DNA of 64,000 bases from contig JALJPK010000007.1 of assembly GCA_022968985.1 (NCBI GenBank), forward strand, positions 1 to 64,000, written 5' to 3'. Both the position numbers and the translations under genes were made by a program. The notes under the pieces are model-generated. The model did no database searches and was not told the origin of the DNA. It saw nothing but the letters and a program-made list of their open reading frames with translations. Each line of letters begins with the position of its first letter. The first letter of the stretch is position 1. This document shows, piece by piece, positions 1-64,000 of the stretch. This stretch comes from Pseudomonadales bacterium. Lineage in GTDB: Bacteria > Pseudomonadota > Gammaproteobacteria > Pseudomonadales > Natronospirillaceae.

Positions 1-1056
1 ATGATGGATGAATTAACCACACAAAAAGCTTCAGCATACTGCGCGGTTAACTTTAAAAACATTCAAAAAGTAACCAACGCTCGTTTAATACCTTGTACGG
101 TACAAGAATTTTCACAAATCACCTGGCCTTCTACAGATGTTGAAATTGAGCAGTTACCAACACAACTAGAAACGTTATTGGCTGGTGTGGCATGGTTTGA
201 AGAGCCAAAACATGACTTTGAGAACAAACAGCAGATAATCGACTTTATTGTTAAGATTTCGATTTTGTGTAAAAACATCAAAGAAACTGGGCAAATTCAC
301 CCAATCTCGGTTGATCGTATCGTTGATTCGCGTGACTTTCGTTTAATTGCAGGTGAGCGTCGTGTACTTGCTCATGTTTATTCAAACGGTCTGATCAAAA
401 ATGTAAAAGCCGTACTTTATAACCAAGCATTAAGTGCTTGGGCGTTTGAGCGTTTGCAGTACAGTGAAAACCAAAGCGAGTCCCCTACTGCCATTGAGCA
501 GTTAGTGGGTATGTTTAAGATTTGGAATGAAGCGAGCGATGAACAAAAGAAAAAAAGCAACGCGTTTTGGGCCAGTGTTTGGATGCATAAAAGTGAAGGC
601 CATACGAGTCGTTTTAGATCGATCTTTCGACGTAACGATGCCGCAGATGTGATTCGTCATCTATTAACATTATCTGACAGTATTACGGTTCGTGAAATTT
701 ACGCCATTGCTAAAGAGAATATTGAGCCGACCTTTATTGTGGACTTTATTGCAGAGTTACGTGAAACGAAAAAAATAGCCAGTGCAGTGCTTAAAGTGGC
801 GCCTACTATTACACAACAGTCATCTAAAAAATCATCGACTAAAGTAAAAACAGCGAATAAAGCAAACCTTCAACGTAATATTTTTGAACAAGCAACGGTT
901 ATATCCAACGCTGAATTGAGCACTTTACAGTTTTTAGTTAAAAGTGGTTTAAAAGCGTTACCTGATAATGTGGCTAAAGATGAGTTCTCGTTTAACTCGT
1001 TAGAAGAACTTCAAAGTGTTTGGGTTAAATTGTGTGTTTTATTGGGTGATAAATAA
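1..1056 (+). CDS. parB: ParB/Spo0J-family partition protein
   Basis: Probable centromere-binding component of a plasmid partition system, acting with a ParA ATPase that is not in this window. The ParB nuclease-like fold is visible in the first half: GQIHPISVDRI, then RLIAGERRVLA with the GERR box at residues 118-121, followed by a helical DNA-binding region and a Lys/Ser-rich linker (about 270-290) before a C-terminal domain. At 351 residues it is of normal ParB length. The window opens exactly on ATG ATG, so an upstream start cannot be excluded. It overlaps the next gene by one base (TAATG), so the two are co-translated. One of the six 15-bp palindromes lies inside its own coding region (92-106), which fits autoregulation or spreading. 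Family assignment is firm; the parS role of the palindromes is inferred. Confidence 0.85.
   Translation: MMDELTTQKASAYCAVNFKNIQKVTNARLIPCTVQEFSQITWPSTDVEIEQLPTQLETLLAGVAWFEEPKHDFENKQQIIDFIVKISILCKNIKETGQIHPISVDRIVDSRDFRLIAGERRVLAHVYSNGLIKNVKAVLYNQALSAWAFERLQYSENQSESPTAIEQLVGMFKIWNEASDEQKKKSNAFWASVWMHKSEGHTSRFRSIFRRNDAADVIRHLLTLSDSITVREIYAIAKENIEPTFIVDFIAELRETKKIASAVLKVAPTITQQSSKKSSTKVKTANKANLQRNIFEQATVISNAELSTLQFLVKSGLKALPDNVAKDEFSFNSLEELQSVWVKLCVLLGDK
92..106. promoter_or_regulatory. 15-bp palindrome, probable parS-like site 1
   Basis: CTTGTACGGTACAAG, an inverted repeat with one central base, inside the 5' part of parB. The same word occurs at six places within 8.4 kb around parB and the origin and was not noticed later in the window. 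Confidence 0.6.
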
Positions 1057-1433
1057 TGGCTCGTGGATTTCAACAAGCCGTGACCAAAACCCGTTTTAGC
1101 GTACGTTTTATTGAATCGATAAAAGATCAAATCAGAGAATCGATGAAAAACAACGGCATTGGTGTTAAGCGCCAAGCCGATTGGTTTGGTGAAGCATTGG
1201 TTTCATTTAAAAAACAATTAATGAATGAGGACACCGACATAGTAGCTGATATGAGCCTGTTTGAACCTCTTACAAGTAAAGTACCGTCTATGACTATTAC
1301 ATTAAATGGTGAGGGTTATACCGCCTATATGGAGATGGTTGCACTACTTGATGAGCATGGTTTTACTGATTCTAAAACGCGTATCTTGTCGGCATCTACT
1401 TTTTCACGTTTATTAAAAGAAGGTTTTATCTAA
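1056..1433 (+). CDS. Small protein coupled to parB, unknown function
   Basis: A 125-residue basic, helical protein whose ATG shares a base with the parB stop codon, so it belongs to the partition operon. The N-terminal half (RFSVRFIESIKDQIRESMKNN) looks amphipathic and Lys/Arg-rich, as in small DNA-binding or accessory partition proteins. No family was recognised. Its position suggests a role in plasmid segregation or in regulating the par operon; this is inference from context only. A 15-bp palindrome follows its stop by 13 bases. Confidence 0.7.
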   Translation: MARGFQQAVTKTRFSVRFIESIKDQIRESMKNNGIGVKRQADWFGEALVSFKKQLMNEDTDIVADMSLFEPLTSKVPSMTITLNGEGYTAYMEMVALLDEHGFTDSKTRILSASTFSRLLKEGFI

Positions 1434-1446
1434 ACTTTTTCTATTT

Positions 1447-1461
1447 CTTGTACGGTACAAG
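1447..1461. promoter_or_regulatory. 15-bp palindrome, probable parS-like site 2
   Basis: CTTGTACGGTACAAG immediately downstream of the par operon, identical to the site at 92-106. Confidence 0.6.
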
Positions 1462-1599
1462 GTGTTTGCCGTATAAGACTCCCCTGCTCTATTTTGTTTT
1501 AATTCCTTCTTTTGATCTATAACTCACGCTATTTAATGGGATCTATTATATTCCTCTTCGATTGTTCTAACTAAATATCTAGCACCCATAACGGAAACG

Positions 1600-1890
1600 A
1601 TAAACTCAACCGACTAATTAAGCTATGTTACGAAACAGTGTTGTTATAAGACTGCTTCCTTGAGCATACCTAATATTAAACTTTCCATAATCTTAAAAAC
1701 AACACTATTTGAAAACATAGCGTTTCGATTGGCTATGTTTAATATTGTTGTTGCTATTAGGAGAAGTTATTTACATCAAAACACTTAACAGCAGTATTTA
1801 CCTATTCAAATCGAGTATTTATGATCGTGACTGAGTCACCCTATAAAATCAAATACTGACAGACAGCAACATCAATATTAAACATAACGC
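1600..1890. repeat. Nested inverted repeats downstream of par genes
   Basis: No gene is seen from 1434 to 2106. The stretch holds several inverted repeats: 1735-1755 (starting ATGTTTAATATTG) is the reverse complement of 1865-1885 with one mismatch; AAACATAGC near 1713 pairs with GCTATGTTT at 1732-1740; a GTGTTGTT/AACAACAC pair lies between 1640 and 1706. Such a cluster beside parB could be a centromere, a replication element or a decayed mobile-element end. The function is not known. Confidence 0.5.
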
Positions 1891-2073
1891 TTCCATTATT
1901 AGCATCGATTTTTGTATTGTAATTTTACTTAAGTAATAAAACTTGAGCCGTACTAGGCAACTCTTTAACAATCAGTTCAAATTGAAATATAGGTCCTTCT
2001 ATAAGTAATTTGGCTTCCTCCTTTTAATAACCAATCCATTACCACTGACTTAATACATGTTTAATAATCAAAC

Positions 2074-2088
2074 CTTGTACGGTACAAG
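2074..2088. promoter_or_regulatory. 15-bp palindrome, probable parS-like site 3
   Basis: CTTGTACGGTACAAG, 19 bases beyond the 3' end of the minus-strand hypothetical gene that ends at 2107. Confidence 0.6.
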
Positions 2089-2106
2089 CTCAATATTTCT
2101 AAAATT

Positions 2107-2592
2107 CTACTTCTTACTAATCGGTATTTTAAAATTAATTGCACTAAAATATTCATTAAACGCCCCCATTGATTTAAACTCTAAATACACATGGCCTTTC
2201 CTAGAAGGTTCGTCTTGATAGGTTTGCGCTCCATGTGAAGCCCCACCCACAATATTAATTTTTGCTGTGGATGTTATTGCGCCACTTGCTTGAATATAAT
2301 GCATCGCTTGGCTAATGAAGGTGTATCTAATTTTGACAGTATACGTGCCCTTCTTTTCGCTAATCAAAATACTGACAGGCTCATAAAAATAATTTTCTAA
2401 TATTTTGGCTACTTTATCAGCGCCGTCTTTTTCAGTTTTATTACCATCACTTATAAAATAATCAGCCGAATTGGCTTTACCTTCAATCACCGTTTCTACG
2501 TATTTTTTTAAACCCGCACGTGACTCTTTAATTGTGACTGCGCGTGCAACATGTTTTTTAAATTCGCTGTCATTGGCTATAGGTAAAAGCAT
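2107..2592 (-). CDS. Hypothetical protein, 161 aa
   Basis: An open frame of 161 residues with a regular, soluble composition: helical N-terminus, then an alternating beta-rich region (VSILISEKKGTYTVKIRY) and a conserved-looking IN(I)VGGASHGAQTYQDEPSRKGHVYLEFKS stretch rendered here only in part. No family was recognised. A weak upstream frame (2570-2782) overlaps its start by 23 bases, so the pair may be an operon or one gene broken by a frameshift. It lies between two parS-like sites, inside the replicon backbone. Confidence 0.5.
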   Translation of the reverse strand: MLLPIANDSEFKKHVARAVTIKESRAGLKKYVETVIEGKANSADYFISDGNKTEKDGADKVAKILENYFYEPVSILISEKKGTYTVKIRYTFISQAMHYIQASGAITSTAKINIVGGASHGAQTYQDEPSRKGHVYLEFKSMGAFNEYFSAINFKIPISKK

Positions 2593-2782
2593 CAGCGCTT
2601 TTGAAAAGGGTAGGGCATAGTCTCATAATAACTCGTATGATATTTTGTACTGTACTAGCTGAACAACCTAAAGCATTGGCTGTCATAGCATGTCGATTTG
2701 AACTGTGGGTGCTGTATGAATTGTATTTTTTATATACTTTTTCATAGTGACTGTAGTTTTTTTTCATTCCAAATTGATTCAC
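2570..2782 (-). CDS. Small possible HTH protein, 70 aa
   Basis: A 70-residue frame with a Tyr/Lys/Ser-rich N-terminus and a segment NALGCSASTVQNIIRVIMR that reads like a helix-turn-helix recognition unit. It overlaps the next minus-strand gene by 23 bases. A degenerate palindrome related to the parS-like word (TTGTACTGTACTAG, about 2645-2658) lies inside it. It may be real, or the 5' part of the neighbouring gene separated by a frameshift. Support is weak. Confidence 0.3.
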   Translation of the reverse strand: MNQFGMKKNYSHYEKVYKKYNSYSTHSSNRHAMTANALGCSASTVQNIIRVIMRLCPTLFKSADAFTYSQ

Positions 2783-3443
2783 TAAATGTCCCGCTTATTT
2801 TTCATTAAAAACACTATAATATACCCTGTAAAAAGTGTAAACCTTTTTACGATATTTACGCGTAAATACAAGTGGTCTGTTAAAGCCAGTAAATATAAGG
2901 TGTGTGGAGGAGGGTGTTTTTAGTTTTTGAAAAATGGATGTTATTTTGATTTTAGATTTAATTAATGTGTCATATATTATTACTGTAATAATCAGAGCAT
3001 TGATTAAGAGATGTTCTAATAAGTAGTTATTGTTTGCTCTGTTCAATATTGTAGTTGCTGTATTAGTTATCGTTGAAATATTAGTAGGGTTGTTACTGGG
3101 CTTAAATCAGTCAATACACGTATTGAACTATTCCCAAATATGTATAATTGATTAAATATAATGTTCTGCTGCATATAAACTGTATTAACAATATAAAAAA
3201 CATTTTAAATGGTTATGGCGGTGAATGTAGTTTCACATTTTTACTTAACCAAATATCGCTATGAAAAATAATGATTTTCAGTTTTAAACTAATCAATTGA
3301 AAAACATTTAAATTCGATATTACTATCTGCAAAAAGTATCAATACAAAGGCATATATAATTAATACAAATACACGCTTAATTTAGCCTTGCTTGTATTGT
3401 GAATTAACTATTTTTTGTAGTGATAAGTAAGGGAAGAGAATAC
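2783..3443. other. AT-rich gap without a convincing gene
   Basis: Very AT-rich. One minus-strand frame of 83 codons (2795-3046) has low-complexity, Ile/Tyr/Lys-rich content and no supporting signal, so it is not called. No RNA gene or clear promoter was recognised. Confidence 0.5.
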
Positions 3444-3458
3444 CTTGTACCGTACAAG
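3444..3458. promoter_or_regulatory. 15-bp palindrome, probable parS-like site 4
   Basis: CTTGTACCGTACAAG, the same palindrome read from the other strand (central C instead of G). Confidence 0.6.
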
Positions 3459-3554
3459 GTAATGATAAAAATGCATCTATTTGTTAAAAATCCTTGTCAC
3501 CATCTCAGTACATTGATATGACTAAAACCAGATCATCATCAATTTGTATAAAAC

Positions 3555-3569
3555 CTTGTACCGTACAAG
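3555..3569. promoter_or_regulatory. 15-bp palindrome, probable parS-like site 5
   Basis: CTTGTACCGTACAAG, 14 bases beyond the end of the Fic-family gene; centre-to-centre distance to site 4 is 111 bp. Confidence 0.6.
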
Positions 3570-3582
3570 GTCAAAGAAAACT

Positions 3583-4320
3583 TCATTCAAACGGGTAGTC
3601 CATCTTAAATTTTATCAACTGACGATTAAAATCCCCGACACCGTCATCGGGTAATTTATTCCAACCGTGCTGTTGTATCAACTCACGCACATCAGCGTAA
3701 TCATCCCAATCAATATTACCAGCGTATTGTTGCAACTGATAAAACACTTTTACGAGCACTCTAAATTTACCCAATCTTGTGGCTTTTCGAAGCCCATTTA
3801 AATAGCTGTCTCGATGTACGGTTGGCACAATAATTTTATGTTGATTACAACTGTGTAATTCACAATTCATCATAATTCTAGATAAACGACCATTACCATC
3901 ATTAAACGGATGACATTCAGAAATAAGATATTGCATAAAGATTGCGCGAGGTAAGCCTCTAGCCAACGTTAAATATTCTTCAAAACCTTGTGTGAGTGTT
4001 CCAATTAAATGTTCGGGGGCAACAAACACACTATCGCCAGCTTTATTATTTTTAGTTTTAAATTCACCAGGGTTTAATTCTGGCCGTTGCCCCATCATTA
4101 ATTTATGACGTTCTTTTATTATTTGAATTAACTCAGATGCATTGTTTGGGGTTTCAGTCATTGCTTGATGATCACTCACTAAGTCGTAAACCGATAACAC
4201 ATCATGACTATCACTATTACGGTTTTCTATCATCTTTCCAGCAAATACTATGTCTTCTGCTTCATCAATTTCAAACTCAGTACCTTCAATATAATTTGAA
4301 AAATAACTTTCAAAAAAATG
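3583..4320 (-). pseudogene. Fic-family AMP transferase, 5'-truncated
   Basis: Fic proteins transfer AMP to hydroxyl side chains of target proteins. The catalytic motif HPFNDGNGRLSR is intact (canonical HPFx[D/E]GNGRxxR). The first usable ATG is at 4233, but the reading frame continues upstream to 4320 with family-typical sequence (ESYFSNYIEGTEFEIDEAED) and no start codon, then meets a stop at 4321-4323. The upstream part contains SNYIEG, which fits the inhibitory-helix motif [S/T]xxxE[G/N]. The N-terminal domain normally before it is missing, so this is a truncated gene. If translated from 4233 it would make a 216-residue core lacking the inhibitory helix. The flanking sequence gives no clue to the missing half. 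Confidence 0.75.
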
Positions 4321-4578
4321 TCAGTCATGAAGTTTTACTCATGGCTGGTGATGTGTATGAGGGAAGTCACATTTTAAATACGAAGCTAACGATTTAAATA
4401 ACACAATTCTATGTTTATCAAATGGTTAGTTATTAGAATCTTAAAATTTTCTATAACAAAACTTGTTGTTCAAAAGGTTTAAATTCATAAGCGTTTCTGT
4501 AAACTAGAGCCAAGTTTACTCAAAAATATCACGCAATTTACAAACCATTAGTGAACAATACTTATCTTCTGTATTTTT

Positions 4579-4770
4579 GAACTCCAAGGGGTTAACTATT
4601 AATTTATGTTAATTTGAAGGGTCTAACTGTAGGAATATGTGAATTCCAAGGGGTTAACTATTAGTTTATGTGAATTTTAAGGGTCTAACTTTACGAATAT
4701 GCGAATTCCAAGGGGTTAACTATTAGTGAATTTGAAGGAACTAACTTTATAAATATACGAATTCAAAAGG
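4579..4770 (+). repeat. 31-bp tandem repeats upstream of recombinase gene
   Basis: Seven head-to-tail units of about 31 bp starting at 4579, 4610, 4641, 4672, 4703, 4728 and 4759. Two types alternate: odd units carry CCAAGGGGTTAACTATTA and even units carry AAGGGTCTAACT, giving an apparent 62-bp period. The fifth unit is 6 bp short and the last is partial. The array ends about 85 bp before the recombinase start. It may be the recombinase binding or crossover region (multimer resolution) or a second iteron set. Nothing else is seen in 4321-4853. Confidence 0.75.
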
Positions 4771-4853
4771 TAAAACAATAAAGAATAAAACTGATATGTA
4801 GTTGATTATTTAATAAACAAACATAAACCACAAACAATTAATTTAGAGATAGT

Positions 4854-6164
4854 ATGTCAGACATTCAAATATTAAATTCAACTGCGATTCAAACCCCAAT
4901 CAAAGATGCCGTTTCGAATACTGTCGGTAATTCATCGTCGTTATTAATAACAGCCAATAATGATATTGAAGCCATTGAAAAATACTTAACCACTAAGTGT
5001 AAAAAAGAAACCACATTAAATACAGTGATGGGAGTACTTCGTAAACTGCAATTTTTTATGAATTACACAGGCATTAAAAAATTAAGTGATTTTAAAGTAG
5101 AGCAGTGTGAAGAATTTCAAAAATGGTTAAGCCATCCACCGGTTGAGCATGTTTTACAAATTGATCAATCTAAGGCAAGCCGAGATGCTAAAACGGCAAA
5201 GATCGAAAAACATGTTTTAGATAATGGACAGCTAAATCCGAAATGGCGACCTTTTGCTTGTGAATTAAAACCTCAAACCGTGGCCTGGAATATAAAACCT
5301 ATTAATGCATTATGGTCTTGGCTTGTGAATGTTAACTATTTATCGGCCAACCCCTGGTGTGTTATTGATACTGCTAACTATGATTTAGAAGCAAAAAAAC
5401 AAGTTCGTGATTTACCAACAAAGTTAATACAACTGACCAATCAATATTTAGATGAAGTGCAATTTGAGAGTATTAAACAGCAAAAAACCTTAATTCAAAA
5501 AAGGTGGTTGTTTAAATTATTTTTATTAACAGGCTCGAGGTTATCTGCTTGTGCCAATGCTAAAACATCAGACATTAAGCAAAATTATCGTGGTGACTGG
5601 GAGTTAACACTAATTGTCAAAGGTAAAGGAATACGCACTCATTGCATTGCTTGGACAGATTCATTAAAACTTGAATTAGAGCGTTATCGTGAGGCATTAG
5701 GTCTTAAGATGTTAGATGATTCTAAAACAGGCCCTAATCATCTTATATTAAGCTTACGTGACCCAAATAAAGATATGAAAGTGTCTCGAACTTTAATTTG
5801 GCGAAATATTAAGGATTTATTTAGTGATGTTGCTGATTACTACGAACAACTACAAATGATTAAAAGCTATGAAGCCGATAATTTACGTGATGCCTCTCCA
5901 CATTGGATTAGACATTCAGTTGCTTCTATTTTGGGCAGTCATGCTAAAGAGCAGTTAGGACATTTATCAGATAAACAAACTTCAGAATACCAACATCAAC
6001 AATATCTGGAACAAGTACAAGCGTTAGAGCAATTAGATAATCCAACTTTATCAGAATCTTTTTCTTTTAAATTAGATGACGAAGTATTGGCTTATTTTCA
6101 AGCAACTGGACTTGGTTGGGAAGACAGAATTAATCAAATATTAAAAAATTATATCAATATATAA
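4854..6164 (+). CDS. Tyrosine recombinase (plasmid-type)
   Basis: Site-specific recombinase of 436 residues. The core-binding helices are in the first 200 residues and the catalytic set is complete: R229 (TGSRLSACANA), H350-x-x-R353-H354 (PHWIRHSVAS), H370 (LGH) and the nucleophile Y379 (SEYQHQQY). It is longer than XerC/D and carries a C-terminal extension of about 55 residues. It lies alone between the 31-bp array and the replication genes, which suggests resolution of plasmid multimers or control of a local inversion rather than phage integration. The catalytic assignment is from motifs; the substrate site is inferred to be the upstream array. Confidence 0.85.
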   Translation: MSDIQILNSTAIQTPIKDAVSNTVGNSSSLLITANNDIEAIEKYLTTKCKKETTLNTVMGVLRKLQFFMNYTGIKKLSDFKVEQCEEFQKWLSHPPVEHVLQIDQSKASRDAKTAKIEKHVLDNGQLNPKWRPFACELKPQTVAWNIKPINALWSWLVNVNYLSANPWCVIDTANYDLEAKKQVRDLPTKLIQLTNQYLDEVQFESIKQQKTLIQKRWLFKLFLLTGSRLSACANAKTSDIKQNYRGDWELTLIVKGKGIRTHCIAWTDSLKLELERYREALGLKMLDDSKTGPNHLILSLRDPNKDMKVSRTLIWRNIKDLFSDVADYYEQLQMIKSYEADNLRDASPHWIRHSVASILGSHAKEQLGHLSDKQTSEYQHQQYLEQVQALEQLDNPTLSESFSFKLDDEVLAYFQATGLGWEDRINQILKNYINI

Positions 6165-6443
6165 GTATTATTTATATTTAATATAAAGTTCTTAGTTACA
6201 AGACAATTAGAGGTTTTATGAAACATTATTTCGTTGGTTAATTAGGTTATTTATGAAGGACAATTAAAATAATTAATTATTATCTAAATCAATATTTTAA
6301 AGTTAGACAAATAATAATAGGTGCTTAATATAAAGATTAAGCCTTTTTTTATAGTGTTAATAGATAAAATAACAAAATATAAATGGATCAGACACAAAAA
6401 GATTAGTGATAATAAAATCAATAATTATATATTTTATTAAATA

Positions 6444-7388
6444 TTAATAGGGGAGGTTTTTTGTTCTTATTTGAGGATCAAAAATACAATAGCTAGCAAT
6501 TAGTTCTGCAACATAATGATAAAAACCAGCTTTACGTAATTTGTAAATAAATTTTGAGCGTTTCTTTAAAATAGATTTAAAAGTGTTTGGCATTTTGAGT
6601 TTTTTAGCATTTCTATTTTCAATCGACTCAATAGCAATCAAGTTAGCTAACCGGTCATTCTCACATTTCTTAGCATTTTTAACCCAACGTTTTTTAGCCG
6701 TTTTTTTAAGTTCTAGGTATTTCTCATTACTGACAAAACTTGGGTAGGCTTTTCTTAAATGTTCAAATAATTTAGGCGAAACAAACTTATAGGATTTTGT
6801 CCAACCATGATGTTCAGATTTTTTCTTGATTTGGTTAGACAAAATATAACCAGCGCGACTTAACGATTGGTATGCTTTATCAAAAAGTGGCTGAATCTCG
6901 TATTGGTTTAGTTTTGCATTAAAGCGTGTAAAACCGGATAGTTTGGCTAGTTGATACTTAGACAAAAATTCAAATTCACCTGAGCTTTTATATCGGCCAA
7001 TACGCTGGGTGTGAAAACATGTGCTGGCAATAATACTCATTAATACGGCACTGATCGCATCACGACGACTGCTTTTTAAAAAGTATCCGTCTTGGCTTCT
7101 TAGTTTGGGTAGAATTTTTGAAGAGTTAGCATAATGACCAGCCATAGAAACCAGCAATTTTTGTTGTTCTGGAAAACTTGAGAAATGCGGAATATTATTT
7201 CTAATATTCAAATCACTGATGGTACAACACACATTAAATACCGAGCTCTTAACACGTCCTTTCACTTTTGAAAGTTGACCATCCACAAAAAACGCACGAT
7301 CAGATACATCGTCAGGTAAAAAATTACCTTCAGTAAAATCAAGAAATTCTTGATAGCTGTATGTGAAATTTGTCTGTGTCAGGTTCAC
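6444..7388 (-). CDS. Putative plasmid replication-associated protein
   Basis: A very basic protein of about 314 residues from the GTG at 7388 (AAAG in front). The open frame reaches 7499, but those extra codons are translated iteron sequence, so the internal start is preferred. It has a middle region typical of winged-helix replication proteins (FLSKYQLAKLSGFTRFN, then QPLFDKAYQSLSRAGYI) and a Lys/Arg/Asn-rich C-terminal third. The iteron array begins directly upstream, so it is probably expressed from, or acts at, the origin. It resembles plasmid Rep proteins in layout but the family was not identified with certainty; the TrfA-like gene on the other side of the iterons is the better initiator candidate. 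Confidence 0.6.
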   Translation of the reverse strand: MNLTQTNFTYSYQEFLDFTEGNFLPDDVSDRAFFVDGQLSKVKGRVKSSVFNVCCTISDLNIRNNIPHFSSFPEQQKLLVSMAGHYANSSKILPKLRSQDGYFLKSSRRDAISAVLMSIIASTCFHTQRIGRYKSSGEFEFLSKYQLAKLSGFTRFNAKLNQYEIQPLFDKAYQSLSRAGYILSNQIKKKSEHHGWTKSYKFVSPKLFEHLRKAYPSFVSNEKYLELKKTAKKRWVKNAKKCENDRLANLIAIESIENRNAKKLKMPNTFKSILKKRSKFIYKLRKAGFYHYVAELIASYCIFDPQIRTKNLPY

Positions 7389-7470
7389 GTTTATCTTTCG
7401 TAAGAAATGGATGTTTCCAGATATTACAAGGATTTGAGTGAGGGGTGAAATGAGCTGTTTTGATTTTGAA

Positions 7471-8381
7471 GTGTACAGTAAACCACGTAAAGTGAACAAT
7501 TAACCACGTTAAACGAACTGTTAACCACGTAATATGAACAAGGAACCACGTAAAGTGGGCAATAAACCACTAAAAATAAATAGATTTGTATCGTTTGAGG
7601 TGTACTGTAAACCACGAAAAATGTGCAAGAAACCACGTAACTTGTACAGTAAACCACGAATATGAGCCAATTTAGTTCGAAAAAACTGAAATAAGAGGTT
7701 ATTCGTATTTGAAGTGTACAGTAAACCACTAAAACTTAAGAACAAGCACTGTATAGTCGCGTGAGTTCATTAAATGAAATATTAAATGAGTGAATGTTAC
7801 ACAATCGGCTAGGTGAAATGTGTCAAACAGTTCAAAAAGTGATTTATCTGATTAACAAACAAACAAAGTGTACAGAAAACCATGTAATCAGCGCTAAGAT
7901 GTACAGCAAACCATGTAAGTTGCATTAAAGTGTACAACAGACCACGAGTTGACTAAAAAAAGGATTATTAGTGCTCAGGTAGCCAATTAAACTATTAATG
8001 CCTTTGTTTTTTAGATAAAAATCGAATTTATTGATTTAAGGTGTACTGTAAACCACTAATTTTACGTTTGAAGTGTACACAAAACCACGTAAAGTCGGTA
8101 AAACAGGCTGTAAAAGCGAATTAGTAAATTAATTCAGAAAAAAGCGGGCAGAGAACCACGTGAAGTCAGCCTTTTGTACTTGAACTGTACAACAAACCAC
8201 GTAATAAGCGTTTAAGGTGTACACAGAACCACGTAAATGAATGAATCTATATGGATATGACTCTATATTCATGAAAAAATATGTAAAATCCAACGTAATA
8301 AGGCCATAAAAGAAGGCTATTAGTCCAAAGTGTACTGTAAACCATGAATTATTGAATTTAAGGTGTACACAAAACCATGAA
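7471..8381 (+). repeat. Iteron array, about 19 copies (candidate oriV)
   Basis: Direct repeats with consensus GTGTACAGTAAACCACGTAA, all in the same orientation. Copies begin near 7471, 7492, 7514, 7533, 7554, 7599, 7621, 7643, 7711, 7867, 7899, 7928, 8040, 8072, 8145, 8185, 8216, 8330 and 8362. The first eight are packed at about 21-22 bp (two helical turns) with one larger step; later ones are spaced irregularly. The most conserved part is AAACCAC; the GTGTAC half varies. The array lies between the replication-associated gene and the 3' end of the TrfA-like gene. Iterons bind the Rep initiator and set copy number. Minus-strand frames through it are repeat translations. Confidence 0.9.
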
Positions 8382-8387
8382 AAAGGG

Positions 8388-8402
8388 CTTGTACGGTACA
8401 AG
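8388..8402. promoter_or_regulatory. 15-bp palindrome, probable parS-like site 6
   Basis: CTTGTACGGTACAAG at the edge of the iteron array, 7 kb from parB. A half site (TTGTACAAGG) follows at about 8485. Confidence 0.6.
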
Positions 8403-8412
8403 AAAAAAGCTA

Positions 8413-8432
8413 AAACACTACATGTAGTGTTT
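8413..8432. promoter_or_regulatory. Perfect 20-bp palindrome near origin
   Basis: AAACACTACATGTAGTGTTT is a perfect palindrome. A degenerate second copy follows at about 8444-8464 (AAACCACTATATGTTGTGTTT reduced in symmetry). Both lie between the iterons and the 3' end of the initiator gene and could bind a dimeric regulator. A further hairpin TAGTTC/GAACTA is at 8651-8667. No gene is seen from 8403 to 8702. Confidence 0.55.
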
Positions 8433-8702
8433 GTAAAAGGCACAAACCACTATATGTTGTGTTTTGACAAATAAGAGGAGGGGATTGTACAAGGCAGGTA
8501 TTATGTATAAATCTAAAATATCTGATTTAATTAAAACAATAATGTTAATAAAAATAATTATTGAACGGTCAAAAAAACGTTAAGTGTGGGAAATGAAAAA
8601 CGAAGGTTGTAGCAATAGTAAAAGGTGATGTTTGTGAGGTGAGAGCGATATAGTTCTTTACGAACTACACCAGAATAAAAATAAGAGTTAAAACAAAAAA
8701 TG

Positions 8703-9638
8703 TTAAGGATGAAAAATCAAACGAATTGGATTGCCTTTATAACCGGTGCCTTTAATTTCGATACTAGAAAAAATACCCGCAGTTTTTAACACCTGGAAGT
8801 TTTCACCGTCTTCAGCAATAAAGGTTTTGAATCGACGCCAAGACGTATTTAAACCAGAATCGGATTTTAGTTGTGAATATAAAATTTCAAACGGAGTGTT
8901 AATATGCGGAAAACCAACAGCAATCAAATAACGATGCAAAATTTTACAACTAGGATTCAGCTTTTGTCTGATTGTTAAATCAATTTTCACATAACTGGTT
9001 AATAGATTAACCAACGTCGCGGGAATTGAAAATACGTAATGAGAGTGTCCATTTTTTTCATTGTGCATTTTACGAAACTTAAGCATATATTCACGCTCGC
9101 CTTCGATTAACACTTTATTCAAAACTTCTTCAGACAGTTTATTACAGGAAATAACCGTATTAGTTAAACGAGAAATTGAATTATCAATTCGTTCTTTGGT
9201 TTTGGTGCCCCAGGTATAATCTAAATATTTGGCAATGATGTAATTTGTCATTGAGCCTTTTAAAGTGATTTCAAAAAATTCACCGGCAACCACATCATTA
9301 ATAGAATCATCATTGTCTTCAGGGTTATGTGAAAGCAATTGTCTAAAAGAATTTACGTTATGTTTTTGCACAAGCTCTTTCACTTTAGAATCTGTTTTAC
9401 CTTGAAACTTATTACAAAGTTGAATAATAGCAATCAATACTTCTTCATCAGTAAGTGTCAGTTCAGGACCTTTAATCACTAATTCAGAATTACCAACATG
9501 AAAAATACGCTCATGATCTTCTTCATCTTTAGCTGTTGATTTAAATAAATCAATAGCAGCAAATGCAGTAGGGTAGTTAGCCTCGGAGGGATTAGTGTAT
9601 GGATTGTCTAAAAAAAGATCTAAATTTTTATTAGCCAT
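8703..9638 (-). CDS. TrfA/RepA-like plasmid replication initiator
   Basis: A 311-residue protein with the pattern of winged-helix plasmid initiators of the TrfA/Rep_3 kind: VIKGPELTLTDEEVLIAIIQLC near residue 55-75, then a second winged-helix-like half (YVFSIPATLVNLLTSYVKIDL, RQKLNPSCKILHRYLIA) and a C-terminal recognition segment (SGLNTSWRRFKTFIAE). Such proteins bind iterons and recruit DnaA and helicase. The iteron array begins 320 bp beyond its 3' end, as in plasmids that have control iterons downstream of rep. It is transcribed toward the iterons, and away from the Tus homolog with which it shares a divergent 215-bp intergenic region. The exact subfamily is uncertain. Confidence 0.75.
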   Translation of the reverse strand: MANKNLDLFLDNPYTNPSEANYPTAFAAIDLFKSTAKDEEDHERIFHVGNSELVIKGPELTLTDEEVLIAIIQLCNKFQGKTDSKVKELVQKHNVNSFRQLLSHNPEDNDDSINDVVAGEFFEITLKGSMTNYIIAKYLDYTWGTKTKERIDNSISRLTNTVISCNKLSEEVLNKVLIEGEREYMLKFRKMHNEKNGHSHYVFSIPATLVNLLTSYVKIDLTIRQKLNPSCKILHRYLIAVGFPHINTPFEILYSQLKSDSGLNTSWRRFKTFIAEDGENFQVLKTAGIFSSIEIKGTGYKGNPIRLIFHP

Positions 9639-9724
9639 GAACAGTGGTCTTAGTACAAAAAAGAGAGTGTTGATAATATCGTATTGTAAATAATAATGCT
9701 CTTTATATAGTTGAAATAATCAAG

Positions 9725-9741
9725 CCAAATGCAACCTATCC
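9725..9741 (-). promoter_or_regulatory. Ter-like site A (left arm of 17-bp inverted repeat)
   Basis: The minus strand reads GGATAGGTTGCATTTGG, identical to site B. The TAnGTTGnA core resembles the E. coli Ter core (TATGTTGTA). It lies between the divergent rep and tus genes, 105 bp from its partner. Confidence 0.6.
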
Positions 9742-9754
9742 AGAATAACATAAA

Positions 9755-9790
9755 GGTAACTTCTTTATTAGCAGGTTTTGCCGAAGTTAC
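9755..9790. promoter_or_regulatory. Small inverted repeat in rep-tus intergenic region
   Basis: GTAACTTC and GAAGTTAC form an 8-bp inverted repeat between the two Ter-like sites. It could be an operator or a hairpin; there is no U-run to make it a terminator. Confidence 0.4.
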
Positions 9791-9846
9791 GCTATTACAG
9801 AATGTTGCTGTATTTAATATGGAGGTATCTCTTTAAAAAATCTAAG

Positions 9847-9863
9847 GGATAGGTTGCATTTGG
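9847..9863 (+). promoter_or_regulatory. Ter-like site B, overlaps tus leader
   Basis: GGATAGGTTGCATTTGG, a perfect inverted copy of site A, ends 8 bases before the tus ATG. In E. coli TerB overlaps the tus promoter and Tus represses itself; the same arrangement is seen here. Confidence 0.6.
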
Positions 9864-9871
9864 GGGCTGTT

Positions 9872-10843
9872 ATGTTAACTTCTCGTTATTACACCTATTT
9901 AGATTATCTAATGTTAACGTATCCAAAAGAACAAGCAGTACAGGTATTGTCAGATATCAATCGACATCTAGCAACAATAGACACTTTATTCTACCCGCAT
10001 ATTACAGATGCTGTATTGGTATATATTAATCCAACACATTCTTTTGAAGGAGGTAATACTACGTTAGAAGTAAATACTTACTATCAAGACAACTCAACTT
10101 TCTATAGTTTATTAAAACAATACTTAGCTTCCACTGAATTCATATCCTCAGGTACAAACCATAAACAAGCCTCTATTTGTGGATGTATTGCCGTAACAAC
10201 TGAGGGATTAGAATACATCAAACATTTAAACTCTCTAAAAGATCAGTTTTGTTTTTGGTCTGATGTAATCATAAGAAATTTCACAACACCCATTATTGAT
10301 ACACAATGGCATAAAGCTATGCTCACACCGCCTGACAAAATTGATGTTAAAAAACGTATCGCTTTAAATAAAACATTGTTTGGCGACAAAACTCATATAT
10401 TAAAAGTCAGAAAAAAACTGAACATACTTCCAGAAAGTACAATTGATTTTAAGTTAAATTGGCGTAAAACTCGTAAACAAAAAAAACTAAGCACTGATCA
10501 AATTCAACGATTAATAGACACCAACTTTAAAGACTCTCTCATAAGCTCAACTACCGACATTGACGCTATCATTGATATCGCCCAAAAAGAAATAATAAAA
10601 GGTAATCCAATTTATAGTATCGAAACATTTTTACCTAACTTAGCAATGACATATCGATATGCTCAAAATGGTGATATTGCGTTTAATAATAAATCTAGCC
10701 TGGCATTACCTGTAATAATAGAAGCATCAAAATTACCTCGATATGAAATTCGTTGTCATACAAAAACAGGGGTGGTGTGTGAAGTACCAGAAAAATATGT
10801 CTATATAGAAGGTACAAGAAAGCTATATCGTTTGACCATGTAA
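9872..10843 (+). CDS. tus: Tus-family replication terminator protein (Ter-binding)
   Basis: A 323-residue homolog of the DNA replication terminus site-binding protein Tus (E. coli Tus has 309). By recall, KQASICGCIAVTTEGLEYIK...HLNSLKDQF lines up with the Tus segment ending in SHIQHINKLKTTF; NWRKTRKQKKLSTDQIQRL matches the Tus interdomain DNA-binding region, and the strands LAMTYRYAQNGDIAF and ALPVIIEAS correspond to RVWYKGDQ and PLIALI. Identity is modest but order and spacing agree. ATG 9872 is chosen because GGGGG stands 5 bases before it; a TTG at 9854 lies inside the Ter-like site. Tus bound to Ter stops replication forks in one direction. Site B in its leader suggests autorepression. 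An alternative is an unknown DNA-binding protein of similar fold. Confidence 0.75.
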   Translation: MLTSRYYTYLDYLMLTYPKEQAVQVLSDINRHLATIDTLFYPHITDAVLVYINPTHSFEGGNTTLEVNTYYQDNSTFYSLLKQYLASTEFISSGTNHKQASICGCIAVTTEGLEYIKHLNSLKDQFCFWSDVIIRNFTTPIIDTQWHKAMLTPPDKIDVKKRIALNKTLFGDKTHILKVRKKLNILPESTIDFKLNWRKTRKQKKLSTDQIQRLIDTNFKDSLISSTTDIDAIIDIAQKEIIKGNPIYSIETFLPNLAMTYRYAQNGDIAFNNKSSLALPVIIEASKLPRYEIRCHTKTGVVCEVPEKYVYIEGTRKLYRLTM

Positions 10844-10917
10844 AAACATTAATAGTGCCGGATAGATAAACATCATGGTTCTTCGTAGCATTGAGTGAAA
10901 TTAAATCATGCGATGAA

Positions 10918-11211
10918 TTAATTTAAAGCATATGTCCATTCAAAACCCGAAATTATTATGCATAGAAATAGAATCAAAAACCCTGGATTGATTATCAGCT
11001 TTTTTAGACAAGTATGTAAATTTAACTCATCTTCGAGTTTCTCTAATAATTCATAATCGTACTCTTGAATGAGATTATCTAAAATTTCAACCGTGTCATG
11101 TTGAAATACATCCTTTTGTTTATCCAACCAAATAAGCAAAGTTGCAATTAATCCTCGTTGATCTTGATCTATGCGGTCAACCATATTTTCAATATATGGC
11201 AATAAATACAC
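10918..11211 (-). CDS. Hypothetical protein, 97 aa, possibly decayed
   Basis: A GTG-started frame of 97 residues, acidic and helical (DQDQRGLIATLLIWLDKQKDVFQHDTVEILDN), ending in a hydrophobic stretch (GFLILFLCIIISGFEW) that could be a frame-shifted tail. The codons directly upstream end another small frame (11218-11375), so this may be the second gene of a short operon. No family was recognised and the neighbourhood is full of broken frames. Confidence 0.35.
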   Translation of the reverse strand: MYLLPYIENMVDRIDQDQRGLIATLLIWLDKQKDVFQHDTVEILDNLIQEYDYELLEKLEDELNLHTCLKKLIINPGFLILFLCIIISGFEWTYALN

Positions 11212-11217
11212 TGCTTA

Positions 11218-11640
11218 ACCCCATTTTTTAAAATGTTCGAAAGAAGGCAATCTATCTTTTTGTATTGAGCGTTGAATAAACTGTTCTGCTTTTATTAATA
11301 CAGTAAGGTCATCTTCAATTACCGCTTTTGTTTTAGTTCTTTTTAAATTAGAGGGTCCATTGCATAACTTTGAAAAAATGAAGGCGTATTAATGGGTCAT
11401 TATAAAAATACAAATGGAGCTAGAAGCCATAGGTTCACTGCTGTATGCAATGTCGACCATGGATTCACAGCAAGCCATTTGCGCAACTATTTTTAATTCA
11501 GCTGATACATCTGCTCCAAAAACTACATATTCATCAACCAACACAAAGCTTTAATATTGTTTATTTCTAATTCACTAGAGATTGCCTCTGCTAGTTTCGA
11601 GTCTTGTAACTGTAATCGGGTATCGGAGGTCAATAATAAG
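11218..11640 (-). pseudogene. Decayed gene fragments
   Basis: Two coding-like stretches without proper starts. From 11375 down to 11218 the minus strand reads KRTKTKAVIEDDLTVLIKAEQ and ends FEHFKKWG-stop, like the end of a small antitoxin or regulator. From about 11640 to 11400 it reads DTRLQLQDSKLAEAISSELE, then after a frame change VLVDEYVVFGADVSAELKIV before a stop. Neither half has a start. They look like leftovers of older insertions. From 11640 to 11875 only AT-rich sequence is seen, presumably holding the promoter of the next gene. Confidence 0.4.
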
Positions 11641-11875
11641 GACTATTTTTAATAGTCTTAAATTTCACAAATTCTAGTAAAATTAATTACAGTAAGTTCA
11701 ATATAATTAATTATCAAGTAATATCAAATACTTAAGAGAAGGATTTAATATCAAAAGTATTCCAAATTTGATCTACTTAATTCTCTTTCGATTAAATTTT
11801 AATCAAATATAGTTTTAATAATGGAACAATTTTGATATTATTAACCATAATTTAATGGCTGAATATGGATAGATA

Positions 11876-14800
11876 ATGAGCGAAAAACAAGAGGATACTA
11901 AAAGGAGTGTTCATAATGTAACTAGAAAGTTGCCTGAAAACATTAATAGGAAAATAAAGCCTCATCCGCAAAAAGAGGCAGAAACTATCAATCAAGACAG
12001 TGCAATAGCCTCAACTTGGGATACAATTTCAAGTGAGTTAAGTTCTGACTCGATCAGTAGACTTAAAACCTACCTAGACTTTTCTCAAACTTTTGAAGAG
12101 TTTAAACATAATTTATCTGTAATCCTTAAAGTCAGCCAAGCAGTTCCTTTTTTCTCCAAAATTGACGGCATCAAAAAGTTCATCAGTGCAGCCAAGAAAA
12201 TTGAAGAGATAATATTAGCTGAAGAACAATCTTCGCAACTTTATAAAGATATCTACTTAGAGTTCGATAAATTAGACCAAGGTAATAGTGATAAAGAAGA
12301 GCTAATAGACTCATTAAATAAGGTTTTGGCTGTTTCTATAGATCGTTACTCGGATGACCAAAAAATAATAGTTCGTTTTTTACAAGCTATAGTTTTGGCC
12401 TGGAAACAGAGATCTGATTCAATTAAATCTACAAACCTTAATCCGCGTACTAGTTATGAAAGAAATACAGGGCCGACCAAATCTATTGAAGTATTGATTA
12501 ATTCACAAATATTTAGTCAGAATAAAGACTTTTCAATAAATATTGAGAAAATGTATGAGATAGAGGCTTGGGCGTTGATAGAAAAATTTGAAGATTTTTC
12601 ACGTTCTCAAAATTCAATCTTTTCTCAAGAAGTCGATTTTACTAGTGAAGCAAATTACGACCGTATCTTTACGAAAACCACAGAAAAATTATTAGTTAAA
12701 CAAAAAGCAGTTTCTAAAATTGAAATACCAGAATTAACTAATTTAATTGATGATTTTAAATCTCCTATTTTTCGAAATCCTAGTTCACAATTTTCAAAGC
12801 CAATTGATAATCAGCATTTAATGCTTAATTGGGATACCCCAAATTTTATCGAAATTGAGACTTTACTGAGTAAATGCTTTGAAGGTAAGTCAGTAAGTGA
12901 TAACACTTATCTAGCAATATTGATGCTTGTTGCTCTTTCTATTAGCCCTAAAGAGTTATTTCAAATTGAAATCTGTTCAGATGAAAAAATACCTCAAGAA
13001 CCTGGTCGTATAATAGTCAGCAAAAAAGGATTCTGGCATAAACGATTAATTACTCCTGAAAACGCTATTATGACACAACCTTGCTATTCACCTGATGTCT
13101 TTAGTTTTGGAGTAATCAAGCAAACCTTACCTCAAGTTATAAACAGACGACTGAAAGCAGTTGTAGAACAAAAAAGTTTAGGTCAAGGCCTTGGATTTAA
13201 AAGTGTAGCGCAATTAAATAAAGCAGTTTCCGAAGTGTGCAACGAAGTAAGTTCACATCTAACGCCCTCTAGGCTAAAGAAAGCATTATTTGGTCGGTTA
13301 ATCTTTCAAGGCGTGGCAGTTGATAATGCTGCGCTTGCAATTGGTTTCCCAGAACGAATTGGTGGTCAACACTTTTACTATTATTCAATTAAAGTCAGAG
13401 AATTACAAAGTATCTATGACTCGGCAATAAATGACTTGTTTAATTCATCAGTGCCTAATCCTGTAAAAGAGTTTTCTGGTGAAAATGAATGGGTAGGTAG
13501 TTTAATTCACCTGGATTACCCATGGCACGAAAATAAGTTAAAGGAATACATAAAACAAAAACCAGAAATAACAATTCAGTCCAATCTATCTCAGGTTATT
13601 CTTTATCATAATTGGTTCAGTAAATATGTAGCGTGGCTTTTGTTATGTTCAACAGGGCATCGTCGAGCAAAGAAATTAAGTTTTACAGTAAAAAATATTT
13701 CAGAAGAATGGGTGTTGATTAATGATAAGCAAAGTACCCTAAATCCATTTCGCATAGTGCGCCTGGGTGGTTTTGTTGCACAACAATTAAAGATGTATCG
13801 CATCCATTTAAAATCTCTTTCCATGTTAATTGCAAAGAAAAAGGAAACCCATTTAGCAAGAGTTCTAAAACACTTAACCACTTTTCCAAATTTAGAGATA
13901 TCTGAATCTCAGATTTTTTTCCATATGGATGAAAATTCGTTTGTAATCGCCCCTTATACGTCTAACGAAATAATAAAGGGAATTGGTTTTAATAATGTTC
14001 CTGATAATTTTCATAGGCATTGGTTTATTAGTGGATTGAGAGAATGTGGTGTTCCGCAGGAATGGGTTTCATCAGCAGCAGGTCATGTAGAAGTTGGCCA
14101 ACAGGAGTGGTCATATACAGCACTATCAGCACTATCGAGCATCTCTAAGGATTGGGATGAAAAACGCGATGAGTATTTATCGAATTTAGGGTTTGATATT
14201 ATTGAAAGTGAGCTCCCATCAGTACCCAACCGTCAAAATCAAACGAGTAAGGTTGAATTTCAACCTTTTTGTTTGAATCCTGTCGAGCTGGAGCGAAAAA
14301 AGCAGAAGGATTTAAATAAGATTCTTGATAGTCTGATTTTAGATGTGTTGAAATCACAAATGGAAAATAACCAGGATTTAGAGAATCTAACCAAGGAAAG
14401 GTTTACAGTCGAGCTGAAAAAAAGGATCAATACCAGTAATAGTTCGATATTAAATACAACAGAAAAAAAGAAAATAAATAAGGTATTAAATATTAAACTG
14501 AAAGATATAGTAGATGATCATGTTAAAATTATTGACAAGGATGACGACGAAAAAGAGCAACATAAATTTGTTGATTTTGCTAGAAACGTCGTGCAAAAGA
14601 CTGAACATACAAATTTAATTTGCGAGCATACGGTTTATTTATCTAGTTTATTTGAACAGATTCTAAATGAATTCTATCCTGCTGTAATAAAAACTCTATT
14701 GAAACAAGAAAACTCTCTACATTTTACTGCATTACAATATATTACATTGGTGATAACCGAACTTTGTCTTAATAAAAAAGAATTAGATTCTATTTTTAAT

Positions 14801-17344
14801 TCTAAATCTATTGAAGTCCATAGTTTGAATGATACTGCTTGGATAGAATGGTTATATCAAGGGCGACAACAACGTCGGTTATTGTCCCCCCTGGCATCGT
14901 TAATTTTTTTAGATAAAAATAATATTCATAATAAAACTCATAATATAAATAAAATTCATAAATGTATTGAAAGTTTAATCGAGACCTATTCGGCTTATAA
15001 ACCAAAACATCAAAAAAATTCTAGTTCAAAAAGTTCTACTAAATTAGACAGGTTTATTGAATGTAATATTATAAATGGAAAAATAAAATTTATAGACTTT
15101 CTTTTTAAATCGGCAAATTGTTGGTGTACGATTAATCTACCTAACTGTTTAACATCTTACGCTAATCAAGAATTTAAAACATCATCACTAAAATTTGAAA
15201 ATTTTATTTCAACCCTTACTGGAGAACAACTTGCTAAGGGATATACAGAAAAAGATCTAGAAAAAATACGAGATCCAATAGATATATTAGATGAATCTAT
15301 AGTTAAAATTGAAAAAAAGAAGATGACAGCGATAATAAATAAAGCAAAAAAATATTCTAATGAAACAACAAAAGCAAGATTGGCTGTATCAAACGAGTTA
15401 AAAGAATTAAATAAACAGTGGCGAATACTATCGATGCCTTCAATCTTAACGATTGTTAACGAATATGCTCAAAATATATTTTTAGAAAAAAATTCTAATG
15501 ACTCCTATATAAAACAAGTGTCAACTATATGTAAATATATTTCTTCAGTAATAACTTCATTTAAAGTTGCAACAAAATTTAATTGGAACGTGATTGATGA
15601 ACCAGAATTACAAAACTTATATAAAAATGCTTTAGAAGCATACGAAAAGAAAAATAAGAGTGATCCGATCGAATATGCAAAGCACCTTCGTTATTTTCAC
15701 AATTATTGTGTAGTTCATGGCATACACGATGATTTAGATTTATATAGCATAAGTGACCGGTTTACTAAAAGAAAACTTTTTGTCCCTAAGTCTGGGTTTA
15801 TTGGCTACCGCCATTATGAAATAGCCAGAAGTATTGCAGATAAATTATGGGGAAAACAATCCTTTCAAGAGCTTTTACTTATTTTGATGTTTAAATTTGG
15901 GTTGAGAGTGAGCGAAGCTATACGTTTAAAGCGTGAAGATATTCTAATATCTGATGGGGATATAATAGTTATTGTAATATCTAATAATTTAGGAAAAGTA
16001 AAAACGCAATCAGGTAATAGGCAAATTAGAGCTGTAAACTTAACAGAAAGCGAGCGCGAAGTAATAATTAATCATTGTCGAATTTTTGATTTTGGTAAAA
16101 AAGAAAAACTTAAAAATCTTTCCGACCCATTGTTTAATGACACTTTTAAGAATATGAAAATTATCTCTCAAAGTTGGGTCTCAAGAACTACCCAGGAAAT
16201 TCTGAGGCTGGTAACTGGCAATAGAAAAATTCGCTTGTACGATGCAAGGCACAGCTTTCTTAGTTCGCAATTGTATTGGAACTTAAATCTAGTGGATAGA
16301 TTACCAGGCAGTAAGGAACATTGGGAGTTTGAAGGGCAAGATGATCACCAACTTAAACTTATTGGCTCCTGTGTCAAAAGTCGGCGAGTTGCTTTCGCTA
16401 TTTCGGCGTTAGCTGGTCATGCAAATTTTCAAACGACTTATGAAAATTATTTTCACTTATCAGAATTAGTATTATTCGATTATCAAACCAAAATGAATTT
16501 TTCTGAAATAAACTCGCCTGAATTAATGAAATTAACAGGCATTAGTAAGCAAGCTTTAGGGCACTTGATATGTAGAAATAAAAATGACTTAGAACTTGAA
16601 AGTAAAATATTACAAAGATTGCTAAAAGATCAAACACCTATCACGCAGCTGAATAATGACGGCAATTTTTCTAATGATCATATACTCTCACTTGTGGAAC
16701 CTTGTAAGCCAGTATTTAATCTTCAGCTAATTGAAACCGTCATTTCCTTAGATGCAAAAGGTGAAAAATTAAAGGATATCGAGCTTTTAGTAAAGTTGAA
16801 TAAAAAAGTAATAAATACTATTTTACAAGTTAGTAATGAACTGTCTGTTGAAATTAATTTCAATATTAAAAAGCATTTTTTAAAAATGCATTTTAATGAA
16901 GATCGTAGATATTCAAAAAAATCAATCAACTTATTGTCAATTTTAGAAGAAATAAGTGATAAACAAGAATTGATCGATATCTGGGAGAGAGGATATCACT
17001 CTATGGATAGTACACTTATACTTGATTCAGAAAAAAAATTAAAATTTTTAACGAAGCCATTTAAAAAAACTGAATTCAAGTTTGTTGAGAATTATTTGAG
17101 TAAAGAAGAGTTAATTAACTTATCTAAAGGTAAAAATAATAAAGGATATCATACTGACAATAATTTGTTATTTATGAGATTTGTATCAATATTTAAAGTC
17201 CATCTTGATTCTGTCGATAATCACGATGAATCGATGAAGAATAACCGAGTTATGAAATATTTTCATAAGGCAATATTTCTATTTTCTATAAGAGAGAAAT
17301 TAAAAGAATTAATCAATAATAATGAAGTCAATTGGAAGAATTAA
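11876..17344 (+). CDS. Giant double tyrosine recombinase, 1822 aa
   Basis: A single uninterrupted frame carrying two tyrosine-recombinase catalytic regions. The first has R596 (TGHRRAKKL), H713-R714-H715 (FHRHWFISGLREC), G736-H737 and a candidate nucleophile Y747 (EWSYTAL). The second has R1344 (FGLRVSEAIRL), Y1455-D-A-R1458-H1459 (RLYDARHSF), G1514-H1515 and Y1522 or Y1525 (TTYENYFHL). Each follows helical, Lys/Ser-rich regions like core-binding domains; the middle (about 800-1150) is Lys/Asn-rich and has no recognised domain. Usual family members have 300-450 residues, so this is a natural tandem fusion. The first copy departs more from consensus and may be partly degenerate. It stands alone, with long AT-rich flanks. 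Function is unknown: self-mobility, DNA rearrangement and replicon resolution are all possible. Confidence 0.75.
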   Translation: MSEKQEDTKRSVHNVTRKLPENINRKIKPHPQKEAETINQDSAIASTWDTISSELSSDSISRLKTYLDFSQTFEEFKHNLSVILKVSQAVPFFSKIDGIKKFISAAKKIEEIILAEEQSSQLYKDIYLEFDKLDQGNSDKEELIDSLNKVLAVSIDRYSDDQKIIVRFLQAIVLAWKQRSDSIKSTNLNPRTSYERNTGPTKSIEVLINSQIFSQNKDFSINIEKMYEIEAWALIEKFEDFSRSQNSIFSQEVDFTSEANYDRIFTKTTEKLLVKQKAVSKIEIPELTNLIDDFKSPIFRNPSSQFSKPIDNQHLMLNWDTPNFIEIETLLSKCFEGKSVSDNTYLAILMLVALSISPKELFQIEICSDEKIPQEPGRIIVSKKGFWHKRLITPENAIMTQPCYSPDVFSFGVIKQTLPQVINRRLKAVVEQKSLGQGLGFKSVAQLNKAVSEVCNEVSSHLTPSRLKKALFGRLIFQGVAVDNAALAIGFPERIGGQHFYYYSIKVRELQSIYDSAINDLFNSSVPNPVKEFSGENEWVGSLIHLDYPWHENKLKEYIKQKPEITIQSNLSQVILYHNWFSKYVAWLLLCSTGHRRAKKLSFTVKNISEEWVLINDKQSTLNPFRIVRLGGFVAQQLKMYRIHLKSLSMLIAKKKETHLARVLKHLTTFPNLEISESQIFFHMDENSFVIAPYTSNEIIKGIGFNNVPDNFHRHWFISGLRECGVPQEWVSSAAGHVEVGQQEWSYTALSALSSISKDWDEKRDEYLSNLGFDIIESELPSVPNRQNQTSKVEFQPFCLNPVELERKKQKDLNKILDSLILDVLKSQMENNQDLENLTKERFTVELKKRINTSNSSILNTTEKKKINKVLNIKLKDIVDDHVKIIDKDDDEKEQHKFVDFARNVVQKTEHTNLICEHTVYLSSLFEQILNEFYPAVIKTLLKQENSLHFTALQYITLVITELCLNKKELDSIFNSKSIEVHSLNDTAWIEWLYQGRQQRRLLSPLASLIFLDKNNIHNKTHNINKIHKCIESLIETYSAYKPKHQKNSSSKSSTKLDRFIECNIINGKIKFIDFLFKSANCWCTINLPNCLTSYANQEFKTSSLKFENFISTLTGEQLAKGYTEKDLEKIRDPIDILDESIVKIEKKKMTAIINKAKKYSNETTKARLAVSNELKELNKQWRILSMPSILTIVNEYAQNIFLEKNSNDSYIKQVSTICKYISSVITSFKVATKFNWNVIDEPELQNLYKNALEAYEKKNKSDPIEYAKHLRYFHNYCVVHGIHDDLDLYSISDRFTKRKLFVPKSGFIGYRHYEIARSIADKLWGKQSFQELLLILMFKFGLRVSEAIRLKREDILISDGDIIVIVISNNLGKVKTQSGNRQIRAVNLTESEREVIINHCRIFDFGKKEKLKNLSDPLFNDTFKNMKIISQSWVSRTTQEILRLVTGNRKIRLYDARHSFLSSQLYWNLNLVDRLPGSKEHWEFEGQDDHQLKLIGSCVKSRRVAFAISALAGHANFQTTYENYFHLSELVLFDYQTKMNFSEINSPELMKLTGISKQALGHLICRNKNDLELESKILQRLLKDQTPITQLNNDGNFSNDHILSLVEPCKPVFNLQLIETVISLDAKGEKLKDIELLVKLNKKVINTILQVSNELSVEINFNIKKHFLKMHFNEDRRYSKKSINLLSILEEISDKQELIDIWERGYHSMDSTLILDSEKKLKFLTKPFKKTEFKFVENYLSKEELINLSKGKNNKGYHTDNNLLFMRFVSIFKVHLDSVDNHDESMKNNRVMKYFHKAIFLFSIREKLKELINNNEVNWKN

Positions 17345-17392
17345 TCAATAATATTAAGGGGGATTGAATAATCCAACAACATCACGACACTC

Positions 17393-17428
17393 ATATCCCA
17401 AAGAAGCTTAATTCTTTTTTTGGGTATA
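17393..17428. terminator. Stem-loop between recombinase and hip locus
   Basis: Arms CCCAAAGAA and TTCTTT...TGGG with flanking ATAT/ATAT form a long hairpin containing a T-run, suitable as a terminator for the giant recombinase gene on the plus strand and for the hip operon on the minus strand. Confidence 0.5.
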
Positions 17429-17479
17429 TCATGATTAGGTATTTAAACCTTGTTTAAGTATTGATTATTAATCTAAAAT

Positions 17480-17650
17480 TCATTTATTTTTCAACTTCAT
17501 TAACAAACGTTTTTGACTCACTGTAGCATTTTCAATATTGTCTTCAATTTCTTGAACTGAACTTATACTGATATCTTTGGCGCTATTGTTTTACAAAAAC
17601 TCAGCAATTTCATTAATTGATACTTTTTTTTGAAATTCATGAATAGACAT
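17480..17650 (-). pseudogene. Small hip-operon gene with in-frame stop
   Basis: A 56-codon frame with a strong ribosome site (GGGAGG) begins 22 bases downstream of hipA on the same strand. Codon 20 is TAA (17591-17593); the frame then stays open to TGA at 17480-17482. Read through, it gives MSIHEFQKKVSINEIAEFL, stop, NNSAKDISISSVQEIEDNIE and a basic end. The good ribosome site and intact downstream frame suggest a recent nonsense mutation, or a 19-residue peptide. The family was not recognised. Confidence 0.45.
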
Positions 17651-17672
17651 AATGCCTCCCGGTTGAATATGG

Positions 17673-19007
17673 TTAAAGACCCAGACGTTGATTGTCTTTT
17701 ATCAGCTTAATTAACTCAGTCGATGCACTGTAATTTGAATATTTATGATTTTTAAAAACATCAATTGTTTTATCAATAATGTTATTGATCTGCTTGTCTT
17801 TTAAATTACAGTAATATCCAAACTCAATTAAATCATCACGTGTAAAATCATCTTGTTTAGCATTTAGATTAATTTGATGTTTACTGGTCCATTGCCCCAA
17901 TGGATCATAGGCATAAGTTAAATCAAAAGCTGGTGATAATGACCAGTTTCCTTGTTTGTCCATTAAAAAACCAAAGTTCTTAGTATGATCATCCTGGTTA
18001 CGTCCAATAATATTAAAAACTGCACGTTTAAAAATTTGCGTCACTGCAGATTGGCCAAGATTCATTTGTTTGACTAATAACACTAATTGTTCGTATGAAT
18101 AGGTGCCAGTAGTATCGCGATGGGCATGGGCTAGGGCGCACCAAGAAGCATAATGCAGTTTTTCTAATCGTTTTTTGTTACTGTCCCAATAACGATCAAA
18201 TCGTTCAATTAGAAAATGTACTTTTTTGTCACTGCCTTGAGTATTAATAATTTTGGTAGCTGGAGTGGTTATTCCACATTTGTTTGCAATCTGGAAATAA
18301 TTGTATTCAATTTCAGTCATGCCTTTAGGGTCTTTAGCGTCTCGATCAGAATTACTTTCACTATCAAACTTAATTAAGTAATAACTAAAACCTTCTCCCT
18401 GATCAACAGTGCCATCAAATAAGCTTTCACTTTTATCGTGAGAAATAGCAACTAAAGCTTTCGCTCTAGCACCACCCGCACTAGAACCCACTCGAATAAA
18501 TTTGATGGCTTGTTCGTGATCTTGATTCGATTGAAGATTTTTTGCCAACTCACTTTTATTGTTTAACACCATATCAGCTAGTTGCTCTAAAGAATTCAAA
18601 TCCAACACATTCTTTGGGTCATTACCGTCCAAATTAACCATTGGTACATATTCCAAAGCACCCATTGCTCGATCACCAATATAAGCGAGTCGATCTAAAG
18701 CGGTAATATCTTCAACCGGAATATTTTTTTGCGCCATATACTGATCAATTAAAGAAGATCCGAATTTATCAGGCAAACTATCGGCAAAAATGCCAGGCAA
18801 CCCTTTGAATGTTCGTTCACTGATATCGGTGAATGCATGGAGTTTTTGTTGACGTTTCATTTTGATAGGCGAAATTTCAATTGGGATGGACATCATTTCA
18901 TCTGTGTATTCAAAATAAATAGTAGGACTATCAGCTTTTGCCCAACCAATTACGCCAATTTTAGTTCCCCATAAATACACGTCTAATTGATTAATATCAC
19001 TCATCAT
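17673..19007 (-). CDS. hipA: HipA-family serine/threonine kinase toxin
   Basis: A 444-residue HipA-type toxin. The N-terminal domain (VYLWGTKIGVIGWAKADSP) is followed by the kinase core: the Gly/Ser-rich loop (RVGSSAGGARAKALVAI), FLIERFDRYW, the catalytic segment GRNQDDHTKNFGFLMD and the metal-binding PAFDLTYAYDP. HipA kinases phosphorylate targets such as glutamyl-tRNA synthetase (known for E. coli HipA) and cause growth arrest. The start overlaps the end of the antitoxin gene (ATGATGAG), so the two are translationally coupled. All key residues appear intact, so it is likely active and held in check by the upstream HTH protein. Confidence 0.92.
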   Translation of the reverse strand: MMSDINQLDVYLWGTKIGVIGWAKADSPTIYFEYTDEMMSIPIEISPIKMKRQQKLHAFTDISERTFKGLPGIFADSLPDKFGSSLIDQYMAQKNIPVEDITALDRLAYIGDRAMGALEYVPMVNLDGNDPKNVLDLNSLEQLADMVLNNKSELAKNLQSNQDHEQAIKFIRVGSSAGGARAKALVAISHDKSESLFDGTVDQGEGFSYYLIKFDSESNSDRDAKDPKGMTEIEYNYFQIANKCGITTPATKIINTQGSDKKVHFLIERFDRYWDSNKKRLEKLHYASWCALAHAHRDTTGTYSYEQLVLLVKQMNLGQSAVTQIFKRAVFNIIGRNQDDHTKNFGFLMDKQGNWSLSPAFDLTYAYDPLGQWTSKHQINLNAKQDDFTRDDLIEFGYYCNLKDKQINNIIDKTIDVFKNHKYSNYSASTELIKLIKDNQRLGL

Positions 19008-19338
19008 TACCCCACTTAATTTCGTTTAATTTTTTAGATTGAGTAGGTTTGCGCACTCTTTTCTTTTTGATAACGTCTGATTTTTCAAAAGTAATTTTTT
19101 CAGGCAGTTCAAACAAAGCTTCTAACTTATCAAGCTCCCCAACGCCTCTTAAAATAGAAATAAGTCCGTCTAACCGTATGGCATTTTTATTATGAGTGAA
19201 CCGGTTAACCGTGAGTTTATTGGTACCGCCTTGTTCACAAACTTGATCCACGGTTAAATTTTTAAATAAACGTAATTGCTCAAACTGTTTGCCTAAATCT
19301 TCCATAATTTGGACATCGGTCATTAGGTGATATTTCAT
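18997..19338 (-). CDS. hipB: HipB-like HTH antitoxin
   Basis: A 113-residue Xre-type DNA-binding protein from the ATG at 19338 (MKYHLMTDVQIMEDLGKQF). The helix-turn-helix is DQVCEQGGTNKLTVNRFTHN, with a basic tail rich in KKKRVRKPTQSKK. A further upstream ATG at 19368 lies inside the operator palindrome, so it is not used here. It precedes and overlaps hipA. The two palindromes in front are its probable autoregulatory operators. Confidence 0.85.
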   Translation of the reverse strand: MKYHLMTDVQIMEDLGKQFEQLRLFKNLTVDQVCEQGGTNKLTVNRFTHNKNAIRLDGLISILRGVGELDKLEALFELPEKITFEKSDVIKKKRVRKPTQSKKLNEIKWGNDE

Positions 19339-19361
19339 AATATGTCTACCACTGCTGATAA

Positions 19362-19417
19362 GTATCATTAATGATACCTTATATGGATTATTTGCACTTT
19401 AAGTATCATTAATGATA
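19362..19417. promoter_or_regulatory. Two hip operators
   Basis: GTATCATTAATGATAC (19362-19377) and TATCATTAATGATA (19404-19417) are near-identical palindromes spaced 41 bp centre to centre (four helical turns) directly upstream of hipB. This matches the multi-operator layout of hipBA promoters, where HipB dimers bind. Confidence 0.75.
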
Positions 19418-19613
19418 GTTATTAATCTAGTATATATCAAGATTTAGTTAACTTTTTACTACAAATTAAGTGTGATGGGAAATTGAGAAACGATAGAAAG
19501 GAAACATTTAAAAAAGACGCAACATAGTTGCGAAAAAGAAGAATAAATCCATTAAGTGCAGACAGACAGGCATTTAACAAACATAACAAATAATATTAAA
19601 GGAGATTCATAAT

Positions 19614-19929
19614 ATGTGCCTATCAAATGTGCCTATCAAATATAGTACGCGAAAAAGAAATGACAAACCGTCGAATCATTAAAGAAACGGCATTTAAATT
19701 AATAGAAATACTCCAAATTGTTGATTCTGAATTTTCCTACCATTTGTTGGGTTATCCATATTTAACACTCATAAAGGGCGTTTCTTAATGGTTAATGGAT
19801 AACAGGCTTGAGGAAACCATTGAAGAGCAAGATCAATTTTTGAATGAGTTATCGGATGAATTAAGAAAAGTACTCACAGATAGAGCGCATGAACTAAAAA
19901 TGCCTTGGTTGATTGGTGGAGATAATTAA
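19614..19929 (+). pseudogene. Decayed member of the MPW small-protein family
   Basis: Two lesions are visible. A 13-bp tandem duplication of ATGTGCCTATCAA at the start puts the first ATG (19614, with AAAGGAG in front) out of frame with the body; the second ATG (19627) is in frame. An in-frame TAA follows at 19786-19788, where the intact relatives have Lys or Gln. Otherwise it reads as RRIIKETAFKLIEILQIVDSE and ends HELKMPWLIGGDN, clearly related to the two intact genes at 26542 and 26846. Confidence 0.8.
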
Positions 19930-20382
19930 ATGCAATGTTAAAACGGTAAGACCTGCGCGTTTTACACTTTCTCTAAAAGTATAAATTTACGTCTATATTA
20001 TCTTGAGCTTCAATTGTTTTGCTGAAATTTAAAACCTTAATTATGAATGTCTACGTTCTGTTTCTTGCTTAATCTTCAAATATCTCAAAGAAACACCAGA
20101 CCTTAAGATAGTCTGCATCAATAACAGTCCTCAATCACCATTAATATCCAACTATCTATTTTAATGCACCTATTTCAACGGTGAATTCAGATGTTAGATT
20201 TCAGTAGAAAGACCATTAACAACATTTAAAGTACTTTATAGTTGTCACCACCCCATCTAAATATTGTCACAAATTGAAATTCCTAAATTTATAAACATTG
20301 TGTTAAATCAACAAAACACTGATTTCCAAGAAAAACAAAGAACATAAAATAACGGTTAGGCCTGCAAATCACCTATCAAATA
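19930..20382. other. Intergenic stretch, no gene seen
   Basis: Starts with a weakened copy of the terminator found at 28945 (AAAACGG...CTGCGCGTTTTAC) and continues as AT-rich sequence with many short broken frames. Nothing else could be supported. Confidence 0.5.
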
Positions 20383-20438
20383 ACCATATTTATGGTAAAT
20401 CACATAACATTAACCATATTATTACCATATATACGGTA
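20383..20438. promoter_or_regulatory. hipBST operators
   Basis: ACCATATTTATGGT (20383-20396) is a perfect palindrome; TACCATATATACGGTA (20423-20438) is a near-palindrome of the same type, and a single half site ACCAT lies between them. They stand 70-120 bp before hipB and are the likely binding sites of the HTH protein. Confidence 0.6.
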
Positions 20439-20504
20439 CTTTATACTTGTGAATTCCACTTTAATACTATATATTCAATATTTAACACACATTATACCAA
20501 TATT

Positions 20505-20825
20505 ATGGCAAACAAACCCTCGCAGCATTTAGACCAAATTATTAATGAACTGGCCGTTATCAAACAACAAGTTGAGAAGATGGACTTAGAAAACAAAATG
20601 ATCCAAGGCAATAAAAATTGGGTTCCTTTCATTGAGATCCCCCAATTGATTAAGCTCAAACGATTAGCCGATGAGTTATCAATCGATGAGTTTGCAATAC
20701 AACTTGGTATTAACTCTAAAACATTACGAAAAATTGAAAACCCAAAAACCATTCAATCGACGTCAATGAATTCATTATTACTGGTGTGTGAGCATCTTGG
20801 TATTGAATTGTATGCTAAAGGGTAG
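20505..20825 (+). CDS. hipB: HipB of a HipBST three-part toxin-antitoxin system
   Basis: A 106-residue Xre-type regulator: an N-terminal coiled helix (LDQIINELAVIKQQVEKMD), then the helix-turn-helix ADELSIDEFAIQLGINSKTL and a C-terminal helix. It is the first gene of a tight operon with hipS and hipT. In the characterised E. coli HipBST system HipB binds DNA and boosts neutralisation while HipS is the true antitoxin. The operators at 20383-20438 suggest autoregulation. Confidence 0.85.
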   Translation: MANKPSQHLDQIINELAVIKQQVEKMDLENKMIQGNKNWVPFIEIPQLIKLKRLADELSIDEFAIQLGINSKTLRKIENPKTIQSTSMNSLLLVCEHLGIELYAKG

Positions 20826-20829
20826 AGCG

Positions 20830-21150
20830 ATGCGTAAAGCAAAAGTACTGTTTAAAAAACACAATGCTGGGGTATTAATTGAAAATGAACAGGGTTATGA
20901 GTTTACTTATTATCCAGAATATTTATTAAGTAAAGGCGAACCCATTGGATTTCACTTTCCTTTGCAATATGAATCATTTAAAAATCAAACGTTATTTCCA
21001 TTATTTAGCAACTTAACCTCAGAAGGGTGGTTACGTGATATTCAAACACATCAACAAAAGCTCAACGATGAATTCACCTTATTAATCAATTATGGTAACG
21101 ATCTAATTGGCGCTATTTCACTGATCGAAATAAAAAATGGAGAAATATAA
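20830..21150 (+). CDS. hipS: HipS antitoxin (HipA N-subdomain-like)
   Basis: A 106-residue protein matching only the N-terminal subdomain of HipA: AGVLIENEQGYEFTYYPEYL, then GFHFPLQYESFKNQTLFPLFSN (position of the HipA fold before the kinase). In HipBST this small protein is the antitoxin that blocks the separate kinase HipT. ATG 20830 is chosen over earlier frame-open codons because AAAGGG stands 7 bases before it and it begins just after the hipB stop. It overlaps the possible hipT ATG by 14 bases. Confidence 0.85.
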   Translation: MRKAKVLFKKHNAGVLIENEQGYEFTYYPEYLLSKGEPIGFHFPLQYESFKNQTLFPLFSNLTSEGWLRDIQTHQQKLNDEFTLLINYGNDLIGAISLIEIKNGEI

Positions 21151-22132
21151 AGTGATTAATCAACAACCATTAAAAAGATTATTAGTGAAACTAAACCATG
21201 ATACAAACAATATTGAATCATTAAGTTTTACAAGAGAGGAATTTTTCCAAAATAAAATACGTTATGCACAAGGAATGTCCATATCGGGTATGCAACAAAA
21301 AATAAGCCTTAAATATGTGAACGGTAATTACGAACCTTGTAACGCAGAAGGCGAATATATTTTAAAACCATCACAAGAAGGATTGAGATTCAGCGCAGAA
21401 AATGAGTATTGTGCCATGTTAATTAGTCAATATTACAAGATTAAAACCGCTGAATGTTCACTAGTTAAATTTAAAGACTCAACTGAAAATGCATACATTA
21501 CAAAACGATTTGATCGTGACATTCATAATATCCGTATTGCACAAGAAGATATGAACTCAATTTTTAATCTGTCTGCAAGAGATATCAATAACAAAATATC
21601 AAAAAACTACGAAACAGTTATCAACAAAATTATAGAAGTAACTGGCAGAAAACCACCCGCTATAGAATTATTAAAAAGGATTATGTTTTCATACTTAATT
21701 AGCAACAGTGATTTACATCTTAAAAATATAAGTGTCATTTATAATGAAAAAATAGGTTACAGCCTAAGTCCGTCATATGATTTATTAATGATTAACTCGC
21801 TACTAGAATATAACGAAAATAAAGAACAAACTTCAATGGCATGTGGACTTTTATGTGATGAAGAAAATACAGATGTAATAGAGGATGAATATTTCACTGA
21901 GCATTTTGAACATTATGGATTTTATACAGGGCATGACTTTTTAGAATTAGCTAAAAGACTCAACATAAACAAAAAAGTGGTCAGCACAATCGTTCAAGAT
22001 TTTTACATTAAATTATCTGGTGCCATTGAAATAATAGAACAATCCTTAATGCCTGAACAAATGAAACAACAAGCCATAAACGATATAAAAACAAGAATGA
22101 AAGTGCTACAAATTGGTGTGATTGAAGATTAA
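21137..22132 (+). CDS. hipT: HipT kinase toxin (short HipA-like)
   Basis: A HipA-like kinase without the N-terminal subdomain, 331 residues, typical of HipT (335 in E. coli O127, where it phosphorylates tryptophanyl-tRNA synthetase). The phosphate-binding loop is GMSISGMQQK, containing the S-I-S pair that is autophosphorylated in HipT. ILKPS, ITKRFDRD, the catalytic loop SNSDLHLKNIS and PSYDLLM are all intact. Two starts are possible: ATG 21137 (overlapping hipS, no clear ribosome site) or GTG 21152 (GGAG 9 bases before it). It is followed at once by the 188-bp terminator-bearing repeats. Confidence 0.88.
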   Translation: MEKYKVINQQPLKRLLVKLNHDTNNIESLSFTREEFFQNKIRYAQGMSISGMQQKISLKYVNGNYEPCNAEGEYILKPSQEGLRFSAENEYCAMLISQYYKIKTAECSLVKFKDSTENAYITKRFDRDIHNIRIAQEDMNSIFNLSARDINNKISKNYETVINKIIEVTGRKPPAIELLKRIMFSYLISNSDLHLKNISVIYNEKIGYSLSPSYDLLMINSLLEYNENKEQTSMACGLLCDEENTDVIEDEYFTEHFEHYGFYTGHDFLELAKRLNINKKVVSTIVQDFYIKLSGAIEIIEQSLMPEQMKQQAINDIKTRMKVLQIGVIED

Positions 22133-22139
22133 TTAAATT

Positions 22140-22618
22140 CTCATTTGACTGCCATTTGACTGGGGCTGTATATATTTTAATCAAACGACCTGTAACCCCC
22201 ATAATTACTAGGGTTGTTTTTTGATTCTCATTTGACTGGCTAAACTTTTAGATGTAAATAATAATGTTTTATGCATAAAAACCTCGAAAAACATCATGTT
22301 TTAGTGCTCAAATGTTAACGTTAAAATCTCATTTGACTGCCATTTGACTGGGACTGTATATATTTTATTCAAACGACCAGTAACCCCCATAATTAATAGG
22401 GTTGTTTTTTGATTCTCATTTGACTGGCTAAACTTTTAGATGTAATTAATAATTATTGATGCATAAAAACCTCGAAATACATCATGTTTTAGTGCCCAAA
22501 TGTTAATGTTAAAATCTCATTTGACTGCCATTTGACTGGGCTTGTATATATTTCAATCAAACGACCTGTAACCCCCATAACTACTAGGGTTGTTTTTTGA
22601 TTCTCATTTGACTGGCTA
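22140..22618 (+). repeat. 188-bp tandem repeats, each with an intrinsic terminator
   Basis: Units begin at 22140, 22328 and 22516, exactly 188 bp apart; the third is cut after about 100 bp. Each starts CTCATTTGACTGCCATTTG and contains CATTTGACTG three times (offsets 0, 13 and about 88). Each also holds a hairpin with arms AACCC and GGGTT followed by GTTTTTT, an intrinsic terminator on the plus strand. The units differ at a few per cent of positions. A strongly diverged copy lies at 24209-24350 beyond the next gene. The array might be a recombination-generated cassette boundary; function unknown. Confidence 0.85.
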
Positions 22619-22751
22619 GTGTTTCTAGGTAAAATTTTCTACTGAAAGTAACCTCCAGAAAGGATTTAATGTTAATGTGGGTAACATAATCATTTCTATA
22701 TATTTGATATATTGAATAAATGCATTTAAAAAGACCAAATGAGAAAAAATA

Positions 22752-24204
22752 ATGCCAATTGAACAAACTTTAGAACAGCTATTGTCTCTTTTAAAAGAAT
22801 TATGCAACCTGCCAAACGAAACTGAATGGGTGGAATTTAAGCATAATAATTTTGAGACACAGATGATTGGTGAATATATATCAGCCCTATCTAATTCTGC
22901 AGCTTTAATTGGAAAACAATCGGCATATATGGTTTGGGGCGTTGAAGATACCAGCCAAAAAATCATTGGCACTTCATTCAAACCTTCAAGAAATTGAAAG
23001 TTGGCTGTTACAAAAAATGACACCCAAGATTGATTTTAGATTTTATGAATTTGAAACTAATCAAAATATCCCAATAGTCATCCTAGAAATTCAAGCTGCG
23101 ACTCACACTCCCGTTCAATTCGATGGCAAAGAACATATTAGAGTAGGGTCTTATAAAAAAAACCTTAATGAATTTAAAGAAAAAGAACGTAAATTATGGC
23201 GTATTTTTGATAAGACGGCATTTGAATACCGTATTGCTGCAGAAAATGTAATTAGTGAAAATGTATTAAAATTAATTGATTATCCTGCATATTTTGACCT
23301 TACAAATCAATCTTTACCTGAAGGTCGTGAAGGAATTTTGGAAGCACTATCAAGAGAAAGGTTCATAACAAAAACAGTTAATGGCAATTGGGATATAACG
23401 AATTTAGGTGCCATATTATTTGCTAAAAAACTGCAGGATTTTAGGCATTTAACTCGTAAAGCAGTACGATTAATTCACTATCGAGGCAACAGCCGTGTTG
23501 AAACAATTCGTGAAATTGAAAGTAACAAAGGTTATGCCGCTGGTTACGAAGGTTTAATTGATTACTTAAAAGCAATGCTTCCATCCAATGAAGAAATTGG
23601 AAAAGTATTTCGAAAAGAAGTACCAATGTATCCAGATTTAGCACTGCGTGAATTAGTCGCGAATGCAATAATTCATCAAGACTTTTCATTAACTGGCACT
23701 GGACCAATGATAGAATTGTTTGAAACTAGATTAGAAATTACTAACCCAGGAACACCTTTGGTTGATCCTCAAAGATTTCTAGACTCACCGCCTCAAAGCA
23801 GGAATGAAGCAGTTGCATCATTTATGCGAAGAATTAACATATGCGAAGAACGTGGAACTGGCATTGATAAAGTGGTCTTTCAAACCGAATTATATCAATT
23901 ACCTGCCCCTATATTCGAACAGACTGAAATGCATACAAAATCAATATTATTTGCACATAAAGAATATAAAGAAATGGAAACAGAAGAACGCATAAGGGCT
24001 TGTTATTTACATTGTTGTTTAAAATATGTGAACAGAGAGTCTATGAATAATACGTCTCTTCGCGAGCGATTTAAAATGGAGAAATCAAACAGTGCAATGG
24101 CAAGTAGGGTAATTAAACAAACTATAGATGCAAATTTTATTCGCTTATATGACTCAACTGCAAATAGAAATACATGGCGTTATGTACCTTATTGGGTTAA
24201 ATAA
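22752..24204 (+). pseudogene. AlbA_2 / HATPase_c_4 protein gene, frameshifted
   Basis: The N-terminal part (22752-22997) is an AlbA_2 (Schlafen-type) domain: LPNETEWVEFKHNN, EYISALSNSAALIGKQ, MVWGVEDTSQKIIGTSF. The frame then ends early, and the rest continues in another frame from about 22976 (NLQEIESWLLQKMTPKIDF, later REGILEALSRERF, a GHKL-like ELVANAIIHQDFSLTG, and LEITNPGTPL, EERGTGIDKVV). The break falls between GTSFKPS and NLQEIESWL, where relatives have a few linker residues, so a small deletion is likely. These proteins are putative transcription regulators or ATP-binding proteins, common in islands. It is probably inactive unless frameshifting occurs. It lies between the 188-bp repeats and their diverged copy. 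Confidence 0.75.
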
Positions 24205-24208
24205 ATAT

Positions 24209-24350
24209 CTCATTCGACTCGAGGAGCTGTGAGTATTTTCACTGACTAGGCTCCCCCCAATTATTAATAAAATTGTTCTTAAATTCTCATTTTACTCACT
24301 ATGTTATTAGAAAATAATAGTCAAAAATAACTTCGAAAATAATCCTATTT
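24209..24350 (+). repeat. Diverged copy of the 188-bp repeat
   Basis: CTCATTCGACT at the start, then CCCCCCAATTATTAATAAAATTG, here only partly matching the terminator hairpin of the main array, then AAATTCTCATTTTACTCACTA and ACTTCGAAAATAATC follow in the same order as in the 188-bp units. The same element therefore follows both hipT and the AlbA gene. Confidence 0.55.
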
Positions 24351-24640
24351 TACTAGCCAAAAGAATAATAATAAAATACCCACATTTATTAGACTCTATT
24401 AATTAACGTAACAATGTAACAAATCAGACATTTTACAACTGTCTTTTGTCTACTGTACGGACATTATACAACCCTGTTTTGTACAAACTTAGACATTATA
24501 CAAGGGTGTTCGATGAGTTTATTCAATAAAGCATTCAAGTATCAGGCAGACTAAAGCAGTAAAACTGTTATTCAATAGCAACTTAGTTCAATGTGTACTC
24601 AGACAACTCTAAGTAATATTTTGATGATCCAGTCAAATTT
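24351..24640. repeat. Short direct repeats, possible transposon-end remnant
   Basis: No gene is seen. GACATTTTACAA (about 24426), GACATTATACAA (24468) and GACATTATACAA (24494) are three direct repeats, two of them next to TGTAC words. Repeated protein-binding sites near a TGTAC end are typical of Tn7/Tn5053-like transposon ends, but no transposase gene and no opposite end were found, so this is a weak suggestion. Confidence 0.3.
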
Positions 24641-24694
24641 CCATTTCCATTTCCATTTCCATTTCCATTTCCATTTCCATTTCCATTTCCATTT
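24641..24694 (+). repeat. Hexanucleotide microsatellite (CCATTT)9
   Basis: Nine perfect copies of CCATTT without interruption. It is not inside a recognised gene. Such tracts change length by slippage; here it may simply be neutral, or alter spacing upstream of the integrase operon. Confidence 0.95.
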
Positions 24695-24773
24695 AAAGCG
24701 TATTATTTAACATACCTATATTTCTAATACTATTTTTGCTTAATTTCAATAATTGTCGATCTACAGATTATTT

Positions 24774-24880
24774 TCACTTTTTCGTAGGTCTGCCTTTAGG
24801 CTGTCGTTTTGTTAAATTGAATAATGGTTCTAACGCAATTAAGAGACCTTCCGGTTTGTCACATTTCAAAAATAAATTTA
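24774..24880 (-). pseudogene. 3' remnant of an unknown gene
   Basis: The minus strand reads KCDKPEGLLIALEPLFNLTK then RQPKGRPTKK-stop, a basic AT-hook-like C-terminus. The frame has no start and is broken by a frame change a few codons upstream. The parent gene was not recognised. From 24881 to 25130 nothing else is seen. Confidence 0.3.
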
Positions 24881-25130
24881 TATATTTTCATTCAAATAAT
24901 TTAAATTATCCAATATATATTTCTTATTTAATGCGCCCTTAAAAAGCAAACAAATTTAAGCAAACACATAACAAGTTTACAAAATTACGCGCCAAAACAG
25001 CCAAAAAATGATTCGTCGTCAACCCTATAATCAACCTGTAATCTTCTTATTAAGTCTTAAAACACATTAAAAGTAATTAACTGTTTTTAATGTTTTTAAA
25101 TAAAAAAATTAATTTAATGAGGAATTAAGC

Positions 25131-25340
25131 ATGACCTATTTAACCACAAAAGAACTGGCCGATAAAATAAAATACGAGCCTAGAACAATCCGTAGTTGCC
25201 TTAAAGATTCAGTTCTACTCGAAGGTGTACATTATATCCGACCATTTGGCGGGCGTAAAATATTATACATTTGGGAGAAAGTTGAACAAACAATGTTAGG
25301 TAGTGACACCAAAAATGAATTAATCGTTGGTCTACAATAA
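25131..25340 (+). CDS. Excisionase-like HTH protein
   Basis: A 69-residue protein with an excisionase/AlpA-type helix-turn-helix (LTTKELADKIKYEPRTIRSC) and a winged segment (GVHYIRPFGGRKILYIWE). It has a good ribosome site (GAGGAAT) and ends 11 bases before the integrase gene, so it is the probable directionality factor of that integrase. Confidence 0.8.
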   Translation: MTYLTTKELADKIKYEPRTIRSCLKDSVLLEGVHYIRPFGGRKILYIWEKVEQTMLGSDTKNELIVGLQ

Positions 25341-25351
25341 GGAGTATTAAC

Positions 25352-26530
25352 ATGGCTAAAATTACACAACGCAATGGTTTTTTAGTATTTGATTTTAATT
25401 ATAAAAATACACGCTGTCGTGAATCCACTGTACTACAAGATTCAAACAGCAATCGTAAACGCGCTGAAATAATACTAAATCGAATAACTGCTGAAATTAA
25501 AACAAAAACGTTTGATTATTTAACTTATTTCCCAAAATCAAAAATGGCAAAAAAGTTATTACACAAACAAAATGAAATATCTGAAATTACAAATTCAATT
25601 CCAACGTTAAATGTATTTTGTCACAACTGGTTAAAAGAAATGAAACCTGGATGGAAACAATCGTACATTGATCAGGTAACCCGTAATCTAAATAATTACA
25701 TTCTCATACAGTTTGGAAATTTTAATATTTCAGACATAACAAAATCAATGGTTTTAATGTTTCGTTCCGACCTGACTCAAATAAATGAATTTAGTGGGGG
25801 AAATAAACGAGCATTAGCGCCTGCAACCATTAACAAAATCATCACGTTATTACGCAGCATAATAGAAGAAGCCACTCTACGTTTTGATATTGATTTTAAA
25901 CTGAGCAATATCAAACCCTTAAAAGGCATACGTCCTGACGTACAGCCATTATCAATAAATGAAATTGATAAATTCTTAGAACAAGTACGCCCTGATTTTA
26001 AAGAATATTTTATCACACGATTTTTTACAGGGTTGCGATCAGGTGAGGTGCACGGTTTGCAATGGAAACACATCGACTTTGCAAACAGACAAATCATCAT
26101 CGAACAAGCCTATGGCGAATACGGCATAACCACACCTAAAAACGAATACGCCTATCGTGAGGTTCAAATGTGCCAAATAGTATTTGATGCACTTAAAATT
26201 CAACAAACAAGAACAACACATAAAAACGGATTTGTATTTTCAAACAGTCAGGGTAATGCAATCTCAAGTAATGCAGTGAATGAAAAAATATGGAAACCCA
26301 CATTAAAGTGTTTGAATTTTCCAGAAAGAAGGGTGTACCAAACCAGGCATACCGCCGCCACATTGTGGTTAGCCTCATGCGAAAATCCAGAATGGATTGC
26401 AAGACAGCTAGGGCACAGTAATACACAAATGCTGTTTCGAATATATTCACGATACATTCCAAATGCATTAAGAACAGACGGCGTAGCGTTTAACCAAATG
26501 ATTAAAAACAACATCACAGCCATTAAATAG
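25352..26530 (+). CDS. int: Phage-type integrase with DUF3596 arm-binding domain
   Basis: A 392-residue tyrosine integrase. The N-terminus (ITQRNGFLVFDFNYKNTRCRE down to TFDYLTYFPKS) is a DUF3596-type arm-binding domain, followed by a SAM-like core-binding domain. Catalytic residues: R229 (TGLRSGEVHGL), Y329-x-x-R332-H333 (YQTRHTAATLW, Tyr at the usual His), H355 (LGHSNTQ) and nucleophile Y365 (RIYSRY). It forms an operon with the upstream excisionase-like gene and the two MPW genes downstream (12-base gap). It presumably drives integration and excision of an element in this part of the window. No attachment site or tRNA was recognised nearby. Confidence 0.9.
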   Translation: MAKITQRNGFLVFDFNYKNTRCRESTVLQDSNSNRKRAEIILNRITAEIKTKTFDYLTYFPKSKMAKKLLHKQNEISEITNSIPTLNVFCHNWLKEMKPGWKQSYIDQVTRNLNNYILIQFGNFNISDITKSMVLMFRSDLTQINEFSGGNKRALAPATINKIITLLRSIIEEATLRFDIDFKLSNIKPLKGIRPDVQPLSINEIDKFLEQVRPDFKEYFITRFFTGLRSGEVHGLQWKHIDFANRQIIIEQAYGEYGITTPKNEYAYREVQMCQIVFDALKIQQTRTTHKNGFVFSNSQGNAISSNAVNEKIWKPTLKCLNFPERRVYQTRHTAATLWLASCENPEWIARQLGHSNTQMLFRIYSRYIPNALRTDGVAFNQMIKNNITAIK

Positions 26531-26541
26531 GAATTAAAATC

Positions 26542-26841
26542 ATGAAAATTTCAAATACTGTAATTGAGACAAGAAGAAAAAACAAAAAAATCATTAGAGA
26601 AATGGCTATTAAATTAGTTGTACGAGTTAAAATTGTCGACTCTCCTATCTCAAGTTATCTATTAGGTTATTCTGATTTAACACACATTGAAGCTGTATCT
26701 AAATGGATCACCAAAAACTGGAAAGCTGAAACTATAAAGTTGCAGGATCAGTTTTTAAATACGTTAGAATCTGAAATAAAAAATGTGTTAATTAAAAATG
26801 CACATAAAATGGAAATGCCTTGGATCATTGGTGAGTTGTAA
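26542..26841 (+). CDS. MPW-family small protein 1
   Basis: A 99-residue protein of unknown function directly after the integrase gene. The pattern is a basic N-terminus, then AIKLVVRVKIVDSPISSYLLGY, SKWITKNW, a helical stretch and the C-terminal signature HKMEMPWIIGEL. Paralogs: 26846 (intact), 19614 (decayed) and 28860 (fragment). Four relatives in one window, two next to an integrase, suggest a small accessory partner of this integrase type. The role is not known. Confidence 0.75.
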   Translation: MKISNTVIETRRKNKKIIREMAIKLVVRVKIVDSPISSYLLGYSDLTHIEAVSKWITKNWKAETIKLQDQFLNTLESEIKNVLIKNAHKMEMPWIIGEL

Positions 26842-26845
26842 TTAA

Positions 26846-27139
26846 ATGAAATCCATTAACCCATTAAATAATAAAGATGCTTCAAAAATAATTATTGAAA
26901 CATCTTTAAATCTAATAGAGCAATTAAATATAGAAGACTCTAAATTATCTTCATATTTAATTGGCTATATTGGTTTAAATAGAGATCAAGCCGTTGCACA
27001 ATGGCTTATTGATAATTGGTATTTTGAAACAACAGTTAATCAAAACGAATACATCTATGAGATTACACAAGAATTAACAACACAATTAAAAAACAATGCA
27101 AAAAAACTATATCTACCTTGGATGGCTGATCAGTGGTAA
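26846..27139 (+). CDS. MPW-family small protein 2
   Basis: A 97-residue paralog of the preceding gene, 4 bases downstream: SLNLIEQLNIEDSKLSSYLI, VAQWLIDNWYFET and the end KKLYLPWMADQW, with LPW in place of MPW. The pair probably arose by duplication. No known domain was recognised. Confidence 0.75.
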   Translation: MKSINPLNNKDASKIIIETSLNLIEQLNIEDSKLSSYLIGYIGLNRDQAVAQWLIDNWYFETTVNQNEYIYEITQELTTQLKNNAKKLYLPWMADQW

Positions 27140-27184
27140 TGCTGCAGTGAGTCTCTGATGCTTTTACAAATGAATGACTAAAAT

Positions 27185-27244
27185 ACACTTTTATGCGCGA
27201 ATAAATGTAAATCATCACACTTTTACGCGCGAATAACTGTAAAT
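27185..27244 (+). repeat. Direct repeat pair after integrase operon
   Basis: ACACTTTTATGCGCGAATAA (27185) and ACACTTTTACGCGCGAATAA (27217) begin 28-bp copies with a 32-bp period, both continuing to TGTAAAT. Close behind an integrase operon, they may be integrase arm sites or an attachment region, but this is not shown by the sequence. Confidence 0.5.
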
Positions 27245-27313
27245 ATAATGTACTACAGACAGAATTACTTCAATGACAACAAAACGTGTATTTTGACTAA
27301 TTTCTTAAATAGA

Positions 27314-27439
27314 TTAATACAAACGATATTTCTGTAACCGATTCTTGGATTTATCTGTAACTGTCATTTCAATTAACCGCGTTTCTAATGCAGATTTTAA
27401 ATCGCATTCTCTAAAAGATTTACGATCATTTGATGCCTT
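27314..27439 (-). pseudogene. 3' remnant resembling Fic/AlbA regulator C-terminus
   Basis: The minus strand reads KASNDRKSFRECDLKSALET then RLIEMTVTDKSKNRLQKYRLY-stop. The sequence LIEMTxxDKxxxRLQKYRL is the common C-terminal end of AlbA_2/ATPase and Fic-type proteins. A TAG stands directly upstream, so only the end of the gene is left. Confidence 0.55.
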
Positions 27440-27478
27440 CTAAAATTCTATATGATTTTAAATAGAGAACCTTAAATT

Positions 27479-27615
27479 TTAAACTAATTTATCGATAAGT
27501 AATTTAAAAACATCGTGCTTATATGCAAGTTCAGGCCATTTCGAAACCACTTCAATGCTATGATCTAAAATTTCATAAATTCGTCGTTTATTTAAAATAG
27601 GACTGTAAAAAATAT
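27479..27615 (-). pseudogene. 3' remnant, possibly HipA-like
   Basis: The minus strand reads NKRRIYEILDHSIEVVSKWP then ELAYKHDVFKLLIDKLV-stop, with no start. The pattern resembles the last helices of some HipA proteins. Between 27616 and 27819 only AT-rich sequence is seen. Confidence 0.35.
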
Positions 27616-27819
27616 ATTATATTTTTTATAAGTGTTAAGGAACATAATAAAATTTTACCCAAACAACATATTTTCCATTTAAAAAAGTTGTTTCTAAAAT
27701 TTTGCCCCCATCTACTTATTAGGTATAATTTAATTATTAAGAAAATCTATGGAACCTAAGTGCAATGAGTTATACACACTAGTTCTAACTAATATAAGTC
27801 ATTTTTAAATAGGTAAAAG

Positions 27820-28650
27820 ATGGAAGATATATCCAAACAAGCAGCCCGTAAAAAAGAACAACAAGAAAATGAATTTGAAGATTTACAAGAAACAATTATA
27901 AATGGAGTGGTGGGTACTTATGGCCTTGGAGCGGGAAAGATGCCTTCAGATAAATATTGGTCATTAAGCTTTTCACTAGTTGCCTGGAGGGAAATTGGGT
28001 ACGAGATTAATCATTCGAAACTTATTTTATCAAAGAATCTCATCGATGGTGAACTAAAGGTTATTCAGGCAAAGATTAAAGAAGAATCTCTTGTTAAACT
28101 TAAAGTGAAACTATCCAAAAAAAGTACTTTTGGATATGCTAGAGCACAGCTTGTATCTATTTTAGACACCCCAGATGATATTGAATTAAAAGCGGTGCTG
28201 ACAAAATATAAAGAACCAGTAGAAATTAATCATCCAGAATTTGGTACTTTAGTTCTTGATAGATCCGTTGACTGGTTTGAGGGTGAAGTAAGTTGGATCA
28301 ATAAACCAATAAGAATTTCAGTTTCGTTAGATGAAGAAACTGACTCTCCTGAAAGTGGCCTTGCAACCATAGAAAGCCTTTATAAAGATGCGAGTAATTG
28401 GTCAAAGAAAATAACTGATTATGCAGTTTCACAATTACTTGAGTTGAAAAACGAAAACTGGCTATCAGAAGGTGAGCAAAAATTAGATGCCGCTGCTTTT
28501 ATTAATTCGATGAAATTGGAATCAATTACTGTTTACCCAGATGGTGAATTTGAGTTTTGGCATAATGATGGTGATTTATTTTGGGGCCATTCAATTCTTA
28601 TATCAGGTACGTTAACTGAAGGGCCTAATTATGCAGAAATTCCAGGTTAG
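27820..28650 (+). CDS. DUF2262 domain protein
   Basis: A 276-residue cytosolic protein. The C-terminal half has the DUF2262 signature: LVLDRSVDWFEGEVSW, then WSKKITDYAVSQLLELKNENWL, and YPDGEFEFWHNDGDLFWGHSI near the end. The N-terminal half is Lys/Glu-rich and less typical. The family has no established function. The gene stands alone with AGGTAAAAG before its ATG, followed by a terminator region. Cargo of the mobile region is the simplest reading. Confidence 0.8.
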   Translation: MEDISKQAARKKEQQENEFEDLQETIINGVVGTYGLGAGKMPSDKYWSLSFSLVAWREIGYEINHSKLILSKNLIDGELKVIQAKIKEESLVKLKVKLSKKSTFGYARAQLVSILDTPDDIELKAVLTKYKEPVEINHPEFGTLVLDRSVDWFEGEVSWINKPIRISVSLDEETDSPESGLATIESLYKDASNWSKKITDYAVSQLLELKNENWLSEGEQKLDAAAFINSMKLESITVYPDGEFEFWHNDGDLFWGHSILISGTLTEGPNYAEIPG

Positions 28651-28739
28651 TTATATGTCAGTTGAGAGCAAATCCTACTTTGACACACAAAAACCAAAAC
28701 AAACTCAAAACACCAAGCCATTTCTTTAAGACATAAAAA

Positions 28740-28935
28740 AGGCCAGTAGCGAAGTACCAGCCTTATCGAATAACCAAATACAATTTTTATGTCAGCTAAT
28801 ATTAGAGGTTAAGATTATTCTGTGTGCCAGAATAATACTAGGTTTTGAATGAGTTATCAGACCAGTTAAAACAAGTATTAACCAATAATGCACATAAGCT
28901 TAAAATGCCTTGGTTGATTGGCGGGGATTGTTAAA
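28740..28935 (+). pseudogene. Fragment of an MPW-family gene
   Basis: From 28844 the plus strand reads LNELSDQLKQVLTNNAHKLK then MPWLIGGDC-stop, the last third of the MPW small-protein family. No start or 5' half is present. The sequence after the stop, including the terminator, matches the end of the decayed copy at 19614-19929, so both come from the same duplicated block. A hairpin with arms AAGGC and GCCTT is at about 28740-28765. Confidence 0.7.
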
Positions 28936-28944
28936 GGCAATGAT

Positions 28945-28967
28945 AAAACGCGCAGCCTGCGCGTTTT
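28945..28967. terminator. Strong bidirectional hairpin terminator
   Basis: AAAACGCGCA, loop GCC, then TGCGCGTTTT is a perfect 10-bp stem followed by ACTTTTT. It separates the plus-strand debris from the 3' end of the minus-strand condensin operon. Confidence 0.85.
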
Positions 28968-28989
28968 ACTTTTTATGCGTTAAATTGCA

Positions 28990-29595
28990 CTAAGTTTTAT
29001 TCACCTCATCCTGGTAGCTATTTAACAGATTCTTTAGAAACTCCATCGCAGCCCCACTAAACACATAATGATCTTCACCCAATTGAAAAATCAAATCTTT
29101 TGATAACAAATAATTTATGGCTTTTGGCCAACTTTCAAGTCTCAAAGCAACTAGCGCCGATGATAAATCTTCGTCTTCTTTGATCGAATTAACATGCTCA
29201 GGTCTAAACCCATGAGTTGGATCAGCAAGTTGATCGATGTCAGCCGTTTTAGTGTAATGGCGACCCATGAATAAAAGTATCGCTTGAATCTTTAATGTAT
29301 TGTCATCGGTCTCTTCATTGTCTGAATCATTACAATCGCGAATATAGTAAAACTCCCCCGAAGGTTGATAGAGTAAATCAAAACCCATGTTCTTAAAAAA
29401 TTGTGTAAAATGAAGTTGATTGTTAAACACCAGAGTAAAATTTTTATCGTCGATCATAGCACTTTGTACATCGTCAAAACGTAATTTATTAAGTACTTTT
29501 CCTTGGGTGAATAACTTGTAAACCTGTGTGCTTGATAAGGACGGAATTTTATCAAACGTATTAACGGTAATGGTGTTACTTGCAAATTCATTCAT
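28990..29595 (-). CDS. jetB: MukE/JetB-like subunit of a Wadjet-type condensin
   Basis: Last gene of a four-gene minus-strand operon. A 201-residue protein with paired winged-helix character (ILLFMGRHYTKTADIDQLAD, ESWPKAINYLLSKDLIFQLG), as in MukE/MksE/JetB subunits that bridge kleisin and DNA. Its ATG lies 8 bases inside the preceding gene (kleisin-like), which shows translational coupling. Assignment rests mainly on operon position and fold pattern; sequence similarity of this family is low. Confidence 0.65.
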   Translation of the reverse strand: MNEFASNTITVNTFDKIPSLSSTQVYKLFTQGKVLNKLRFDDVQSAMIDDKNFTLVFNNQLHFTQFFKNMGFDLLYQPSGEFYYIRDCNDSDNEETDDNTLKIQAILLFMGRHYTKTADIDQLADPTHGFRPEHVNSIKEDEDLSSALVALRLESWPKAINYLLSKDLIFQLGEDHYVFSGAAMEFLKNLLNSYQDEVNKT

Positions 29596-30997
29596 TGATT
29601 AACTCGCTTGTGTCTTGCAGGATTATTGAGCGATAAACATAATACTGTCCATCCAGTTCGATATAGGCTTTGTTGTTTGTTTTTATTACTTGTTTGTCAT
29701 CAAGTTTATTTCTTACTACGTGTGTCAATGAGTTCAAAAGATCAACAAGTTCATAACCGCAGAATGAATCTTTTAGGCGGTAGTGTAATGTTGCAATCAA
29801 ATCTTTAGTGCTTCGTAGTGAAAGTGTATCGATAAAAGCATTAAGTTCTCTAAATCGCTCCATTCTAGTTTTTGATGTTTTTGACATAAACATATTGCCA
29901 TTACATCCAGAAAAATCACTGGCCTGTTTCATGTAGTCTTCAAATCGACTTTCTATATCAGTCAATACATTAGCGTAATAAGATGGTGAGTCTTCATATT
30001 TAAAACTTTTTAATTTTGGCTGGCGTTTGAGTCCTTGTAGAAAGTCAGTTTCATCTGAAAAATCATTACTTAATTTGGTTCTATTTAAACGGCCATCTTT
30101 TGTTTTGTTTAACTCTATGTTGAATCTCTCATAGTGCCATTGCATCGCGTTAAATTGAATAATGCTTTTTTGAGTTTTTCTGATGAATCCATTTACGTTG
30201 GTGGATATGTCTTTAAGCGGATTAATAATATTACTAAAACTTAATCCGTATTTGTGAACCTGATCAGCTTGAGATATTTTCTGGTTGGCTTCAAATAACA
30301 ATGCAATGTTAGTCAGTGTGTCCAATAAATTTTCACCGTCCTTTAAGCGAATATCAGGGGTAACAAAGCGTTGGGTGGGTAAAATATGTCGCTCATACAA
30401 ATGTGTGATTTTACTTAATAAGGTGTCTCGGTATTCCGAATAATTAACATTATCTTTACTTACATCAATTGACATGTTTTCTAAGTTTTTATTGATGTGT
30501 CTCATTCGCTCAAGGTTACGCTTTAGTAAATTTAATAAACTGCCTAACTGGTAATTAAGCTGTTCTACTAATTCTGTGTAATCAGGGTCAGCTTGTGAAT
30601 ACGTACAATCTTCATTACTCATACGATCGAATATGGACCATAAACCAGATAATTCAGTTTTTAATTTCGCGTCTGTCAGTTCTTGATAAAGAGATGTTTC
30701 ACATAAGCGAAACATGCCAAGAATTGAATCCTGAAACATGATTTTTTTTACGTTCTCGAACGTATCCATATCAGCAATAACTTGGGCATTTATCATAGCA
30801 TCTAGTTTAAATGCAGTATTAATTCTCAACTTTTCTTTATCATCTAAATGCTTAGTTTGCGTTAAAACAATATTCATTAAGTCGGCAACACTAATGTACC
30901 TGTCTTTTGTTCTGTCCATCACTTTAATAGACTGAAACATAATACTCGGTATCTCAAGCATTATTTTAATGGTTTCGAGTGTGTTAAATTGTTTCAT
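29588..30997 (-). CDS. jetA: MukF/JetA-like kleisin subunit
   Basis: An all-helical, 469-residue protein from ATG 30997 (GGAAGG 6 bases before it; a GTG at 31003 is less likely). It has an N-terminal winged-helix-like region (DRYISVADLMNIVLTQTKHL), long helices such as ELVEQLNYQLGSLLNLLKRN, and a C-terminal winged-helix-like end (RNKLDDKQVIKTNNKAYIEL). This is the expected layout of the kleisin in MukBEF, MksBEF and Wadjet. It overlaps the ATPase gene by 14 bases and the MukE-like gene by 8. Confidence 0.65.
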   Translation of the reverse strand: MKQFNTLETIKIMLEIPSIMFQSIKVMDRTKDRYISVADLMNIVLTQTKHLDDKEKLRINTAFKLDAMINAQVIADMDTFENVKKIMFQDSILGMFRLCETSLYQELTDAKLKTELSGLWSIFDRMSNEDCTYSQADPDYTELVEQLNYQLGSLLNLLKRNLERMRHINKNLENMSIDVSKDNVNYSEYRDTLLSKITHLYERHILPTQRFVTPDIRLKDGENLLDTLTNIALLFEANQKISQADQVHKYGLSFSNIINPLKDISTNVNGFIRKTQKSIIQFNAMQWHYERFNIELNKTKDGRLNRTKLSNDFSDETDFLQGLKRQPKLKSFKYEDSPSYYANVLTDIESRFEDYMKQASDFSGCNGNMFMSKTSKTRMERFRELNAFIDTLSLRSTKDLIATLHYRLKDSFCGYELVDLLNSLTHVVRNKLDDKQVIKTNNKAYIELDGQYYVYRSIILQDTSELINE

Positions 30998-33950
30998 CAA
31001 CACCTTCCAATAAACCTATTTGGTTTTCATCTGTTATGAACTCATGTTGATCATAAAAAGCTTGTGGACCTCCCCAAACAACTCTTGTTCGATCTTTCGA
31101 ATACGACTTACTGGTTTTGAGTGCATCTACGTCATAATGAGTACCAATTTTATAAATCAATTCTGAGCTTGAACTATGGGTACCAGCAGTAAACAAAAAG
31201 AAGCCACTGTCTTTGATGTCTTTTAGTAACCATTCATATTGATCGACGTTAATGTTGGCCGCTTCATCCATTATAACAGGCAATAACACGTTACAATGAC
31301 TGGCTCGTAATTTTGATAAAAGCATTCTCACTAACTTTAAATTAATTAATGAGGTAGTTGATGTAGACTGCTGTTTAGTCTGCCATATTTCTTGACCGTC
31401 TTTTTGTACGCTGTAATTAATCTTACTGATGATATCGACCATTTGTAATTTGTTACGACCATCCCCTTTAAAGAAGGCCTCACTAAATACTTTTAAACGC
31501 TCATAAAACAAATCAGAATTTTGTTCGGTGCTAAACGGATTAAAACTTTTACCAATTTCACTAATAAGCGATTTAAAACGTTGATCAACCTCGATTGAAA
31601 TTTTAATACCGGTTAAATCATTAATATGAATGTCTTTTAAGGTTTGGTTAATTTGACTCTCAAAGCGAATAATGTGATCGCTATTTTTTTGTAGGATATC
31701 AACGTAATTACTGACACTCTCATTATGGGATTTTGTGCGAGTCTTGAGCATATCTTTAGTTGTGGGTAGCTCTAAATAGACTAAATCCAACTGGGTATAA
31801 CATTTTTTAATTGTGGCACTGCCAGGCATATCTGCAAATAACGTAGCTTCATAGCCTATCACTTTCATTTGAATAAACTCTTTTAAACCATTGATTATGC
31901 TAGTACGTAGATCTTTGATTTCTTGTAAGCCAACTTGAAGTTCTCGCACGGCTTCGTCTGATATTTCTATTTCTACAGTATTATCATTTCGATAATTTAC
32001 AATTGGCACACCGTCTGATTTAAGTAAATGTTCAATTTTTGAATTGGTGGGTATAATTACTTCTAATACCAGCTTCATTTTAATTTGCTTATCTAATTCA
32101 GCATCTAAGTCAGTCATTTGAACTTGGTAAAATTTATATTCTTCAGCTAAGTTTAAGTTTTTAGATTCAGCAGAAATTAGTTGTGGTTTGAGTAAATTAA
32201 TATCCTCAAAAGCCGATTCAACTTGTTCAGTCAGTACTTTTAATTCAACCTCTAAGTTAGTTATATTTTCAGCGTTGTTAATAAGCTTTGTGGTGACTTC
32301 ATTTTCGTGCTTAATGGATTTGATTTCTTTTTCAATGTAAAGAATATTTGAGTTTGCAAAGGATTCCAGATCTTTTAACTCTTTTCGCTTTTCTCTGCGT
32401 CTATCTTCAATATTAGAAATATCATCTGTTGGGTCATATTTTTTAATCTTGTTATTTACATCGATTCGAATATTAAAAAAATTAAAATAATTGCCTTCAT
32501 CTTTAAATAAACTTTCAAAACCGATGATTTTATTTTTATCTTCCTGCAACATATTTCGCCCTGGTTGGGCCGATATAAGATTTGGATTAAGGGAGTTTAA
32601 AAAACTAAGAGTGGATGCTGGCAATAAACTGGTGATAGCATCTTGAGGGGAGTTTGAACTATTAGTCAGCTCTGCTAATCGCTTGTCTAATAAACTAATC
32701 TCTTTTGATAACTTTTCGATACGAGTAATACGTTTATCTGCAGACTCAAGAGCCGATAATTTTTCGAGTTTTTCTTCGATATCCTTTTTCATTAATTCAA
32801 TAGCTTCGTAAGGCGTTGAATCATTGTATAGACTGAGTTCAAACTTAGTTGTTTTTATGGATTGCTCTAAAGTAGGTATACGTCTATTGTTTCGATTAAT
32901 AGTTGATTCAAACGATTTAATGTCAGCCTCTAAATCTTTTATTTGATTCTCAAGCGGTTTTTTCTCGTTTAAAACTTCTCTTATTTTAGTGCTAATGCCG
33001 TGATGTTCGATTGATTTAACTGCAATAGATTTTTTAAGGGCCAAATAAAAAGCGACAAACCTAGACTCGATACCAGACAGCTTGGTGTATTTGTCATAAC
33101 TGTCCTTAATTCTATGATGTTTGTCACTGAGGTTTTCTATCTCAATGACCTTTGTATTTTCCGCTTGCAGTTGATCATGTGTTTCAAAAAAAGCCTTTAA
33201 ATCAAAATTAAGCGCATCCGATTTTTCTTTTTTTTCTGTTTCAATAATATTGGCAACGGCTTTTGCAACCGATGTATTTGACGTTTTCATATCGAACAAC
33301 ATCAATATTAGCGCTCGTAACGATTCAATTTGTTCAGGTTCAGCCGAATTTAAAGGAAATAAACTGTATCGCATCGCAGGTACACTTAATATGTCATTAG
33401 TATAAAGTAAGTCTTTAAGCTTTTGACTGTCCTTGATAACAAGCATGTGTTTATCTTGGCTCTTGATCGTGGAAATTAAGCTTTTTGTGCTAAATCCATC
33501 CACCCGTGAACCGATCGATTTATCATCATTCGCCTCAACTTGCCAAATAAAACCTCTTAGTTTGTTATATGGTAATGTTGTAAATATACGATCATAAGAA
33601 AGATTCGATCCACGATACAGAATTTGGCAATGCGATTGAGTGGTACCGGCGATGGTCTTTTCAATTTCAATAATTAAATGGGAATGTTTAGTAGGGAAAT
33701 AATGGTTGTACGAATCATCTTGTGAGTATTCGTCGCCGTTCGAGCTTCTAAAATTGAATTTATCCTTGGCTTTTCTAAAATTGGACTCAGGCAGAATAAA
33801 TAAGCGAATACAATTTAATAAACTTGATTTACCAACATTGCCTTCCCCTAATAAAATGGTGTGATTATCAAGATCAATCTCTGAATAACAAAATCCAGCA
33901 GAATCAACCACCACTAATTTTTTTAACGTAACGTTCATATTACTAGACAT
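30984..33950 (-). CDS. jetC: MukB/JetC-like SMC ATPase
   Basis: A 988-residue SMC-type ATPase. Walker A is GEGNVGKSS with K41; the ABC signature-like QQSTSTTSLINLKLVRML and Walker B LLPVIMDEAANINVDQYEWL are near the C-terminus. Between them are two long coiled-coil runs (about 260-420 and 530-680) around a hinge-like centre. In Wadjet systems this motor extrudes DNA loops, measures plasmid size and triggers cleavage of small circles by JetD. It is somewhat shorter than typical JetC. It is 9 bases downstream of the TOPRIM gene. Confidence 0.8.
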   Translation of the reverse strand: MSSNMNVTLKKLVVVDSAGFCYSEIDLDNHTILLGEGNVGKSSLLNCIRLFILPESNFRKAKDKFNFRSSNGDEYSQDDSYNHYFPTKHSHLIIEIEKTIAGTTQSHCQILYRGSNLSYDRIFTTLPYNKLRGFIWQVEANDDKSIGSRVDGFSTKSLISTIKSQDKHMLVIKDSQKLKDLLYTNDILSVPAMRYSLFPLNSAEPEQIESLRALILMLFDMKTSNTSVAKAVANIIETEKKEKSDALNFDLKAFFETHDQLQAENTKVIEIENLSDKHHRIKDSYDKYTKLSGIESRFVAFYLALKKSIAVKSIEHHGISTKIREVLNEKKPLENQIKDLEADIKSFESTINRNNRRIPTLEQSIKTTKFELSLYNDSTPYEAIELMKKDIEEKLEKLSALESADKRITRIEKLSKEISLLDKRLAELTNSSNSPQDAITSLLPASTLSFLNSLNPNLISAQPGRNMLQEDKNKIIGFESLFKDEGNYFNFFNIRIDVNNKIKKYDPTDDISNIEDRRREKRKELKDLESFANSNILYIEKEIKSIKHENEVTTKLINNAENITNLEVELKVLTEQVESAFEDINLLKPQLISAESKNLNLAEEYKFYQVQMTDLDAELDKQIKMKLVLEVIIPTNSKIEHLLKSDGVPIVNYRNDNTVEIEISDEAVRELQVGLQEIKDLRTSIINGLKEFIQMKVIGYEATLFADMPGSATIKKCYTQLDLVYLELPTTKDMLKTRTKSHNESVSNYVDILQKNSDHIIRFESQINQTLKDIHINDLTGIKISIEVDQRFKSLISEIGKSFNPFSTEQNSDLFYERLKVFSEAFFKGDGRNKLQMVDIISKINYSVQKDGQEIWQTKQQSTSTTSLINLKLVRMLLSKLRASHCNVLLPVIMDEAANINVDQYEWLLKDIKDSGFFLFTAGTHSSSSELIYKIGTHYDVDALKTSKSYSKDRTRVVWGGPQAFYDQHEFITDENQIGLLEGVDETI

Positions 33951-33959
33951 TCGGGTTTC

Positions 33960-34757
33960 CTATAATTTAAATTCTAATATGGCTTCTTGTTCCATAAAGC
34001 ATTTATTAGTTGCAATGAGTTTATTTAATGATATTAAACCCAGTTCTTTTGATGTCTTTAAAGTCATCATAAATTGGTCTGTATCTAACGGTTTTTTAAC
34101 AAAATAAGGGCTGAGTTTAATATTGGGCTCTAGAAACTGCGCCTTATCACCGAGCATATTCTTCATAGCCTTGAATATTTTTAGACCTCCATAATCATAA
34201 TCAAAGAAACAAATAACGTTGTTGTATCTATTTAAAAAATCCGAATTTAATTTATTACTGATTTGATTGCCTGCACCATAGATTATATCTGTATTTTCAA
34301 ATGACCAATCGCTATCAAATATTTCATTTAATTTCTGAAACAAAGTTTCTTTAGTGAAAAATAATTCAGAATTTTCAACAATTAAAGCTCTTTTTTTATT
34401 AGTGAATAAACAATAAATTTCTTTGGACAGGCACAATACAGTATCAGGATGAATAGAATCTGAATATTGGTGATAGGCTAATAAAAAGCTAGTTGAAGTG
34501 TTGATTTTATGTGAGTCACCCTTTAAAGTCGCTTGTACTCTAGTTTTTGGTTCAATACACAGATGACGTAATTCATCAAGAATCGACTCATCTTGTATAT
34601 CTAAGAGGTAACGAGGTGGTTTGATAAGTGTCGCACAATCTAAGTTCTGGATATTTTCATTAAGTTGTTCAGGTAATAGTGATAAAAATACTTGATAATT
34701 AATTGGTTGATTATTTTCGATTTTATCAAGATACGCTTTTAATCGCTTGTCATACAT
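33960..34757 (-). CDS. jetD: JetD-like TOPRIM nuclease, short form
   Basis: A 265-residue protein with a TOPRIM domain in its second half: LIVEN with E128 and CFFDYDYGGLKIF with D186 and D188, then a C-terminal QEAILEF. JetD is the DNA-cleaving subunit of Wadjet, related to topoisomerase VI-A. Usual JetD proteins are about 350-400 residues, so the N-terminal part is reduced here. It is the first gene of the operon instead of the last, as in the JetABCD order. It starts 152 bases from the divergent WYL regulator, with GGAAG before the ATG. Confidence 0.75.
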   Translation of the reverse strand: MYDKRLKAYLDKIENNQPINYQVFLSLLPEQLNENIQNLDCATLIKPPRYLLDIQDESILDELRHLCIEPKTRVQATLKGDSHKINTSTSFLLAYHQYSDSIHPDTVLCLSKEIYCLFTNKKRALIVENSELFFTKETLFQKLNEIFDSDWSFENTDIIYGAGNQISNKLNSDFLNRYNNVICFFDYDYGGLKIFKAMKNMLGDKAQFLEPNIKLSPYFVKKPLDTDQFMMTLKTSKELGLISLNKLIATNKCFMEQEAILEFKL

Positions 34758-34909
34758 CCTAATTGCTTCCTATTAAATTACCTGCAGAGTCAGGGTAGTT
34801 GGGGATAGTTGTCATTAATTCCCATCTAGGCCGTTACGTATTTTATTGTTTATTTAATTATTATTTTCAGTTATCTTAATAAATTAACTAAATTATATAT
34901 TGATCATTT

Positions 34910-35713
34910 ATGTCATCAGATGAAATCTTTAAAGTCATTGAACTACTGTTATATTGGGAAGGTGAATGTCGACCCAATGATATTGGAACAATCATACCTT
35001 TAGGTGATACAACAATTAAAAAGCATTTTAGGCAATACAGAGAGTTGAATCCTAATCAATGTTATTATGATGATAAACTTAAAACACATTGTATATCCGA
35101 TAATTTTGAATCTACAAAAATCAATCAAGAATTTTCTGAGTACCAATCACTCCTAAGTCGAGAGGATCGATATTCTGATTTAAACCTTTTATTTACACCC
35201 ATTAGGAACATTACATCACCTGTCATTCGCGACATTAACAAAGCAATTCGAAACAAAACCGCTATTAACATAAAATATCAATCCATGTCTTCTGAAGGCA
35301 CTAGGTTAATACAGCCTCACACCATTATAAACGACGGACTTAGATGTCATGTTCGTGCTTTTTGCCACAAACGTAAAATGTTTTTAGACTTTGTTATCAG
35401 TCGAATTGTTAAAATAATGAGTATTGAGCTAATTCCAAGGCAAGACAATCAGGCACTTCAGGATATACTTTGGAACACCAACATTGATATTGTCATAATT
35501 CCAGACCCAAGACTTACGACTCATCAACAAAAAACTATTGAATTGGACTATGCAATGACACTGGGTAAAAAAACTATCCAGACACGTGCAGCGCTTGTTC
35601 AATATGTAGTTAAACGCTTAAGGGTTGATTTACCGTTACACCCACTACCTCAAGATCAACAAATTGTACTAGATCTCGAAAGTTCAAAACGTATCATTCA
35701 ATATTTGCCCTAA
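34910..35713 (+). CDS. WYL-domain transcription regulator
   Basis: A 267-residue regulator: N-terminal winged helix-turn-helix (PLGDTTIKKHFRQYRELNPN), WYL domain at about 105-170 (IRNKTAINIKYQSMSSEGTR, HTIINDGLRCHVRAFCHKRK, DFVISRI) and a C-terminal WCX-like tail. WYL proteins sense nucleic acids or nucleotides and often repress phage-defence operons, for example BrxR and CapW. It lies divergently from the Wadjet-like operon and 207 bases before the AddB-like gene, so it could control either or both. The BREX operon is 18 kb away, so it is not obviously BrxR. Confidence 0.85.
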   Translation: MSSDEIFKVIELLLYWEGECRPNDIGTIIPLGDTTIKKHFRQYRELNPNQCYYDDKLKTHCISDNFESTKINQEFSEYQSLLSREDRYSDLNLLFTPIRNITSPVIRDINKAIRNKTAINIKYQSMSSEGTRLIQPHTIINDGLRCHVRAFCHKRKMFLDFVISRIVKIMSIELIPRQDNQALQDILWNTNIDIVIIPDPRLTTHQQKTIELDYAMTLGKKTIQTRAALVQYVVKRLRVDLPLHPLPQDQQIVLDLESSKRIIQYLP

Positions 35714-35920
35714 TTTACATAAATACGCCAATAAATTCATTACTTAACCTCATAACCCCCTCAATTCTATACAGGTCCTTAAATTCTTCTAGTATTTGAA
35801 TTTTAAACCAGTTCAATTTATGTTTATATAATCATCAATGTAATCATTGTGATTGTGTGTGTCTAGCATAATACTAATTAATATAAACAGATCATTAAAG
35901 CGGTATCTAAAGGAAATATA

Positions 35921-38650
35921 ATGTCTAAAAAACAACCCATTAACTTTGTGCTAATGCCTGACAATATCAGCAGTGCACAATTTAAGGACCTACTTGCACA
36001 GGACCGCTTTAGTCACGTTAAAGTGGGTGATTTTAGCGCTCTCATTAATACAATTTCAGAGTATTACTTATTACCCACTATTGAAAGTATGCAAATTATC
36101 GATGAATACTCAACGTCAATAAGAGATGCATCATTATCATTAAACGAAACATTCTGGTCAAAAAGTATAAAAGTAGATGAAACGGGTGTTTTAGCTCAAT
36201 TAGAGCAAACTTTAGATCATATCTATAACAGCCTCGCACTCGACACTAAACTATCAACGCAATTAATAAAGTCAGACATCCATCAAGCAACTAGAATCAC
36301 TGAATATTTTACGGATACCTGTTTATTAGCAAAAAAAATGGGTCATTTAAGACCTGCAATTCAAGAGATTAGTCGACACTTTTTAGACATTGCAGATCAA
36401 CCTAGTACTGTGCATATCAATCTAATCATTCCAGAACAACTTGAGCTTAATATATGGCAGTGCGAAGTTGTGAATGTATTACTTTCCAAGAATATTAATA
36501 ACACTCAATATCAAGCCATTCATAAAATGCTACACGCTACCTACAATATTGAGTCTAAAAATACAGATTTACAAGGTTACTCTAAAAAGCTATTTAATAA
36601 TAATGGACAAGAATCAACTCAATTTAATAAGCTAAATATACTAAGCTGTCGCGATCCTTTAGAAGAGTCTGAAATATTGGTCAATCGTATTCAACAATCC
36701 ATTAATGAGGGAAATAAACCACAAGACATGGTTGTTGTACTACCAAACAATTCAATTTACCAACAACTATTACCTAATCTCTTTAAAAAATCAGGCATAC
36801 AGGTTTCAAATCTTAGCAACACTCAAGAATATCAAGAATGGCATATACAGTTAGTAAAAGACTTAGTGTCTTTGCACGCGTCTAAAATTAACCGAGATGA
36901 CCATATCAAACCTTTACAAGTAGCATCTATTTTAATAAATCCATTAATGCCTTGGTCTCTTAAATTTGCTCAGTATTTATTAGAAAAATTTGAATATTAC
37001 GGTAATTTCGATTTTGTATCCGACTCCATAAAACACACAGAATTACTCACACTCCTTATTGAAAGCAGCGAAGATTTAATCATTTGGCTTAAAAAAGTGG
37101 TTACCCATCTACTGTTTCCCAAAATAACCGGCGCTTATAATGAACAATCCATAAATGAATGTTTACTTCATGTAGAGCGTTTATTAGATTCAAATTCAGA
37201 CTTAACACGCAGTGAGTCCTATATTGCGGTGGCTAAACAGTTGCAGCCTCAACGATTTAACATTAATAAAAGTGATAATGACTGGTTGATAAACAGCGTA
37301 CTGATAGCCAATGAAAAAGACTTACTGTTACATCCTGTCCAGCATTTATTTATCATTGGTTTTAATGACACTAATTATGAACCCAAATTAAATATTAACA
37401 GTGTATTTAAAAATTCAGATTGGCATTCTATTGAGCAATTAACAGGATTAAACGTTTTTCAATCCATTCAAGAAGACACAACCTTCGAACATCATTTTAA
37501 GCGTTATTTTCAAATAGCCAGCAACAACATTGAAATCAGCTTAAGTGAATTAGATTTTGATGGAAGTAAACTTCAGCCCAGCCAAACAATAATAGATTTA
37601 GCATTAGTATCACAATCTAAATCTAATATTGATATTTTTAATTTAATAAACAATATTAAAAATCAGCCCGACTTTCCCTTCCTTAAATTTAATAAACACA
37701 TAAAGAAAACTCCTGAAGTTTCAAATAACAAGACTATTCATGATCTAAATTTAAATACAGATTTGATTAATTTACATAAAGATAAAGACAATAATCAAAA
37801 ACCTGAATCGCCAAGCAGTTTAGACAAAATGATGATCTCACCCCTTGCTTGGTTATTAGACAAACAAGGATTAAGATCTAAAGCTTGGGATATCCAAGAC
37901 TTTAGCGTGACGTTAATGGGAACAATCGCTCATAAAGTTTTTGAATTGCATTTTAAATCCGACAATAATGTCAGTTTAAGCAATTACGACGAATTATTTG
38001 ATAAAGCCATATTAGCTGAAGCACCCTTTATCAACATACCTAAATGGCGAATGGAGCGAAAACAACTAAAGGAAGAAACCAGAATTTCATTAACTGTATT
38101 TTCAGACTTTTGCAAAAATCATGATTGGGAAAACTACATGCAAGAAGGTAGATTAACCGGAGAATTATTTAATTTACCGGTTAAAGGGTTTGTTGATGCT
38201 GTATTTAAAAAAGATAACGATCTTCTCATTGTTGATTATAAAAAATCGGCATCAAAAAAGTTTGTAAGTCGATTAAATTCAGGTTTTGAATTACAAACAA
38301 TGATATATAGAAAGTTAATCATAAATACACAACCCAATGCTAAAACGGTTCGTAGTGGCTACTTTACATTAAATGATAAAACACTCGTACTAGACAAAGA
38401 AACCGAATGCTCGATACGTGAACTACAACAAGTTCAAATAAATAACAATACAGACGAGCAATCAATGGAAGCGGAGACTTTAATAAAATTAAGAATAGAG
38501 CAGCTTAAAAAAGGTGTGATAGAACTTAATGGTGACGACCATAAAGCAATATGGGACAAAAGAGGTATCAATACCGAATATTCCATTAGTAGTAACACCC
38601 TAGTTTCTAATTTCTTAAAATCATCCGTTTCTAAAGAGAAGGCATCATAA
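35921..38650 (+). CDS. AddB-like PD-(D/E)XK nuclease
   Basis: A 909-residue protein. The C-terminal quarter has the RecB-type nuclease: SSLDKMMISPLAWLLDKQG, GTIAHKVFELHF, then LPVKGFVDAVFKKDND and LLIVDYKKSASKKF, giving the D and D-x-K catalytic set; the first two thirds resemble an inactivated helicase (CRDPLEESEILVNRIQ, VVVLPNNSIYQQLLPNLF), as in AddB. It has AAAGGAAATATA before its ATG and overlaps the next gene (TAATG). With the AddA-like helicase it should form a helicase-nuclease that degrades linear DNA. The Cys residues of a classical AddB iron-sulfur cluster were not seen. The island setting suggests defence rather than housekeeping repair. Confidence 0.75.
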   Translation: MSKKQPINFVLMPDNISSAQFKDLLAQDRFSHVKVGDFSALINTISEYYLLPTIESMQIIDEYSTSIRDASLSLNETFWSKSIKVDETGVLAQLEQTLDHIYNSLALDTKLSTQLIKSDIHQATRITEYFTDTCLLAKKMGHLRPAIQEISRHFLDIADQPSTVHINLIIPEQLELNIWQCEVVNVLLSKNINNTQYQAIHKMLHATYNIESKNTDLQGYSKKLFNNNGQESTQFNKLNILSCRDPLEESEILVNRIQQSINEGNKPQDMVVVLPNNSIYQQLLPNLFKKSGIQVSNLSNTQEYQEWHIQLVKDLVSLHASKINRDDHIKPLQVASILINPLMPWSLKFAQYLLEKFEYYGNFDFVSDSIKHTELLTLLIESSEDLIIWLKKVVTHLLFPKITGAYNEQSINECLLHVERLLDSNSDLTRSESYIAVAKQLQPQRFNINKSDNDWLINSVLIANEKDLLLHPVQHLFIIGFNDTNYEPKLNINSVFKNSDWHSIEQLTGLNVFQSIQEDTTFEHHFKRYFQIASNNIEISLSELDFDGSKLQPSQTIIDLALVSQSKSNIDIFNLINNIKNQPDFPFLKFNKHIKKTPEVSNNKTIHDLNLNTDLINLHKDKDNNQKPESPSSLDKMMISPLAWLLDKQGLRSKAWDIQDFSVTLMGTIAHKVFELHFKSDNNVSLSNYDELFDKAILAEAPFINIPKWRMERKQLKEETRISLTVFSDFCKNHDWENYMQEGRLTGELFNLPVKGFVDAVFKKDNDLLIVDYKKSASKKFVSRLNSGFELQTMIYRKLIINTQPNAKTVRSGYFTLNDKTLVLDKETECSIRELQQVQINNNTDEQSMEAETLIKLRIEQLKKGVIELNGDDHKAIWDKRGINTEYSISSNTLVSNFLKSSVSKEKAS

Positions 38651-41600
38651 TGAGTACTTTTTTAGATTTAAAGACACCGTATAAAGAAGTGAGTTTAATT
38701 GGTGCTGGCGCGGGTTCCGGTAAAACATATCATATCCAAAAAACAATCGTTGAGTGGATTGAACAAGGCCATATACAGGCTGACAGAATATTAGCGGTCA
38801 CCTTTACAAATGCAGCCGCTAATGAAATGAAAGAGCGCATAAGGCTTGCACTCATGAGCAAAGGATTAATTGAGCAGGCTAACTTAATTAGAAATTCACA
38901 AATTTCAACCATTCATGGTTTTGGTTTAAATATCATCGAGCGATTTAGTTATGAACAAGGATTATCACCTTTACCTAGACAATTAACTGAAAGTGAGCAA
39001 GATATTTTAATTAAACTTTCATTAAGTGATATAAGTATAATTGAAACGATTTTAGATGATTTAAAACAATGGGGATATAAAGGTAATTTTAACGGTAATA
39101 GTTATAGTTCTGCTGTCGATCTATTAAGAAAAGACATACTGGGTGTAATTCATAAACTTCGTATTATGTCATTGGACGCTAATCAACAAACAACAAAATT
39201 GCTCATTAATAAAGCGACACAATTTCTTAAAAATGTGTACAAAGAACAACCTTTTAAAGAAGAAACCTTAAATAAAGAATTATGGACTGCCATTCAAGAC
39301 ATAAAAAATATCTATTCGGAAGAGCAGTTAATGAATGACTGGGGATCTAATAATGATTCTAAAAAATTCATAAAAACTCTATTTGATGCTTCCGAAGAAA
39401 CAATAAAATCCAACTGGAACTTTTGGGTTAATTTACAAAGTATCGAAACAGCACCAAAAATATTTAATAAAAAAACAGGCGAAATAAAACATAAAGACGG
39501 CGAACTTGCTTTTAATGTATGGCATGCTGCTGATAAATTACAATACCATCCTGGCCCATTACGCCAAGCCATAGAACATATCACTATTTTAATTCAATCT
39601 GCTGTAGAAGCATTAATAGAATATCAAACCCTTAAAGCAAACAGCTCATTAGTGGACTTTGGTGATATGGTTGATTTATCTGAAAAATTATTAAGTCACA
39701 ATAGTTGGATAGAAGAAATCAAACAACAATTTGACTGTGTGATTATTGACGAATTTCAAGACACTAATCCTCTGCAGTTTTCACTGCTTTGGAAAATACA
39801 ACAAGCGGGAGTGCCTGCCTTAGTAGTAGGTGATATCAAACAATCAATTATGGGGTTCCAAGGTTCAGATGCCCGATTATTTAGCTCAATGTTAGAAGAA
39901 AACAAATCAAATTCAGAAGAGTTAAAATACAATTGGCGCAGCAGTAATGAAGTAATGACATTCATTAATGCATTAGGCAAACAGCTTTATAACGATGCGT
40001 ATCAAGCTTTAACACCTATGGCCAAGTTAGAGTCGACCCTAGCACCTTTACATATTATTAAATTTGATAAAAACAAATGGACAAACGCAAATCGAGATAG
40101 TAAAGATAAATTAAGTTATATCCAACATAGCGACACAGTGATAGCCAATCATATTTTTCAATTATTAAATTCAAACAATACAGTTATTGATCAACACTCC
40201 AAACAAAGTCGGGCTATACGCCCAAATGATATTGCACTTTTGGCAAATTCACATAGTAAATTAATGCGTTATTCGAATGCATTGCGTGAATTCGGCATTA
40301 CCAGCCAAGTGAAACAAAAAGGTTGGTTTAATTCCGCATTAATTAAATATTTAATGGATGCATTAAGTGTATTGGCGAATCCAAATGATCAGTATGCAAA
40401 AATCTGTGTCAAAGTCATTCATAAACAAGAATCTACTTTAGAGCATGCGTTAATTGATTATATAAACCAACAAACACCAAAATCAATTTCATCTGTCACC
40501 ATTGATGCCTTAACAAATTTAAATAAAAGTTTAAAAACAACCTCAGTTAAGCAAATTATCGTGAGCTGTATTGATACATTAAATATATTTGATTTCTGTG
40601 TATCTAACATTAACGGCGAACAAGAGCGAGCAAACACTTTAAAGCTTATTTCATTAGCTGAAAAATTTGAAATAACTCAGCCCGAAAGCCTTGAAGCCCA
40701 AGGGATTTACGGAAGGAATTTATCCTGTTTCATTTTATGGTTGAATATAAATCATGACGACTTTGACACTCAACCTGACATAGACAGTAATAATGAAAAC
40801 GCCGTAGTACTAAGTACTTGGCATGCTTCAAAAGGATTAGAGTGGCCAGTGGTATTAGTAGGAGAGTTAGAAAAACAGTTTACACCCTCACTGCCTAATA
40901 CAAAAATCACTTATGAATTAGATGATAATGAAGAATCTGTCGTCTCTAATATGTTAGAAAATGCTTACACCCAAATCATTCCTAATTTTATTGATCCAGT
41001 ACAGAAAAAACGATTTGAAGCACAGTTATTAGAAAGTGAACAAAATACACTTAAGAACCTATGTTATGTCGCAATGACACGAGCAAGAGAGCAATTAATT
41101 TTACCTTGGTTTGATGCTGATAAAGACAATAATATTATAAGCCTGTTAAGAGATTTAAATATTGAAAAAATCGAAGATTTAAAAGTAAAATCGACATTAG
41201 CACTTGTTAGAAGTACCGATGATATTAAATCATTAACCGACAATAAAGCTGAAGAATATCAAAAACCCTATGGTCGTATTTTGATCAAACAACAAGATTT
41301 AGCCGATAAAATATTAGCTCGTGTTAGCCCTTCAACGATGGTCAAAGATAATAGCGCAGAGTATAAAGATTATTTAAAACAGTTTAAAACCTCACAAATT
41401 ATAGACATCAATCAAACTGTAAATCTTGATGAAATTCGTCAAAAAAATCCAGCTAATATCGTAGGCGATTGGATTCACTATTGTTACCAAACATTACTTT
41501 CAAATCCACTTCTTGAAAATAGATTGTTTAAAAAATTAAATGAATTTTCTAATTACCCAGAATTAATTAAAGATATAATCACCCAAATTAGTCAATTTAA

Positions 41601-41895
41601 AACGGCACTACAGAAAAACCTGCAAGCAATTGGCTTTGAACAAGAAGTACCAATATTGACAAAATCCGGTAATGGGGCAACGATTTCAGGAATAATTGAC
41701 TGTTTAGTTGAACTAGAGAGGGGTTACATCATAATTGATCATAAAACAGATGAGGATGTCAGCGATAAAGCATTTGAGCACCATACCCTACAATTATCCG
41801 CTTATGCGAAACACCTAAACTTAGACAAACCTATCATTGGTGTGGGTATTAACTGGGTGAGAACGGGAAATATTAAAATACTTAGTATTTCTTAG
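38650..41895 (+). CDS. AddA-like UvrD helicase-nuclease
   Basis: A 1081-residue superfamily 1A helicase with motif I GAGAGSGKT (K25), motif Ia AVTFTNAAANEMKERI, motif II VIIDEFQDTN (D367, E368), motif III GDIKQSIMGFQGSD, motif V STWHASKGLEWPVVLVGE and motif VI YVAMTRAREQL. The C-terminus has a RecB-like nuclease (GDWIHYCYQTLL, SGIIDCLVELERGYIIIDHK), so both subunits of the pair carry a nuclease, as in AddAB. It is translationally coupled to the AddB-like gene. A repeat-rich 455-bp gap separates it from the next operon. Confidence 0.85.
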   Translation: MSTFLDLKTPYKEVSLIGAGAGSGKTYHIQKTIVEWIEQGHIQADRILAVTFTNAAANEMKERIRLALMSKGLIEQANLIRNSQISTIHGFGLNIIERFSYEQGLSPLPRQLTESEQDILIKLSLSDISIIETILDDLKQWGYKGNFNGNSYSSAVDLLRKDILGVIHKLRIMSLDANQQTTKLLINKATQFLKNVYKEQPFKEETLNKELWTAIQDIKNIYSEEQLMNDWGSNNDSKKFIKTLFDASEETIKSNWNFWVNLQSIETAPKIFNKKTGEIKHKDGELAFNVWHAADKLQYHPGPLRQAIEHITILIQSAVEALIEYQTLKANSSLVDFGDMVDLSEKLLSHNSWIEEIKQQFDCVIIDEFQDTNPLQFSLLWKIQQAGVPALVVGDIKQSIMGFQGSDARLFSSMLEENKSNSEELKYNWRSSNEVMTFINALGKQLYNDAYQALTPMAKLESTLAPLHIIKFDKNKWTNANRDSKDKLSYIQHSDTVIANHIFQLLNSNNTVIDQHSKQSRAIRPNDIALLANSHSKLMRYSNALREFGITSQVKQKGWFNSALIKYLMDALSVLANPNDQYAKICVKVIHKQESTLEHALIDYINQQTPKSISSVTIDALTNLNKSLKTTSVKQIIVSCIDTLNIFDFCVSNINGEQERANTLKLISLAEKFEITQPESLEAQGIYGRNLSCFILWLNINHDDFDTQPDIDSNNENAVVLSTWHASKGLEWPVVLVGELEKQFTPSLPNTKITYELDDNEESVVSNMLENAYTQIIPNFIDPVQKKRFEAQLLESEQNTLKNLCYVAMTRAREQLILPWFDADKDNNIISLLRDLNIEKIEDLKVKSTLALVRSTDDIKSLTDNKAEEYQKPYGRILIKQQDLADKILARVSPSTMVKDNSAEYKDYLKQFKTSQIIDINQTVNLDEIRQKNPANIVGDWIHYCYQTLLSNPLLENRLFKKLNEFSNYPELIKDIITQISQFKTALQKNLQAIGFEQEVPILTKSGNGATISGIIDCLVELERGYIIIDHKTDEDVSDKAFEHHTLQLSAYAKHLNLDKPIIGVGINWVRTGNIKILSIS

Positions 41896-41904
41896 TAATT
41901 AATC

Positions 41905-42350
41905 ACGGCATATCTAATAAAATAGTTGTTACTTTAAACACCTACCCAAAAATGGCTGGGGGTTTAAATGAGTGATTAAATACATATATTCAAATAATAA
42001 ATTATGCTTTTATATGCTCCACAAACACTATTGATCAACTACACCAAATCATAGAAAATACATTAATAAAACACGACAGTAAGTAATATAGACACTATAA
42101 GCACTATTGATCAACTACACCAAATCATAGAAAATACACTTATAAAACACGACAGTAAGTAATATATACACTATTTATAAACTATACCAAATTATAATTG
42201 GTTCATTAATAAATTTTGATCATAGCCAGTATTTATATTGTATTCATCATGAAGATGATCGTCATTTTTATATAAATTTTTATAATGTAACTCAAAACAT
42301 GTTAATAACATCTGATCTATTCAGGTTAATTCAAAAACAAAGGAAATATT
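41905..42350 (+). repeat. 76-bp direct repeats between helicase operons
   Basis: CACTATTGATCAACTACACC begins units at 42026 and 42102 (76-bp period, over 90 per cent alike by eye), with a third, worn partial copy at 42169. Before them, 41905-41968 is related to 51105-51166 beyond the protease gene (shared CTAATAAAA, CACCTA, CCAAAA, GGTnTnTAA words around a hairpin). Similar sequence at both ends of the unknown-PLD-helicase block suggests it may have moved as a unit. No gene is seen here. Confidence 0.6.
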
Positions 42351-43613
42351 ATGGCATTTTTGTCCTTGCTCGATGACCGAGTAAAACCAAAAGGCTCACG
42401 AGACCCACTGGGGTTCGAGCTTATATGGAGTAAACTAGGTCGTAAAATTATTGGAAACCTGACAACTATAACCAGTTCTTCAGAAAATTTTGCAACCGCT
42501 TTACTTGGTTTTTCCTTGGCTAATGAGATCGTAGGTAATGATCTAATAAAAGATCGTTCAAAGGCAGTAAAAGATGTATTTTTACGTTTTGAGCAGATCG
42601 CTGCTTATATGCGAAAACATAAAAAATCCAAATCTGTAATGGGGGTTAACCGAGTTTCAAAACGTCTTGAAGATAACGGTATTACTGAAATACAATTAGG
42701 TAATTCAGCAGGCGCTCAAATTCTAAGTAATCAAAGTAGTTACGGATTGTGGGGCCTATATTCAACTGCAATGCGAGATACAGGATTAGTAGCAGGTGAG
42801 GCTAGAATATTAACAGATTCTGGCCGAATCCTAGTAAACATGATCGAAGCAAAAATTGATAAATCGTCGTTTATAAAATTGATTGAAGCTAAAGAAATAA
42901 GTAAAGCTAATATTAATAAGTATGCTGACTCTATCTACTGCGCTATTAATAATGACGCGGTACAAAAAAAACTATTGGAAGCACTTTTAGAAGGCTCGTC
43001 TGGTGAAAAAGAAAATTTACAGAAAGAGTTATGGGGAAATACCCTTGCACTAATTTCAACAAAAAATAAGTCAACTGATAACAATAAAAGGGGCAGTGTT
43101 GCTGCGTTTATTAACCAGTTAGCCAGTACAGATAATTTATCTACACAGTTACAAACTGCCCTACAGAATATTCAGTCAGTAGAACGTTTACTGGTAACAA
43201 TGAATAATATTTTTCACTTTTGCAGAATGAATAACGGTAAAACAATTGAGAGTGTCGCATTATTAATCGAACAACAAGGTTATAATTTTGATTCACTCGA
43301 TGAAAATATTGAGGGTGTCCAAATTCCGCATAAAACAATTACCCTTCAACCTATAAAACAGCTGAAAAATAAAGATATCAAAGGCGCAATTCGATCCATT
43401 CTGGCATTAAATAAAGAAATAATGAAAAAACGTGGTGGCGCAGCTTGGATTACTGAAGAAAAAGGTGTGTTGGATGTTGTAGTTAAATCAGAGTCAGCCA
43501 GCCTTCTCACTGATGAAAAACTCCATACAATTTGGCACTATGACTATTTTTTCCGTTCATATCTAAGTATTGCAAAAAAATATGCCACAAACCATTATAA
43601 CAAGGAAGGGTAA
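42351..43613 (+). CDS. Unknown protein of a PLD-helicase operon, 420 aa
   Basis: A helical, soluble protein; no family recognised with confidence. Near the N-terminus is a well-formed block (FELIWSKLGRKIIGNLTTIT, then SSSENFATALLGFSLANEIV) that resembles the starts of accessory proteins found with helicase-PLD defence genes (DUF6361-like), though this link is only by impression. AAAGGAAATATT precedes the ATG, nearly the same leader as for the AddB-like gene. It is followed after 5 bases by the PLD gene. Its job may be substrate recognition or regulation of the nuclease and helicase. Confidence 0.75.
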   Translation: MAFLSLLDDRVKPKGSRDPLGFELIWSKLGRKIIGNLTTITSSSENFATALLGFSLANEIVGNDLIKDRSKAVKDVFLRFEQIAAYMRKHKKSKSVMGVNRVSKRLEDNGITEIQLGNSAGAQILSNQSSYGLWGLYSTAMRDTGLVAGEARILTDSGRILVNMIEAKIDKSSFIKLIEAKEISKANINKYADSIYCAINNDAVQKKLLEALLEGSSGEKENLQKELWGNTLALISTKNKSTDNNKRGSVAAFINQLASTDNLSTQLQTALQNIQSVERLLVTMNNIFHFCRMNNGKTIESVALLIEQQGYNFDSLDENIEGVQIPHKTITLQPIKQLKNKDIKGAIRSILALNKEIMKKRGGAAWITEEKGVLDVVVKSESASLLTDEKLHTIWHYDYFFRSYLSIAKKYATNHYNKEG

Positions 43614-43618
43614 CTATC

Positions 43619-45664
43619 ATGGAAGCAGCACAGTCTATAACAGAAAAATTAACCAATATAATTGGTGATCGAAAAGTATTATCAGCCATTTTTACGACCT
43701 TCAATTTTGAACCTAATTTTTTTGAACTGGATATTATCGCTGAATTACTTGCTCAAGACATCTGCTATTCTGCTGATGAGCGTATAAAAACGTTCCAAGT
43801 AAGAGAAGCACTGCGATTATCAAATTTACCGATTAGTGTGTTTTTCGACAAACAAATGTTTATTTCAGAAGCTGATCAATCACCACAGATGGAATACCTA
43901 TGTCACGGTGTAAATAAAGGAAATGCATGTTTTCATGCAAAAAACATTTACCTTCTTGTTGAAGATGAAACTACAAAAACAGAATCATTATTAATTGCCT
44001 CCGGGTCAAATAATATTACTCGAGCAGGATGGTGGAAAAACATTGAAGTACAGCATTGGGAAGAAATAACAGTTAAAGGCACATCCAAACGTTTTATAGA
44101 AGCTTTAAAGAAGGATATCAAAAGTCTTGATAATTATTCTCGAGCACAGAAAGATAACGATAGAGCATTAATTACAATTAAAAATTATTTAGACAAAATA
44201 AATATTAGAAAATCGGGGGGAAACATTCATTATTACGGCCTTCAGGATGGAAACTGGTTTGATTGGTTATCAACTCTTGAAGGAACACCGTTAGGAGCAA
44301 CAGCTCAATGGAATCTAGAAATAATCTCTCCGTTTTTTTGTGAAAATTCAAAAGATAATTTACATACAAAATTTTGGGAAATTGGTGTTAAAAACATATC
44401 TATGCTACTTCCTATCGACATAGACAAAAAAGCTTTATGCGATACTAATTATTTTGAGCACATTAATAATTGTGACAATATTGAGTGGGCACAATGGCAG
44501 GATAATATTACGGCAAGTATGACTAAAGGTACGGATATTTTCCGAAATCTGCACGCTAAAATATATCATTTTTATAATGATGTACAAGCATGGTTATTTG
44601 TAGGATCAATCAATTTTAGTAATAAAGCTTGTAGTATTTATAACGAAAAATCTTCAAATATTGAATCAGGATTTTTCATTAAAATAAAAGTAAATGGTCC
44701 TATGTTACAATCGTTAAATTGTGACACTTACAAAGATTTCAAACAATCAACAGAAGATAATATCCCAATAAATAATGAATCAAATAACGATATAAAAGTA
44801 CAAATTCCTGATATAGCGATAAGTTATGATTGGAAAGATAAAATTCTGATTGCATCAATCGAAGATGATAAAGCATATAAAATCAACATTATTGCAAATG
44901 ACAATAAAACCATAATTGAAAATTGGGATGTTAATAAGGCTTACAATAATTCTATAGAATCGTTAGAGAAAGAACTAACAAATGGTGCATTTGTTAGAGT
45001 TACAGGTGTTGATACTCATACTCAAATAGAATTTCCAACTCACAAAGTAATGATACAGCAAACTGGTTGGAGCCATAAAGAACTCGATATACCAAAATTA
45101 ACACCTGAACAAATATTAGCAATTTACGCAGGAATGAGCCCAAGTCAACGTCAAAGTACCATGCTTAATGCAATACTTAAAAAACTAATTCAGCAAAACT
45201 TAAGTGGTGAAAATACTACGGTTGATTCGACACAAACAGATGTCGATTTATTTTGTGAATATGCAGAAATATTCACTTCCTTTAAAAATTTCAAAACGCT
45301 ATTGAATTCATCATTAGAATCTAAATCACAGGATGTTGATTATTATATCAGTGGGACAGGTATGGATAGTTTACCCACATTGCTTAAACTATTAGAAGAC
45401 AGCAATACAGTAAACTCTAAAACGTTCGACCCTGTAAATAGCTATTTAATATTGCTAAGTGCACAAGAATTGCTAATGATACCCAGCTTTAAATCTAGAG
45501 CCAATACTAAAAAAACAATCAACGATATTACTAAAAAAATCACCTTAATTAAAAAAGAAATACAATTTAAAGATGATCCGACTGTAGAGTTTTTTGATTG
45601 GTTTGAAGAACAATTTAGAATGGAATATAAAACTATAGACAATACAAAGCAGGTGACTCAATGA
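43619..45664 (+). CDS. Phospholipase D-like nuclease
   Basis: A 681-residue protein with two PLD active-site halves: CFHAKNIYLL followed by SGSNNITRAGWW, and NLHAKIYHFY followed by FVGSINFSNKACS. The second half (about 390-520) is beta-rich and the C-terminus is helical. PLD-family proteins in defence systems act as nucleases. It lies between the unknown 420-residue protein and the SF2 helicase, overlapping the latter by four bases (ATGA), which indicates a fixed stoichiometric complex. This gene trio resembles, by domain content, Azaca-type and DISARM-like helicase-PLD systems. Confidence 0.8.
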   Translation: MEAAQSITEKLTNIIGDRKVLSAIFTTFNFEPNFFELDIIAELLAQDICYSADERIKTFQVREALRLSNLPISVFFDKQMFISEADQSPQMEYLCHGVNKGNACFHAKNIYLLVEDETTKTESLLIASGSNNITRAGWWKNIEVQHWEEITVKGTSKRFIEALKKDIKSLDNYSRAQKDNDRALITIKNYLDKINIRKSGGNIHYYGLQDGNWFDWLSTLEGTPLGATAQWNLEIISPFFCENSKDNLHTKFWEIGVKNISMLLPIDIDKKALCDTNYFEHINNCDNIEWAQWQDNITASMTKGTDIFRNLHAKIYHFYNDVQAWLFVGSINFSNKACSIYNEKSSNIESGFFIKIKVNGPMLQSLNCDTYKDFKQSTEDNIPINNESNNDIKVQIPDIAISYDWKDKILIASIEDDKAYKINIIANDNKTIIENWDVNKAYNNSIESLEKELTNGAFVRVTGVDTHTQIEFPTHKVMIQQTGWSHKELDIPKLTPEQILAIYAGMSPSQRQSTMLNAILKKLIQQNLSGENTTVDSTQTDVDLFCEYAEIFTSFKNFKTLLNSSLESKSQDVDYYISGTGMDSLPTLLKLLEDSNTVNSKTFDPVNSYLILLSAQELLMIPSFKSRANTKKTINDITKKITLIKKEIQFKDDPTVEFFDWFEEQFRMEYKTIDNTKQVTQ

Positions 45665-48600
45665 ATGTACTTGATTTAGAAACAGCTGGCACAATACTAG
45701 ATTTTTCAGGTAAACAAGCGTCACTAGAAAATCTTGGCGAAATACAAAAACAAGGCGCTGTTGCACTGCATAATATGATTGCTGATAAAAACATTGGCCT
45801 TGGTTATTTGGCCGACGAAGTAGGAATGGGCAAAACATATATTGCATTAGGCGTAGTAGCCTTAATGCGATACTTCAATCCGTCATTACGTGTATTATAT
45901 ATTTGCCCAAGTCGAAATGTTCAAGATAAGTGGATACGAGATTATAAAAGTTTTATTGAACATAATGTAAAGGTTTCGCAAAATAGAATCCGCACACTCG
46001 ATGGGTTGCCAGCTGCACCATATGCGAATTGCCGAACAATGCGAGAGCTGATTGAAAGTTCGAGCCTTGGTTATTATTCAGATTTTTTTATTGGTAAAAA
46101 CAGCTTCAGTATGGGCTTAAAAACAGCCTATGATTCAGACGATCAATATTATAATGGTAAACTTAACGATTTAAAGGATCTTTTGCCTGCTCATGTAATT
46201 TGTGACATAAAAGCAGACAAAGCATATGTTAAAGATCAATATGCACAAGCCTTAAACTATGTACTGCCTACCTTTGATTTAGTTGTCATAGATGAAGCCC
46301 ATAATTTCAAACACAGCAAACTAAGCAGTGATCGAAACCGTGTTTTATCAACAGTACTAGGGATTGGCGAAGGATTAACAACTCGTGTTAAAAACGCATT
46401 ATTATTATCGGCTACTCCTTATGATAGAAATATAGAACAATTGCGTAACCAACTTAAATTAGTCGGTAAAGGTGAACTTTTAGGTGATACTAAAAGTAGC
46501 GATCGAGAACAAATTCAAAAAACATTAAAAGCATTTATGGTCAGGCGCTTAAACACCCTAAATATTGATGGCGTAGATCATACAAGAAATATGTATCGAG
46601 TCGAACATCGCACCGGCATACGTGCAGATATAAACTTACAGTGTAATAAACAAAAACTAGTCATGGCGCTTGTACAAAAGAAAGTAGGAGAATCATTAAG
46701 CAGGCAAAGTAAAAGCGCAAGTTTTCAAACAGGTATGTTGGCATCTTTTGAAAGTTTTGCACAAACTACAAAAACAGAAACCGTTCAATTTGATGGTGAA
46801 GTATCTGACACAACAGATGCACCAGATCGTCATGTTATTGATCATATCGTTGATAGTTATAAAGAAAAAGGTCTTGGCGCAACCTTACCACACCCAAAAA
46901 TGGATTCAGTCACAAACCAATTAAAAATTGATGCATTAGATAATAATCGCAAACAATTAGTGTTTGTAAGACGAGTAAAAAGCGTAAAAGAAATAAAAAA
47001 CAAACTAGAAGAGCATTATAATAACTGGCTAATAAAACATATAAATAAAATACTAAATGATTCTCGTGATGCAACTAAAGTGTTCAAAGAATTATTTGAT
47101 GCTTATGCCCTTGCCAGTCAAGTGAAAAACAATGATATATCAGACGAGTTAAAAGTAGTTAAGCGTAAAAAAATACCAACTGAATCAAAAGAACAAGAAG
47201 ATAACCAACCGCCAAAGAACGATTCTTTTTTTACTTGGTTCTTCAGAGGGGCTATGGATTCACCCGCCATTCCAATAATGGATAAAAATAAATATTCAAC
47301 ACCAGAGAATATGCGAAATTCATTGGTAGCAAAAAATAATAAGAAAATTCTATTGTTAGAACCGAATTGGGCAAATTTTCTATGCACTGAAGAGTCTATT
47401 GATTTAAAAAAGGTTCTATCCAACAACATTGATGTCATTTTAAACTTATCGAAAAAACACTTAGTCAGCACTCTATTGATCGATGAACTGGATACTTACA
47501 ATGCTTGCCAGATTGGGTTTATTGAATACTTGATGGGTGAGGGTAAAAACTATTTAAAGCCATTATTTACATATTTATCCTCAAAGAAAGAAACGCCTGA
47601 TACAACAGAAAAAAGGATGTTAACAAAAGAACAAGTAGAATCAAGTTTGATGCAGGAAACATTTGCAACAACGTTATTTGACTACGGACTAGAAAATGAC
47701 TTATATCCGTACCAAAAAGAGGTGTATCAAAAAATTGTAGGCATCCATACAGATACAAACACATCCGTTGTTAAGTTATTAGATAAATTGCAAATTCATA
47801 CGTTATTAATTAGTCAATGTTTACGAACAGGGCACGGCCTAATAGACACTTATCTAACGAATATTATAACGACCGAAAATAAATCAAATTCAATAAGCAA
47901 TAGTTGGATGCAAACACTTGTATCTTGCCTCAAACAACAAAAATCAAAATCTGAATTTTCTACTTTTAAAGAACTTCATGGTATTTCAGCGCAGTTAGAT
48001 TTAATTATTAAAACTAATATTCCAGATGCTTATAGAATTAAATCAGAGGGGCGTCGGTTATATATCAGCAATCAGTTAAATCCAGTATCACCAATAAATG
48101 GTGCCACTGGCGAAACTTCAAATAACCGATCATCTCAAGCCCGAAAATTCCGTATGCCTGGATATCCATTAGTATTAGTCTCAACCGATGTATTTCAAGA
48201 AGGGGAAGACTTACATACCTTTTGTGATAGCGTGGTACATTACGGACTTTCAAATTCGCCTGTCAGTATTGAACAAAAAACAGGGCGCGTTGATAGAGTC
48301 GCGGCACTCGCACATCGTCATTTATTAACGGATAAAATTCAGGATAATCATTCTAGAGATAACGATAAAATTCAGGTGAGTTTCCCACATGTGAAACAAA
48401 GTATCGAACAACTTCAAGTACGTCAAGTATGTACTGATATGAATATATTTCTAAAGTCACTGCATAATATCTCATCGAATCAAAACGAAGCTAAAAAAGA
48501 TGTCAACACACAGCAAGCTTTACTTGATAAGTCTGCCATACCTAATCAAATCATGGACTTTCTTGAAACACCATATCCCGCTATCACTCAAAAAAACTTA

Positions 48601-49470
48601 AACAATGGCAAACCTCAATTTGTGCAAAATCAAACGAAAAAGTCCGAGGCTTTGCAAAAACATGTAAATGCTCTATTACAAGAACAGAAAGTGACAAATA
48701 CATTTGAGAATAATAAACTCATCAATGTTACATTAAAATCTGCTCGCCTCAATGGTGAAACTATTCTTTCTGGACAATTAAAATGTGATGAAATTAATGT
48801 TGATAAATGGTCAAAAGCAGATTTGTTTAGAGAAATGGAAGAACGTTCAATTTCAACCCATCACAGAGTCTGCGCTGTGCCTATTTCTAATGGACAATAC
48901 CAACTTTATAAAGATGTAGAGATGCTGGTCTGCGACGAAGAAACAACCCAGTTAGATGATGTAGAAGACTTCTTTAAACGTTTTGAGTCCAACCATTCAT
49001 CAGAGTTAAAACCAGCAAAATCCAACATTGTTAATAAACTATTTAAACAAGTAAAAGAGAGCGGCTCCCTACAATTCGACAATCACTCATCGGGGTTTCA
49101 TTGTGTCCCATTTTATGAAAATGAAAGTTTTGGTTTTAATGTAACATTTAACCCTGACACTATTGGTCAAAGAAGTCACAAAGTATATATCTACGAGTCA
49201 GACAATCACTGTGTATTCGTTAGTAAAGCGGTGTCCGGTGAGTTATTTACTGGTAAAAATATAGTAAACAAAATAATTAAATACACATGGGTAAGAAATA
49301 ACCATACAGATATTGTTGAATTCTATTTAGATAAAGTAAATGACATTACTGGCAGGGCAATACACCCAATTGCATCATTAGATATTAAGGAGTTTGAGTA
49401 CTGTATTTATACACTAGCAGCTCAGGCAGATCGATTGGAGTATATCTTTAAAGAAGCAGATGAGTATTAG
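45661..49470 (+). CDS. SNF2/DEAD-like SF2 helicase, 1269 aa
   Basis: A large superfamily 2 helicase: motif I DEVGMGKTY (K58), VLYICPSRNVQDKW, motif II VVIDEAHNF (D211, E212, A213, H214), motif III LLLSATPYD, and in the second RecA lobe LVFVRRVKSVKEI, VLVSTDVFQEGEDLHTF and motif VI EQKTGRVDRV. The insertion between the lobes (about 470-820) is unusually long. The C-terminal 300 residues have no recognised domain. It ends the three-gene operon. A hairpin with arms ATGTTAC and GTAAC...CAT at about 49521-49546 follows and may end transcription from both sides. Confidence 0.85.
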   Translation: MNVLDLETAGTILDFSGKQASLENLGEIQKQGAVALHNMIADKNIGLGYLADEVGMGKTYIALGVVALMRYFNPSLRVLYICPSRNVQDKWIRDYKSFIEHNVKVSQNRIRTLDGLPAAPYANCRTMRELIESSSLGYYSDFFIGKNSFSMGLKTAYDSDDQYYNGKLNDLKDLLPAHVICDIKADKAYVKDQYAQALNYVLPTFDLVVIDEAHNFKHSKLSSDRNRVLSTVLGIGEGLTTRVKNALLLSATPYDRNIEQLRNQLKLVGKGELLGDTKSSDREQIQKTLKAFMVRRLNTLNIDGVDHTRNMYRVEHRTGIRADINLQCNKQKLVMALVQKKVGESLSRQSKSASFQTGMLASFESFAQTTKTETVQFDGEVSDTTDAPDRHVIDHIVDSYKEKGLGATLPHPKMDSVTNQLKIDALDNNRKQLVFVRRVKSVKEIKNKLEEHYNNWLIKHINKILNDSRDATKVFKELFDAYALASQVKNNDISDELKVVKRKKIPTESKEQEDNQPPKNDSFFTWFFRGAMDSPAIPIMDKNKYSTPENMRNSLVAKNNKKILLLEPNWANFLCTEESIDLKKVLSNNIDVILNLSKKHLVSTLLIDELDTYNACQIGFIEYLMGEGKNYLKPLFTYLSSKKETPDTTEKRMLTKEQVESSLMQETFATTLFDYGLENDLYPYQKEVYQKIVGIHTDTNTSVVKLLDKLQIHTLLISQCLRTGHGLIDTYLTNIITTENKSNSISNSWMQTLVSCLKQQKSKSEFSTFKELHGISAQLDLIIKTNIPDAYRIKSEGRRLYISNQLNPVSPINGATGETSNNRSSQARKFRMPGYPLVLVSTDVFQEGEDLHTFCDSVVHYGLSNSPVSIEQKTGRVDRVAALAHRHLLTDKIQDNHSRDNDKIQVSFPHVKQSIEQLQVRQVCTDMNIFLKSLHNISSNQNEAKKDVNTQQALLDKSAIPNQIMDFLETPYPAITQKNLNNGKPQFVQNQTKKSEALQKHVNALLQEQKVTNTFENNKLINVTLKSARLNGETILSGQLKCDEINVDKWSKADLFREMEERSISTHHRVCAVPISNGQYQLYKDVEMLVCDEETTQLDDVEDFFKRFESNHSSELKPAKSNIVNKLFKQVKESGSLQFDNHSSGFHCVPFYENESFGFNVTFNPDTIGQRSHKVYIYESDNHCVFVSKAVSGELFTGKNIVNKIIKYTWVRNNHTDIVEFYLDKVNDITGRAIHPIASLDIKEFEYCIYTLAAQADRLEYIFKEADEY

Positions 49471-49548
49471 CGCAACCACAAACTAACGCGATACTAACAA
49501 ACTTCATAATAGCGAATTTTAATGTTACATGGACGTAACAACATTATT

Positions 49549-49770
49549 TTAATTTTCTACTAAAATTTCAACCACTTCAATTTTATAACCTAAATAATCT
49601 GCAATGATAAGTTTCGTTTTTTGACTCATATCGCCTTTTAAAAAAGAATCTAAAGTGGGTTTAGATAAATTACAAACTGAAATTATATGTTTTTTTCTAA
49701 CTTTTCCTTGTATTTTTTTATTAATTAAGTTTATTAATTCGTTATCAACTAAGTTGGTATTATTTGACAT
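49549..49770 (-). CDS. Small HTH protein
   Basis: A 73-residue protein with an Xre-like helix-turn-helix (KKHIISVCNLSKPTLDSFLK). AAGGAAAC stands 6 bases before its ATG. It is the second gene after the metalloprotease on the minus strand (43-base gap). It may be a repressor or antitoxin of that pair. Confidence 0.6.
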   Translation of the reverse strand: MSNNTNLVDNELINLINKKIQGKVRKKHIISVCNLSKPTLDSFLKGDMSQKTKLIIADYLGYKIEVVEILVEN

Positions 49771-49813
49771 TGTTAGTTTCCTTCATTGTTATAATGATTG
49801 ATTTGATTCCTTG

Positions 49814-50938
49814 TTAAACACTACCCATCTTATATCGTTGCAATTCTTTTTGTAATTGACTGTCTTGTTCACTGTGATTATACGGCCAAAATAATTGTGT
49901 GTAGGTTTCATTTAAAGCTGGAATCACTTCATTTAATTTAGCGATACTACTTATACTGCCTATTACATAAGTGGGTATCTCCGGTTTTGATTTAAGTGCG
50001 CTGTAACCATTTGGCATTAAGTTTTTACTAATACTGCTTAACGGTACTTGGTTTGCGCAGCCCGGTGCATTTAGCATTTGTTCTAATAAACTTGTATTGC
50101 CTGCTATATTTCGTTTGCCTATATATAGGGCTGCGTCTCGATAACCTGCCGGTTCACTTTTCCAACCTTGTTTGATGGCTTGTTGGAATGTTCTTACAGC
50201 TGCTGTTGTATAGCCTATTTTTCTTCGGCATATAAAACTTAAAGCATTATAAGCATACGCATTAGCCAATGCTTCTTCTAAAGGCTGGTGTGGATGTGAT
50301 AGTTGTTTGTTATATTGCCGTTTTTTATAATCTAAATAAATACTACGTGGCTGTCCAAAGGCTGCTGATAAGACTTCCATATGGGTTGCCGCCGACTCAA
50401 CAAGATGATGATAAAATTCATGTTGAAAAATATCAAAAACCAATAAGTGTAATAATATTTCTTTATTCCAAATTCGTAAGTGTGCTGACTGTGCATACAT
50501 ACGATCACAATAACCCAGTATTTCATCAGCATTTAGATAAATACCCCATTGTTCTTTTGCAGTAAAATGAAAAGGGTGATAAAACGCCAAAACCTCATTG
50601 GGTAATTGTTGCCAACTAAGTTCACGCAAAAAAGATGCAGGATTTTTCTGTGCGTGTAATAAATCATCACCTTTTATATCCAGGCCTTGTTGCTGATTAA
50701 AATGGTTATTGAGTTCATCTTTTTGAGCTTTAGATAAACGTATTACGGGTTCTAAATTTTCGGTTTGTTTACGTGTTTGTTGAAATGCAAAAATATGAGG
50801 TCGACAATCATTATAAAAATCATCAGTTAAATTGACTTTATCTAAATTTGATCGTTGATGGCGCAGTTGATGCGAATCTAACCAAAAAAGTAACGTGGTG
50901 AATTTTTCATCTAGTTTCGGTGATACTGTAAATGTCAT
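49814..50938 (-). CDS. HEXXH zinc metalloprotease-like protein
   Basis: A 374-residue protein with a zinc-protease motif FQHEFYHHLVES (H173, E174, H177) and a downstream Glu-rich helix PLEEALANAYAYNAL that can supply the third ligand. The rest is not assigned. It is on the opposite strand to the helicases and pairs with a small HTH gene. HTH-protease pairs are known as regulators that cleave a repressor (ImmA/IrrE type), and some act in defence, but this protein is not a clear ImmA. AGGA precedes the ATG. Confidence 0.7.
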   Translation of the reverse strand: MTFTVSPKLDEKFTTLLFWLDSHQLRHQRSNLDKVNLTDDFYNDCRPHIFAFQQTRKQTENLEPVIRLSKAQKDELNNHFNQQQGLDIKGDDLLHAQKNPASFLRELSWQQLPNEVLAFYHPFHFTAKEQWGIYLNADEILGYCDRMYAQSAHLRIWNKEILLHLLVFDIFQHEFYHHLVESAATHMEVLSAAFGQPRSIYLDYKKRQYNKQLSHPHQPLEEALANAYAYNALSFICRRKIGYTTAAVRTFQQAIKQGWKSEPAGYRDAALYIGKRNIAGNTSLLEQMLNAPGCANQVPLSSISKNLMPNGYSALKSKPEIPTYVIGSISSIAKLNEVIPALNETYTQLFWPYNHSEQDSQLQKELQRYKMGSV

Positions 50939-51328
50939 CTTTTCATCCTATTATAACTTTTTTTAGGGTTGTTTTCTTACACTCACGATAGTTTTATACT
51001 GCACTTAAATACTAGGTTAAGCAATGAGATATTTGATAATAAACAATAAGACAAAACTTAAGTAATACAGCTGGAATCAATCGACAATTATAATACTAAC
51101 CACATCATTTCTAATAAAACAGCAGTTAATTACAGCACCTAGCCAAAATTGGGCAGGTGTCTAACTAAACCTAATATTAGTTATATTTTGAAACTATTAT
51201 GTGGTTGTATATACAAAATAAACGACACAAAAGAAGCATTAGCTAATACGAATTTTGTAATCTGAATCACTCAAAACAGCAAATTCTACTCTTGAATCAA
51301 CACAGATAAATTGAACGAGAATTATAAT
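50939..51328. repeat. Divergent intergenic region with a hairpin repeat
   Basis: Between the protease (minus) and regA-like (plus) genes. CACCTAGCC (51136-51144) and GGGCAGGTG (51151-51159) form a 9-bp stem with one mismatch. The surrounding 60 bp are related to 41905-41968. No gene is seen. Confidence 0.5.
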
Positions 51329-51784
51329 ATGGATCATGAACAAGTTAACGGCAATGTAGCAACCAACTCACATTTAGATACTATTGATGAATTTTGTTGT
51401 ACCGACACATTATTAGAAGTCGATTTAGTTGATAGCAATAATTTTCTAAAAGTGGCAGAAACCTTAACGCGTATAGGGGTGATGTCCAAAAAAGATAAAA
51501 CATTATTTCAAAGTTGTCATATTTTACATAAACAAGGTCGTTATTATATTGTTTCGTTTAAGGAACTGTATGTATTAGACAATAAAGAAGACAATCTTAA
51601 ATCGGATGATATCAAACGTAGAAACGCAATCGCTGAATTATTAGAGCAATGGAATTTAATTGATATTGTGAGTGATTATGAAAAAGATGACAGTGAAAAG
51701 AAATTGAAAAAGATTAAAGTTGTAAAATTCGCAAATAAAGACAAATGGAACTTACAGCCAAAATATACAATAGGTAAAGACTGA
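51329..51784 (+). CDS. RegA-like translational repressor (T4 phage family)
   Basis: A 151-residue homolog of phage T4 RegA, an RNA-binding protein that blocks translation at start sites of early mRNAs. The match to T4 RegA runs from residue 35 to the end: FLKVAETLTRIGVMSKKDK, then QSCHILHKQGRYYIVSFKEL, then RRNAIAELLEQWNLIDIV and finally W-LQPKYTIGKD, in T4 FLKVKETLTRMG, QSCHILQKKGLYYIVHFKE, RRDSIAWLLEDWGLIEIV, KLVPKYTIGN. About half the residues agree. An N-terminal extension of about 24 acidic residues is new compared with T4. ATG 51329 is preferred over TTG 51311. It stands alone between defence genes, with no other T4-like gene nearby. Confidence 0.9.
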   Translation: MDHEQVNGNVATNSHLDTIDEFCCTDTLLEVDLVDSNNFLKVAETLTRIGVMSKKDKTLFQSCHILHKQGRYYIVSFKELYVLDNKEDNLKSDDIKRRNAIAELLEQWNLIDIVSDYEKDDSEKKLKKIKVVKFANKDKWNLQPKYTIGKD

Positions 51785-52231
51785 ACAATTTTATAGTGTT
51801 AATGAACAAACTAACTCGGGCCAATCTAAGGGTTAAGCCAATTATTGATAAACGATTGTAGAGTTTAATGATTTAATTCAAGTGATACACCAGGCTGTCC
51901 TAAAAGTGTGAGTGGGTGAGGATGAAAAAACGACAGGCTAAAACCAGCACACACGCTGGTAAAACATTTTTTGGCTGTTGTTTTTAGTTTTGTTGTTTTT
52001 ATCGTAGGTCGACTTTTAAGTCGTCAAAACAAAAAACGCGGTCGAATTTATTTTCTTTCAGGTTACATAGATCCGCTTGGTTTGAAAATTTTGTTGTTTA
52101 ATAAGGGCTGTGAATGAATATACTGTTAAATACATTAATTAAAAAAGAGTTTGTGGGAAAGTAAGATTTCTACAGCCTCGTTATGAATACAGCCGAATTT
52201 GGATTACCAGCTAGATTTAGGAGATAATTTT
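51785..52231. other. Intergenic stretch with small hairpins
   Basis: No gene is seen. Two hairpins are visible: arms CCAGC/GCTGG around 51948, followed by TTTTTT after about 15 bases (possible terminator of the regA-like gene), and GACTT/AAGTC near 52012. Confidence 0.4.
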
Positions 52232-52960
52232 ATGAGTAGTAAAAAATTAGAAAAGTACTTTGGAAATGACAATTTGCAAATGCGTGTTTCGTGGCTTGAA
52301 CTTTACGGACATCAATCGAATGTTTGGGGAGAAACTTGCAGTATTGAATTAGAGTGGGTTGTTGAAATTGTAGATTCTTTTTACGTAAGCAAGCCATGCT
52401 GGAAAGAAATATGTGAGGCTGCTGACCGAATAGACAGTACCGCCCTAGATTTGAACATGTTTTGTGAATGGGATAACGAACCAGATATAGTTGATATATA
52501 CCAATTTTATTTTTCTGATATAGAGATTGCTAAAGCAATGGCATTAAGGGTTCAAAGTAGTGCCAGAAACAAAAGAAAAGACAATGTACGTAGAATTAGA
52601 CTAGAAAAAGCTGGCGGTTTTCATGATCAAAGTATTCTAGCTAAACTGTATGAAATCCAGCAAGGTTGTTGCTACTTCTCTGGAGAACCACTAATAAAAA
52701 ACCCGAAAAACTATGTAATAGATCACATTAAGTCTATTTATAAAGGGGGCACGAATTGGCCAAGAAATCTCGCTTTAGTTCTAAGGGAAATAAATACATG
52801 GAAAGGAGGTCATTCAACTTCAGCTCAAACACTGAAATGGCTAGCTAAAGAGCGAGGGCAACATTGGCTGCGTAATCAAAAAGAATTATGTAAAGAAGTC
52901 GATCTTCGGCGCGAGGCACTTGATAAAGAATTTCGGAACAAGCATAAAATCAACTCATAA
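52232..52960 (+). CDS. HNH endonuclease
   Basis: A 242-residue protein. The HNH unit is in the second half: YEIQQGCCYFSGEPL, then YVIDHIKSIYKGGTNWPRN and LALVLREINTWKGG, which gives the D-H, N and N-x-x-K pattern. Only one Cys pair-like position (CCYFSG) is present, so structural zinc is doubtful. The N-terminal half (VSWLELYGHQSNVWGETCSI) is not assigned. ATG 52232 follows GGAG by 9 bases; a TTG at 52199 is less likely. Its place between a RegA homolog and BREX suggests a defence nuclease, possibly a stand-alone restriction enzyme. Confidence 0.8.
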   Translation: MSSKKLEKYFGNDNLQMRVSWLELYGHQSNVWGETCSIELEWVVEIVDSFYVSKPCWKEICEAADRIDSTALDLNMFCEWDNEPDIVDIYQFYFSDIEIAKAMALRVQSSARNKRKDNVRRIRLEKAGGFHDQSILAKLYEIQQGCCYFSGEPLIKNPKNYVIDHIKSIYKGGTNWPRNLALVLREINTWKGGHSTSAQTLKWLAKERGQHWLRNQKELCKEVDLRREALDKEFRNKHKINS

Positions 52961-53793
52961 CCGTATTGTTAAGGAATAAGAGATGGTTGAAAACTTACAG
53001 TGGATGTCTCGAGTAATTTTTGTATCAGGTAACTTTGACAAAGTTGATCTGGTTCGTTTGGTTTAGAAGACACGACACCCTTATGGTTCGTTAGCTAATG
53101 TCAAAAGTGGATGTCCTTTTTTGGTTTTTATACTCATAAAACAAGATTTTCTAGTTGTGGATGTCTCGAATAGGTTTTATTTTAAGTTACTTTTCTCCAA
53201 ATAACTCAATCCACTTTGATTTAACCCCGTGGAAAGGGTGATGTGGGAGAGGCGATCCCATCACGGTTTTTGAAAATGGATCAATAAATTAAATCACTTG
53301 AAAAGTGGTGGGTGTCCATATAAGTCAGGTTGGTTGAATGAATATGTATGTAACTAATGTATGGCATTCAAAACTTTCCAGTATCTGTCTAAACCTGTAT
53401 GATCACAGGGCTTTAAATTGCCAGTAAGTGTCTTTTTTCTGATCTAAAAATAATACATGGTTTACTATTGTCGTTATAAGTGATACCGGCCTCCAATGTG
53501 AGATAAAAATTACTCAGATGTATTGTTTAAATGAAAATTCTGAAAACTAATAATTGGATACAAAACGTTATTTTAGCTGTTATTAGGTTGATTTTTATTA
53601 AAGTTAAATTGTATTTAAATACAAAGAAAATATTATCAGTACTCTAGGTATTACTTTAATTGTCTGTTTCCAACGTTAAGTTGTTATTTTTAATGAATAA
53701 TCAAATTTAAAGTATTGAATATCAGCTTTAGCTCCGAAAGTGAGAATACTTATGGAGCTGAGAATTTAGCTATTGCATCAGGGTATACAGAGA
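52961..53793 (+). other. 833-bp gap with TGGATGTC repeats and a terminator hairpin
   Basis: GTGGATGTC occurs at about 53000, 53107 and 53157, with a related GTGGGTGTCC at 53307. GTGATGTGGGA (53238-53248) and TCCCATCAC (53256-53264) make a strong hairpin followed by GGTTTTTG, which looks like an intrinsic terminator although no upstream gene reaches it directly. A 28-codon frame at 52983 (MVENLQWMSRV) has a ribosome site (AAGGAATAAGAG). The region could produce a small RNA or be a decayed locus; the BREX promoter should be in its right part. Confidence 0.45.
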
Positions 53794-54582
53794 ATGAATA
53801 ATTTAAATCCAACCTCAGTATTAAAAAAATATGACACAACAATAAATGTGATCGGTGGTATTAAAGATTGTGATCCAATTTTCAAAACTATTAATTCATA
53901 TTTTGATGATAACGCTGATAGCAACAATGAATTTAATTTAAGAACTGAAAGAAGTCGTATTCGAATTGATAGAGGGGTTCGAACTGCCTTCTTACAATTT
54001 AAAAATAAAGATCATCAAGACTTAATTCAGTCAATTTTTTCTAGTAATTTAACATTACAAGTCAAACAGGTACTTTTATTTTGGCAGTTTGCACTTAACA
54101 ATAGTTTATTTAGAGACATATCAGTTCAAGTATTTGCTAAAGAATATATCTCAGGAAAAGCAGTTATATCAAAAGAAATAATAATTGGGTTTCTAAAAGA
54201 TTTAATTAGTAATAATGAATCTCTACACTCCAAATGGTCTGAAGTCACGATTAGAACTTTGGCGACTAAATACCTTAACTTTTTAACAAAAATTAATTTT
54301 GTTGAAGGTGCTAGAAAAAAAACATTTAAACGAATATTGATGTCATCAGATTTATTGGTTTTGTTTTTATATATTTTAAAAATAAATGAAACAGAAAATC
54401 GAGATATATATTCCAATGAATTTTTTCCATTGGTATTTATTGATAAAAGCGATATCCAAGAAAGATTAAAAAAAATATCACTCAAAGGTTACTTCAACAT
54501 GGATTTTAATGGTGTTGAACTAAATATCGAATTAACTCACAGCTTTAAAGGGATTTGTGATGTCATTTGTACTAGAGAATAG
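53794..54582 (+). CDS. brxA: BREX type 1 protein BrxA (DUF1819)
   Basis: First gene of a type 1 BREX operon. The 262-residue protein has the DUF1819 pattern: helices near the N-terminus, then WSEVTIRTLATKYLNFLTKI and RKKTFKRILMSSDLLVLFLY. In known BREX loci BrxA is a DNA-binding accessory factor. ATG 53794 is preferred to an upstream TTG at 53773. It overlaps brxB by 23 bases. Confidence 0.85.
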   Translation: MNNLNPTSVLKKYDTTINVIGGIKDCDPIFKTINSYFDDNADSNNEFNLRTERSRIRIDRGVRTAFLQFKNKDHQDLIQSIFSSNLTLQVKQVLLFWQFALNNSLFRDISVQVFAKEYISGKAVISKEIIIGFLKDLISNNESLHSKWSEVTIRTLATKYLNFLTKINFVEGARKKTFKRILMSSDLLVLFLYILKINETENRDIYSNEFFPLVFIDKSDIQERLKKISLKGYFNMDFNGVELNIELTHSFKGICDVICTRE

Positions 54583-55108
54583 GCAAAAATTTGAAGCGTT
54601 AAAATTTCAAATTACCAACCAAGATCAGCTTCGAAAACAGGCAAATGGTGGTAATAGTATTTTATTTACTTACACACCAAGCGATGAGCAATTGTATCTT
54701 GATAAAGCAAAAGAACAATTTCATCAGCAAGCTGAATTTATTGATGTCAGTAAGTTGCTTGTACAAATCATAGATAAAGATGGTTGGGATGCTTTTGAGG
54801 AATATTATAAAGACTTTATCAGCACACCAAGCATACTTTTTAAATCAGATGATCCTGAGGTTGATTTATTTGATTTAATTATTCAGGCAATAGAGCAAGC
54901 TGTGAAAAATGGGAAAATCCCCATGATGATCCGATCAGGCTGTTTATATGGGACTGGTATCGAGAACGTTAACATCATGGAGCACCCTTCTGTAATGAAA
55001 CTTAGTCATCCATTGGTCATTTTTTATCCTGCAAAAGTAACGGATGAGAATGTATTTTTCTTAAATTTTAAAGCAGCGTCTAAATACCGCTGTATCTTGC
55101 TGAAGTAA
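54560..55108 (+). CDS. brxB: BREX type 1 protein BrxB (DUF1788)
   Basis: A 182-residue DUF1788 protein: ENRQKFEALKFQITNQDQL near the start, then FTYTPSDEQLYLDKAKEQF, and GCLYGTGIENVNIMEHPSVM, LVIFYPAKV at the end. Position between brxA and brxC and length are typical. ATG 54560, with AAGGG 8 bases before it, is preferred to the adjacent GTG 54557. BrxB is needed for BREX function but its activity is not established. Confidence 0.9.
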   Translation: MSFVLENRQKFEALKFQITNQDQLRKQANGGNSILFTYTPSDEQLYLDKAKEQFHQQAEFIDVSKLLVQIIDKDGWDAFEEYYKDFISTPSILFKSDDPEVDLFDLIIQAIEQAVKNGKIPMMIRSGCLYGTGIENVNIMEHPSVMKLSHPLVIFYPAKVTDENVFFLNFKAASKYRCILLK

Positions 55109-55117
55109 GGGCAAATA

Positions 55118-58100
55118 ATGACAACAATAAATGAAATTTTAACCTTAGATCTTCAAGAAGACATTAAAAATGTAATTGATTTAGAAGACCACTCTGAAAA
55201 TGAAATTCAACAAGAAATTGAATCTTATATTGTTACTGAAGGAATTGGCCGTCACTTAGACAGCTTTACCAATAAGTATACTTCGAACATGAAAGAGACA
55301 GGCGTTTGGCTGTCAGGATTTTACGGTTCTGGTAAGTCTTATTTTGGTAAAATGTTAGGTTATATAATTGATAACCCAAATATAAATGGCACACCAGCAA
55401 GAGAGCGTTTTATTGCTCAACTTAAAGGTATTGAAAATGAGGGGTTAATAGAAAACGCCTTACGTAATCTAGACAGTATAAACAGTCGGGTTATATTTCT
55501 TGATGTAGCAAAACAGAATACTGATAAAGGTCTGTCATTTACATTATTTACTAATTTACTTAAAAATTTAGGTTTTAGAGAGGATGTATATGGCTATATG
55601 GAATTTGAGCTATTCATTGATGGAAAATATGAAGAATTTAAACTAAAAGCTAAAGAGATTGAAAATAAAGAATGGAGTGAATTAAAGAAAAGTAACAGGC
55701 AAGTAGCGCGTGTTATGCGTAAAGTTTTTCTGGCTATGGGCTATAGAGAAGTAGATTATAGCGAAATGAAAGACGTATATACCCAAGCTATTAAAACTTT
55801 TTCAGTGATTAAGTTTAAAGATGAACTGGAAAGATATCTAAAATTTAAAAAAGATGAAACACTTGTATTTATATTTGATGAGGCCAGTGAAGCTATTACC
55901 CAAAATAAATTTTCATTACTCGACCTTGAAGGAATTAGTGAAGCGTTATCAAGTATTTCTAAAAAGGTTTGGACGATTGCTATCGCTCAAGAAAAATTAG
56001 ACAGCGTTATAAATAATGCCAATGTTAGCCGTAGTAGCTTAACCAAAGTAACGGATAGATTCAAAACTAAAATTCATCTTGAATCCACAGAAGTTGATGT
56101 CATTATTCGCAGTCGTTTATTACAAAAGAAAGAGACTTATTATAATCAACTTGTAGAATACTATAATAACAATGAAGGGTTAATTGCTGATGCAACTAAT
56201 CTAAAATCATCTTTCCCGACTAAAACAGAATCAGCAGAAGAGTTTGCTACTTATTACCCCTTTCATAAATATCAATTTGATATTTTGCAAAAGTTTTTAT
56301 TCAGCTCTAACGCATTAGTTGCCACACAAATTGCAGCTCGTGGCATGATCATCACTACGTTTGATGTGTTACGTAAACAAATGCGTGATCAAAGCTTATT
56401 TTCATTCACCACTGGACATGCACTTTGTAGTGAAGCACAAACGGCACCACCTGTTGATTTAGTGAATAAATATCATAGCGCTAAAAAAATATTAGATCAT
56501 AGCGATTTTGGTATTGAAGGCGATAAATTACTTAAAACAATACACATATTGGCAGACTCGGAAGTTGTATCACCAACGATAGAAAATATTACTAAAAGTT
56601 ATATCACTGAAGTAAATGATTATTATGCTATTAAACCTAAAATAGAAGAATCTTTGAAAATGTTGTTAGGCGCTAAGGTGCTTTTATCATCGAATAATAA
56701 CTACAAAATCACCTCAGATCTTGAAGGTAAATTACTTGAAGAAATGAACGAGTTTAATGTTGAATTATTCAATAAAAAACGCGATTTAATTAATTTTATT
56801 AAAAACTATAAAATATTTCAACCAATCGCTTCTTTTAACGATGGTCATACAAACTTTAAGTTCAAAGTATTATCAGATCAAGACGATGAGCTTTGTGGAA
56901 CAAGTGGTAACAAAAACCTTAAACTTACCGCTTATGGTCTGTTTAATATAAGTGATGACAGACAAGAATTTATTGAAAATATTAAGTTAGAAACTCAATA
57001 CAATAAAGACTTAATTACCTTAATACCCAGCAATAAAGACTTTAACGCAATAGATAAGCTAATTGTTGAGGTTCATCGTTATCAGTTGATGGAAGACAAA
57101 TATGCAACCGAGTCAGATGTTGATAAACGCAGAATCATTGCTGAATTTAAAACCATTAAAGAAGAAAAAGAAAAAGAACTTCAAGTTTTAATCGAATACG
57201 CCTATAAACATTCTACGTTGGTGTATTTATTTGATGATTATTTACTAAACGAAGATACCTTCAAAGGCACTATTACAGAAAACCAGCGAAAAACAGTTAA
57301 AAACATTTATTTCAAACAGCTTAAAACACAACTATCAGAAAGCTTAGTTACTAAAATATTCAATAATAGAAAAGAAGATTTGCATAAACTATTTTCGGGA
57401 GATGATTTTAAATTCTTTGATTCTAACGGTAATTTTATAGGTGAACACCTCAAAGTAGTTGAAGAGATAACGGTTAAAATAAAATCACGTCACGTTGATG
57501 GGCGTTCAATGGAAGCTGATTTTTCAAATGATCCTTGGGGTTATTCTTACGGTACGTTAGTTACCACGTTAGCTGTATTGCTCAGGGCGGGAAAATTAGC
57601 GGTTAAATATAATGGCGACCCGTATTTGTCGCACGATCAAAAAGCCGTACATGAAGCATTTACCAATACAACTAAATTTAAGTCAGCGTCTTTTAAATCT
57701 ATCTCTGCATCGTTAACTTCTGCACAAAAAAAACAAGCAGTACAGTTATTGATGGAAATAGATATCGAAAAGCATACGAATAAGAAAGTGGATTGGAGTA
57801 CTAACGACTATGAGTTAGCTGAATCTACAAAATATATGGCTGATCACTTTATTACTGCTATTTCAACTTTAAACAGCTCAGTAAACAGTTTTGAAACATT
57901 GTTCAGTAATGTAGCCCAGCAGAAAGACAGCTTATTAGATTTTTCTAGCAAAGTTACTGAAAATAATTACATTGATAAAATCGAGTATCTATTAATCAAT
58001 GCCGATATTTATAAAGCGGCTATACAAACCATATTAAAAGCGCAAAAATTCATAAAGAAAAACTATGCAAAAGTGAATGACTTTAAAGCCTTTGCAGAAT

Positions 58101-58819
58101 CAGTGAAGTCTGAATTAGTTAAAGCCAACATTACCGATGATGCCATTAACACCACTAGTGAAGAGTTACTAAGCTTATATAAGCAAGATATGGTGAAAAA
58201 CTTTGCCGCAATTCAGCAACAAGCACAAAAAATTAAAGATTCTTATTACCGATTAGTTAAGTCGGCTGCTCAAGAGTTAACCACTCAGTGCGATGCATTA
58301 TTAATTAAGGTAAACGAAGCGAATAGTCTATTAACGACAAATTACCCAAAAGAACTGAATACTAATAATATTAATCAGTTAAATACAATTAAAAAGTATT
58401 GCCTAGACCGAGTATTAACAGAGCTTGAGTTAGGTTTTTCAATATCATGCAAGAACAGTGGTTTCTCCTTATCTGAATTATTAACAAGTACAGAGTTAGT
58501 TCCGTCTAAGGAAAACGACTTATTGATTCTCGAAAATAGTTTTGTTAGTGAACCGCCTCCACAACCTGAACCAATACCTGTACCAGAGCCTCAGCCTAGT
58601 GGAGGACAGCCAGCACCTACTCCTATGCCAGCGAAACCTGTGCAACCTGAAGCACCTCGTAAGCTGAAGCTTTCTATTCCAAGCGCAAATATGACAGTAC
58701 AAGAATATAAAAATATCTTAACCGCACAATTAAGAGCGTTAGCATCGGCACATCCAGATGATAAAATAGAGCTAGACCTTAGCTCAATCAACACTAAATC
58801 AAGCAAGGAAACCGCTTAA
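55118..58819 (+). CDS. brxC: BREX type 1 ATPase BrxC
   Basis: A 1233-residue AAA+-type ATPase with Walker A GFYGSGKSYFGKML (K73), Walker B LVFIFDEASEAI and a sensor-like ALSSISKKVWTIAIAQE. The C-terminal part contains a proline-rich linker (about 1148-1185, PPPQPEPIPVPEPQP) and then a small folded end. BrxC works with PglX and PglZ in methylation-guided phage exclusion. AAGGG precedes its ATG. Confidence 0.93.
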   Translation: MTTINEILTLDLQEDIKNVIDLEDHSENEIQQEIESYIVTEGIGRHLDSFTNKYTSNMKETGVWLSGFYGSGKSYFGKMLGYIIDNPNINGTPARERFIAQLKGIENEGLIENALRNLDSINSRVIFLDVAKQNTDKGLSFTLFTNLLKNLGFREDVYGYMEFELFIDGKYEEFKLKAKEIENKEWSELKKSNRQVARVMRKVFLAMGYREVDYSEMKDVYTQAIKTFSVIKFKDELERYLKFKKDETLVFIFDEASEAITQNKFSLLDLEGISEALSSISKKVWTIAIAQEKLDSVINNANVSRSSLTKVTDRFKTKIHLESTEVDVIIRSRLLQKKETYYNQLVEYYNNNEGLIADATNLKSSFPTKTESAEEFATYYPFHKYQFDILQKFLFSSNALVATQIAARGMIITTFDVLRKQMRDQSLFSFTTGHALCSEAQTAPPVDLVNKYHSAKKILDHSDFGIEGDKLLKTIHILADSEVVSPTIENITKSYITEVNDYYAIKPKIEESLKMLLGAKVLLSSNNNYKITSDLEGKLLEEMNEFNVELFNKKRDLINFIKNYKIFQPIASFNDGHTNFKFKVLSDQDDELCGTSGNKNLKLTAYGLFNISDDRQEFIENIKLETQYNKDLITLIPSNKDFNAIDKLIVEVHRYQLMEDKYATESDVDKRRIIAEFKTIKEEKEKELQVLIEYAYKHSTLVYLFDDYLLNEDTFKGTITENQRKTVKNIYFKQLKTQLSESLVTKIFNNRKEDLHKLFSGDDFKFFDSNGNFIGEHLKVVEEITVKIKSRHVDGRSMEADFSNDPWGYSYGTLVTTLAVLLRAGKLAVKYNGDPYLSHDQKAVHEAFTNTTKFKSASFKSISASLTSAQKKQAVQLLMEIDIEKHTNKKVDWSTNDYELAESTKYMADHFITAISTLNSSVNSFETLFSNVAQQKDSLLDFSSKVTENNYIDKIEYLLINADIYKAAIQTILKAQKFIKKNYAKVNDFKAFAESVKSELVKANITDDAINTTSEELLSLYKQDMVKNFAAIQQQAQKIKDSYYRLVKSAAQELTTQCDALLIKVNEANSLLTTNYPKELNTNNINQLNTIKKYCLDRVLTELELGFSISCKNSGFSLSELLTSTELVPSKENDLLILENSFVSEPPPQPEPIPVPEPQPSGGQPAPTPMPAKPVQPEAPRKLKLSIPSANMTVQEYKNILTAQLRALASAHPDDKIELDLSSINTKSSKETA

Positions 58820-58821
58820 CA

Positions 58822-61800
58822 ATGAAACTTTCAGATCATGTAGATAAAATTCGCATTCTAATTACCGCTTCATTTGATAAGCAATTTTCGACGTTATGCA
58901 TAGGTGCCAATAAACAAAGTGATTTAGAAAAATTACCAGAGCAAGTTAGAGCTAAACGCAATCACCTTGAAGTAATGCTTGAAAACCATATTGGTGAAAC
59001 AGGCTGTTATCAAGATGCCAGAGAAAAGTTACTTGATGAGTTGAGCTTTACACTTTTTAACCGTTTGGCAGCGATTAAAGTAATGGAATCAGCCAATTTG
59101 TTTCCACCTGTTATCACCAAGCAAGCTGAACATGGTGGTCGGTCATTTGGTCATAAAGTCTGGTTAGAGGAATATCCAGAAAAATGCGAAAGTGAACTAG
59201 AAGGAATTCGTGACTATTTTAAGTTTGCCTTTAATGAATTAGCCGATTCTTTACCGCTTTACAGTAAAGAGTATCCTTATGCTTTATTACCCGATGCCAT
59301 TTCATTAAATGAAATTATAGAAGCGTTTAATGCTATAGAAGGCGATTCACAAGTTGATGATGATATTTGGCACAGTGATGATGTTTTAGGTTGGTTATAC
59401 GAAAGTTATAACAATGCCAAGAAACAAGCATTTAAAGAGAGTAAAGCTCTAACTGAATACGACAAAGTTTCACTTCAATCTCAAGTTTACACACCACGTT
59501 GGGTCGTACAGTTTCTGGTAGAAAACTCTTTGGGTAAGCTTTATCTTGAAATGTATCCTGAATCGGATATTAAAAATCAATTTAAAATAATAAATGCACC
59601 TAAAATCCAAGAACGAGATCACAAACCTTTGCATGAAATTAAGTTAATCGATCCAGCATCTGGCTCAGGTAACTTCTTATTATATGCCTTTGATGTTTTC
59701 TATGAACTCTATATTGACCAAATTGAAAATTATGATGCCGAATATGATGAAGACGAAATTCCAAAGCTCATCATTGAGAATAACTTACACGGTATTGATT
59801 TAGATGATCGTGCAATTCAATTAGCACAATTAGGCTTATATATAAAAGCCCGTAAAAAGCGTAGATTTATTAAAGGTAGTTTTAACTTTAATGTGATTTC
59901 TTCAGACTTTTATTTACCTGAATACGATGAAGCTCGTCATATTTTCGAAGTTAGTGGTAACTTAGATCGTACTCAAAAAGAGCTGATTGAAGATATTTGG
60001 AATGATCTTCGTTATGCCTATAAGTTTGGCTCACTCATACGCTTAGATGAAAAATTAAAAGCCAAATTAAAAGAGTTAGAAAACAAGCAGGGTGATAAAA
60101 TTCTTGATATGTTTGCTGATGCAGACATACGTGAGCAAAAGGACTTTACTGAACTTTTTTTCAAAAATTTAATGGCTGCTGTCGAACAATTCTCTAGTAA
60201 AGGTGTAGATAATTTTATTGCTAGTAAAACCCGTGATGCCATTGTTTTTCTAGAATTATTGACAACTGAATATGATATTGCTTGTGCAAACCCACCTTAC
60301 ACTTATAGAAGAGAGTATGGTTCTGATTTAAAAGAATTTATTGATAAGAATTATAGAAAACCTTTTGACACATACATAAATTTGTACTCTTGCTTTATCC
60401 AACGTATTGATCAGTTACTAACACAAAATGGAAAAATGGCTATGGTAACGCCTATGACATTTATGTTTATCTCTACATTTCAGGAAACTAGAAAATTAAT
60501 ACTAACCAAATATTTTATTGATACTTTTGTTCAATTTGGTTTCGGAGGAATGTTTAATGAGTCCGTAGATCCTGCCATGTTTGTTTTATCAAAGGGAGAA
60601 GTCCGTTCTGATAGTACATTTTTTAAGTTAGATCAGTATTTTACAGACAATAAGAAATTCATTTTTAACGATGCCATTGTTGACCTGATGGAAGGAAAAG
60701 TTAATGAACATATTTATCATTTAAATCAATCTAAATTACTAGAAATAGTTGCAAACCCTTTTATTTTCTGGATATCACAAAATTTTAGAGATAAATTCAG
60801 GGAAAGTTTATTAGAGAGTTCAGTTAAAGTTTGCGGAGGTTTAACTACAGGAAAAAATGAGAGGTTTCTTCGTTTTTGGTGGGAATTAGCTTCTTCAAAT
60901 GAGGATATTTCAAAAGATTGGGTTAGCTATGCTAAAGGGGGCACTTTTAATAAATGGAAAGGAAATCTTTGGGTAAAAATAAATTGGAAAAATAATGGTT
61001 TCGAGATTAAAAATTTTTTTGGTGATAATGGAAAACGCCGCTCAGTAATAAGAAATGAAGAGTTCTATTTTCAGGAGGGGATAACTTATTCGGCAAGTGG
61101 TAGAGGAGGTTATGCATTTCGTCAATTACCTGAAGGAAATATATTCGATGCAGGTGGCTCCTGTATGTTTCCAGTTAAGTCGTTTAAAAACTTCAAATAC
61201 TTACTTGCCCTTCTAAATTCTAAATTAGTCTTTTATATAGCGGATTGTTTAAACCCAACAGCCAACCTTCAAGTCGGTGATCTACAACGCGTACCATTTG
61301 TAAAACCTGATAAAAATAATGAGGAACTGGTATCAGAACTATCTGAAGATAATGTTAAATTAACATCTTTAAACCTGAAAACTAAAGTTGTAGAGACTGA
61401 CTTTGAATGTACTGTATTTTCCCCACAATCGTCTTGGCTTGATTCTATTAAAGTTAGGTTGGTCAATTATTGTTTCGAACAAGCTTTAATATTAATTAAT
61501 GAAGCTATTATCAATGAGTGTATTTTTGATGTATATGCTTTATCTGAAAGTGATCGAAATCTTGTCAACTTGAAAGAAGGTGTTGATGTAGGCCTTTATT
61601 ATCTGAGTAATGAAGCTAAATCTCTATTTATTGATAAATATAGTCACCTAGCCTCAAAGTTTGCATTAGAAACCGTTATCAATATTCCCGATAGAGATTC
61701 CATTATAGATACAATAGAGATTGAAAAATCTTTAGCAAGGAATATTGATGTTAAATTTATTTGTATGAAGCATGAGATTAACCCTCTAGATTTATTGTTG

Positions 61801-62493
61801 ATTGTTGAACGTATCAGCCTTAAAAAACTTCCAAAGAGTTATTCTGATGAATTATTAATGGAGTTTTTTATTGACCTTATTAGAGATATTCTATTGGAAG
61901 ATGAGGATGGAATTATTCCAATAGTTCCTAATGCGGGAGAAAAAATACTGCAAGAAAGGGTTGAGGACAAATTCAGAGAGAAAGGTTTTAGTACAGCTCA
62001 ATACTCAAATTTTGAAAAAGTATTAGGGAGTTCAATAAATAATTATATACATAAGCAGTTTTTTTCAGGTTTAACTGAATACTTAAATATGTTTAGTTAT
62101 CTACCAAAAACTCCTTTTATATGGCACATAACAAGTGGTTCTGAGCAGGGTTTTTCTTGTTATATTTCTATTTATAAATGGAATAGGGATAATTTATTAC
62201 GGCTTCGTTCTATATATGTAGAAAATAGAGAGCGTGCATTAATGAACCGACAAAGTGATTTAGCTAATAATGAATCTATCGATGCTCAAAATGAAAAAGA
62301 TAAAATATTTAAACAATTAAAAGAAATTGAAACATTTAAAGTCAAGATTGATGAGTTACTTGAAGAGGGGTATGCCCCCATTATTGACGATGGTGTTGGT
62401 AAAAATATTGCACCATTACAGCAAAAGAAAATGCTTGCTTATGATGTATTAAAAGCAGCGCAACTTAAAAAATACTTAAATGCAGATTGGTAG
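58822..62493 (+). CDS. pglX: BREX type 1 DNA adenine methyltransferase PglX
   Basis: A 1223-residue N6-adenine methyltransferase. The SAM motif is DPASGSGNFLLY (D277) and the catalytic motif NPPY is N490-Y493; TPRWVVQFLVENSL precedes motif I as in family members. The C-terminal half has target-recognition regions (FWWELASSNEDISKDWVSYA) that set sequence specificity. It begins 2 bases after brxC ends. In BREX, PglX marks host DNA at a non-palindromic site; unmarked phage DNA is excluded. No frameshift or phase-variable tract was seen in the gene, so it should be on. Confidence 0.95.
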   Translation: MKLSDHVDKIRILITASFDKQFSTLCIGANKQSDLEKLPEQVRAKRNHLEVMLENHIGETGCYQDAREKLLDELSFTLFNRLAAIKVMESANLFPPVITKQAEHGGRSFGHKVWLEEYPEKCESELEGIRDYFKFAFNELADSLPLYSKEYPYALLPDAISLNEIIEAFNAIEGDSQVDDDIWHSDDVLGWLYESYNNAKKQAFKESKALTEYDKVSLQSQVYTPRWVVQFLVENSLGKLYLEMYPESDIKNQFKIINAPKIQERDHKPLHEIKLIDPASGSGNFLLYAFDVFYELYIDQIENYDAEYDEDEIPKLIIENNLHGIDLDDRAIQLAQLGLYIKARKKRRFIKGSFNFNVISSDFYLPEYDEARHIFEVSGNLDRTQKELIEDIWNDLRYAYKFGSLIRLDEKLKAKLKELENKQGDKILDMFADADIREQKDFTELFFKNLMAAVEQFSSKGVDNFIASKTRDAIVFLELLTTEYDIACANPPYTYRREYGSDLKEFIDKNYRKPFDTYINLYSCFIQRIDQLLTQNGKMAMVTPMTFMFISTFQETRKLILTKYFIDTFVQFGFGGMFNESVDPAMFVLSKGEVRSDSTFFKLDQYFTDNKKFIFNDAIVDLMEGKVNEHIYHLNQSKLLEIVANPFIFWISQNFRDKFRESLLESSVKVCGGLTTGKNERFLRFWWELASSNEDISKDWVSYAKGGTFNKWKGNLWVKINWKNNGFEIKNFFGDNGKRRSVIRNEEFYFQEGITYSASGRGGYAFRQLPEGNIFDAGGSCMFPVKSFKNFKYLLALLNSKLVFYIADCLNPTANLQVGDLQRVPFVKPDKNNEELVSELSEDNVKLTSLNLKTKVVETDFECTVFSPQSSWLDSIKVRLVNYCFEQALILINEAIINECIFDVYALSESDRNLVNLKEGVDVGLYYLSNEAKSLFIDKYSHLASKFALETVINIPDRDSIIDTIEIEKSLARNIDVKFICMKHEINPLDLLLIVERISLKKLPKSYSDELLMEFFIDLIRDILLEDEDGIIPIVPNAGEKILQERVEDKFREKGFSTAQYSNFEKVLGSSINNYIHKQFFSGLTEYLNMFSYLPKTPFIWHITSGSEQGFSCYISIYKWNRDNLLRLRSIYVENRERALMNRQSDLANNESIDAQNEKDKIFKQLKEIETFKVKIDELLEEGYAPIIDDGVGKNIAPLQQKKMLAYDVLKAAQLKKYLNADW

Positions 62494-62505
62494 ACGGAAT
62501 TCATT

Positions 62506-64000
62506 ATGATTGATTTATGGTTAAAAGAAGATCTCGAAAATATCTTTAGTAAAAACATTGTTGCTGTATTTATTGATGAACATACAGATGCCGAATTTTT
62601 ATTAGAAATATTAAATAAAACTTTTAATGTTCATCGGGCAAATTCAGAAATTGAAGAGTTGCATGTAAAATATTTAATTGAAAAACAGCAACCGTCAGCA
62701 ACTAAGCATGTAATTTATACAAACTTAGCTAAAGGCGATTTAAAGTACACTCGAGAGTATTGTGAAGTAAACGGTTGTTTAGATATCCGTCATTTAGAAA
62801 ACTATATTAAAGGCAAAGTACATAAAGCATTAAATTTAAATATCAACTTACCTAAAGATGAGTTGATTACTGCGGCAAAAATGAGTGTAGGTAAAGACTT
62901 AACTTATTGGATGGATTTAAGTCATAAAGGTGCATCTGAAATATTTGATTTAGAAAAAGAGTTATTACCCTTTATTCATGATCCTGTGCTTTTTACCAAA
63001 AAATATGATGATCAGTTGCTGACAACCTTTTATCAAAAAATAAATGAATTACTCGGACAAGAATATATCGTTAAACCCGCACAAACATTAGCTAATGAAA
63101 TAGTGACTAAAATGTTTGATGGGTTAGCATGCGATGATTGTGATCCTGTATTAGAGGCTGTTTATGTTCATTGGCTAAACTCGAAAGAACATAATGGCTC
63201 ATTTGTAAAATACCTCACAAACTATTTAAGTCAAAACGCCACTGCTATTACCTTAAATAACAATCAAGATATTTGGACGATTAATGTTAATCACCCATTT
63301 AAATTAATAGATGTGCAGTGGTTAAAAGCTATTGGTAAAAATATTAACAACAAAGCTATATTGCCTAATTACTTGGCTAAAATCAGCCAGCGTAATCAAT
63401 CAAAACAAGCGCAATCTTTAGATATTACATTTTGGGCTGATATAAAAGTTCTCTTAGAGTTTGATGATAAAGATATAAGTTATTTAAGCACTAGAGAAGA
63501 GTGTATAGATTTTTATACTAAGCATTTCTTCAAACTTGATACTGCCATTCGAAACTTATATACCGAGTTTTTAAACAACCCTGAAGTGCTTGCGCCATAT
63601 CAGGATTATTATAAGCATTTTGTTGATGTGTTTTTTGATAAGTGGTTTAAATATATTGAAGGTTATCAAGAAAATCAAACAGGTATATTACAGCGTATTA
63701 TTGATGAGAACAGCCAAAAAATTGCGATCATTGTGGGGGATGGTGTTGCGTATGAACTTGCCTGTGAAGTATCGAAAAAGGTAAGTGATAACTATAAATT
63801 TACCAATGACATTATAATGGCTGATTTACCTTCATTAACTGTAAATAATATGAGCCGTATCTACATGGCTAATGGCATGGTAGATAAAGTACAAAACAAA
63901 CGAGAAACCTACCTTACCAAGCAGAACCCAAACAGTGATATTGATTATGTTAGGTTAGATGAAGTAAATGCTGAAGCTCGCTCTGGTCAATATCTCATTT
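62506..64000 (+). CDS. pglZ: BREX type 1 alkaline-phosphatase-like PglZ, partial
   Basis: Starts at ATG 62506, 12 bases after pglX, and is open to the end of the window (498 codons; full-length PglZ is about 830). N-terminus MIDLWLKEDLENIFSK with VAVFIDEH, then TKHVIYTNLAKGD and, in the phosphatase-like domain, IAIIVGDGVAYELACEV and ADLPSLTVNNMSRIYMANG. These match type 1 PglZ. brxL is expected directly after it, outside this window. Confidence 0.92.
   Translation, partial: MIDLWLKEDLENIFSKNIVAVFIDEHTDAEFLLEILNKTFNVHRANSEIEELHVKYLIEKQQPSATKHVIYTNLAKGDLKYTREYCEVNGCLDIRHLENYIKGKVHKALNLNINLPKDELITAAKMSVGKDLTYWMDLSHKGASEIFDLEKELLPFIHDPVLFTKKYDDQLLTTFYQKINELLGQEYIVKPAQTLANEIVTKMFDGLACDDCDPVLEAVYVHWLNSKEHNGSFVKYLTNYLSQNATAITLNNNQDIWTINVNHPFKLIDVQWLKAIGKNINNKAILPNYLAKISQRNQSKQAQSLDITFWADIKVLLEFDDKDISYLSTREECIDFYTKHFFKLDTAIRNLYTEFLNNPEVLAPYQDYYKHFVDVFFDKWFKYIEGYQENQTGILQRIIDENSQKIAIIVGDGVAYELACEVSKKVSDNYKFTNDIIMADLPSLTVNNMSRIYMANGMVDKVQNKRETYLTKQNPNSDIDYVRLDEVNAEARSGQYLI

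Follow-up and report, generated by a model that had tools for sequence, protein, structure and literature searches.

A gene joining an active-looking and a tyrosine-less recombinase half in one chain: a probable natural fusion of a two-protein system

Tyrosine recombinases are, in the textbook view, tetramers of like subunits, and a gene in which two recombinase catalytic regions can be read in one frame raises the question of what such a pair is and whether its halves are equal. The gene considered here lies on the forward strand at 11876-17344 of the window, by which we mean the whole stretch of 64,000 nucleotides that was analysed. According to the open reading frame listing it is a single uninterrupted frame of 1822 codons from ATG to stop. 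A first-pass annotation, made from the letters alone, had described it as a covalent pair of recombinase subunits, either with two equivalent active halves or with one active and one structural half. The uninterrupted frame with two catalytic regions stood, both folds being matched well beyond chance, and so did the covalent pairing, since the halves are separate adjacent genes in most relatives. The unequal version was also borne out, with a conserved active site in the second half (hereafter B) and a catalytically deficient-looking first half (hereafter A), whereas the version with two equivalent active halves was not supported, since the first-half tyrosine is not conserved. This fused pair, with one active-looking and one catalytically deficient-looking half, is a real finding. 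The window gene is best explained as a natural single-chain fusion of a two-protein tyrosine recombinase system, an explanation that we hold, taken as a whole, with moderate confidence.

The A profile covers the window protein up to residue 819 and the B profile covers it from residue 808 onwards, so the protein is A (about residues 1-815) joined without a gap to B (about residues 808-1822). The long Lys/Asn-rich middle, which had been noticed earlier and left unassigned, is indeed there but has a place in this arrangement: it is the junction of the two proteins (residues 773-898, 14192-14569, on the + strand like all parts of the gene) and, for the remainder, the N-terminal part of B. The A half opens with A0 (residues 1-299, 11876-12772), an N-terminal piece that is poorly conserved, has no family match and shows AF2 pLDDT values mostly below 40. 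It is followed by A1 (residues 300-552, 12773-13531), possibly a degenerate recombinase fold, and by A2 (residues 545-772, 13508-14191), a recombinase catalytic fold that lacks a conserved tyrosine. In the B half an N-terminal domain, B1 (residues 899-1189, 14570-15442), precedes the core-binding and catalytic recombinase domain B2 (residues 1189-1559, 15440-16552) and a C-terminal tail (residues 1560-1822, 16553-17341), which lies inside the B family profile and contains no known domain.

The second catalytic region, B2, matched PF00589 in the genome search (26 bits, E 1.6e-5) and by hmmscan (E 1.3e-4, which is under the family cut-off), as well as XerD (E 2.1e-5) and the PHROG integrases (E 2.9e-17); its family profile matches solved recombinases, among them the archaeal Xer 4a8e (E 2e-9). 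According to the residue tally R1344, K1376, R1382, R1458, H1459, H1515 and Y1525 are kept in 44-46 of the 46 B halves. HxxR begins with His in 42 of 45 B halves but with Tyr in the window (Y1455-D-A-R1458-H1459). By its catalytic fold and its R-K-HxxR-H-Y active site the B half belongs to the tyrosine recombinase superfamily, with the HxxR His replaced by Tyr in the window copy. The first-pass annotation had proposed Y1522 or Y1525 as the key tyrosine of this half, and Y1525 (16448-16450) is the conserved one, being present in 45/45 sequences against 1/45 for Y1522. Judged from its sequence, B2 holds the full catalytic set and looks active, probably as a strand-cutting recombinase. B1 is recombinase-like by a weak profile match, which it shows to B2 only (P 0.026, 0/100 shuffles as high, against P 0.57 for canonical integrases), and sits on a low-confidence AF2 model.

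The first catalytic region has no Pfam or NCBIfam match. By its own sequence it matches PHROG's main family of integrases (E 0.0014, over residues ~584-784), and the A2 family profile matches both a profile of 14 canonical integrases (P 5.1e-6, none of 60 column shuffles as high) and the B2 profile (P 2.1e-6, none of 100 shuffles as high). A first half without recombinase fold had been named beforehand as an observation that would refute a recombinase pair; the fold was found, since the AF2 model of residues 545-772 matches 4a8e with a Z of 12.7 and an rmsd of 3.2 over 164 residues. Moreover, about the first 45 matches in a structure search with the A-half model were all tyrosine recombinases. 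That search effectively covered residues 545-757, so the absence of A1 among its matches is uninformative. The contig scan with a three-row alignment gave three loci, hence each AF2 alignment comprised four rows, and the two models are poor overall (mean pLDDT 41 for the A half and 37 for the other model). By fold, residues 545-772 are a tyrosine recombinase catalytic domain.

Its active site is incomplete in a consistent manner. Among up to 37 A halves no exception was seen at R596, K618, R626 or H737, and 36 keep R714, while the A half lacks the conserved nucleophilic tyrosine that active tyrosine recombinases have after GH: Y747 (14114-14116), earlier put forward as the key tyrosine of this half, occurs in 2/36 aligned A halves, and the adjacent column holds F, Y, H or T. 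In 31/36 A halves Asn (N711) stands where HxxR has its His, the window reading N711-F-H-R714-H715. Hence, of the two R...HxxRH...GH...Y sets that were originally reported, the two recombinase regions remain but the literal HxxRH is present in neither. Given the rarity of Y747 and the Asn at the HxxR His, A2 is probably not an independent cutting site. Among six Acinetobacter fused genes dN/dS lies at 0.24-0.39 in each of five parts, the A half included, which shows that both halves are under purifying selection and hence that the tyrosine-less half is retained for a function.

Relatives were gathered first with the protein and then with the B-half profile, which yielded about 45 loci; 23 of 398 Pseudomonadota genomes sampled across the phylum had a match. 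At most of these loci the halves are two same-strand genes, A (~700-900 aa) followed by B (~730-1290 aa), which usually overlap and otherwise abut. Single-chain fusions occur at six loci at least, namely the window, L028, L045, L046, L093 and L110. At least 80% of the length of the L028 fusion (1681 aa) could be matched in each of 42 plasmid records from Acinetobacter, where NCBI labels it 'tyrosine-type recombinase/integrase'. On the B-half tree no fewer than three changes are required to explain the fused state, and a single all-fused clade is rejected (p 0.029, with the caveat of long branches), suggesting that fusion probably arose more than once. The module is also found on large chromosome-sized contigs, beside integrases.

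No partner gene had been recognized at first, and in this respect the relatives corrected the picture. A small gene (~140-280 aa) precedes A in most split loci that have upstream DNA, and an integrase with an Arm-DNA-bind_2 domain lies within ~8 kb at about a quarter to a third of the loci, which by a rough estimate is far above the chance expectation from one such gene per genome. The window has such a canonical integrase at 25352-26530 on the + strand (PF12167 E 5e-19, PF00589 E 9e-13), possibly a partner of the fused gene or an island integrase. The small gene (L017:12543-13019, L090:2997-3497 and others) has no family match and by eye resembles a ParB/sulfiredoxin-like fold.

A discrete block with a sharp left end is seen in Acinetobacter only. 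A block of ~6 kb, consisting of ~150 bp, the small gene and the fused gene, is 92-98% identical in six plasmids whose flanks are largely unrelated. In different targets the left boundary is sharp and falls at the same sequence, TAAAAATAAAGTTAGTAAATAAATTATATAAATC (one base variable). In pIC001A and pAR3 it breaks a ParA-linked small gene right after AATTGAT, and an uninterrupted copy of this gene exists in pH7-68 and elsewhere in pJNE5. As for the right end, the second half of the interrupted gene was absent from the examined parts of pIC001A and pAR3. The copy in A. ursingii has an insertion sequence as left flank, and BREX or other defence genes neighbour the module in several plasmids.

Some further sequences were seen in these plasmids. 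Relic copies of the module's left end occur elsewhere in the same plasmids (L118, L119 and L120), those of L118 and L120 being cut off by apparently the same insertion-sequence end. A sequence of ~110 bp is present at several places per plasmid (L028, L118, L120, L121, L122), the right end of the fused module among them. This repeat, often accompanied by TTTGTTGCACAAAG, was considered as a candidate for the recombination site and dropped, since the motif resembles an insertion-sequence end.

The surroundings of the window gene include defence genes. The right side of the contig carries a BREX-like set at 53773-62493, with BrxA (E 5e-42), a probable BrxB, BrxC (E 0) and PglX (E 0). A Wadjet-like set of four genes lies at 28990-34757, with an SMC-like ATPase of 988 aa and a JetD-like protein (E 2e-7); a divergent gene accompanies it at 34910. 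Candidate defence genes resembling PDC-M27 lie at 42351-49470 (PDC-M27A E 4e-19, PDC-M27C E 2e-77, with one gene between them). A search for flank repeats around the window copy revealed neither a terminus nor a repeat nor an empty site. The interval that separates the fused gene from the canonical integrase holds a HipA-type gene (E 1.2e-45) and its helix-turn-helix-like neighbour at 17673-19368, and at 20505-22132 another set whose sequence looks HipA-like. To the left, 3583-4233 holds a Fic/DOC family gene (E 1.5e-11) and 4854-6164 a further tyrosine recombinase of 436 aa, the last 34 residues of which match the family of BrnA antitoxins (E 5.8e-7), an unusual pairing. Elsewhere in the same genome, a 4.4-kb stretch of contig C36 (L131) holds three genes for tyrosine recombinases (259, 412 and 373 aa), which alternate in strand; this trio does not have the appearance of a GInt.

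We propose the following mechanism. By homology with Xer, Cre and the integrases, B2 would cut with Y1525 and rejoin the strands at the core site. Having kept most of the phosphate-binding pocket and lost the tyrosine, the A half would probably bind one arm of the site, the partner arm, and may control synapsis or the order of cutting and exchange, as GinC may do in GInts and Tfp in SEs. Fusion would fix the ratio of A to B at 1:1. The system would most likely cut and rejoin the end of a mobile island, here one with phage-defence cargo on a plasmid-like replicon. A-B pairs and fusions are often located next to phage-defence islands and may help to move them. We infer catalysis, the role of A and the mobility of the window's own island, the last from the left end in Acinetobacter rather than from the window, in which no terminus was found.

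The first alternative concerns what the module is for: rather than driving an island it might maintain plasmids, resolving their multimers at a site close to the genes for replication. A replication or partition gene is found within ~2-10 kb of the module in several plasmids of Acinetobacter, on replicons of different types, which suits plasmid maintenance and counts against the island-mobility reading, and a ParB-like gene sits at the left end of the window. However, copies also occur beside integrases on the large chromosome-sized contigs, the left end interrupts the ParA-linked gene in two plasmids and variable cargo usually lies downstream of the copies. We regard plasmid maintenance as unlikely.

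A second alternative gives the A half a cutting site after all. Flp delivers its tyrosine in trans, and in a similar manner Y502 of A1 (13379-13381) could be delivered into the pocket of A2 (R596, K618, R714, H737), such that the fused chain would have two working sites. Y502 is invariant (37/37 relatives) and the A2 arginine, lysine, arginine and histidine are kept in 36-37 of 37, yet A2 is without a conserved tyrosine; a composite site would account for the invariance of both Y502 and the pocket when neither domain has a full catalytic set. Furthermore, A1 matches the family's own B2 profile (P 1.5e-5, none of 100 shuffles as high), the A profile, which aligns weakly to XerD, places the end of A1 on the HxxRH-GH-Y segment of XerD, and truncated A genes retain the segment with Y502. 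On the other hand, A1 does not match canonical integrases (P 0.2), AF2 gives it no confident fold (pLDDT ~25-53) and an invariant tyrosine can be structural. Weighing both sides, we find a composite site quite improbable.

The same residues lead to a larger scheme, in which the chain is a machine of four recombinase-like folds (A1, A2, B1 and B2), a covalent pseudo-tetramer with only two possible active sites, B2 by itself and A1 Y502 together with the A2 pocket. That A1 and A2 are separable modules follows from two loci that are split in another way, L019 with A1 as a gene of its own followed by A2 plus B, and L016 with A1 as a gene of its own followed by A2 and the start of B, where the contig ends. 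Two tyrosine recombinase folds are evident in the chain, there are signs of a third, a fourth is a matter of speculation, and the complete scheme appears very doubtful to us. If it were true, the four equal subunits of the classical complex would have become fixed unequal roles on one chain.

That both halves cut independently, with Y747 and Y1525, has in its favour that Y747 of the window falls at the position of the catalytic tyrosine in the integrase alignment, but the count of 2/36 for Y747, the F/Y/H/T of the adjacent column and the Asn in place of the HxxR His in 31/36 make it highly improbable. Least probable of all is that a sequencing or assembly error joined two adjacent genes in the window contig: A and B are usually overlapping neighbours elsewhere, one indel could fuse them, there are A-rich runs at the junction (A6-A7 at 14296, 14417 and 14463) and no close relative of the whole window protein that could confirm its junction was found in plasmids, phages, viral contigs or 22 genomes of its family, but the frame is open through the junction while the remaining two frames are stop-rich, the profiles meet at 808-819, and like fusions exist in other genomes and many complete plasmids.

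A natural fusion of an active-looking B with a tyrosine-less A thus remains the explanation that we prefer. With the two kinds of subunit side by side, and fused in some lineages, stoichiometry is fixed at 1:1 and the division of labour becomes testable by single mutations. In multi-recombinase elements it is an open question how four strand cuts are divided among two or three unequal proteins, a point made for RITs in PMC3414803. The system is common in Pseudomonadota, may help to move phage-defence islands and is unnamed in the literature searched (one literature collection), in which we found no description of an A-B family.

Finally, the A-B system can be set beside known recombinases. GInts, SEs, RITs, Tn554-type elements and gamma-mobile-trio islands come closest among the named kinds, and the gene content seen here matches none of them. 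Xer, Cre, Flp and the phage integrases share the fold and catalytic residues of B2 and the fold of A2; unlike the window chain, they are single-domain subunits of ~300-450 residues. Gamma-mobile-trio islands are recombinase-defined and rich in defence genes (PMC12715929), but no sequence in the window's genome reached the cut-off of the GmtY model NF040693, and neither the window gene nor its relatives matched this model. With RITs and Tn554-type elements the system shares adjacent, overlapping recombinase genes that are used together; RITs have three typical tyrosine recombinases and Tn554 elements one typical and one long one (PMC3414803), whereas here there are A and B only and the window gene does not belong to a row of three recombinase genes, so it is not a RIT. 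GInt islands carry a ginABCD operon of three tyrosine recombinase genes plus ginD, a small helix-loop-helix gene, all of them essential for excision and integration (PMC5385486). The likeness lies in several recombinases that act together and are encoded at one end, a GinC without part of the catalytic set and island cargo. By gene content the system is nevertheless not a GInt, as A and B, often with a small gene before A, or in the window one fused gene, take the place of three adjacent recombinase genes and ginD, and a canonical integrase is present at some loci, apart or on either strand. SEs encode, beside active recombinases, a recombinase-fold protein that is catalytically dead, Tfp, with genes that overlap at the element's left end (PMC10214605), and Tfp and its counterpart GinC have been proposed to bind DNA without processing activity (PMC10214605; PMC5385486). 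SEs have the operon intA-tfp-intB-srap, with two active recombinases and srap, while the A-B pair has one active-looking recombinase and a larger dead partner (~750-900 aa), sometimes fused to the active one; judged by gene content, a four-gene operon of that kind being absent, it is not an SE. The A-B system resembles GInts and SEs, is a member of neither and is a variant of the multi-recombinase systems.
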